Positions 1-32,447 of a stretch of 32,447 nt of DNA are shown here, piece by piece (within the stretch, counting starts at the first letter, position 1; each line of letters begins with the position of its first letter). Under the pieces are notes generated by a model that worked only from the letters and a program-made list of their open reading frames with translations, did no database searches and was not told where the DNA came from. Where the stretch lies: assembly GCA_913009315.1 (NCBI GenBank), contig CAJVZA010000015.1, positions 1 through 32,447 on the forward strand, written 5' to 3'. The stretch is from an uncultured Hippea sp. GTDB taxonomy: Bacteria; Campylobacterota_A; Desulfurellia; JAADFJ01. The position numbers and the translations under genes are program-made.

Positions 1-213
1 TTGCTCTGTCTTTTGTACATAACTGTTTTAGAGAACAGCTTTTACAGTCTTTCATTGATGCTCTATATACAATCTGATTATAGTGTATACCGTGATATTT
101 AAGTATCTTACCATCCGGACAGATATATCTGTTGTTTTGTTCATCCCATCTGAATCTGTCTATAGGGAATATGTCTCTTTCATTTGCAGCCCTTGAGTCA
201 ACTATCGGTATAT
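1..213 (-). pseudogene. IS1182-like transposase, C-terminal fragment (runs off left edge)
   Basis: Reading the minus strand from about 213 down to 1 gives an open frame with the linker typical of IS1182-type DDE transposases: a segment IPIVDSRAANERD, then aromatic and acidic residues, then CPDGK, a YRA motif and a zinc-ribbon-like CKSC...LC cluster. The frame runs off the left edge. The N-terminal DDE part is absent, because sequence to the right of about 213 leaves the homologous frame and runs into the HNH gene. It is an IS remnant or the edge of an IS copy that broke the assembly. Family assignment is from remembered motifs only. Confidence 0.6.
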
Positions 214-250
214 GGGGAGTAATGCTAAAAAACGAGATACTTAAAATCGA

Positions 251-1065
251 ATGACAAAAAAAATAGAGTTCCAATTCCTATCGATGTAGCTGCTGAAATA
301 TTGTTTTTATCTGACAGGACTTGTTGTGTTTGTAACATAAGAGGTAAACAAGTTCAAATTCACCATATAGACGAGAACCCTGCAAATAATAACCTTGAAA
401 ACCTATCCGTACTTTGTTTTGATTGCCATGACCAGACAATGATAAAAGGTGGATTTGGAAGAAAACTTGAATCGAATCAAATTATAAAGTATCGTAATGA
501 CTGGCATGAAAGAGTAAAGAATAGAAAAGCAAAAGCAGACGAAATCGCTTCAATACAAGCAGTAACTGGTTCAGCCGACAATGTGATTGTTAACGAAGTA
601 AACAATGAAGATTATTTGAATTACAAAACGCATGACGATTCCAATCTTCTTAAAGATTATTTAGATAAAATTCTTATTGTTCATAAATCACAACTGACAA
701 TCGCACAAACCAAATGGGATACAGGCGTAACAGCGACAATGAATCAGGGAAATTATGATATGGTTGATTTTTACGAAGAAGTATTGATAGGACTTTCAAC
801 ATTTTATCCCAAAGGTCATTTTCATAATTTGACACCAAAAAAATATTTTAGCGATCTAATATCAAGTAGATTTTTATGGCACCGACTTGTCTTGGAACCT
901 GATGGAGCCGGGACTGGTGGAACAATAGTATCAACGATAACTGGCGGCAATGTAATGAGCGACCTCAAAAATATGGTTGCAGATATGGTAAATTCATTAT
1001 CGTTTCCGTATGGGATAGACAGACAAATTGATTTAAATAAATGGAGGGAAGAATGGCTGAAGTAA
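251..1065 (+). CDS. HNH endonuclease with a 1-nt frameshift just after the start codon
   Basis: The continuous frame opens at a TTG at 301, but the natural start is probably the ATG at 251. ATG-ACA-AAA-AAA leads into RVPIPIDVAAEIL only if one A is restored around 261-265, after a run of eight A. As given, the ATG frame stops at 286. From 301 the protein shows a CxxC pair (C8, C11), the catalytic HH-I-D (H21-H22), an LxNL segment and a second CxxCH (C39, C42, H43). That is a zinc-supported HNH nuclease. The roughly 200-residue remainder is not recognised. A GGAGG at about 1042 precedes a 19-codon ORF (1053-1112) that looks like the truncated start of another gene. The neighbour downstream is a second putative nuclease, so the pair may be a defence remnant between IS fragments. 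The frameshift could be a sequencing error. Confidence 0.75.
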
Positions 1066-1176
1066 AAAGCACTACAGGTAATAAAGGCTATAAATCATTG
1101 GACAATAAGTAGTTAAAATGATAATTATATATATAAATGAAATTAACGGTAAATTGAAAATGAAGTACCTCAAAAT

Positions 1177-1206
1177 GCCCAACGCTTCATAGCCGAACCG
1201 TTGCGT
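1177..1206 (+). other. Imperfect hairpin resembling a minimal integron attC site
   Basis: GCCCAAC (matching RYYYAAC) and GTTGCGT (one mismatch to GTTRRRY) bracket a short dyad: CAACG / CGTTG, a C-C mismatch, then TTC / GAA around the loop ATAGCC. This is the R-L-loop-L-R layout of attC sites but very short. No second copy brackets the neighbouring genes, so the call is tentative; it may be a plain intergenic hairpin. Confidence 0.25.
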
Positions 1207-1232
1207 ACAACTTAAGAGAATGAAATAGAGAC

Positions 1233-2165
1233 ATGATTGATTTTAAAGAAATAGATAGTAACGGAGAAATTTGGGAACTTTTCGCAAGAGATTTTTTAAA
1301 AGAAATAGGATTTTATATTGAAAGTTCTGTTGACAGAGGTCCAGACGGAAAAAAAGACCTCATTGTAAGCGAACATTTAAAAGGTAATTTGGGCAATTAT
1401 AAGTTTAGTTGGTTAGTTAGCTGTAAACATTTTGCTAATAGAAAATCTTCAAACTCAGTTAAAGAAGAAGATGAGCCAAATATTTTAGAACGAGTAAAAG
1501 ATTTTAAATGCGATGGTTTTATTGGGTTTTATTCAACTGTTCCTTCATCCGGTTTAAACACAAGATTGAATAGTCTTAAAAATAATGGGGATATAAAAGA
1601 TTATAGAGTTTTTGACTATAAATCAATTGAAAATTATTTAATTACAATTGGTTATACAGAACTTTTAATGCGTTATTTCCCAAAGTCATATAGAACTATT
1701 AAACCCTTACATCAGGTTTTTAATAAATATCTCTCATTAGAATGTAAACATTGCCATAAAGATTTATTGAAACGAATTTATGAATACGAATATACTGGTC
1801 TAATTGCATTTGTATATGATTATAAAAAAACTGAAAATGAAAAAGGTGAAGAAATATCTTATGAAATAATTGATGATGTTTACTGGGCTTGTAAAGACGG
1901 TTGTGATGCTAGAATTGATTATGTAAAACATACATTGAATAAAGATACTGCCTGGGAAGATATTGGTGATTTAGTGATGCCTGCACATTTTGTTAAGTGG
2001 GTTTTATCAGTAATGAATGGAATTGAGAATGGAACTTCTAAATATACACCAGATGCCTATAAAAAATTGAAATATTTTATTATGGCAATTTCTCAAAAAG
2101 TAATGAGGGAAATGACAGAAAAAGAAAGAGAACGTTTTAAGACTTTAATGGAACTTGGACTTTAA
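1233..2165 (+). CDS. Putative PD-(D/E)XK (Mrr-like) restriction-type nuclease
   Basis: A 310-residue protein, ATG start. The N-terminal ~70 residues resemble a restriction-endonuclease fold: helix GEIWELFARDFL (residues 11-22), DRGPDGKKDLIV with a candidate metal-binding Asp (D38 or D42), then the strand LVSCKHF in which K65 fits the (E/Q)xK position, with Ser at the usual acidic/Gln site. Later residues hold two Cys pairs (ECKHC near 171-174 and CKDGC near 220-224), a possible zinc site for DNA recognition. No methyltransferase is adjacent, so a type IV enzyme or a phage-defence effector fits better than a type II system. It follows the HNH gene on the same strand after a 168-bp gap. Base composition is AT-rich. 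The function is inferred from fold motifs only. Confidence 0.55.
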   Translation: MIDFKEIDSNGEIWELFARDFLKEIGFYIESSVDRGPDGKKDLIVSEHLKGNLGNYKFSWLVSCKHFANRKSSNSVKEEDEPNILERVKDFKCDGFIGFYSTVPSSGLNTRLNSLKNNGDIKDYRVFDYKSIENYLITIGYTELLMRYFPKSYRTIKPLHQVFNKYLSLECKHCHKDLLKRIYEYEYTGLIAFVYDYKKTENEKGEEISYEIIDDVYWACKDGCDARIDYVKHTLNKDTAWEDIGDLVMPAHFVKWVLSVMNGIENGTSKYTPDAYKKLKYFIMAISQKVMREMTEKERERFKTLMELGL

Positions 2166-2174
2166 TGGAACTTG
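2142..2174 (+). repeat. 17-bp tandem duplication spanning a stop codon
   Basis: ACTTTAATGGAACTTGG at 2142-2158 is followed directly by ACTTTAATGGAACTTG at 2159-2174. The stop codon of the nuclease gene (2163-2165) lies in the second copy, so the duplication sets the C-terminal residues. Confidence 0.8.
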
Positions 2175-2284
2175 ATAGTTATGGATTTAAAAAACAGGAT
2201 AAAATATAAATAAAAACAAAAAATGAAACAAAGAATGAAAAATATACGGCCGAACATAAAATGAGTAATCTTCCTTCCGCCATC

Positions 2285-3234
2285 TCACATAAAAATCTCT
2301 CTGCAGGCACATATCAGAGTCATAACATTGCGATAAGAGGCAAAGCCATAGGATATCTTCACCGAACCTCAGATAAACGCCTCAATGAATGCATAACTCC
2401 GGAATCTTTATCAACTGCTATATGAACCTTATAACCCTGGGTGTAAGCCTTCTTTGAAGTCTGGTATCCTGTCCTTACCTCTTTGTCTATCTTATTATGC
2501 TGTCTGTAGCTGTCTGTTTGATTTGCAATAATCTCTTGTGATGCTTTTATATCTTTGGAATCTATATGTTGAGCTTCATCTATCTCTTTGTTTCTGAGAC
2601 TCTTTGAGTTATGCTCTTTTTTATTAAGAAGTGCGGATATCCTTTTGATAGACGGCTTTTTCTCTCTCAGTTCCTTTTCTATCTGCAGCTCTATTATTCT
2701 ATTTTGTTCATCAACTTTTATTCTATCCTGACTTTTTGTTTCTTTATCCTTGTTTCTTATTTTAGTATTACCGCTTGCAATCAAGGTTGCATCTATCAAT
2801 ATTGCTTTACCTTCTTTAGCGATCAAACCGTTCTCTGCAAGCTGCTTATTTACAGAGCAAAACAGTTTATCATATAAGTTGTTCTCAATTAAAGAATTTC
2901 TAAATCTGCATATGGTTGTATCATCAGGTACGCTCTCTTGCATCCCCAATCCTATGAATCTCATAAACAGCAGATTTACGTGAAGTGATTCTTCTGCCGC
3001 CTTATCACTTAGATTGTAATATTTCTGCAGCAGTAATATTTTAAACATCATAACATTGTCATATGCCTTAACGCCGCAGACATTTTTAGTACCGATTCCG
3101 TTCTTATTCAGTATCGGTCTTAATTTATCAATATCTATTATTCTATCTATCTGCAATAGAAAAGAATCGACACCTTTGAGTCTTTCCGCTACCGCCATAT
3201 CTGAGAATGAATTACTTAACTTTTTAAATGACAA
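2285..3234 (-). pseudogene. IS5-family transposase with internal deletion
   Basis: The open frame covers 3234 to 2359 (291 aa) from a TTG start preceded by GAGAGG. The N-terminal domain (about residues 50-115: MMFKILLLQKYYNLSD, LLFMRFIGLG, VPDDTTICRFRN) is the classic IS5-family DUF772 region. LIDATLIASG (D148) supplies the first catalytic Asp, and YKVHIAVDKDSG (near residue 270) the second. The frame then breaks into SLRRLSEVR-stop. In another frame at about 2359-2285 there is KISYGFASYRNVMTLICA, which fits the usual IS5 C-terminal helix. Roughly 100 residues carrying the third catalytic Glu are therefore missing. It is a dead copy. No terminal inverted repeats or target duplication could be identified with confidence. 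Confidence 0.8.
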
Positions 3235-3325
3235 AATACTACCTCTCTTATTATAATTATATACTATATAGTATAGCAGGAAAAGAGACTATGTATAGGA
3301 TATATATGAAATCTCTGAGGTTTAT

Positions 3326-3589
3326 ATGAAGTTTATTGAGGTTTTTTATTGGGTTTACTGTGCAGTGGTCTCACGATGGAACGAAGAAGAGCAGTTTCTT
3401 CTGACTGCAGCTGCCCAAAACATAAAAAGAATGGCAAGACTGTTCAATAAGGACAGAAAAGATGTAACAGAAAACAGAATAGATAGAGAAAATCAAACAG
3501 CATTACCTGTTTGCAATACTGTTTTCCGCTCTTTATTAACCTGCTGCAGAATTGTTTTGGTATTTATCAGAAAATACACTTTTACTTAG
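3326..3589 (+). pseudogene. Transposase C-terminal remnant
   Basis: In the plus-strand frame around 3370-3475 the residues SRWNEEEQFLLTAAAQNIKR and MARLF match the terminal helix found in IS1182/IS4-like transposases (LLTAxxQNIKRL). No catalytic domain precedes it, and the flanking residues are low-complexity. This is a leftover tail rather than a working gene, and it lies just outside the tRNA attachment site. Confidence 0.45.
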
Positions 3590-3671
3590 ACAATGAACTA
3601 TAGAGAAGAGGGGCTTTATCAACAGCCTGTGAAGACCTGACCCCTTGCTACAGACTACACATAGAATTTTC

Positions 3672-3716
3672 TGGTGCCCTTGACAGGAGTCGAACCTGTG
3701 GCACAGGGATTAGGAA
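3672..3716 (-). other. Attachment site: 3' part of tRNA-Arg(CCU), cut in the anticodon loop
   Basis: On the minus strand the sequence reads anticodon loop TTCCTAA (anticodon CCT at 3714-3712), anticodon 3' stem TCCCT, variable loop GTGCC, T-arm ACAGG-TTCGACT-CCTGT, acceptor CAAGGGC, discriminator A and an encoded CCA. The bases that should form the anticodon 5' stem and D-arm are absent: to the right of 3716 the sequence does not pair. This is what the displaced tRNA 3' end looks like at one end of an element inserted by a tyrosine integrase, and the integrase gene starts 149 bp away. The element lies to the right. The intact tRNA should be at its far end, outside this window. Confidence 0.8.
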
Positions 3717-3739
3717 TAATTAGCTTGTCATGTAAAAGT

Positions 3740-3781
3740 AATTGCAGAAATAATGTTGCGTGTAATTCTCTGCAATTTTTT
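3740..3781 (+). other. 9-bp inverted repeat with T-run at the element end
   Basis: AATTGCAGA (3740-3748) and TCTGCAATT (3769-3777) form a perfect inverted repeat around a 20-nt loop, followed by TTTTTT. It could be a weak terminator or an integrase core/arm site. Its place between the tRNA junction and int favours an attachment-region role. Confidence 0.35.
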
Positions 3782-3829
3782 ACAACTTACTTTCTTTGTA
3801 TTCATTGATAGTATTAGAAATCACATAAT

Positions 3830-3851
3830 TAGGATACAAATAGGATACAAA
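3830..3851 (+). repeat. Tandem 11-bp repeats, candidate integrase arm sites
   Basis: TAGGATACAAA occurs twice head to tail (3830-3840 and 3841-3851), just upstream of the integrase ribosome-binding site. Short direct repeats between att core and int commonly serve as arm-type integrase or excisionase sites, and could let the integrase repress its own expression. Confidence 0.5.
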
Positions 3852-3864
3852 TGGAGGGTTAACT

Positions 3865-5019
3865 TTGGGATTTGTGACCAGCAAAAGATTTCCCGGTATT
3901 AAATATTATACCAGTACTCAAAAAAAAATAAACGGCAGATTTGAAAAATGCTATTATATTTATTATAAAAATTTGCTCGGAAAGGTGATAGTTGAGAAAA
4001 TAGGGTGGGAATCCGAAGGCATAAGTGCTGCTTATGCTCATAAGATAAGATCTGAAAGAATAAGAAAAATTCGGCTTGGAGATGAAGTTGTAACTTTGCA
4101 GCAAAAAAGAGAACAATCGATAAGTTTTTCTGACTTTGCAGAGCAAAAATACTTGCCCTATTCTGCATCGATCAAAAAAAAGTATTCCATCAAACGTGAA
4201 AAGCAATTATTGCATGCTTGGATCAATCTTACTATAGGAAAAAAGTCGATGCAGGAAATATCTATTCTTGACATTGAATCAATCAAATGCAGGATGTTTG
4301 ATGAGGGTAAGGCGCCTCGAACTGTCGAATACGCCATTGCTGTTATCAGACAAATATTTAACGTTGCGATACGCTGGAATGTCATCAAAGGTGAAAATCC
4401 GGCAAACAATATTAAGATACAAAAAGAGGATAACAGACGAATAAGATTTTTGAGTAAGAAAGAAGTGTTCGCGCTGTTTGATGAATGTAGAAAAAAGGGA
4501 GAAATGGTTTACGAGGTGGTTTTGCTATCACTGTCAACCGGTATGAGAGCCGGTGAGGTGGCAAGTTTGAAATGGCAGGATATTGATATTGACAACAGAA
4601 CAATCTCTATCAAGGATACCAAAAATAAAGTAAACCGAACCGCTTATATGACCGGAAAAGTTTATGAGATGTTTAAGAAAATGCAGGGCAAAGCACCGGA
4701 TGATTATGTGTTTACCGATGTTACCGGCAATTGCCCGCATAATATCGCAAGAACAATCGGCTTCCAACGGATTATTAAGCGTTTAGGCTTCAACAACGGT
4801 ATTACCGACCGCAGGAACAAAGTTGTATTCCATAGTCTGCGGCATACTTTTGCATCATGGCTTGCTATGAGCGGGGTCCCAATTTACACCATAAAGGAGC
4901 TTATGGGACATAAAACACTTGCCATGACCGAGCGGTATTCCCACCTGATGCCGGATATAAAAAGGGAAGCGATCAAGAATATTGACAAAATGATGGATAT
5001 GCCTCGCAGATCTTTGTAA
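3865..5019 (+). CDS. int: Tyrosine-type site-specific integrase
   Basis: A 384-residue protein with a TTG start chosen because GGAGGG (3853-3858) sits seven bases upstream. An N-terminal arm-binding region (about 1-75) and a SAM-like core-binding domain (about 85-180) precede the catalytic domain. All catalytic residues are visible: R228 in STGMRAGE, a Lys at 253 or 255 in DTKNKVNR, H323-x-x-R326 with H327 in FHSLRHTF, H349 in LMGHK and nucleophile Y358 in TERYSH. It would insert and excise the element by strand exchange at the neighbouring tRNA-Arg site. It is transcribed away from the chromosome. No excisionase gene was recognised nearby. Length and motif order are normal for ICE/phage integrases. 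Confidence 0.95.
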   Translation: MGFVTSKRFPGIKYYTSTQKKINGRFEKCYYIYYKNLLGKVIVEKIGWESEGISAAYAHKIRSERIRKIRLGDEVVTLQQKREQSISFSDFAEQKYLPYSASIKKKYSIKREKQLLHAWINLTIGKKSMQEISILDIESIKCRMFDEGKAPRTVEYAIAVIRQIFNVAIRWNVIKGENPANNIKIQKEDNRRIRFLSKKEVFALFDECRKKGEMVYEVVLLSLSTGMRAGEVASLKWQDIDIDNRTISIKDTKNKVNRTAYMTGKVYEMFKKMQGKAPDDYVFTDVTGNCPHNIARTIGFQRIIKRLGFNNGITDRRNKVVFHSLRHTFASWLAMSGVPIYTIKELMGHKTLAMTERYSHLMPDIKREAIKNIDKMMDMPRRSL

Positions 5020-5495
5020 ACATCTTTTTTGAACTCGTTTATGCATATCATTCTTTCCAGCTTTTCTACAGCTTATTTAAGCATTAATTAGAAAATAAAA
5101 GAAAGTTCTGAAAGAAGTTTTAGAAAATATTCATTTAATGTTTCATTTTTTCATTTATTATCTTATGATGTCTATAAAGTTTTAATAATCAGCAATAATC
5201 AACAAATATATTTTATCATCGTGTAAAGCGTCAATAACTGTTTCAGCGATGCTGAACTACAATGATAAGATATGTCAGATTTTAAAAATGCTATATATAT
5301 TAGCAGGAATTGCCAAATGAAATAATGCTTAAATAGTTTTATCCTATTTTGATAAATTTTAATTCGATATATAGAATTGATAATATCTTTTTATAACATT
5401 TTAATTCAATATTTTACCTTGATTTTTTGGATTTCGAGCTTATATTTTCATATATGGTTGATGAAAAAGGCGTTAAATTACAAACAGGAGGCAAA
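5020..5495. other. AT-rich intergenic region before the partition operon
   Basis: About 475 bp of very AT-rich sequence without a supported gene. It holds short dyads such as GCTA-TATATAT-TAGC (around 5290-5304) and AATTC-GATATATA-GAATT (around 5360), plus loosely repeated TTCATTT and AATAATCA motifs near 5130-5205. In ParM-type loci the centromere and promoter lie immediately upstream of parM, so this is the likeliest site for both. A TTGATA/TTTAAT promoter-like pair is possible near 5377-5403 but weak. AGGAGG at about 5486-5491 is the ribosome-binding site for the next gene. Confidence 0.4.
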
Positions 5496-6395
5496 ATGAC
5501 TAACAGACTTGCAATTGATATAGGTTACGGCGACACAAAGGTATGTGTCGCCTCAGATTCGCAAAGCCATAAATACTTCAAATTTCCAACTGCCATAAGC
5601 AGGCAGAAGGAATCCATGGCGGACTTTGGAGATAATGCCGGATATGTCTATAACGGTGTTCGTTATAATGTAGGCAAACAGGCAGTTTCGGATGCTTTTA
5701 CTACGAGGGGCTTTGATTTTATGGTCAAATATGCTCCGTTGATAGCCTATCATGCCTTCGGCAGCAAGCTCAACGGGGCTGAGATTGCGACAGGGCTTTC
5801 AATAATCAACTGGAGCGAAAGACAGCGCTATTTCGATGCGCTTTCAAGGATTATCGTAGATAGCAAGGTTGTCGTTCCCGCAAAAGTTGTTCTTTATGCG
5901 CAAGGACAGGGCATTATCGACCGTTATCATGGTGATAAGTCCGGATTGATATGCGTTGTTGACATAGGATATAACACATTTGATTTCCTTGTATTCGAGG
6001 ATGGCAAACCAAGCAAGGAGCTTTCATTTGCCACAAATCAGGGGACAAACAAGATTGTTACCGACCTTCAGGCAATTATCAAAAAGCGATTCAACGTTGA
6101 TCTGCTCGAAGCGGAAGCGAAAGAAATATTTGAGAACAAAAAGATGGTGATGTATTCAAACGAAATAGATTTGTCGGATCATATAACCGAGGCACTTGAT
6201 TTTTACAATGAGTTTATTATTAATGAGGTCAAATCGAAACGTATAGATGTTCTGCGCAAGGCAAAAAAGGTGATTTTTGCCGGCGGCGGAGCATATTATC
6301 TTGAGGACAAGCGGTTGCCGGGTAATGCAATATTTATCGATAATCCTTATGAGTTTGCAAATGTAAGGGGATATTATGAGCACAAAAAAGACTGA
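5496..6395 (+). CDS. parM: ParM-like plasmid-segregation actin ATPase
   Basis: A 299-residue protein. The frame extends upstream to a TTG at 5427, but the ATG at 5496 has a strong AGGAGG and starts directly at the first actin motif. The phosphate-1 motif AIDIGYGDTK (D8), the phosphate-2 motif VVDIGYNTFDF (D156) and the adenosine motif IFAGGGAYYLE (near residue 260) are all present, as in the actin/ParM/StbA family. Such proteins polymerise into filaments that push plasmid copies apart when bound through an adaptor to a centromere. The next gene overlaps by 20 bp and fits the adaptor. Partition genes in an integrated element suggest that it passes through a replicating circular stage. Confidence 0.85.
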   Translation: MTNRLAIDIGYGDTKVCVASDSQSHKYFKFPTAISRQKESMADFGDNAGYVYNGVRYNVGKQAVSDAFTTRGFDFMVKYAPLIAYHAFGSKLNGAEIATGLSIINWSERQRYFDALSRIIVDSKVVVPAKVVLYAQGQGIIDRYHGDKSGLICVVDIGYNTFDFLVFEDGKPSKELSFATNQGTNKIVTDLQAIIKKRFNVDLLEAEAKEIFENKKMVMYSNEIDLSDHITEALDFYNEFIINEVKSKRIDVLRKAKKVIFAGGGAYYLEDKRLPGNAIFIDNPYEFANVRGYYEHKKD

Positions 6396-6618
6396 TGCGG
6401 TCAAGGTTCAGGCTACCGTAACCGGGAAGGCAGCCAGGCTGTATGAAATGGTTAACAGCAAGAGCAAGAGTGCAGCCATAACCGCCGCTCTTTTGCTTCT
6501 TGCAAGGAACAAACGTATGAGGGAAGTTTTTTTTCCTGATGCCAAGGCTATTGACAAGCTGCTTGGTGTGGATGAAGATAAAGCCGGCGGCAAGACAAAG
6601 CAGGAGGACGGCTGGTGA
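6376..6618 (+). CDS. Small ribbon-helix-helix-like protein, probable ParR adaptor
   Basis: An 80-residue protein that overlaps the end of parM by 20 bp. A strand-like segment VKVQATVTG followed by two helices (AARLYEMVN and SKSAAITAALLLLARN) fits the ribbon-helix-helix fold used by ParR-type centromere-binding proteins. The tail is charged (DEDKAGGKTKQED), as expected for a region that contacts the actin filament. In type II partition loci the adaptor gene follows parM directly. The identification rests on position and fold shape, since ParR sequences diverge strongly. It could also regulate the operon. Confidence 0.55.
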   Translation: MSTKKTDAVKVQATVTGKAARLYEMVNSKSKSAAITAALLLLARNKRMREVFFPDAKAIDKLLGVDEDKAGGKTKQEDGW

Positions 6619-7064
6619 TTGTTTGCAGACGGCAACTGCGAGGGTTTGCAATATTGGCAGTTTTATTATTATCCGGATGTGCGGGACAGACACAACCTGT
6701 CACTTATCAACAAAAAGTAACGGCAGGTAAATTTTTGTATAGAGATAACTGCGCAGCATGCCATGGCAATGGCGGTGTCGGTGGTGTTGGACCATCTATC
6801 ATCGGAGCCTCTGTTACTCAGATAAAAAATGCAATCAATCATGTCCCGATGATGCAGAAATTTCTCGGAGATGTCATATCGCCTGCCGAACAAGGCAGAA
6901 TGTCCTCTAAACAGGTGATTCACTATCTGAAAGTAGGTATAAACAACCGGATGCATGAGATACCGGATAAACCTGCATTTTCAGATCGAAATATCATGTA
7001 TATCAGCTTGTATTTGAAACGTATGGCTGCAGTTCCATCAACTCCAAAAAGAGATAATAAGTGA
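6615..7064 (+). CDS. Monohaem cytochrome c lipoprotein
   Basis: A 149-residue protein, GTG start overlapping the previous stop by 4 bp, with AGGAGG upstream. The signal peptide ends in a lipobox LLSGC (C22), so it should be membrane-anchored on the periplasmic side. The class I haem motif CAACH (C46-H50) follows, with the glycine-rich turn GNGGVGGVGPSIIG usual after it; several Met residues further on (for example in MHEIPDKP) could be the distal ligand. This is a single-haem cytochrome c domain of normal size. Its presence in a row of conjugation-element lipoprotein genes is unusual. It may serve redox balance of the disulfide-rich secretion proteins or be metabolic cargo. Confidence 0.8.
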   Translation: MIVCRRQLRGFAILAVLLLSGCAGQTQPVTYQQKVTAGKFLYRDNCAACHGNGGVGGVGPSIIGASVTQIKNAINHVPMMQKFLGDVISPAEQGRMSSKQVIHYLKVGINNRMHEIPDKPAFSDRNIMYISLYLKRMAAVPSTPKRDNK

Positions 7065-7744
7065 AAGTCATAGCAGCGGTAGCGATTGCTCTTATCGTAT
7101 CGGGCTGTTCCGTTCCAATCCCTTATAATGATTTATACAGCGGATCGCCCATTGCTCAGCGGGATTATACATACGCCAATATCGCAATACATAAAATATT
7201 GGCAGGCACTTACAGCAGAAAGCTTGCTGATGAAGCTGAATATTATGGACTCAAATCTTATTATGAAGAGGATCCGAGATCATATAGATTATTGGAAAAG
7301 CTATATTCCAACACAGCTTACAAGAAGTATAATCCGGCGTACGCAAATTTCTTTTGCCGTGCGCGTGTAAAGAATTTATATTGGCATCACAGTCTGATTC
7401 CAATGCAGAAGCTGCCTGATTATAAGGGACAAGATCTTGCTCTGATACGAACTCGCAGAGAGGTAGACAGAGAGCTTGCCGAACGCAAAGAAGCTATCCG
7501 GCATTCATATCAGATATGTTATAACAGATACGGCAATGCCGTTTCTATGCCAATTATAGTGTTGAAGAAAGGCACATATCGTATCGCATCAATAAAACCG
7601 ATATATACTATTCAGCAGGGAAAAACAATAAATTTTGTGCAGGCAATGGAGAATCTGGTTGGTGACAGGGTAGCACATTATAAAAATGTACCTCTTGCAA
7701 AAAGCAGATTTAGGGACGATTATGATTATTTCCTTAAAAAATAG
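7061..7744 (+). CDS. Lipoprotein of unknown function
   Basis: A 227-residue protein, GTG start overlapping the cytochrome gene by 4 bp. The N-terminus AVAIALIVSGCSVP is a lipoprotein signal with the acylated Cys near residue 16. The mature part is rich in Tyr and basic residues, largely helical in the middle (ARTRREVDRELAERKEAIR-like heptads around 135-155), with a strand-rich C-terminus. No family is recognised. Tight overlap on both sides indicates co-translation with the other envelope genes, so a role in the envelope or mating-pair stage is likely. Confidence 0.7.
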   Translation: MKVIAAVAIALIVSGCSVPIPYNDLYSGSPIAQRDYTYANIAIHKILAGTYSRKLADEAEYYGLKSYYEEDPRSYRLLEKLYSNTAYKKYNPAYANFFCRARVKNLYWHHSLIPMQKLPDYKGQDLALIRTRREVDRELAERKEAIRHSYQICYNRYGNAVSMPIIVLKKGTYRIASIKPIYTIQQGKTINFVQAMENLVGDRVAHYKNVPLAKSRFRDDYDYFLKK

Positions 7745-8138
7745 CGTTTTTGCAGTGGTAATCGCACTTGCATTGTCGGCGTGCAGTAATGCTCAGGTAA
7801 GTAGTTTTACTCATACAATCAACAGTTTGCCGGGACATATCAACGGACATTCCATAACGCTTTACAATGCAGGAGTGGTTTATGCTAAACATAAGGATTA
7901 CCAAAAGGCATTGGGCTATTTTCTCAAGTCAGCTAAGCTTGGCTATGACAGGGCTATGGTGGCAGCAGGTTTGATGTATGCGACCGGAGACGGTGCGTTA
8001 ATGGACAAAACAGATGCTGCTTTTTGGATAAAAAAGGCATACCAAACAGCTTCCGCCAACTATGATGACGATGTCAGAGATATGGCATTGGCGGCGTGGA
8101 AGAGATATAGGTTGTGGAAATGGCAAAGCGAGTCATAA
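7722..8138 (+). CDS. Sel1-repeat lipoprotein
   Basis: A 138-residue protein. The ATG at 7722 is preferred over an upstream in-frame start because it begins directly at a lipoprotein signal (AVVIALALSACSN). Two Sel1-like/TPR helix pairs follow: YNAGVVYAKHKDYQKALGYF and AAGLMYATGDGALMDKTDAA with WIKKAYQTA. Sel1 repeats are protein-binding scaffolds. The gene overlaps its predecessor by 23 bp and the next by about 19 bp. The partner is unknown. Confidence 0.7.
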   Translation: MIISLKNSVFAVVIALALSACSNAQVSSFTHTINSLPGHINGHSITLYNAGVVYAKHKDYQKALGYFLKSAKLGYDRAMVAAGLMYATGDGALMDKTDAAFWIKKAYQTASANYDDDVRDMALAAWKRYRLWKWQSES

Positions 8139-8371
8139 CAATAAAAGATTGTACCCATAAGCTAAGTTGCAAACACGTAATAGGCTGTTCTACGCTGACA
8201 TATGAGATGGATTGTGTTATCCTAAAAAAGATGCCGGATGGCAGATTAAAAATATTAGTTTTTGGGGACAGGTATTGGAACAGACATGACGAGAAAAAAA
8301 GAATTAGGTACGTTCACTCTAACCGTATATCGGCAAAACAAATAGACAATAATTTTAGAAGGTTTTTATGA
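8120..8371 (+). CDS. Small basic protein of unknown function
   Basis: An 83-residue protein from ATG 8120 (a GTG at 8114 is also in frame). It overlaps the Sel1 gene and ends 4 bp inside traT, so it belongs to the operon. It has no signal peptide or membrane segment. It contains three Cys and several strand-like stretches (DCVILKKMPDGRLKILVFGD) reminiscent of a small beta barrel. No family recognised. Confidence 0.55.
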   Translation: MAKRVITIKDCTHKLSCKHVIGCSTLTYEMDCVILKKMPDGRLKILVFGDRYWNRHDEKKRIRYVHSNRISAKQIDNNFRRFL

Positions 8372-9102
8372 GGAGATGGGTTAAAGGCATTCTGTTTGTT
8401 ACTGCAGGGTTATTTTTAACTTTGCAATTCAGCGGATGCGCTCAGGTGGCAACGGGAATTGAACATGCGAAACTGGAAACATCCGCAAAGATGAGCAAAA
8501 CTGTATTCTTAAATCCGGTTCGTCCCGATCAGAAAACAATTTTCGTTCAAGTGAAAAGTACTTCGCAGGTGCCGATGCCCAATCTTCAATCTGATATCGT
8601 TAATTATTTGACGGCAAAAGGATATGAGATTATTCAAGATCCATACAAAGCGCATTACTGGCTTCAGACAAATGTGCTGTATATGGGTAAAGAAACCAAA
8701 CATCTTACAATGGCAGGCGCATTAGCAGGCGGATTCGGCGGCGCCCTGATAGGTTCGGCATTTGGAAGCGGATATGGCAAACTCGGCGCTATGGGAGTCG
8801 GCAGTATGATTGGTACAGGATTGGGCATGATTGCCGGAGCCGCTATACATGTTGACAAGTATATGGGCATTGTGGATGTTCAGGTAAAAGAGAAAGTCAA
8901 CGGAAATATCCAGGCCAAAATGACATCTAATCTTAAACAGGGAACAGGAACAACTTACCATACTACACGTACTTTAAATACTTCATATCAGGCATACAGA
9001 ACAAGGGTTGCGGCCGAAGCAACACAAACCAATATGAATCTAAAAAAAGCCATTCCGGTGCTTGAGAACAAGATTGCAAGAGAGCTTGCGGGGATATTTT
9101 AA
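8368..9102 (+). CDS. traT: TraT surface-exclusion lipoprotein
   Basis: A 244-residue protein with lipobox FSGC (Cys near residue 24). It follows the TraT family throughout: KLETSAKMSKTVFLNPV after the signal, the TIFVQVKSTS strand, LTAKGYEIIQDPYKAHYWLQ, a long Gly/Ala-rich hydrophobic segment (about 110-165) and a C-terminal region with YQAYRTRVAAEATQTNM and PVLENKIARELAGIF. In F-like plasmids TraT is an abundant outer-membrane lipoprotein that blocks stable mating with cells already holding the element, and it can increase serum resistance. It closes the overlapping envelope-gene operon. A CTCTC/GAGAG dyad about 30 bp downstream might end transcription but lacks a clear U-tract. Confidence 0.9.
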   Translation: MRRWVKGILFVTAGLFLTLQFSGCAQVATGIEHAKLETSAKMSKTVFLNPVRPDQKTIFVQVKSTSQVPMPNLQSDIVNYLTAKGYEIIQDPYKAHYWLQTNVLYMGKETKHLTMAGALAGGFGGALIGSAFGSGYGKLGAMGVGSMIGTGLGMIAGAAIHVDKYMGIVDVQVKEKVNGNIQAKMTSNLKQGTGTTYHTTRTLNTSYQAYRTRVAAEATQTNMNLKKAIPVLENKIARELAGIF

Positions 9103-9184
9103 GATAATAACTGCTTTCATCTCTCATTTAAAAAAAGAGAGGATTCCCGCAGGGTGTCCTAAAATTGACTAATAGGGGGACTTT

Positions 9185-9571
9185 ATGAATACTGAATTAT
9201 CAGAAATTCAAGACAACTTAAAAAATACCGTTTCAGCCGAAATATCTTTATTAAATGAAGGCGTAAACCGTTTTCGTGTATTTACTCCGTTTGAATTTGA
9301 AGATGGTGACCATTTTTCGATTATCTTAAAGAAAGATAAAGACTCTTTTATTTTTACAGATGAAGCGCATACAATTATGCATATGAGTTATGATATGGAT
9401 GTTTCGGTTCTAAAAAAGGGGAATCGCCAAAAAATATTAACAAATACCATTTCTAACTTTGGACTTGAGGAAAATGAAGGGGAGCTTTTTATCAGGGTTA
9501 ATGATAATAATTTTGGAGCAGCTTTTTATAATTTTGTGCAAGCACTTGTAAAAATTACAGATTTACGATGA
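9185..9571 (+). CDS. DUF1828-like protein
   Basis: A 128-residue cytosolic protein, ATG start with a purine-rich GGGGGA upstream. The pattern RVFTPFEFEDGDHFSIIL, FIFTDEAHTIMHMSYD, a repeated LKKGNRQKILTNTISNFG and a C-terminal FYNFVQALVKITDL matches the DUF1828 layout. Its biochemical role is not established. It sits convergent to a toxin-antitoxin pair, in an accessory patch between two conserved element modules, and such proteins often occur in mobile-element cargo. Confidence 0.55.
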   Translation: MNTELSEIQDNLKNTVSAEISLLNEGVNRFRVFTPFEFEDGDHFSIILKKDKDSFIFTDEAHTIMHMSYDMDVSVLKKGNRQKILTNTISNFGLEENEGELFIRVNDNNFGAAFYNFVQALVKITDLR

Positions 9572-9715
9572 TTTTAGGTGAGGCAATTTGGAGACTTGAC
9601 TTTTTTAAACGATTGTTCTATATTAGCTCTATCGGGCTTGCTGGTTGCCCATAAGTCCTGGTAATAAGGTCAAAAATCGGCACAAAAAATATTGAATTAG
9701 GTTTCCCTAATAGAA

Positions 9716-10063
9716 TTAGAATGGCATCTTTTGGTGGTTTCTTGTATATTCCTTTACTCTCGCTCGATCTTCATTTTCTTTATTACCCTTGAAATACAAC
9801 TCAATAAACTCAATTCGTTGTTCTTGCTCAAAATACGCATAAATAATGCGAAGCGAAGAACCTTTCAGGTATTTGCAAAACAAACGAGCTTTCACAATAT
9901 AAAAAGTTTCAGTTTTAATAATAATGTTAAAATGTTTGCTGTTGCCAAGAGGAATGACAGAAATTACATTGCAAAACTCTTGTAAATCTTCGGGCAGAGA
10001 TTTGTATTTTTTGGCAAACCGTTTAAATTCTTTTTGAAATTCCGGTAAGCGATTAAAGTTCAT
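9716..10063 (-). CDS. RelE/ParE-fold toxin of a Panacea-type TA pair
   Basis: A 115-residue basic protein that overlaps the upstream antitoxin gene by 11 bp. It has the RelE-like order: N-terminal helix FQKEFKRFAKKYKSLPEDLQEF, then beta strands including FYIVKARLFCKYLKG and SLRIIYAYFEQEQRIEFIELYFKGNKENED, and a basic tail. The motif IEFIELYFKGNKENED is common in small mRNA-interferase-like or gyrase-type toxins. It should be neutralised by the adjacent Panacea protein and help retain the element. Target and cleavage specificity cannot be told from sequence. Confidence 0.7.
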   Translation of the reverse strand: MNFNRLPEFQKEFKRFAKKYKSLPEDLQEFCNVISVIPLGNSKHFNIIIKTETFYIVKARLFCKYLKGSSLRIIYAYFEQEQRIEFIELYFKGNKENEDRARVKEYTRNHQKMPF

Positions 10064-10820
10064 CGCCGTAATTTCTTACGGAGTATCGTTCATCACGATA
10101 AAAAACACTCTCATAAGAAAGCGGCTTACCGTTTTGCGCTATTTTCCATGGAATATCTTCATGTGAATAATTTTCTATTTCCGCAGCATTTTTATCGGAA
10201 AGACGCGCTAACACATTGTCAATATGATCAATTTCCCGCGCTGAAAGAATATCAAGATTCGGGCGTTTGCGCGGCAGATATTTTTTCTGTAAATACTTAA
10301 AATACTGACTTTTAACGGATTCAATTTCACCCTGTTTCTGCATTTCTTTCAATATTTCACCAAGCTCAACAGAAGTGGGACCGTGATAATTTTTGATATA
10401 AGTCGCTCCCATTAAGTTTTCCTCAAATTTTTCGTAATAATCAAAGTCAATGAAATAAAGAAGTTTATGCAAGACTGTTTCACCGACATTCGGCTTGCAT
10501 CCAACCTTATTCAGGATATAAAGCAAAACCTGCTTTAACTTGTCAAGATTTTTTTCTGTAACACGAATTTGCAGATCTTCAGATTTCTTCACAGGCTCTT
10601 TTTTGATAGACACGTTTCGCTTGGGTTCTTTCTCGGCAAGAAAACTTTCCAGCGACATATCAAAAAGAGACGCAAGTTTTTTTGCTTCGGATATCGTAAG
10701 TTCCCGCTTCCCGCGTTCAATTTGCAAATAAGTTGGGCGAGACATACCAAGCTCTGAGGCAACATATTCTTGCGTCATGTTTCGCTTAACGCGTTGTTGT
10801 TTGATAAATTCTGCAAGCAT
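10053..10820 (-). CDS. Panacea (DUF4065) antitoxin with N-terminal HTH
   Basis: A 255-residue protein starting at an ATG preceded by AGGAGG. Residues 5-60 form an Xre-type HTH (RVKRNMTQEYVASELGMSRP then LQIERGKRELT). From about 95 to 240 comes the Panacea/SocA-like domain with LHKLLYFIDFDYYEK and ATYIKNYHGPTS. Panacea proteins are established antitoxins for many unrelated toxins, and the HTH normally represses its own operon. The toxin gene follows with an overlap, the standard order for this class. A good sigma70-type promoter lies 37 bp upstream. Confidence 0.8.
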   Translation of the reverse strand: MLAEFIKQQRVKRNMTQEYVASELGMSRPTYLQIERGKRELTISEAKKLASLFDMSLESFLAEKEPKRNVSIKKEPVKKSEDLQIRVTEKNLDKLKQVLLYILNKVGCKPNVGETVLHKLLYFIDFDYYEKFEENLMGATYIKNYHGPTSVELGEILKEMQKQGEIESVKSQYFKYLQKKYLPRKRPNLDILSAREIDHIDNVLARLSDKNAAEIENYSHEDIPWKIAQNGKPLSYESVFYRDERYSVRNYGDEL

Positions 10821-10856
10821 AATTATACCTCCTTTTTGGTCTAATGCTATGACTTT

Positions 10857-10884
10857 ATTATACGATTGTAAGATTTCTTGTCAA
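10857..10884 (-). promoter_or_regulatory. Sigma70-type promoter for the toxin-antitoxin operon
   Basis: On the minus strand TTGACA (10884-10879) and TATAAT (10862-10857) are separated by 16 bp. Both hexamers are perfect, and the antitoxin ATG is at 10820. The HTH antitoxin probably represses here. Confidence 0.8.
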
Positions 10885-10963
10885 GGGCAATGTAAAGAAA
10901 ATTATACATATTTTATCGGTACCTGTAAGAGACCTTCCCGCCAAAGAGGGCAAAAACCGGCAT

Positions 10964-11758
10964 TCAAATCAATATCTTAATCAACAGCAGCACTCCCATC
11001 AATCCGACATACAAACTCAATCCGAATAGCATACTGCCGTAGAAAACGGCGTAGTATTGGACGAGAAAGTGAAACTCGGCATCTATTGCTCCGGGTATCC
11101 ATATACTCACGGTGTTGATCAGAAATACCAGTATTATCAAAGCAACAATTCCGCTCAGGGCACCCTTCATATCAGCAGGTGACAGCGTGGAATGCCCGGC
11201 GATTGCAAACATCAGAAATCCAAACAGCCAAAAATGCCAGTTTGCGAGATTGTTTGTGATTAATATATTGCGGTAGATGTCCTCAATATACATTACAATG
11301 CCGTGGATATTGTGTGTGTCCGGTGCCGGCGGAATAATATCCGGCATCAGCCATACCATCAGCAGGTATGACATTACCCCCGCCATCAGGATCGGCGCTA
11401 TGCCTATAAAGAAGTTTCCGGCAGCCTGGTAGTCGTTTCGGTTGTTATAAGCATGTTCCACATAACCGAGTGTGCCGTCAGGCTCCGGATTAAATAAGCT
11501 GATTTTGGTGACTTTGTGTTCGAATATTACGCAGAACAGCGCGTGGGAAAGCTCGTGCATTATGGTGCCGATTGATGTTGTGTATATGAGCGCGAGAACA
11601 GCTTTTCTGCCGTATTCGGTGTATAGATGCCTGTAGAGAAAGCGGGAGATCAGGCTCATTGCGCCGGCTATTGCGATGGAAAACCCGAATGCCCATAAAA
11701 GCTCAAAGATACTCAAGGACAGGGCGGTTTTGAGATATGCGAGAAGCCATGTGGTCAT
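10964..11758 (-). CDS. Integral membrane HExxH metalloprotease-like protein (M50-like)
   Basis: A 264-residue protein with about six membrane segments. The first ends before the zinc motif MHELSH (H68, E69, H72) in GTIMHELSHALFCVIFEHKV, as in intramembrane M50-type peptidases. A third ligand is not certain; an Asp in SPADMKG near residue 195 is a candidate. The start overlaps the transglycosylase gene by 4 bp, so the two are co-translated. Site-2-type proteases cut membrane-bound regulators or leftover signal peptides; here it could process an element-encoded membrane protein. It is the last gene of the minus-strand operon. Peptidase activity is inferred from the motif only. Confidence 0.6.
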   Translation of the reverse strand: MTTWLLAYLKTALSLSIFELLWAFGFSIAIAGAMSLISRFLYRHLYTEYGRKAVLALIYTTSIGTIMHELSHALFCVIFEHKVTKISLFNPEPDGTLGYVEHAYNNRNDYQAAGNFFIGIAPILMAGVMSYLLMVWLMPDIIPPAPDTHNIHGIVMYIEDIYRNILITNNLANWHFWLFGFLMFAIAGHSTLSPADMKGALSGIVALIILVFLINTVSIWIPGAIDAEFHFLVQYYAVFYGSMLFGLSLYVGLMGVLLLIKILI

Positions 11759-12309
11759 TTAACAGAAATAGCGTCCGCAATCACTCTGTGGAGTTGCTTA
11801 TGCGGTTTGGCCGGTGATTTGCAATGCCATCGGTCGGCTTGATATGCCCGGATCACCTTTTGCAGATAATGTCTGCCTTTTGCCGGGTCTAAGGAGTGAT
11901 ATGCCATGACCGCATCGTTGTAATGGTCGTATTTGTTGAGTAATGTTTTTAGCAGCCATTCGCCTATATCGATATTATAGAGCGGCTGCAACAGCATTGA
12001 TTTGTTGACTTTGAGCTTTTTACGAATCCAGTAGTAGTTGATTTGCATTAATCCTATGTCCATGTTTTTATATCGGGATCTAATGACTTTCAGCGCTTGT
12101 ATGCGTGTTTTATATGACCGATGTTTGTGGTTATAGTTGACGGTGATTGTATTACTATTGCCGCTTGATTCGGTATCGATGATTGCAAATACGATACATG
12201 GGTTGATTTGATAGAGCTTCGCATAGTGATATACCGCATCCTGCCAGGTGAAAGCTTGAGCTTTAACGGCTGATATCATCAGCAGCAGGGCAATCAGAAA
12301 CTTGATCAT
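11755..12309 (-). CDS. Lytic transglycosylase (SLT/VirB1-like)
   Basis: A 184-residue protein with a signal peptide ending near KAQA (residue 19). The SLT fold is visible: INPCIVFAIIDTESSGNSN with catalytic Glu E47, DIGLMQINYYW, the Asn-containing NIDIGEWLL and a later AYHSL motif. Such enzymes open local gaps in peptidoglycan for the secretion channel, and VirB1/TrbN/orf169-type members are standard accessories of conjugation systems. A 4-bp overlap couples it to the following membrane protein. Confidence 0.85.
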   Translation of the reverse strand: MIKFLIALLLMISAVKAQAFTWQDAVYHYAKLYQINPCIVFAIIDTESSGNSNTITVNYNHKHRSYKTRIQALKVIRSRYKNMDIGLMQINYYWIRKKLKVNKSMLLQPLYNIDIGEWLLKTLLNKYDHYNDAVMAYHSLDPAKGRHYLQKVIRAYQADRWHCKSPAKPHKQLHRVIADAISVK

Positions 12310-12310
12310 A

Positions 12311-12499
12311 TTAGTTGCCGTATAATAGCCACATTATCGTGACTTTCTTATGTGTGGCTATCGCTATCTTTCTGGCCAGCTTTGCCGAGGGTATGCGTTT
12401 GCGATGGACCAACATACACATGTGAGATTTACTGATGTGGAGTTGATCGGCGAACTGTTTCTGGGTAAGACAGTGTTTTTTGAGGTAGCTTTTTAGCAT
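12311..12499 (-). CDS. Cro/CI-type helix-turn-helix regulator
   Basis: A 62-residue protein that is essentially one HTH: SYLKKHCLTQKQFADQLHIS, then a recognition helix KSHMCMLVHRKRIP, then a short helix AKLARKIAIATHKKVTIMWL. It starts 7 bp inside the preceding gene and ends one base before the transglycosylase start. It could be the operon's own regulator. Repeated TGTGAACC sites upstream of the same operon are candidate operators. Confidence 0.75.
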   Translation of the reverse strand: MLKSYLKKHCLTQKQFADQLHISKSHMCMLVHRKRIPSAKLARKIAIATHKKVTIMWLLYGN

Positions 12500-12834
12500 T
12501 TTCTATCGCCTGCGGATAGTTCGTTATTCAAATTCCATAATTCGTCTTGGAGTTTAATTCTTTCCTTAATCAGTTCTATTGTTTTTTGCTGCTTATTTGC
12601 GAGCAAAGATAATTCTTTTTCCTTTGCGGACATGGACTTTATTAATTCGGCTTTTTCCACAGAACTAATATCTTTATTCATGATTTCTTGGATTTCGATA
12701 CGTAATATGTATCTATCTGCCAATGGATTGATATTTAAAATTTGATCGATTTCTATCAACCGGCTGTCTATCTCATTGATAATTTTTTTTATTTTATCAA
12801 TAGTTTTCTCTATTTCTTCTTTTTTTATACCCAC
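12493..12834 (-). CDS. Predicted coiled-coil protein
   Basis: A 113-residue, strongly charged, Ile/Leu/Lys/Glu-rich protein with heptad-like spacing nearly throughout (EIEKTIDKIKKIINEIDSRL and ELIKSMSAKEKELSLLANKQ). It has no signal peptide. It starts 12 bp after the preceding small gene, with a purine-rich ribosome-binding site (AGGAGG at about 12845-12840). Function unknown. A scaffold or nucleic-acid-binding helper of the transfer genes is possible. Confidence 0.6.
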   Translation of the reverse strand: MGIKKEEIEKTIDKIKKIINEIDSRLIEIDQILNINPLADRYILRIEIQEIMNKDISSVEKAELIKSMSAKEKELSLLANKQQKTIELIKERIKLQDELWNLNNELSAGDRKC

Positions 12835-12845
12835 TTAAACCTCCT

Positions 12846-13010
12846 CTATATTGCTTCTTTGAATCTGCACAGAACAGCTTCAATTATCAGAAACCGCTTA
12901 TGTTCAAAAGCATATAGCGCCCGCTGTGCTGCTGCCTTTTCCTGATAATCTCTCAGCTTGATATATTTCTTCATTTTTGTTCTAATTTCGTTCGCAGTAT
13001 GTGAACCCAT
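12846..13010 (-). CDS. Small protein (54 aa), unknown function
   Basis: An ATG at 13010 opens 54 codons ending in TAG at 12846: a basic, helical protein with MKKYIKLRDYQEKAAAQRAL in the middle. The AAGAAAAG before the ATG is a possible weak ribosome-binding site. It lies between the YdjM-like gene and the coiled-coil gene on the same strand, with small gaps, so it fits the operon. Two TGTGAACC copies overlap its start. Confidence 0.5.
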   Translation of the reverse strand: MGSHTANEIRTKMKKYIKLRDYQEKAAAQRALYAFEHKRFLIIEAVLCRFKEAI

Positions 13011-13029
13011 TCTTTTCTTATTGTGAACC
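13000..13029. promoter_or_regulatory. Two TGTGAACC repeats, 22 bp apart (candidate operators)
   Basis: TGTGAACC occurs at 13000-13007 and 13022-13029, same orientation, about two helical turns apart, over the start of the 54-aa gene. A related perfect palindrome GTTCAC-AAAAA-GTGAAC lies at 14335-14351. The shared GTGAAC half-site suggests one DNA-binding protein, perhaps the Cro-like regulator encoded 500 bp downstream. Confidence 0.45.
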
Positions 13030-13041
13030 TAAGCGCGCCGC

Positions 13042-13542
13042 TCATATTGTTATTTCTCCATGTGTGACATAGATCACCAATCCGCTTGCAATCGCAATGG
13101 CGAATGCAACGGCGTATTCCGTCTGACTGCCGGTATAAAATAAACTCATTGTGAACTTGTGTTTACCAATCGGTATTCCGCCCGGTGTCATTGCGTCTGT
13201 GGCAAGATGCACAAAAATGCCCCATAATGCGCCCCAATAAGCATCTGTAATGACTTGATCCGGGTTGAGATTGATGAAGTGTGCAACAGGATACAGGCTT
13301 GCGATTATTGCGGGAAGCTTGAACCGCAAAACCGCATAAACAAGCACAAAAACAGCAAGCCAAACCAGTGGATTGTGAGAGTTGCCACGGTGCTTGAAAA
13401 TGCTTGTGTTGGTGCGGTAATTGTGTATTTCGGCGGCATCAGGAACAGTTGCAAAGAGGATTGCAACCGATGAAAAAGCGATTGAGTGAGTGAGAGCCAA
13501 GCCGGTAGCACCGGCTATTAGCTTGTGGTTGATCCATTTCAT
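13042..13542 (-). CDS. YdjM/DUF457-like membrane-bound metal-dependent hydrolase
   Basis: A 166-residue protein from ATG 13542 (a GTG at 13545 would add one residue). It has four hydrophobic segments with family-typical polar motifs: an early His (ALTHSIAF), HRGNSHNPL, and DAMTPGGIPI near residue 118. The family belongs to the LexA-linked YdjM group of predicted inner-membrane hydrolases, whose substrate is not established. Its ATG overlaps the stop of the truncated iscB frame (TGATG), so translation is coupled to the remnant. No role in conjugation is known. Confidence 0.7.
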   Translation of the reverse strand: MKWINHKLIAGATGLALTHSIAFSSVAILFATVPDAAEIHNYRTNTSIFKHRGNSHNPLVWLAVFVLVYAVLRFKLPAIIASLYPVAHFINLNPDQVITDAYWGALWGIFVHLATDAMTPGGIPIGKHKFTMSLFYTGSQTEYAVAFAIAIASGLVIYVTHGEITI

Positions 13543-13787
13543 CACATTGTGCGGGAGACCCCGACACTGATGTCGGAGAGGGATAGCGCCATTCCCGCTG
13601 TCTTGCTTCCAGGGTCAAGTTTCAGTATAAGCGGTTGAATGCTGCCGCCTATTCTGTCTTTAAGCCTGATCGTAAACGGATAAATTTTATGCACTACCGC
13701 CCGTCCGCGCTCAAGAAGAAGTCTTGCCCGTTTCTCAGTACACGGCATCAGCGGCCGTTTTCTTTTGTCCAAAACAAATACTGCCAT
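13542..13787 (-). pseudogene. iscB: Truncated IscB (PLMP domain and RuvC-I only)
   Basis: From ATG 13787 (GGAG seven bases upstream) 81 codons encode the IscB N-terminus: VFVLDKRKRPLMPCTEKRAR gives the PLMP motif, and LILKLDPGSKTAGMAL gives RuvC-I with catalytic D58 intact. The frame then runs straight into sequence with the hairpin CCGACA-TCAG-TGTCGG (13576-13561), typical of a transposon right end, and stops. Bridge helix, HNH, RuvC-II and RuvC-III are all missing. It is an internal-deletion derivative, and the protein cannot cut DNA by itself. The guide RNA region upstream seems intact. Confidence 0.85.
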
Positions 13788-14075
13788 TTTATCTCCTGTT
13801 GTCCTTACGGACATTGTTACACGCCATCTCTGGCGTCTCCCCTCGGGAATGTTGGCAACCGGCTTCGGCTGTGCCTTGGCAAAAACCGTTTCGCGGATAC
13901 CCGAACCATGTCTGCATCTTTGCCTTCCAGAGCCTGGGACTGAGGAAGCATCCCAGTGTGGGTCTTATACCTATTGCCAACGTAGCCGTATTCACTTGGG
14001 ATACGGGGCTCTCCCTGGTCACCCTCAAGCTTCAAGCTCCGTCCTTCAGGACGGGGTAGTTGACGCTATCGTGCC
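13545..14075 (-). mobile_element. Mini IscB element (IS200/IS605-type ends, non-autonomous)
   Basis: It is bounded by the left-end sequence GCGTCAACTACCCC (about 14067-14054, minus strand) with its hairpin and by the right-end hairpin at 13576-13561. There is no TnpA or TnpB. Only the omega RNA and a short iscB start remain, so it could move only if helped in trans by a Y1 transposase. Exact ends are uncertain by several bases. Confidence 0.6.
13790..14073 (-). ncRNA. Omega RNA (IscB guide RNA) of the truncated element
   Basis: The minus strand upstream of the iscB start begins GCGTCAACTACCCC followed by the hairpin GTCC-TGAA-GGAC and GGAGCTTGAAGCTTGAGG. The rest is a long, GC-richer, strongly structured tract with no convincing reading frame, for example GGATGC-CTCA-ATCC-type and GCCAAGGCACAGCC stems. 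IscB omega RNAs lie just upstream of the protein gene, and the guide segment is at the RNA 5' end, at or outside the element boundary. Here the guide would come from the end of the 42-aa ORF. The equivalent region before the full IscB at 23484 shares the GTCAA-TACCCC opening. Confidence 0.75.
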
Positions 14076-14194
14076 ACTCCCCGCTTGCGGTTGAGCTTCG
14101 GATTGCGCTTGATTGTTTTGTTTTTATTTTTTCTTTTGATTTTGGCTGTGATGTCGTCAACAAGGTGACTCCATAGCACTCCAACTTTTTTCAT
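14066..14194 (-). CDS. Small basic protein (42 aa), possibly cut short by the IscB element
   Basis: ATG 14194 follows a perfect AGGAGG. It encodes MKKVGVLWSHLVDDITAKIK and then a Lys/Arg/Asn-rich tail, stopping at 14066 inside the left end of the mini IscB element. The last residues are therefore element-derived, and the native gene may have been longer. It is the first gene after the conserved 36-bp promoter-like motif. Function unknown; the basic tail suggests nucleic-acid binding. Confidence 0.5.
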   Translation of the reverse strand: MKKVGVLWSHLVDDITAKIKRKNKNKTIKRNPKLNRKRGVAR

Positions 14195-14273
14195 AAAACC
14201 TCCTTCAATTCAACAGTAGGAGCATATCTCTTTGGCAGGCCGGGGGGTATCGGAGGCACAAAAGAGCATGCTC

Positions 14274-14309
14274 CTCTATATACCTTATATGCAGGAGGTT
14301 GAAAAAATG
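14274..14309 (-). promoter_or_regulatory. Shared 36-bp promoter/operator motif, copy 1
   Basis: On the minus strand this reads TTCAACCTCCTG followed by CATATAAGGTATATAGAG. It matches the copy at 20966-21001 at 35 of 36 positions, in the opposite orientation, and a looser copy lies at 20256-20297. It sits about 80 bp before the 42-aa gene and would drive the minus-strand operon down to 10964. Confidence 0.7.
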
Positions 14310-14334
14310 TAATTTTACAATTTGTAGTATATTA

Positions 14335-14351
14335 GTTCACAAAAAGTGAAC
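14335..14351. promoter_or_regulatory. GTTCAC-AAAAA-GTGAAC palindrome
   Basis: A perfect 6-bp inverted repeat with a 5-bp A-tract spacer, next to the conserved promoter motif and overlapping a possible small ORF start at 14346. Its half-site also occurs twice at 13000-13029. This is typical operator architecture for a dimeric repressor. Confidence 0.5.
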
Positions 14352-14516
14352 CCTGGGGGATATGGCACAGACATAGCGGAGCTATTCCGCATAGTAAATC
14401 AAATTGTTGGAACAAAGACTGTTGCGCATTTGTGTGCATTTTTGACTATCTTGTCCGGGCAACAGACAATCTATAAGAATGCCTGGGTATCCCGCAAGTT
14501 GAAACCGGCAAAATGA
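14346..14516 (+). CDS. Possible small protein (56 aa)
   Basis: A GTG at 14346 opens 56 codons with a protein-like composition, including DIAELFRIVNQIVGTKTVAH and a basic end KNAWVSRKLKPAK. No ribosome-binding site is evident, and the start lies within the GTGAAC palindrome. It may be a degraded gene. Listed because it is the only plausible coding stretch between 14310 and 15750. Confidence 0.25.
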   Translation: MNPGGYGTDIAELFRIVNQIVGTKTVAHLCAFLTILSGQQTIYKNAWVSRKLKPAK

Positions 14517-14692
14517 GACCATTGCAGACAGAAAGCGAAAATTTGTAGTGTCACCGGCAGTTATTGATCGAGATTAATATGTTGATAGATAAGGGTTTTT
14601 TGGAAGATGAAGATAATGATAAAGATGGGTTAAGTCGTAAATAGCAGCATTTGACAAGCACCAAAAATATACACAGAAATACAAGCCGGAAA

Positions 14693-14796
14693 AAAACAAC
14701 TACCCTGCATCAAAAGGCAGGACGGCACGGGTGAGAATGACGATATGGGATGGAAGATGGCCTGCATTGGCTACGTACGCTTGCCAATTCCGGAAA
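14693..14796 (+). repeat. ~100-bp direct repeat, copy 1
   Basis: This runs from AACAACTACCCTGCATC through GGACGGCACGGGTGAGAATG to the hairpin unit ending CCAATTCCGG. It recurs at 15287-15391 with a few substitutions and a 3-bp gap in the hairpin loop, so it is a recent segmental duplication. Confidence 0.85.
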
Positions 14797-15510
14797 GGAG
14801 AGAAAGGCGCAGACACGCAAAATGGACACAGAACATACTGTCCTAAATTTCGTCATATAGGCACAGAACCCCCTCAATTTCGCATTCCGAGGCATCAGGT
14901 AGGGGTAAACACGTCTATCGCAAAACAGACGCTAAAAATTGACTGTTGACGATTTTGCGCAAAAATTGGGTATCAGTAGGCAGGATCATGATATTGGGGG
15001 GGGGGATAATGTGAGATAAAAAGATGGAGTTCATTGTAGGGCTCGGTAGGATTAAAGAATAAGATGGCCTGCATTGGCTACGCTACGCTTGCCAATTCCG
15101 GAAGGGGGGAGAAGATACGCAGATGGACACACAAAACTTACTCAAAATCTGGAGCAAAAAAAACATAAAACGGGCAAAAAAGAGCAGCAAAATCCTGGTA
15201 TCAGTAGGCGAGATGAGGTGAAGGTGAGTATGAGGTGAAGGAAGAATGGCCTGCATTCGCTTTGCTCATTCCGGAAGGGGGAAAAAGAAACAACTACCCT
15301 GCATCAAAAGGCAGGACGGCACGGGTGAGAATGACGATACGGGATAGAAGATGGCCTGCATTGGCTACGCTACGCTTGCCAATTCCGGAAGGGGGGAGAA
15401 GGATGGCGGATAATAAGCTGATGTTGGATGGAATAGCTGATATTGGAATGGTGGAAGATAAAGATGGAAGATGGCCTTCGCTGGCTTTGCCAGCTACGGA
15501 GGGGGGGGGA
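14753..15510 (+). repeat. Five hairpin units, each ending in a G-tract
   Basis: Units start near 14753, 15062, 15243, 15351 and 15469. Each begins GATGGCCTGCATTGG or a variant. Three carry the stem ATTGGC...GCCAAT, one (15469) carries GCTGGC-TTT-GCCAGC, and one (15243) is degenerate. Four are followed by GGA and 5-9 G, while the first has GGAAAGG instead. Spacing is irregular and the units are palindromic, which excludes a CRISPR array. They look like REP/MITE-type repeats or binding sites. Confidence 0.7.
15287..15391 (+). repeat. ~100-bp direct repeat, copy 2
   Basis: Second copy of the segment at 14693-14796, near-identical. It differs mainly by ATATGGGATGG versus ATACGGGATAG and by three extra bases in the hairpin loop. 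Confidence 0.85.
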
Positions 15511-15679
15511 AGAGAGTAGAACAAAAAAAGGAAATAATATGCGCAAAAAGGAAAACAAAATGTGCTCACCTGCCGCGAGGCTATCATGAAAGAATTTATC
15601 AGATCAGGAAAAAATGATAATAAAAAAAGCGTGCAAGCTTAGGGGGGGTTATATAGAATAGTTAATATCTGTTTAACCT

Positions 15680-15733
15680 GGCAAGCCGGTGCTTGGGGGC
15701 TTATAGCTTTAACCACCCAAACACCGGCTTGCC
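15680..15733. other. Large inverted repeat (12 + 5 bp stems)
   Basis: GGCAAGCCGGTG (15680-15691) pairs perfectly with CACCGGCTTGCC (15722-15733). Inside it, TTGGG (15693-15697) pairs with CCCAA (15716-15720) around an 18-nt loop. There is no U-tract on either side, which argues against a simple intrinsic terminator, although it lies just beyond the end of the 158-aa gene. It could be an oriT hairpin or a bidirectional transcription block. Confidence 0.65.
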
Positions 15734-15750
15734 GGTAACTCGATTTTGCC

Positions 15751-16227
15751 TTATTTATCTGAGATAATATTATGTATCTTTATTATATCTCTAAATACAC
15801 TCATATCAAAATTTAGAAAGTCTATTTTTCTATCAATTATTAATTCTTTCATTCTGTTTTCGGATGTGCCGAATATGTTGCAGACACCGGTTAACAATTT
15901 TTTTCGTTTCTGAAATGTTCGGCGCGCATTTGAAATACTTTTTGAGATAGACTTTCTTATTACTCCGAAATACCTTGTATTTTCGGCAATCGAATTTCGG
16001 ATGCTTGGATACATTTTGAGAATAAATCGTTCAGCAGAATGGAAATCGTTAACAACATTATTCCTATTGCAACCTGGATATGTGTACTCAGGTATCCATT
16101 TTTTTGTCATAGACTGCATTATCATTGTCTCAATCCCCTCTTCCCTTTTGCGTGTTTCCTCGTATGTGTAGATTCTTGCTTCAATTTTTGCTATTTCTTT
16201 GTCTTCATCCGTCATGTCGTCTTCCAT
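15751..16227 (-). CDS. Unknown protein downstream of the coupling-protein fusion
   Basis: A 158-residue protein, ATG start with AGGAG upstream, 17 bp after the 1336-aa gene on the same strand. The N-terminal third is acidic and helical (DEDKEIAKIEARIYTYEETR). The middle is basic (KSISKSISNARRTFQKRKKL), and the end is strand- and helix-mixed. No signal peptide and no recognised family. Its position at the end of the relaxation/coupling operon and beside the repeat-rich region suggests a relaxosome accessory protein, by inference only. Confidence 0.6.
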   Translation of the reverse strand: MEDDMTDEDKEIAKIEARIYTYEETRKREEGIETMIMQSMTKKWIPEYTYPGCNRNNVVNDFHSAERFILKMYPSIRNSIAENTRYFGVIRKSISKSISNARRTFQKRKKLLTGVCNIFGTSENRMKELIIDRKIDFLNFDMSVFRDIIKIHNIISDK

Positions 16228-16244
16228 TTTAATACTCCTTTTGT

Positions 16245-19200
16245 TTAATACTTAATTTTATATATGTTTTTGACAATGCGTGTAGATTCTTGCTTTAATT
16301 TTTTGAATTGTGCCTTTTCATTGTCGGTAAAATTGAATGCTTTTTCTAATACAGGGATATAGTATCCTGTCGCTAATTTTTGACCTTTTTTGTTGTATAA
16401 AAAATATTGTTTGCTGAATTTTTCATGATCTATTTCATTGCCAATATATTCTTTTAATTCCAGATTATTTTTAATTGCAAGGGCAATTCCGTTTCGTTTT
16501 GCAACCGATTTATTTTGTTCGACAAAATCATGTTTCCCTTTTTGTTCTGCAATTTCCGTTGCTATATCAGCGATCAGTTCCGGCATGACATACACACGGC
16601 CGTCTCCAATATATATAGCCCTTACGAAATTCTTTGTTCCCGTTATTATGTTTGTTGATTTTTTGATCTCATCAAGGATTGTCCCAATGTCCTTTTCGTC
16701 TATCCAACTTATTATTGGTTCGGATGTTCTTTCCGTATCTGAAATTTCCTTGTTATTTTTTTTTGCCTGGAACTGTTTTATAGCATTTGTAACCTCTTTT
16801 GCTCGTTCCGGGTGTTCTGCTTTGTATTTCTCTAACTCATCTTCTCGTGCTTTTGCATCCGCCTGTTTTAACGCTTTAAGCTCAAGCGAATCGGGTTGTT
16901 TCGGGTTTTCCCTGTTATGATGATTTGATATGGCAATATTTTTGATATTGAACATAGTTTCATTTTTTATCAATTTTAACACAACCGCAATTGATAAAAC
17001 GGGATGAGCAAGTGTCTGGGCTGTAAAATCGCCTTTATGCTTATATATTTTGTTTATTTTTCCTATGTCATGAGCAAGGGCGACTATGTATATCATCGCT
17101 TTTACGCTTGGTAAAAGCTTTCCTTCTTTGCTTGTATTATCTTGCCGCAGAGCTTCATATATGGGAACTATATTATTTGCAACATCGCAGGTATGCTCTG
17201 CGAGTGTTATTACGCTTAGGATATTGTATGTCGTTATCGTGTTATCTTTTTTCTTCACATAATCAAACTCCTTTCCTTTAATAGACGAGCAATCTCCGTA
17301 TTTATCCAGCAGTCCGAGCAGATAAGCAATGGCTGTTTTCTGCTCATTGTTCTGCATTACAATTTCAAGGGGTTTTATTTTTTCATTGTAAAATTTCTTT
17401 ATATACGGATTTAAATAACTGCGGTTTGATATGTCAATTTCTTTTAACAATTTATCAATTAAATCAAGCTCATTTTGCTGTTCATCTGTTGCCGTTTCAT
17501 CCTTGTCTAATATACTTGCCTGTTCTTTTTCTTCTTCGGCCTTGGCGTATTCGGCGGGATGGGAAGTTGGATCGTTGTCCTTTTTGAGCTGGCTTAAAAG
17601 CCATGGAATATATTTGTCGGTGTGATTTATTATTTCTTTTTTGTAATTTAGGCTGCCGGGCACGAATATATTAAAAATATTTGTTAATTGCAAAATCTTT
17701 CTTAATACCTTAGAACGGCTTGGCAGATCCGTATAAGATATAAATTTAAGGACAGCATACGCAAACAACAGTGCAAGTATGCTTATTTCCACCGTAAATG
17801 TGAAGTGAAATGATTTTGCAAATTGAAGCAACTCAAGCCTATACAGCTGAATATGAAGCGACAGAAGCGAATGCGAGTCAATTTTGGTGTATATAACAGA
17901 GAAAATCGGTATAGCCAATAAAAACAGCGCAAGAAAGATAGCCGGTTTTGCTATTAGTTTTTTTAATTTATATTTTCTTTTTACTCCATTGGCAAACGAG
18001 TTGTATGTTTCCGTCCATTTTTTTGCCCAATGTTTTGTTTCATCCATCCATAGCTGCGACAATGCGCTAAGGTTTATGGTATTATCGGATTGTTTACCTT
18101 GCTCTTGTTTTTTGGTTACTCTATCCGGTAAATTTATCTCAGGCAGATCAATATGATATTTAACAGGCGTTGCATTAAGCGTAAGTCCTTTAAACTTACC
18201 CTCATAAGTAAACAGATAGAACTCACGCTTTTGAAGTGTTGTAAGATCATCCGACACTACAAGAGGTTCTTCGACTTCCCTCACCGTAATACCGCCGCCA
18301 AGTGATAATATTGAACTAAACCGTTTCTCTTTGCCGGAATAATCAGATACATACTTTGCGGTATCCGGGTCATTTACACGCATGAATATCTTTGTGTTCG
18401 TGTTATCTAATATTTTTCTTGCAAAAGGCTTGCCGATTTCAGCTTCCAGATCCGAGATTGACTGAGTGAATGCGTGTATCATCACATTTGCGCCGCCGGC
18501 TTTGCTGAACATCTCCTCTATGCCGAGATACATAAGGGCGGCTGCCTCATCCATGTAGATTGCAAGCGGATTTTCAAGTGTTTTTCCCGATGCGTATAAT
18601 CTGCCGATGAAACTTTGTATCATCGAAATCAGCACCCTTGAAATCGTGCCTGCCGTTTTTCTCGTCAGCATACTTCCCGTCTGCGCAACAAGTATAACCT
18701 TCTTGCCTTCTGTCAGCCTTTCGATAAACTTATTGGCGTGAACGGTTCCTATAATGTCGCCGGCAGAACCGGTTGAGAGTGCGGTTAAAACGGTTCTCAA
18801 TGATGATGACACCTTTGCGAAATAATCTTGAGGCGATTTGACTATCTGATTTAGTGTTACAAGTGTTTCCTGCGCTCTTTGCGATTGGTTACCCGACAAA
18901 TCAGTAACGAGATCTTGCAATTTGTCTATACTTATATTTTTTCTGATGTCATTGAAATTCATTCTTGTGGGCGTTACATCTTCCTGTCTTAATGTACCCT
19001 TATCTATTTGTTTTTGCTGATCTTCCTTATTTTTTTCTATGAGCGCCATGACTACCGCAAGAGTCGTTTCGTATGCCACATTTATGAAAAATTCTTCTTT
19101 TGCTTTAATACCCGATACGACATGGCTTACTATTTCCTCAGGCATGTAATAATGGGCCAGCGGATCTATTTTATTTGATAGGGGCGGATAGATCGGGTTG

Positions 19201-20255
19201 ATAAAAAACAGATCCTCTGCCCTGTTATTTTCCAATGCGCATTGAACGATTTTCTCTGTAATATCAATATCGCCCTTAGGGTCAAACAGAACAACCGAGT
19301 TTCCCTGCTCTATATCCTGTTCAATCATAGACTCTATCAGCCTTGTTTTACCTATCCTTGTTGACCCGAAGCAAAAAGTGTGTCCGGCTCTGTTTTTATT
19401 ATTAATACGCAGCTCTATCAATTTTTCAGGATGGCCTATTTTGTAGCCCATGCCTAATGTTACAAAGTTGTCCTCCTTTTTAATGTCAGATATGTTAAAT
19501 CCTGTCTTTGTCTGTCTGTTCAGATTTTGTTTTATTTTTATCTTCTTGATTGTGTGCGCCATAAATACGGAAACAAAGGGTATAAGAATGGCAATAATAA
19601 ACACAACTGCCGTTTCTACGGCCAATATGGGAAGTTTATTGTGAAGTATTATTACCATTCCATAAATGATTGCAGGATTATGCGGAGATAAAAAATGTGA
19701 TATTTTGTCAGCCGCATGGGGAGTCAAAAGACCTGCAACTATATTGAACAGGAAAAACACTATAACAAGCTTTATGACAAGCAATAATATTCTGCCCCAG
19801 AGCAGCGAATCTATTGCGCTTTTAGTAATTGAACCAGTGTGATATTTACTCAGATACGAACATATCCCTACCGACATGATAACAGGCGCCAGGCTGATAA
19901 AATAGATTAAGAATTTGAGAGTAACCGGTCCTCTTCCCGGAATATGGCTCAACAATTTGTGCAGAATTACAGGGTCGTATAATATCGGAACAAAAAACAG
20001 GGTTAGAAAAATAAACATCAATCCCTCGGTAAGCCCTGTTTTTATACCGATGTTAAAGAAATTAAGCGAACCCTTAATTGTAAGAAAATCTTTCGATATG
20101 CCCCTGCCGCTGCTTTCCAGCACATAGAACTGCTGAATTTTAGATACAGCGTCTAATATGCCTTGAGGCTTGCTGTTGTTGTTCCCTTTTTCGTCTATAG
20201 GGATAATTACATTGCTTCCACCTGAATCATCTGCCATTTTTTTCTCCTTGTCCAA
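16245..20255 (-). CDS. Fusion of a VirD4/TraD coupling ATPase with an HD-hydrolase (possible MobH-like) domain
   Basis: 1336 residues in one uninterrupted frame. Residues 70-235 hold about four membrane segments. The TraD/VirD4 motor follows: Walker A GSTRIGKT (297-304), LFDPKGD (323-329), Walker B LAIYMDEAA (564-572), and IHAFTQSISDLE (593-604). After about residue 710 comes a second membrane pair (770-790 and 822-842), a charged linker (880-930) and an HD domain: AEHTCDVA (H1021), ALAHDIGK (H1062-D1063), H1084 and NHH (1112-1113). The C-terminal part GDGRVYVMPELIADIA (near 1217) resembles the region after the HD core in TraI_2/MobH relaxases. Coupling proteins pump DNA into the T4SS, and MobH relaxases use an HD-type metal site to nick oriT. 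The HHx motif that usually precedes the MobH HD core is not evident, so relaxase activity is a hypothesis. No other relaxase is seen in the window. Confidence 0.85.
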   Translation of the reverse strand: MDKEKKMADDSGGSNVIIPIDEKGNNNSKPQGILDAVSKIQQFYVLESSGRGISKDFLTIKGSLNFFNIGIKTGLTEGLMFIFLTLFFVPILYDPVILHKLLSHIPGRGPVTLKFLIYFISLAPVIMSVGICSYLSKYHTGSITKSAIDSLLWGRILLLVIKLVIVFFLFNIVAGLLTPHAADKISHFLSPHNPAIIYGMVIILHNKLPILAVETAVVFIIAILIPFVSVFMAHTIKKIKIKQNLNRQTKTGFNISDIKKEDNFVTLGMGYKIGHPEKLIELRINNKNRAGHTFCFGSTRIGKTRLIESMIEQDIEQGNSVVLFDPKGDIDITEKIVQCALENNRAEDLFFINPIYPPLSNKIDPLAHYYMPEEIVSHVVSGIKAKEEFFINVAYETTLAVVMALIEKNKEDQQKQIDKGTLRQEDVTPTRMNFNDIRKNISIDKLQDLVTDLSGNQSQRAQETLVTLNQIVKSPQDYFAKVSSSLRTVLTALSTGSAGDIIGTVHANKFIERLTEGKKVILVAQTGSMLTRKTAGTISRVLISMIQSFIGRLYASGKTLENPLAIYMDEAAALMYLGIEEMFSKAGGANVMIHAFTQSISDLEAEIGKPFARKILDNTNTKIFMRVNDPDTAKYVSDYSGKEKRFSSILSLGGGITVREVEEPLVVSDDLTTLQKREFYLFTYEGKFKGLTLNATPVKYHIDLPEINLPDRVTKKQEQGKQSDNTINLSALSQLWMDETKHWAKKWTETYNSFANGVKRKYKLKKLIAKPAIFLALFLLAIPIFSVIYTKIDSHSLLSLHIQLYRLELLQFAKSFHFTFTVEISILALLFAYAVLKFISYTDLPSRSKVLRKILQLTNIFNIFVPGSLNYKKEIINHTDKYIPWLLSQLKKDNDPTSHPAEYAKAEEEKEQASILDKDETATDEQQNELDLIDKLLKEIDISNRSYLNPYIKKFYNEKIKPLEIVMQNNEQKTAIAYLLGLLDKYGDCSSIKGKEFDYVKKKDNTITTYNILSVITLAEHTCDVANNIVPIYEALRQDNTSKEGKLLPSVKAMIYIVALAHDIGKINKIYKHKGDFTAQTLAHPVLSIAVVLKLIKNETMFNIKNIAISNHHNRENPKQPDSLELKALKQADAKAREDELEKYKAEHPERAKEVTNAIKQFQAKKNNKEISDTERTSEPIISWIDEKDIGTILDEIKKSTNIITGTKNFVRAIYIGDGRVYVMPELIADIATEIAEQKGKHDFVEQNKSVAKRNGIALAIKNNLELKEYIGNEIDHEKFSKQYFLYNKKGQKLATGYYIPVLEKAFNFTDNEKAQFKKLKQESTRIVKNIYKIKY

Positions 20256-20297
20256 AATTCAACCTCTTACATATAAGTTATATATAAAGGGTTGAAA
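20256..20297. promoter_or_regulatory. Shared promoter/operator motif, copy 2 (divergent dyad)
   Basis: The plus strand reads TTCAACCTCTTACATATAAG then TTATATATAAAG and ends GGGTTGAA, so TTCAACC/GGTTGAA flank an AT-rich centre on both strands. It matches the 36-bp motif at 20966 over most of its length. It lies in the 72-bp gap between the divergent coupling-protein and S1/KH-like genes, and could serve both. Confidence 0.6.
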
Positions 20298-20327
20298 ATA
20301 ATGTGATGAACAAAAAAGGATGGATTC

Positions 20328-20960
20328 ATGAATGCAAAAAATCTTAATGACGGCGAAAGACAATTGTTGGAAGATATTATCAATTTATTTCTTGGATATT
20401 ACTATTCGCTGATAAGTATCGATTACAACGGGGATGCGTTTAAGCTGGGCAAAAAGAAACAAGTTATGTTTGAGAGAAAATTTCTAAATAAACATATTGA
20501 AACGCTGAGTTTTGATATTAAAGAAATTATGTCTTTCTTTTCAACACAACGAATTTTTGCAGAGAAAAAGTTTTTGAAACATCATATAATACGGGGAAAA
20601 ATAGCAGGTAGGCGTAATGATTCATACATTGTTTCTTTTCGTAATAGCATAATCGGCATCTTGCCCGATCGTCTATCTTTAAAGCAAGATAATTATATGT
20701 ATAAAGAATCCTTTTGGTTTTATGTTCGCAGCGTTAATTTTGATATTGGCAATAATTATCCAATAAAATTAACGCTCGATAGAAAAACTAATATGCTGCC
20801 AATTTTATTACTCAAGAAAAAATATCCAGCTGGAAAATTCAGATGCAAAAGATTTCTCGGCGATAAAAACGTTATATATTCTAATGTTTTTGTTCATGCG
20901 GAAGATATTAAAGCTGTCCAAAAAGATGTCGGTGAAAAAATTATTTTCAAAAAAAATTAA
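20328..20960 (+). CDS. S1/KH-like RNA-binding protein, reminiscent of a NusA fragment
   Basis: A 210-residue protein, ATG start. After a helical N-terminus (1-80), residues about 87-155 follow an S1 barrel pattern: HHIIRGKIAGRRNDSYIVSF, then IIGILPDRLS, FWFYVRSVNFD and PIKLTLDRKT. The next ~50 residues (KYPAGKFRCKRFLGDKNVIY then HAEDIKAVQKDVGEKIIF) look like a KH-type unit. NusA has the same S1-then-KH order. The gene diverges from the coupling gene and lies directly before the pilin operon, so an antitermination or post-transcriptional role for the long tra transcript is attractive. The family call is by pattern only and may be wrong. Confidence 0.45.
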   Translation: MNAKNLNDGERQLLEDIINLFLGYYYSLISIDYNGDAFKLGKKKQVMFERKFLNKHIETLSFDIKEIMSFFSTQRIFAEKKFLKHHIIRGKIAGRRNDSYIVSFRNSIIGILPDRLSLKQDNYMYKESFWFYVRSVNFDIGNNYPIKLTLDRKTNMLPILLLKKKYPAGKFRCKRFLGDKNVIYSNVFVHAEDIKAVQKDVGEKIIFKKN

Positions 20961-20965
20961 AATGA

Positions 20966-21001
20966 CATTTTTTCAACCCCCTGCATATAAGGTATATAGA
21001 G
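20966..21001 (+). promoter_or_regulatory. Shared 36-bp promoter/operator motif, copy 3 (pilin operon)
   Basis: TTCAACCCCCTG followed by CATATAAGGTATATAGAG differs at one of 36 positions from the inverted copy at 14274-14309. A -35-like TTTCAA and a -10-like TATATA can be placed 16 bp apart. The pilin ATG is about 30 bp further on, after AGGAGG. Confidence 0.7.
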
Positions 21002-21032
21002 ACAAGTTCTTTATTTTTTTTAGGAGGTTTTT

Positions 21033-21392
21033 ATGATTTTTGGTCAATGTGTTAATGCAGTTCGCAGAGCTGTGAGATTGAAAAGGAAGGGGAAAGGTAT
21101 GTCACTTATGTCACTTGCAGTTGTTATGAGTAGTTTCATGATGAGCAATACTGCTTTTGCCGGAACGACACCTACTACTACCGATGCTTTTTACAGTTTG
21201 TACCAGCTGATAATTAATTGGGTGAGCGGGGCGCCGGGTATAATTGGAGCGATCGTGATACTGATCGTAGGAGTCTACGGATCTATGTTCGCAGGCAAAT
21301 CTCCGATGTTTTTCTTTGGTGCCGCGCTTGGAGCCGGATTGATATTCCTTCTCCCGGGGATTGCCACCAGTTTGGCAGGAGCAACTTTTTAA
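21033..21392 (+). CDS. traA: F-type/VirB2-like pilin precursor
   Basis: A 119-residue protein, ATG start with AGGAGG. A long basic leader (residues 1-43, RRAVRLKRKGKGMSLMSLAV) ends in the AFA cleavage site, leaving a ~76-residue mature pilin. That contains two hydrophobic helices (APGIIGAIVILIVGVYGSMF and FFFGAALGAGLIFLLPGIAT) joined by the short AGKSP loop, the standard TraA/VirB2 layout. It is the first gene of the plus-strand transfer operon. The assignment rests on size, leader and helix pattern. The sequence itself is diverged. Confidence 0.75.
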   Translation: MIFGQCVNAVRRAVRLKRKGKGMSLMSLAVVMSSFMMSNTAFAGTTPTTTDAFYSLYQLIINWVSGAPGIIGAIVILIVGVYGSMFAGKSPMFFFGAALGAGLIFLLPGIATSLAGATF

Positions 21393-21393
21393 T

Positions 21394-22158
21394 ATGTATA
21401 GAGGCAAGAATATTGCCTTATTCGTTTTGGCTGTAGTAAGTCTCGCTACAGCCTTAACGGCTAATGCAGCAACTGTTTGCAGCGGTATTAATTTGCGGAA
21501 AAACATTAATCTTCCGCCATATAAAATTATTAGTCAAAAACCTGTAATTAACAATTCATTATGCCAATCTATTTTATCAATTCAGACTCCGCGGGGTAAA
21601 CGACCTGTAATTTTTTATTCTACTAAAAATTTTACTTTGGTAGGTATGTTGTTTCATAATGGACAAAATATAACCCGAAATACTCAAGTAAAAGCAGGCA
21701 GCTTACAATTCAAATCGATTTGGGCAAAATATAAAGATAAACTTCCGGGTGTTGTTGCGGCAGTCTATACGCCCAAGCAAGCCCGAAAAGGTCGGATAGT
21801 GTATGAGATAGCCGATCCTAATTGTCCGTTCTGCAAACGAATGAAGATACCGACTAAAAAATTTGCAGACAAATACGGCTATATCGTAAAGTTAATATTC
21901 TTTTCTTTCGAACGTCCGTCAAGTCCAAAAAAAACATCTAATTTTATCTGTGATCATAGAACATTTACTGACTATTTTACAAACGATCTCGGTACTAAAA
22001 CCTGTAAAAAAGGTGATGAATACGTAAAGAAAGCAAATCGGATGGCTCAAAATCTCGGAGTAACCGGCACGCCGACATACATATTCGTTAAAACCGGCAC
22101 AAAACTGGTCGGAGCCAATCCAACAGGATTGGAAAATTTAATGAAAGAAAGAAAATGA
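21394..22158 (+). CDS. Periplasmic DsbC-like disulfide isomerase
   Basis: A 254-residue protein. ATG 21394 is chosen because it lies one base after the pilin stop and begins a signal peptide (cleavage after TANA, residue 25). The thioredoxin fold carries DPNCPFCKRM (C144, C147) and the cis-Pro loop GVTGTPTYIF. The N-terminal ~100 residues resemble a DsbC dimerisation region. Two extra Cys (ICDH and KTCKKGDE) match the second disulfide of DsbC. Such proteins isomerise disulfides in Cys-rich T4SS components and are often encoded in F-type and R27-type transfer operons. Confidence 0.85.
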   Translation: MYRGKNIALFVLAVVSLATALTANAATVCSGINLRKNINLPPYKIISQKPVINNSLCQSILSIQTPRGKRPVIFYSTKNFTLVGMLFHNGQNITRNTQVKAGSLQFKSIWAKYKDKLPGVVAAVYTPKQARKGRIVYEIADPNCPFCKRMKIPTKKFADKYGYIVKLIFFSFERPSSPKKTSNFICDHRTFTDYFTNDLGTKTCKKGDEYVKKANRMAQNLGVTGTPTYIFVKTGTKLVGANPTGLENLMKERK

Positions 22159-22604
22159 GTATAATCAGAAATCAATTTGCATTGTTAATGGGCTTTTTTA
22201 TCGTAGCATTTTTGTTTATTGCGGGATCAGCTTGGGCTTGGGAACCTAAGCTCCCCAATGGAGTACAGGGTCCTGTATCTTGGTATGTCAACGGTAAAAA
22301 CGGCCGCTATTTTACGCCGATTGTCCGGGGCAAAATATCAAGTCCGATCTCCGGCATTGTCAGAACGGATTCCAACTGCACACCGGATAGTCAAGGTCTC
22401 AGTCATTGTTTTAACCGGATCAAATTAATGTCCGGTCAAACAATCACCATTCAAAACACGCACAAAATGAGTAATTTTCGTTGTCTGCATCCGGGTGAAC
22501 GTGTTCGCGTCCGTCCCGACGGATCATCATGGGCAATCATAGAAACACGCTCTTTTGCTATTAACCGGAAAAATTTAGGAGGAATTTGTTATGAGTCTGA
22601 GTAG
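22155..22604 (+). CDS. Secreted protein of unknown function
   Basis: A 149-residue protein whose ATG overlaps the previous stop (ATGA). It has a signal peptide ending SAWA (residue 28). The mature part is strand-rich, with four Cys (NCTPD, HCFNR, FRCLH, GGICYE) likely to form two disulfides. The core GKISSPISGIVRTDSNC with IKLMSGQTITIQ suggests a small beta-barrel. No family recognised. Co-translation with the DsbC-like gene suggests a T4SS envelope component that needs disulfide shuffling. Confidence 0.65.
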   Translation: MSIIRNQFALLMGFFIVAFLFIAGSAWAWEPKLPNGVQGPVSWYVNGKNGRYFTPIVRGKISSPISGIVRTDSNCTPDSQGLSHCFNRIKLMSGQTITIQNTHKMSNFRCLHPGERVRVRPDGSSWAIIETRSFAINRKNLGGICYESE

Positions 22605-23460
22605 GAGAAGTTTTATTAGTTTATTGGCTGTGGGCATGCTCATGCCTATGGCACAATTTGCGTCCGCAGCTAATTGCGGCGTATCCGCGGGCGGCGGTCC
22701 GGGATATTCGGTGCAGAAGCTCATTACACCATCAGGTATTACTTTAACCCTACCTGTTAAGTGGGGTAATCTTGGCAAGCAAATGGTTCAATACGGTGTT
22801 ATTGATAAAAATAAGTTTGAATCGCTTTATGCAGCAAGAGGCGGTCTGAATCGCCGGGAAGCAAATTTACTTTACGGCGATCATAACGGAAATTTGAAAA
22901 TAAATAGGCAAAATTCCCGTTTGATACTCAATTTGTTATGGGGACTTGGATTCGGCAACAAGAATCAGGTATTAAATTCATTAAGCTCTCCCCGTTTTGG
23001 CGGTGATCCGAGCCGGTTTGCCTCTACAGGAGGGTGGACATTATCCAATGGGCGCATGATGAATCATTTTGATAAATATAATCTTGTTAAACTTACACCG
23101 CAGCAGCAAAAACTTGTAGAACGTGTAGCACGTAATATATATCGTCCCTGCTGCAACAATCCGACAGCTCTTCCTGATTGCAATCACGGTATGGCAATGC
23201 TGGGACTTTTGGAGCTTATGGCTTCTCAAAATGTTACTGAACAAAACATGTACAAAACTGCATGGCAGGTTGTTTCTTACTGGTTTCCAAATACATATTC
23301 TGCAATTAATACGTATTTCACAAAGCATGGTCTTGATGTGCTTCCGCAGACAGCATTGTCAGCTAAATATTTAAGTGCAACAGGCTATAGAAATGTTCTC
23401 GCCGGCATAAGAGGCCGGTCGCAGCGGTCCGGTAGTACCGGCGGCGGCTGCGGCGTGTAA
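22591..23460 (+). CDS. Probable Tat-exported protein of unknown function
   Basis: A 289-residue protein, ATG start with AGGAGG, overlapping the previous gene by 14 bp. The N-terminus SRRSFISLLAVG fits a twin-arginine signal, with cleavage near ASA (residue 26). The most conserved-looking stretch is NIYRPCCNNPTALPDCNHGM then AMLGLLELMASQ (about 186-215), with three Cys and a His able to hold a metal or disulfides. The C-terminus ends GSTGGGCGV. Tat export would imply folding or cofactor loading before transport. No family is named with confidence. It sits directly upstream of the inserted IscB element. Confidence 0.65.
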   Translation: MSLSRRSFISLLAVGMLMPMAQFASAANCGVSAGGGPGYSVQKLITPSGITLTLPVKWGNLGKQMVQYGVIDKNKFESLYAARGGLNRREANLLYGDHNGNLKINRQNSRLILNLLWGLGFGNKNQVLNSLSSPRFGGDPSRFASTGGWTLSNGRMMNHFDKYNLVKLTPQQQKLVERVARNIYRPCCNNPTALPDCNHGMAMLGLLELMASQNVTEQNMYKTAWQVVSYWFPNTYSAINTYFTKHGLDVLPQTALSAKYLSATGYRNVLAGIRGRSQRSGSTGGGCGV

Positions 23461-23471
23461 AGGAGTCACCT

Positions 23472-23479
23472 ATGTTTAC
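23472..23479 (+). other. Start of a small gene interrupted by the IscB element
   Basis: AAAGGAG lies upstream of ATG-TTT-AC, and the IscB left end begins right after TTTAC, a target like the TTAC used by IS200/IS605 elements. Joining these 8 bases to 25341 restores an in-frame start MFTNGIHKFGMV for the membrane protein now encoded at 25282-25599. Confidence 0.55.
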
Positions 23480-23483
23480 CGCT

Positions 23484-23755
23484 CGACTGCGTCAATTACC
23501 CCCCGTTGAAACGGGGAGCTTGTGGTGGAGAGACGAACTTATCATGAGCCTCGTTAGAGAGTAGTTGAACGTGGGTATATACCGATACGGTTTGTCTGCA
23601 TATATGTTGCAGACAAAACAGACGTTGCAGGGCGACACTCCCAGCTCTGCGAGACAGAGGTGCAATCCCTTGACCTTACGTATGGTATATCGGTATGCCT
23701 CAAGGAGACAAACCATTTTTTTAAATGCCCTGATCATAGGGTTATAAGAGGTTAT
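23484..23755 (+). ncRNA. Omega RNA for IscB
   Basis: The region between the left end and the iscB start is structured and shares with the mini element the opening GCGTCAAyTACCCC, a C-rich/G-rich hairpin (CCCCGTTGAAACGGGG at 23501-23516) and GAGCTTG. Further stems include GTTTGTCTGCATATA-GCAGACAAAAC-like pairing around 23588-23615. The RNA would scaffold the IscB protein. Its guide is expected at the 5' boundary, reading the end of the preceding gene and the TTTAC target. Confidence 0.75.
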
Positions 23756-25285
23756 GTGAAGATAATTTTTACAGAGGACAAATTGGGTAATGCAGGTCAT
23801 CCTACAAGACGGTTCGACCAAATTCGTAAACTAATTAAACGCGGTGAGGTTAAGATTATAGGAGGCGGCACGTCCGGTAAACCGGTTGTAGCAATGTTTC
23901 TTAAAAAGACCTTTAATCGGTCTAAGACTATTGACAGAAAGTTTGCTATCACAGTTTCTCCCGGCTACAAGACTATCGGTTTTGCTGTAGTCGAGGCGAA
24001 AGACAATCACATGGATATTCTCTACAAAGGAGAATGTGAGACCGGTATCGATAAGATCCGCGGCAAGATGGATGACAGGAGAACCCACCGCAGACGCAGA
24101 AGATATCTGGCAAGATTCAGAAAACGCAGAATGGCAGAAAAACATAATCGTCCGCTTGCCAAGTTTAAAAAACCGAGAAACATAAGGTCCATACACAAAA
24201 CAAATGTAACATTGCAGTATGGTGTCAAAGTTCATCTCAACCTTTACGATAAGCTTTTAAAACTATGTCCTTTGCCGGCAGAGCAGACAACAAAGATAAT
24301 GGAGGCAAATACATTTAACATCAGAAAAATGACATGGGGCGCTTGTTACGGCAAAGAATATAAAGTATCCCCACGTATCACTCCTTACATCCACACAGAC
24401 ACCCACACTCACACACATCACTCACACTCACACAGTTCACCGCCAAAGGTATGCTTTGTTTGCGGATCAACCGAACACCTTCAAAAGCACCACCTCATCC
24501 AACGAAAGCAGCGTGGTACCGATGTATCTGAAAACTTGATATTCTTATGTAAAAGTTGTCACGAAGATGTTCATTTAGGGCATATCTATCTGCCTATAGC
24601 AGGTATGGATATTAAACAATGGAGAGCGCTTGGAACTATGAATGCCATAGCAGGTAGTTTACAGCATAAGTATAGTGACGATATACATTTTATCCCCGCC
24701 TACGATATGGCGGCATACAGACGAGAACTCGGATTATCCAAAGACCATGATACAGATGCGGTTGCCAATGCAATGTTGTTTTTTAAATGCAGTTATCTTA
24801 CGAATACGCCCATTCATACGATATTTAAAAAGGTAAAGCGACATAGTAGGGCAAGGATACACGCCCTAAGAGAAAGACATTACAAGCTTGATGGTAAGAC
24901 TGTAGCTTGCAACCGTAGAAAGAGAACCGATCAGAAAGACCATCCGTCATTAAAAGAATTCAGACAACAGAATCCATCGCTGGTAGGCAAGCTGAAGGTC
25001 TATCCCGGAAAGAAGTCGCTTAACCCTTTTCGGAAAAACATGCCAACTATTACAGGTGATGTATGGACAACCGACACAAATAAGGGCAATGCAAGGTTTG
25101 TTGCCAACGGTGTTACCGATAAAGTGTATCTGTATTCTCCTATGCTGACAAATATTATAAGCAAAAACTATATCAAACCGGACAGATGCAGGCGAATTAT
25201 CAGGCATGAGGGCATAGTTGTCATGCAAAACCGATTGCAAAAGCCGTTTATGCAATCTCAAATTAAAGCGGGAGGTTTATTATGA
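23756..25285 (+). CDS. iscB: IscB RNA-guided nuclease, RuvC-I Asp replaced by Ser
   Basis: 509 residues from GTG 23756 (AGAGG just upstream). The frame extends further up but only through the omega RNA. A diverged PLMP-like region (1-60, GHPTRRF in place of PLMP) is followed by RuvC-I FAITVSPGYKTIGFAVVE (67-80), where S68 replaces the usual catalytic Asp. The Arg-rich bridge helix is RTHRRRRRYLARFRKRR (109-125), and RuvC-II has E183. A His-rich insert (212-227) precedes an HNH with C233/C236, H245-H246, N260 and C265/C268-H269. RuvC-III HDTDAVANAM keeps H331 and D334. A ~170-residue C-terminal part would bind RNA and target. With HNH intact and RuvC compromised, it may be a nickase. Its stop overlaps the next gene's ATG. 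Confidence 0.85.
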   Translation: MKIIFTEDKLGNAGHPTRRFDQIRKLIKRGEVKIIGGGTSGKPVVAMFLKKTFNRSKTIDRKFAITVSPGYKTIGFAVVEAKDNHMDILYKGECETGIDKIRGKMDDRRTHRRRRRYLARFRKRRMAEKHNRPLAKFKKPRNIRSIHKTNVTLQYGVKVHLNLYDKLLKLCPLPAEQTTKIMEANTFNIRKMTWGACYGKEYKVSPRITPYIHTDTHTHTHHSHSHSSPPKVCFVCGSTEHLQKHHLIQRKQRGTDVSENLIFLCKSCHEDVHLGHIYLPIAGMDIKQWRALGTMNAIAGSLQHKYSDDIHFIPAYDMAAYRRELGLSKDHDTDAVANAMLFFKCSYLTNTPIHTIFKKVKRHSRARIHALRERHYKLDGKTVACNRRKRTDQKDHPSLKEFRQQNPSLVGKLKVYPGKKSLNPFRKNMPTITGDVWTTDTNKGNARFVANGVTDKVYLYSPMLTNIISKNYIKPDRCRRIIRHEGIVVMQNRLQKPFMQSQIKAGGLL

Positions 25286-25599
25286 AAATTAAACGGGAAA
25301 CAAATTCGCTACATCCCCTATCTAAAGAAAGGGGTATTGCGAATGGGATTCATAAGTTTGGAATGGTTATACTTTTATTGATCATAGTTCAACGTTATAT
25401 GCCCGGCGCATATTATACGGGCGATACCGTTAATTATATTTATGAAAGAGTATGGGCTATTGATCAACCGAAAGCGCATACTCGATTAACTTATAAAACC
25501 AAAACGCTTACGGGTAAAGAAAAATTATATCGTAATTCATTGTTAAATTTCAAATCTAATATCCTTCGAAAAATGGCAGGCGGCGGTTTTGATAAATAG
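25282..25599 (+). CDS. Small membrane protein with an IscB-element-derived N-terminus
   Basis: A 105-residue frame whose ATG overlaps the iscB stop (TTATGA), with GGGAGG upstream. The first ~20 residues read through the element's right-end hairpin. The native part starts about GIHKFGMVILLLIIVQRYMP with one membrane segment, then a basic, strand/helix-mixed periplasmic or cytosolic tail (KAHTRLTYKTKTLTGKEKLY). It ends 11 bp inside trbC. The original start is probably the ATG at 23472. Not recognised as a named Tra protein; the place between envelope genes and TrbC suggests a T4SS part. Confidence 0.6.
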   Translation: MKIKRETNSLHPLSKERGIANGIHKFGMVILLLIIVQRYMPGAYYTGDTVNYIYERVWAIDQPKAHTRLTYKTKTLTGKEKLYRNSLLNFKSNILRKMAGGGFDK

Positions 25600-26395
25600 A
25601 ATTATTTTACTTTTATTTCTACTTTTTACTTTTGATCTTTCTTATGCTGCCGGTACTGATAATTTCAGCGCCGGCAGTGGCGTTCAGCTTAAAAACAATT
25701 ATTTCAAACAAAAAAAGAATACAAAAAAATATCAAAAATTATTGAAAAATTTTCATAACAAATATACATCTGAAGCAAAAAGCCTTGCGCTGCATGATTA
25801 TGTAGATTTTCAAAACAATATAGCCAAGCAAATGAAAAATATGAAGAATATAGTCAATTCTTTTGCAGGTATTCACCCAACAAAGAAATCTGTTCAATAT
25901 TACAATAATTTCTTTCGTAATACCGATAGACTTTATATATTCATATCAAGCAGCATTCCAATCAGCACCCTTCGCAATTATGCGCAGATTGTAAGCATTC
26001 TTAAAAATAAAAATATCTATTTTGTGATGAGGGGATGTGTAGATAGCTGTCATACAATAGCGCCGACTAAAGCCTTTATACATCAAATTATTGCACTTAA
26101 CAAAAAGGGAAATAAGGTTTTGCCGATTATTCACGGCATACAAATAGATCCTCTTTTGTTCAGATTGTATAATATTAAGCGCGTACCTGTTTTTGTGTAC
26201 GCAAAGAATGTTAATCCTCTTAATATTACAAGAAGTCAGGGGTGGCTGAAGAATCTTTCAGGTACTCCAGTATTTTATAAAAGTGCGGGTGACTGGTCAT
26301 TTAAGTATCATATTGAACAACTTGCGGATATGAGTCGGTCTCAGGAATTGGCGGATTTATATCATCAGTTGAATCAAAACTGGTACACGAGATAG
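25589..26395 (+). CDS. trbC: F-type pilus assembly protein TrbC
   Basis: A 268-residue protein with a signal peptide (cleavage near SYA, residue 20). The TrbC signature is clear: LYIFISSSIPISTLRNYAQI (about 115-134), FVMRGCVDSC, then IIHGIQIDPLLFRLYNIKRV with PVFVYAKN, a thioredoxin-like fold in which the partner protein decides the fold of F-pilus assembly factors. TrbC works with TraW in the periplasm for pilus extension. The N-terminal ~95 residues are Lys/Asn-rich and unlike the family. The ATG/GTG-type start overlaps the previous gene. Confidence 0.85.
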   Translation: MINRIILLLFLLFTFDLSYAAGTDNFSAGSGVQLKNNYFKQKKNTKKYQKLLKNFHNKYTSEAKSLALHDYVDFQNNIAKQMKNMKNIVNSFAGIHPTKKSVQYYNNFFRNTDRLYIFISSSIPISTLRNYAQIVSILKNKNIYFVMRGCVDSCHTIAPTKAFIHQIIALNKKGNKVLPIIHGIQIDPLLFRLYNIKRVPVFVYAKNVNPLNITRSQGWLKNLSGTPVFYKSAGDWSFKYHIEQLADMSRSQELADLYHQLNQNWYTR

Positions 26396-26397
26396 TT

Positions 26398-26625
26398 ATG
26401 TCTAATCAAAAAGGTTATATTCATATCATTGTTATTACAATAATTTTAGCGATTATATTTTCATTGCTTTTTTTGTTTCCTAAAACCAAGGAAGCTATCA
26501 GAACAGGGATGGAATCTATCGTGCAGAATGCTCCTGCGGCCAAAAATAAAATCAATGCGGCCGACAGCAGGCTGAGTAATTCCATCAAACAAATTACAGG
26601 AAAAATCAATGCGCTTGGCAAATAG
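26398..26625 (+). CDS. Small single-span membrane protein
   Basis: A 75-residue protein starting 2 bp after trbC and overlapping traF by 17 bp. One strong N-terminal membrane helix (IHIIVITIILAIIFSLLFLF) is followed by an amphipathic, helical tail (AAKNKINAADSRLSNSIKQI). No family recognised. Tight packing indicates a small T4SS accessory protein. Confidence 0.6.
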   Translation: MSNQKGYIHIIVITIILAIIFSLLFLFPKTKEAIRTGMESIVQNAPAAKNKINAADSRLSNSIKQITGKINALGK

Positions 26626-27745
26626 GATTTTCGTATCTCTTATATTACTGTTTTCATCTGTCAATCTTTATGCAGGCAGATTTAATCCTGCGTCAAATTT
26701 TGTTAACGATGATAACATTGTTAACAATAATCAGCTTCAAAAAAGTATATCATTATTAAATCAAAATATAGAACATGAAAAAGAAAAATCCTTTATCTCA
26801 AATATCAAAATAGGCAATGTTGTTCAATATCAAAACAGAAAATATAAAATCGATAAAAATAAAAACAATCTAATTTATTTATGCCCTTATTATACAAATA
26901 ATTTTTACAGCAGTCATAATTGGGGCTGGTTTTACGGTAAGGATTGTTTATGGATAGATAAAGTTAAACTTGCAAAAAATAAATATGAAAAACAGATTGA
27001 GAAATTTGCAAGCGAGAAAGATCTGGAAAAACAGATTCCATGGTTGAAAATAAACAATAAACAGTGGCTTGCTACCCGCAGCATTCCTGAATTTCAGCAT
27101 TATTTCAAGATATTAAAAAATATAGCAGTAATAAAACCAACGCCGCGCAATATGCAGGCGTATATGTCGATGCAGGATATGGCAAGGCGTAAAAGTGTGG
27201 TTTTTGCTCACAGCATGGTTAATTTCGTATTGGATCATCCCGAATATAATATGCAGAAGAATTTCGGATCAAACGGCTGGTCGTACCGTACTTTAAAGTC
27301 TTATCACAGCAAAGTAAAAAAGAAATATCTGTCCGATAACAGTGGGCGTGTCGGTATCTATCTTTTGATTAAGGGTAATTGTCCTTACTGCAATCAACAG
27401 GAAAAAGTATTGAACTGGTTATCGGCAGATTACAATTTGACAACGGTTTTAGTTACAAAGGATTATTGTCCCGCCAACAGTAAGATGACTTGCGTTGTAG
27501 ACTCGGAGTTATCAAAACTGTTTCACATAAAATATTTCCCTACAACGGTTATGGTATATAAACGCAGTAATGGCAAACCGGCCTTTCAGCCTGTCGGATC
27601 GGGGCTGATTAACGAGGAGCAGCTGTCTAATCGTTTATATTATTATACAAAAATTATCAAAGCCGTTGACAATGGCAACAATAATCCTTATGTGCCGGTT
27701 CAAACCGTCACTCAAAATATCAATATCAATCGGAGTTTGCGTTGA
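26609..27745 (+). CDS. traF: Conjugal transfer protein TraF (thioredoxin fold)
   Basis: A 378-residue protein, signal peptide with cleavage after YAG or LYA (residues 20-23). The TraF family block GRVGIYLLIKGNCPYCNQQ carries a CPYC pair (C258, C261). The long N-terminal part shows the usual Trp-rich segment (HNWGWFYGKDCLWID) and WLATRSIPEF. The C-terminal thioredoxin half contains IKYFPTTVMVYKR with the cis-Pro. In F plasmids TraF is a periplasmic T4SS protein, without the active-site pair. Here the redox motif is present, so it may be enzymatic. It is about 100 residues longer than the F-plasmid version. Confidence 0.85.
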   Translation: MRLANRIFVSLILLFSSVNLYAGRFNPASNFVNDDNIVNNNQLQKSISLLNQNIEHEKEKSFISNIKIGNVVQYQNRKYKIDKNKNNLIYLCPYYTNNFYSSHNWGWFYGKDCLWIDKVKLAKNKYEKQIEKFASEKDLEKQIPWLKINNKQWLATRSIPEFQHYFKILKNIAVIKPTPRNMQAYMSMQDMARRKSVVFAHSMVNFVLDHPEYNMQKNFGSNGWSYRTLKSYHSKVKKKYLSDNSGRVGIYLLIKGNCPYCNQQEKVLNWLSADYNLTTVLVTKDYCPANSKMTCVVDSELSKLFHIKYFPTTVMVYKRSNGKPAFQPVGSGLINEEQLSNRLYYYTKIIKAVDNGNNNPYVPVQTVTQNININRSLR

Positions 27746-28167
27746 AAATATTAAAGAAGTCTCTTTTTATTTTCGCTATTATTCTCTTTGCTTCCAATTC
27801 TTATGCTGGTCGGACTAATTTTCTAATAAACCATGCCGATAAGATAGGCTTATATTTTTTTTATGATGCAGCTTGTGAATATTGCCACATGCAGCTGCCT
27901 ATAGTAGAGCAGCTGCATAAAGCATACGGAATCAGCGTATTGATAATTAGTGAAAATGGTTGTCCGACCGCAAAAGACTTACCGTGTTCGGATCATCCCG
28001 AACTGTTTACCAAATTTCACGTGATATATCATCCTGTAATAATAATGGTTTATCGCGGTCAGTCGGGCAAACCGATATTTCATCAGATCGGCATAGGATT
28101 AACTGATTTTAATACGTTAACAAGTAGAATTTATTACTACACCAAGCATCGGCAGGGAGGCAACTAA
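27742..28167 (+). CDS. Second TraF/TrbB-like thioredoxin protein
   Basis: A 141-residue protein overlapping traF by 4 bp, with a signal peptide (cleavage near SYA, residue 22). The thioredoxin motif is AACEYCHMQ (C45, C48) in IGLYFFYDAACEYC. The later part IISENGCPTAKDLPC and YHPVIIMVYRGQSGKPIF parallels the C-terminal half of the neighbouring TraF, including the GCP/DYCP insert. It looks like a duplicated and shortened TraF domain. It may be the reducing or oxidising partner of TraF/TrbC/TraH, as TrbB is in F. Confidence 0.8.
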   Translation: MKILKKSLFIFAIILFASNSYAGRTNFLINHADKIGLYFFYDAACEYCHMQLPIVEQLHKAYGISVLIISENGCPTAKDLPCSDHPELFTKFHVIYHPVIIMVYRGQSGKPIFHQIGIGLTDFNTLTSRIYYYTKHRQGGN

Positions 28168-29705
28168 TGTTTAGACAATATCTTACCAAATTCATAGCAG
28201 TTATATTATCAATATCACTTCTGTCGGTGCCGGTGTTTGCCGATATGAACAGCTATTTGACGGATACTTTAACTAATATGAAGGCACTATCCTATCATGC
28301 TTACAGCGGCCAGCAGCGCGGCTATTTTGTCGGCGGTTCTGCCCGATTCAAGCCTCCATCAACTACCATACAGCCGTTTTCCGTAACCGCTCCGAAAATT
28401 ACCAATAACGGCTGCGGCGGCATCGATGTTATTATGGGAGGCTTCAGCTATCTGAACTTCCAATATTTAGTTAAAAAGCTTCAGGCAATATTACAGGCAG
28501 CTCCGGCATTTGCTTTTCAGCTGGCGTTGAAAACCTTCCTGCCGCAGGTTTCAACAATATTAAGTGATCTTGAATCTATAGCTGATTCCATTAACGGCTT
28601 GAATGTTAATAGCTGTGCAGCAGCTAAACAGCTGGTAGCTGTGGCAGGAGGAGCTCTCGGAAAAGGGATAAATAACAGTAAATTAGTCAATGCTTCCGCA
28701 AGGATGCAGGCGAGTGGTCAAAATGGATTTTACGGCGGAGCTTTAGCACAGGCCGGAAGTAACCTCGGTTCAGCATGGCATACATTTTTAAGTGACATGA
28801 AAAGCTCATTTACTACTCAAAATACAGGTTCAGGAACAGGAGGAAGCACTTCTACTCAAAAAGACTTAGCTCTTGGTGTACCTTGTGAGGGAATAATAAA
28901 AGCTGTCAATGATGCTTACAGTGTCAGCACATCTTTCGGGACAGGTGATTTTACAGAATTTGTTAGAACTATTGCAGGTGATATTGCACCAACTGAAAAC
29001 TGCACTCCAGGTGGAGGACCATATCAAAAAGTTGAGTACATACTGCCTGCTACAACCAATATGGGAAAGCTTTTAAGTACAATGGCCATCGGGAACGGCA
29101 ACGGTACAAACGGTACGATGCAGCTGTGCAGCAGTGTTGCCAAATTAAGACAGGATACCTGTACATCTAAATTGGTAACGCCTATATCCGTAAAAGTTAA
29201 AACGACAATACAGGCAATTGAAGCTTCTATTGCAAGCGGCGGGGCAGCATTAACTTACTCGCAGATTGCTCTTATTAACGCAAGTGATATTCCAATTTTC
29301 GCTTTCCTGAAAGCTGCCGCATTAAGCAATGTTCCGGGTTTCTATGATGCTATGAATGAGAAACTTGTTGAAGCTGTATCCTATGAAATAGCATACCATG
29401 CATTAAAAGCATTAATGATGGACACATACAAAGAAACAAATCTTGCAAGATCGCAAATAAAACATGGCAAAGCGGGCGCTGCCGAGGCGGAAATATCAGA
29501 AGCTGAAAAATCATTACAAACTGAACTGAATTTCCAGTATCGCAGTTTGGAACAAACATACTCTATGAAAATAAAGAAATATCAGTCAATAATAGGCAAC
29601 TTTTATGATCAGTATAAAAATGTCGAAGGGGCACTAAATCAGGTTATATCTCATAGCTCTATAGGCAATAGCTATAAATTGCAGAAGATGCTGGGTAAAA
29701 GTTAA
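28167..29705 (+). CDS. traH: Conjugal transfer protein TraH
   Basis: A 512-residue protein, starting at the last base of the previous stop. A signal peptide (cleavage near VFA, residue 25) is followed by the diagnostic TraH block: QQRGYFVGGSARFKPPS, then NNGCGGIDVIMGGFSYLNFQ and FAFQLALKTFLPQVS, INGLNVNSCAAAKQLV. The C-terminal 90 residues are helical, with coiled-coil character (EAEISEAEKSLQTELNFQYR). TraH is a periplasmic/outer-membrane F-type protein needed for pilus extension and mating-pair formation, together with TraF, TraW, TrbC, TraU and TrbI. Confidence 0.9.
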   Translation: MFRQYLTKFIAVILSISLLSVPVFADMNSYLTDTLTNMKALSYHAYSGQQRGYFVGGSARFKPPSTTIQPFSVTAPKITNNGCGGIDVIMGGFSYLNFQYLVKKLQAILQAAPAFAFQLALKTFLPQVSTILSDLESIADSINGLNVNSCAAAKQLVAVAGGALGKGINNSKLVNASARMQASGQNGFYGGALAQAGSNLGSAWHTFLSDMKSSFTTQNTGSGTGGSTSTQKDLALGVPCEGIIKAVNDAYSVSTSFGTGDFTEFVRTIAGDIAPTENCTPGGGPYQKVEYILPATTNMGKLLSTMAIGNGNGTNGTMQLCSSVAKLRQDTCTSKLVTPISVKVKTTIQAIEASIASGGAALTYSQIALINASDIPIFAFLKAAALSNVPGFYDAMNEKLVEAVSYEIAYHALKALMMDTYKETNLARSQIKHGKAGAAEAEISEAEKSLQTELNFQYRSLEQTYSMKIKKYQSIIGNFYDQYKNVEGALNQVISHSSIGNSYKLQKMLGKS

Positions 29706-29706
29706 T

Positions 29707-32280
29707 ATGTTTACTACAACGATGTCGGTTTACGGCAATACCGGTCTTATGAAAGAGGTGCTGCTGTTTATCCAAACGATAACAGGCAATGCGGAATATA
29801 GATCATTAATCACCGTTTTTCTAACTATTGGTCTTGGAATTGCTGTTTTTATAGGTTCTATGAATCTTAAAATATCGCACAAGGAGACTGTTGTTCATTT
29901 TCTTGTTACAGCCAGCTTGATATACGGATTATATGTTCCTAAGGTAACGGTAATTCTTAATAATGAAATGGCCGGGGCAATTGAAAGCACCACATCGTAC
30001 CAGATACCATTGGGAATAGCGTATGCCATGCATTTCGGAAGCGAGATACAGAAAGGTTTGGTAAATATAGTCAATCTCGGTACCAGCCTAACTCCGGCAG
30101 AGGAATACGGTTCAACCTCCTACTCCTGGGCACCGACCAGCCTTACAGCTATGGCCGGTGTAGGTTTGAAGAAATCGGATCCTTATCTCTATGAAACCGT
30201 TAATGACTTCTTTGCAGAATGTGTTATGACCGGTGTTCTGCTGCATAAAATAGATGTCCGCAATCTTATGTCATCGCAGGATCTGCTCACCTTTATCGAT
30301 CCGTCAAACTATAATCTGCCTCCTGCCTGGACCAGCATCATTTATACCTCAGGAGGCAGTATATCCTCAGCCTGCCAGGCCTCCTATAATTATATTCATA
30401 CAAAGCTGCTGGCCGCTCAGACAACAACATTCCCCATGCAATTCTCAGATATTATGGCGGCAAGAACAAATGATAGATTGGGCAGCGCAACAGCTACTAC
30501 ATATCTCGGCCAGGTGGGAACCGCTATTATACAATCCTCGCTCACCGGAGAGCAGATGTTAATGCAGGCGGTGATGACACGAAGCTTCAATAACGGTATA
30601 AGGGATTTTGCCATTACATACAATACAGACCCTAATTTCCTTGCATATACTACGACAAACGCCTTAGATAAAAGCGTTCATGCAATGGATACATCATCAT
30701 ACCTTGCAAAAGAGTTTCTGCCCTGGCTGCATGTTCTGGTAGAAGCGCTTATCTATGCAACTATGCCGCTTGCATTCTTTGTAATGTTTATACCAGGTTT
30801 GACTAAAAAGATTATATACACATACGTCACTCTTATCCTCTGGATCTCGTTCTGGGGACCGATGATAGACATCATCAATGATCTTGTTAATGTGCATGCC
30901 GCAAGCACTATGACCGTATATGGAGGTGTTTTAACGTTAAATACATTTCCTCATATCGTAACAGAGGCATCTGCGCTTCAGGCAATGGCAGGTTCACTGT
31001 TATGGGCAGTTCCTATTCTGGCATTCAGTATGGCATCATTATCAACCTTCGGATTTGTTTCTGTGGCAACAGGAGTCGGCGGAACACTTCATTCTGCCGG
31101 CATGGGAGCAGGCGGGGCAATAGGCGGAATAGAAGGCCAGCATGCATTAGGCGGAGTGGGCAGCGGGTTGAACCAAAGTGCAATTGATCAGGGAGTTACC
31201 CCTGAGAAGATAATAGAGGGTGATGATGTCAGAGGATGGGAGATGTACGGTACCAATGATGCGGTTTACAATAGGGGCAGGCGTATTGTCAGAAAGGGAG
31301 CTGCCGGAAACGCTCTGGGACAAGTCGACAAGGGGGTAGGAACAGCTGGTGCTATTAATCAATTCGGCAACAGTGCGGTAACGCATGCCTCTGAGATTTC
31401 TATGGCAGGAAACGTTGGAGGTGCAAACGCATACGGTTACGGATCAACAGGTATGAATTCTGCTGCAAGTACGTCTAACATCGGTGCGCAGAAAACTATC
31501 GGAGATGCAAGCGGTTTGCGGAATATAGCACAAACACTGCAAAGAATGGGAATCGGAGACGGAACAGTAAAAACATTGGCAGAAATGCAGACTATAAGCG
31601 GAGGTATGGGGAAAAAATTTGCATATACAGATAAAAATGGTGCTGTAATACAGGGAGCACTGATTGGTGCAGGCAAAGGCGAAAAAATATTAACTTCAAC
31701 CTTTGCAGTTAATAAAAACAACCGGCAGGAAGTACTTGATCAATTGAACAAAGCAGAATTGAAAGATCCGGCAAATATGGTTAAGGATATGGCATCAAAA
31801 GGACAATACGGGATGATGACCGAAGAAACGGTAATCGATAAAGATGGTAAAAAACATCTTGCGTACGCCGGATATAAGGCAGGCGGAACAGCCACCTATC
31901 AGAGCAACAGTTATAGTCAAACCGGCAGGAAAGTTACTTCAGGGCTGGATATGAAAACCGGCAATCAGGTAGTGGCAACAGTTAGTCCGAACGGCAAAGA
32001 CTTCGGCACGAATTATGGTGTTACGACAAAAGCGATGCACGATATAGGTATCAACAATCAGAATGACATAAAAGGCGGTAAGCTTGTTCAGGATGGCGGT
32101 GAAATAATATTTACGGGCATTTTAAGCAAGCAAGGCGTAAAAAGTATGCTCGAAAACAGAACATTAAGAGGATATTCGGCCGCTGTTGCAAAAAAGGCTA
32201 TAGCTTCCGAAGATTTCTCAGGCTTCAAAGTCAACATGCTGGGCAGCACGTCGGGAGGAAGACCTGTTGCTGTGGCTTTG
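29707..32280 (+). CDS. traG: Conjugal transfer mating-pair stabilisation protein TraG, 3' truncated
   Basis: 858 genuine codons from ATG 29707, one base after traH. The N-terminal ~470 residues match the TraG_N region, with membrane segments near 35-55, 65-80, 350-370, 375-395 and 435-460, and the typical LVEALIYATMPLAFFVMFIP and LILWISFWGPMIDIINDLVN. The rest is a Gly/Ala/Asn-rich periplasmic part. In F, TraG has an N-terminal role in pilus assembly and a C-terminal role in mating-pair stabilisation and entry exclusion. True sequence stops at 32280, where adapter begins. The final residues in frame after that (starting RSEERRVGKE) are adapter translation. Confidence 0.9.
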
Positions 32281-32447
32281 AGATCGGAAGAGCGTCGTGT
32301 AGGGAAAGAGTGTAGATCTCGGTGGTCGCCGTAGCATTAAAAAAAAAAATATATTTCTTCTTCTCTCTTTTTAACTTTCTCGCCATCCATCCATTCTTGT
32401 CCCTAGAAGTCCTTTCATCTAGCATTCTCTGGAAGCACTCATTACTT
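32281..32447. other. Illumina adapter read-through and low-quality tail (artefact)
   Basis: AGATCGGAAGAGCGTCGTGT at 32281 begins a TruSeq universal adapter in reverse complement that continues to about 32338 with about one mismatch, then a run of A and a pyrimidine-rich low-complexity tail. The translated phrases SEERRVGKECRSRWSP and YTLSLHDALPIS are well-known adapter peptides. Nothing here is genomic. Confidence 0.97.

Follow-up and report, generated by a model that had tools for sequence, protein, structure and literature searches.

The window analyzed here, a stretch of 32,447 nt that forms an entire contig of a 1.74 Mb MAG (87.6% complete), carries a gene whose single product joins a multispanning membrane domain, a TraD-type coupling ATPase, a second TM pair, an HD metal-binding domain and a C-terminal domain. 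Comparison with related loci suggests that this fusion is a rare, derived, three-part state of a widespread split-gene module, and that the coupling module belongs to F-type conjugation systems of Desulfobacterota, Campylobacterota and relatives. The genomic context, while leaving room for a Cas4-like protein, favors the HD protein as the missing relaxase of these systems.

Motor and HD domain in one reading frame

An earlier, sequence-only reading had placed the motor and the HD domain in one polypeptide, and the open 1336-codon frame bears this out. In the ORF read of the window, the frame runs uninterrupted from 20255 to 16245 with no internal stop, on the minus strand, which the earlier reading had not named, and homologous TraD-HD fusions occur in two other MAGs; a missed stop or frameshift between the domains need not be assumed and was rejected. 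The length of 1336 residues proposed earlier stands as a codon count from TTG, the first start codon of the frame, but not as the likelier length of the protein. The true start is probably the ATG at codon 7 (position 20237), since AAGGAG lies shortly before it, and the protein would then measure about 1330 aa. The gene and its parts are as follows.

16245..20255, minus strand: fused gene (TM domain, TraD motor, TM pair, HD and C-terminal domain), 1336 codons from TTG
19506..20255, minus strand: N-terminal membrane domain, residues 1-250, five predicted hydrophobic segments
18123..19493, minus strand: TraD/VirD4 coupling ATPase core, residues 255-711, Pfam TraG-D_C and TrwB_AAD_bind
19344..19367, minus strand: Walker A, GSTRIGKT, residues 297-304, G and GK invariant in alignment A1
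18540..18566, minus strand: Walker B, LAIYMDEAA, residues 564-572, DE invariant in alignment A1
17748..17966, minus strand: second TM pair by TM prediction, residues 764-836 (segments 764-782 and 818-836)
16821..17213, minus strand: HD domain, residues 1015-1145, PF01966 match at 1019-1136, with H1021, H1062-D1063, H1084, H1112-H1113 and D1133
16248..16724, minus strand: C-terminal domain, residues 1178-1336, conserved in relatives, N1202 and P1301 invariant in alignment A5

The hydrophobic segments of the membrane domain are predicted at residues 71-89, 115-133, 156-174, 195-213 and 215-233. Residues 1-250 are homologous to a stand-alone gene product of about 240-270 aa in relatives, one version of which gave no match when searched against Pfam; the possibility that this subunit corresponds to the DUF4400 protein of MOBH elements was discarded, there being no similarity. 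The fused protein has the features by which coupling proteins are recognized, namely Walker A and B motifs, a TraG-D_C domain and a TM anchor. Its match to SXT_TraD (TIGR03743; E 5e-46, 157.4 bits) falls far short of the cut-off of 366, and its motor is a coupling protein outside that subfamily. Both Walker motifs, and the second membrane pair between motor and HD domain, had been correctly located in the earlier reading.

The HD domain is intact, with a full dinuclear-type residue set. All 78 aligned relatives share H1021, H1062, D1063 and H1084, and 96-97% of them have H1112, H1113 and D1133; H1084 and D1133 complete the metal-binding set of which the other residues had already been named correctly. 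The extended H..HD..H..H..D set is diagnostic of a dinuclear metal site (HD superfamily review, PMC8177086). The AlphaFold model (mean pLDDT 77) found mostly generic HD proteins as its best PDB matches. The fold search of the PDB returned nothing at E<0.001 for the HD half, whose weak top match was the HD-GYP-like Bd1817, or for the C-terminal domain, in which no DNA-binding fold was recognized.

Elsewhere, the window carries F-type transfer genes and several others.

3865..5019, plus strand: tyrosine integrase
5427..6395, plus strand: actin-like protein of the ParM/StbA type, shared with five of the six complete plasmids compared below
8368..9102, plus strand: TraT
20328..20960, plus strand: divergent ORF of 210 aa, no family, beginning 72 nt from the fused gene
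21033..21392, plus strand: pilin-like TrbC/VirB2-TraA protein (sub-threshold match)
21361..22158, plus strand: thioredoxin-fold, DsbC-like transfer protein (family scan)
25589..26395, plus strand: TrbC, F-type pilin assembly (family scan)
26609..27745, plus strand: TraF (family scan)
27742-28167: second TraF-like ORF, short
28167..29705, plus strand: TraH (family scan)
29707..32334, plus strand: N-terminal part of TraG (family scan), the gene being truncated where the contig ends in adapter sequence

The tyrosine integrase is consistent with an integrative element. No oriT was located, and repeats near the fused gene gave no interpretable pattern.

Split-gene relatives and repeated fusion

Split relatives of the fused gene were first found by tblastn against plasmids. 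Separate neighboring genes encode the motor core and the HD protein in Desulfosarcina BuS5, Campylobacter iguaniorum, Nitrosophilus, C. upsaliensis, Geobacter, Pelobacter and Aliarcobacter, where the pairs are annotated merely as TraM recognition or TraG proteins and as HD, diguanylate cyclase or hypothetical proteins. These pairs are direct homologues of the fused protein, the TraD core of BuS5 being 62% identical to its own, and in BuS5 even the C-terminal domain has a gene of its own. Cultured, non-pathogenic hosts of the pair include Desulfobulbus elongatus and Desulfogranum marinum. The TraD core of the relatives has no membrane domain; the TM homologue, where detected (BuS5, both Campylobacter, Nitrosophilus and Aliarcobacter), is a separate gene. 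The second TM pair of the fused protein is best read, from its position, as the N-terminal anchor of the separate HD proteins retained in the fusion, because most of these have an N-terminal TM segment of their own.

A survey of genomes with the TraD core as query yielded 80 loci; the HD gene lay directly downstream of traD in 70, and in five of the remaining 10 the contig ended within about 300 nt of traD. The two genes overlap by 4 nt in 25 of the 70 loci that pair them and are often translationally coupled. The TM subunit gene belongs to the same cluster in most loci, either preceding traD or following closely on the HD gene. Among the viral contigs searched, one carried a close relative of the TraD core.

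The survey also recovered the two further fusions (loci L038, 1105 aa, and L059, 1147 aa), which join the TraD core to the HD protein and leave the TM gene separate. Split genes appear to be the ancestral arrangement. In a 92-row tree, a quick tree with long branches (the window's own among them), well-supported branches force two fusion changes, indicating that the TraD-HD fusion arose at least twice independently. Repeated fusion of neighboring genes is a classic sign that their products work together.

A GGDEF domain lies inside the HD protein in C. iguaniorum (E 6e-34) and Nitrosophilus (E 2e-38), and most family members are devoid of one. Two Desulfosarcina elements encode a short, homologue-like protein without an HD domain in which the N-terminal motif and the C-terminal region can still be recognized, a likeness judged by eye, with profile scores that are not significant; no HD-family gene was found elsewhere in either genome. 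These elements may be defective, may use another relaxase, or may show that the HD activity is dispensable.

Known relaxases and related HD families

The HD half had been taken for a MobH relaxase, an assignment that the sequence tests run did not uphold. None of 37 HD-family members matched Pfam TraI_2 (PF07514) or the NCBIfam MobH models NF041494 and TIGR03760 at E<=0.1, and TraI_2 was likewise without a match on seven complete plasmids; with NF041494, genuine MobH proteins reach 292-427 bits. The 3H motif (PASExxHH....GGLLxH), part of the MOBH definition (PMC12857230), is invariant in eight MobH sequences, whereas the HD family retains only its last histidine (H1021). The HD motif, H1062-D1063, is invariant in the family and not specific to MOBH. 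On the profiles and the missing 3H motif, MobH membership was rejected.

In profile-profile comparison, the HD family aligned with 12 MobH sequences across H..HD..H..AD (probability 95.8, E 7e-9), and with HD-GYP (96.5, E 9e-10) and YhaM (90.2) control alignments composed mostly of proteins from the window's phylum. Since these controls score comparably, the likeness to MobH appears to lie at the level of the superfamily. The C-terminal region is collinear with the post-HD part of MobH over most of its length, yet 3 of 60 column shuffles scored higher; this likeness is suggestive only, and a MobH-like C-terminal region was set aside as a candidate. One MobH sequence, from Xanthomonas, found no match among solved structures.

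The gene order invites comparison with MOBH systems all the same. In SXT/R391, IncC, IncHI and the gonococcal genetic island, the gene for an HD metal enzyme, TraI, likewise stands beside that for TraD, as the sequence-only reading had noted, and these pairs mostly accompany F-type or G-type transfer systems, as does the traD-HD module. In contrast, the HD gene is downstream of traD in the relatives of the window and upstream of it in MOBH systems, and the HD family is set apart, beyond motif and profiles, by its membrane anchor and, in the window, by fusion into the motor. Cas3''/Cas10 and HD-GYP domains belong to the same superfamily and share a residue set of the H..HD..H..HH..D type. A Cas3/Cas10-like nuclease was promising at first and was rejected, the HD-GYP and YhaM controls matching Cas3 models too; matches of the Cas3/Cas10 models to the HD family are sub-threshold and not specific (TIGR01596, 40.1 bits against a cut-off of 43.45).

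Seven complete plasmids carrying the unfused pair were searched with MOBH, MOBP, MOBF, MOBQ and MOBV profiles. On all seven, traD is accompanied by an adjacent HD gene, and the metal-binding residues of its product are nearly invariant. MOBH, MOBP, MOBF and MOBQ gave no match above cut-off on any of them, and a MOBV gene was present solely in the Aliarcobacter plasmid, leaving six without any tested MOB family. For the C. upsaliensis plasmid, 34 larger proteins, most of them without annotation, were scanned against Pfam, and the 25 of 31 matched families listed included no relaxase. When six complete plasmids (Pelobacter as 200 of 202 kb) were compared all against all, the families common to all six were T4SS genes, the TraD/HD/TM cluster and a Cas4-like PD-(D/E)XK protein, which in C. 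upsaliensis matches PDDEXK_1 and Cas_Cas4; a UvrD helicase was found in five. In agreement with the earlier remark that no other relaxase is visible in the window, none of the relaxase families appeared among the subset of its ORFs that was scanned. The 87.6%-complete host genome had no MOBH, MOBF or MOBP match above cut-off (for MOBF and MOBP, none at E<=0.01), and its only TraI_2 match was sub-threshold, to an HD protein on the chromosome that has YhaM-type homologues in the phylum. Because the related elements lack the known relaxases tested, the HD enzyme is a leading relaxase candidate.

Possible roles of the HD protein

We tentatively favor the reading, drawn from context and with chances a little short of even, that the HD half is a membrane-anchored DNA-processing (relaxase-like) enzyme docked on the motor. 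The fused gene would then be the one-piece form of a three-protein module made up of the TraD motor core, a subunit with several TM segments and an HD phosphodiesterase anchored in the membrane. The HD half would nick or trim the transfer strand right at the motor entrance, cleavage and pumping would be held together in one complex, and the HD enzyme would remain in the donor membrane and not travel with the DNA. DNA as the substrate, action at oriT and the non-translocation of the enzyme are all three what we infer. We count in favor of DNA processing the near-constant pairing with traD, the two origins of fusion, the conserved metal site, the six plasmids with no tested relaxase, and the adjacency of HD relaxase and TraD genes in MOBH elements. 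Against it, sequence similarity of the HD domain gives no indication of DNA as substrate, since the HD-GYP and YhaM controls match the Cas3-HD profiles as well; the C-terminal domain has no recognized DNA-binding fold; and the HD-less Desulfosarcina elements, the GGDEF insertions and the equally universal Cas4-like protein of the six plasmids weigh in the same direction. A search of the literature found no demonstration of transfer for elements with the traD-HD module.

A regulatory role is rather unlikely: the HD domain, as a phosphodiesterase of nucleotide second messengers, would gate or sense the motor, and something else would serve as relaxase. Of the profiles compared, that of same-phylum HD-GYP proteins fits the family best, the GGDEF domains of the C. 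iguaniorum and Nitrosophilus members suit signaling, and the top fold match, though weak, is HD-GYP-like. However, the family has no GYP motif behind HH (alignment A2), most members have no GGDEF domain, and no other relaxase was found. A regulator would also have to be nearly constant in its presence, coupled in translation to traD and fused with TraD on two occasions.

We regard it as quite unlikely that the relaxase is another protein, for example the Cas4-like PD-(D/E)XK nuclease, and the HD protein an accessory factor of the coupling complex. MOBC relaxases are PD-(D/E)XK enzymes, and the Cas4-like family is the only other nuclease-like one found on all six plasmids. Its gene, however, lies away from traD, in a region with SSB in Campylobacter and BuS5 and also Bet in Campylobacter, and this neighborhood suggests a role in recombination. 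That the HD half is a true MOBH relaxase, strongly diverged and fused with the TraD it partners, is very unlikely: the HD motif, the TraD adjacency, the profile alignment and the collinear C-terminal region are shared ground, but the 3H motif is absent, no MobH model matches and the HD-GYP control scores as well.

More specifically than the DNA-processing reading as such, the HD protein could represent a class of conjugative nickase that is new and distinct from MOBH, held in the membrane next to the coupling motor or as part of it, and remaining in the donor; we hold this to be rather doubtful. In the freely accessible literature searched, no title or abstract describing the fusion or the traD-HD gene pair was found. 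Many T4SS loci have no recognizable relaxase, and unknown relaxases are listed as one explanation (Guglielmini et al. 2011, PMC3158045). A 2025 review (PMC12857230) notes that a covalent DNA intermediate has yet to be found for MOBH and leaves open how such DNA is recruited to the motor. If true, a non-MOBH HD nickase would account for a group of F-type systems that lack a relaxase ("MOBless") and would show transfer without a relaxase pilot. The motor-HD fusion, together with the widespread traD-HD pair on elements without other tested relaxases, offers a specific, testable candidate both for the missing relaxases and for DNA recruitment.

The contig end and other genes in the window

Window positions 32281-32447 hold 58 nt of read-through into the Illumina TruSeq adapter, with one mismatch, and then approximately 110 unrelated nucleotides. 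This makes the contig end an artefact, and the terminal peptide of the TraG ORF is adapter-encoded. Elsewhere, an IscB-like gene encoding RRXRR and HNH domains (window 23660-25285) sits as an insertion inside the transfer operon, and a second RRXRR fragment lies at 13542-13814. Small ORFs at 9185-10820 match the PADLOC candidate defence models PDC-M24B and HTH/PDC-M69A. A 24-nt direct repeat (96% identical; 16166-16189 and 16280-16303) has its copies where the fused gene ends and in the next ORF.

Variants of the HD protein, and YhaM-like HD proteins

Upstream of traD and the TM gene, two Desulfosarcina genomes (L030, L033) carry HD-less short proteins that resemble the N-terminal motif and C-terminal region of the HD protein. 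In two other loci (L006 and L007) the traD-linked HD protein contains a GGDEF diguanylate cyclase domain:

L030 5301-5909, HD-less short protein
L033 5272-5888, HD-less short protein, in two ORFs
L006 22698-25100, GGDEF domain within HD protein
L007 22644-24935, GGDEF domain within HD protein

The TraI_2 and MobH models gave weak scores for chromosomal YhaM-like HD proteins (L105-L123, L002) owing to their HHxxxGGLLEHT motif, and false MobH calls can arise in this way.

Cas4-like nuclease

A Cas4-like PD-(D/E)XK nuclease is encoded at these loci:

L125 33617-34570, Cas4-like nuclease
L171 13951-14895, Cas4-like nuclease

Among the six complete plasmids that were compared, every one has this conserved nuclease.
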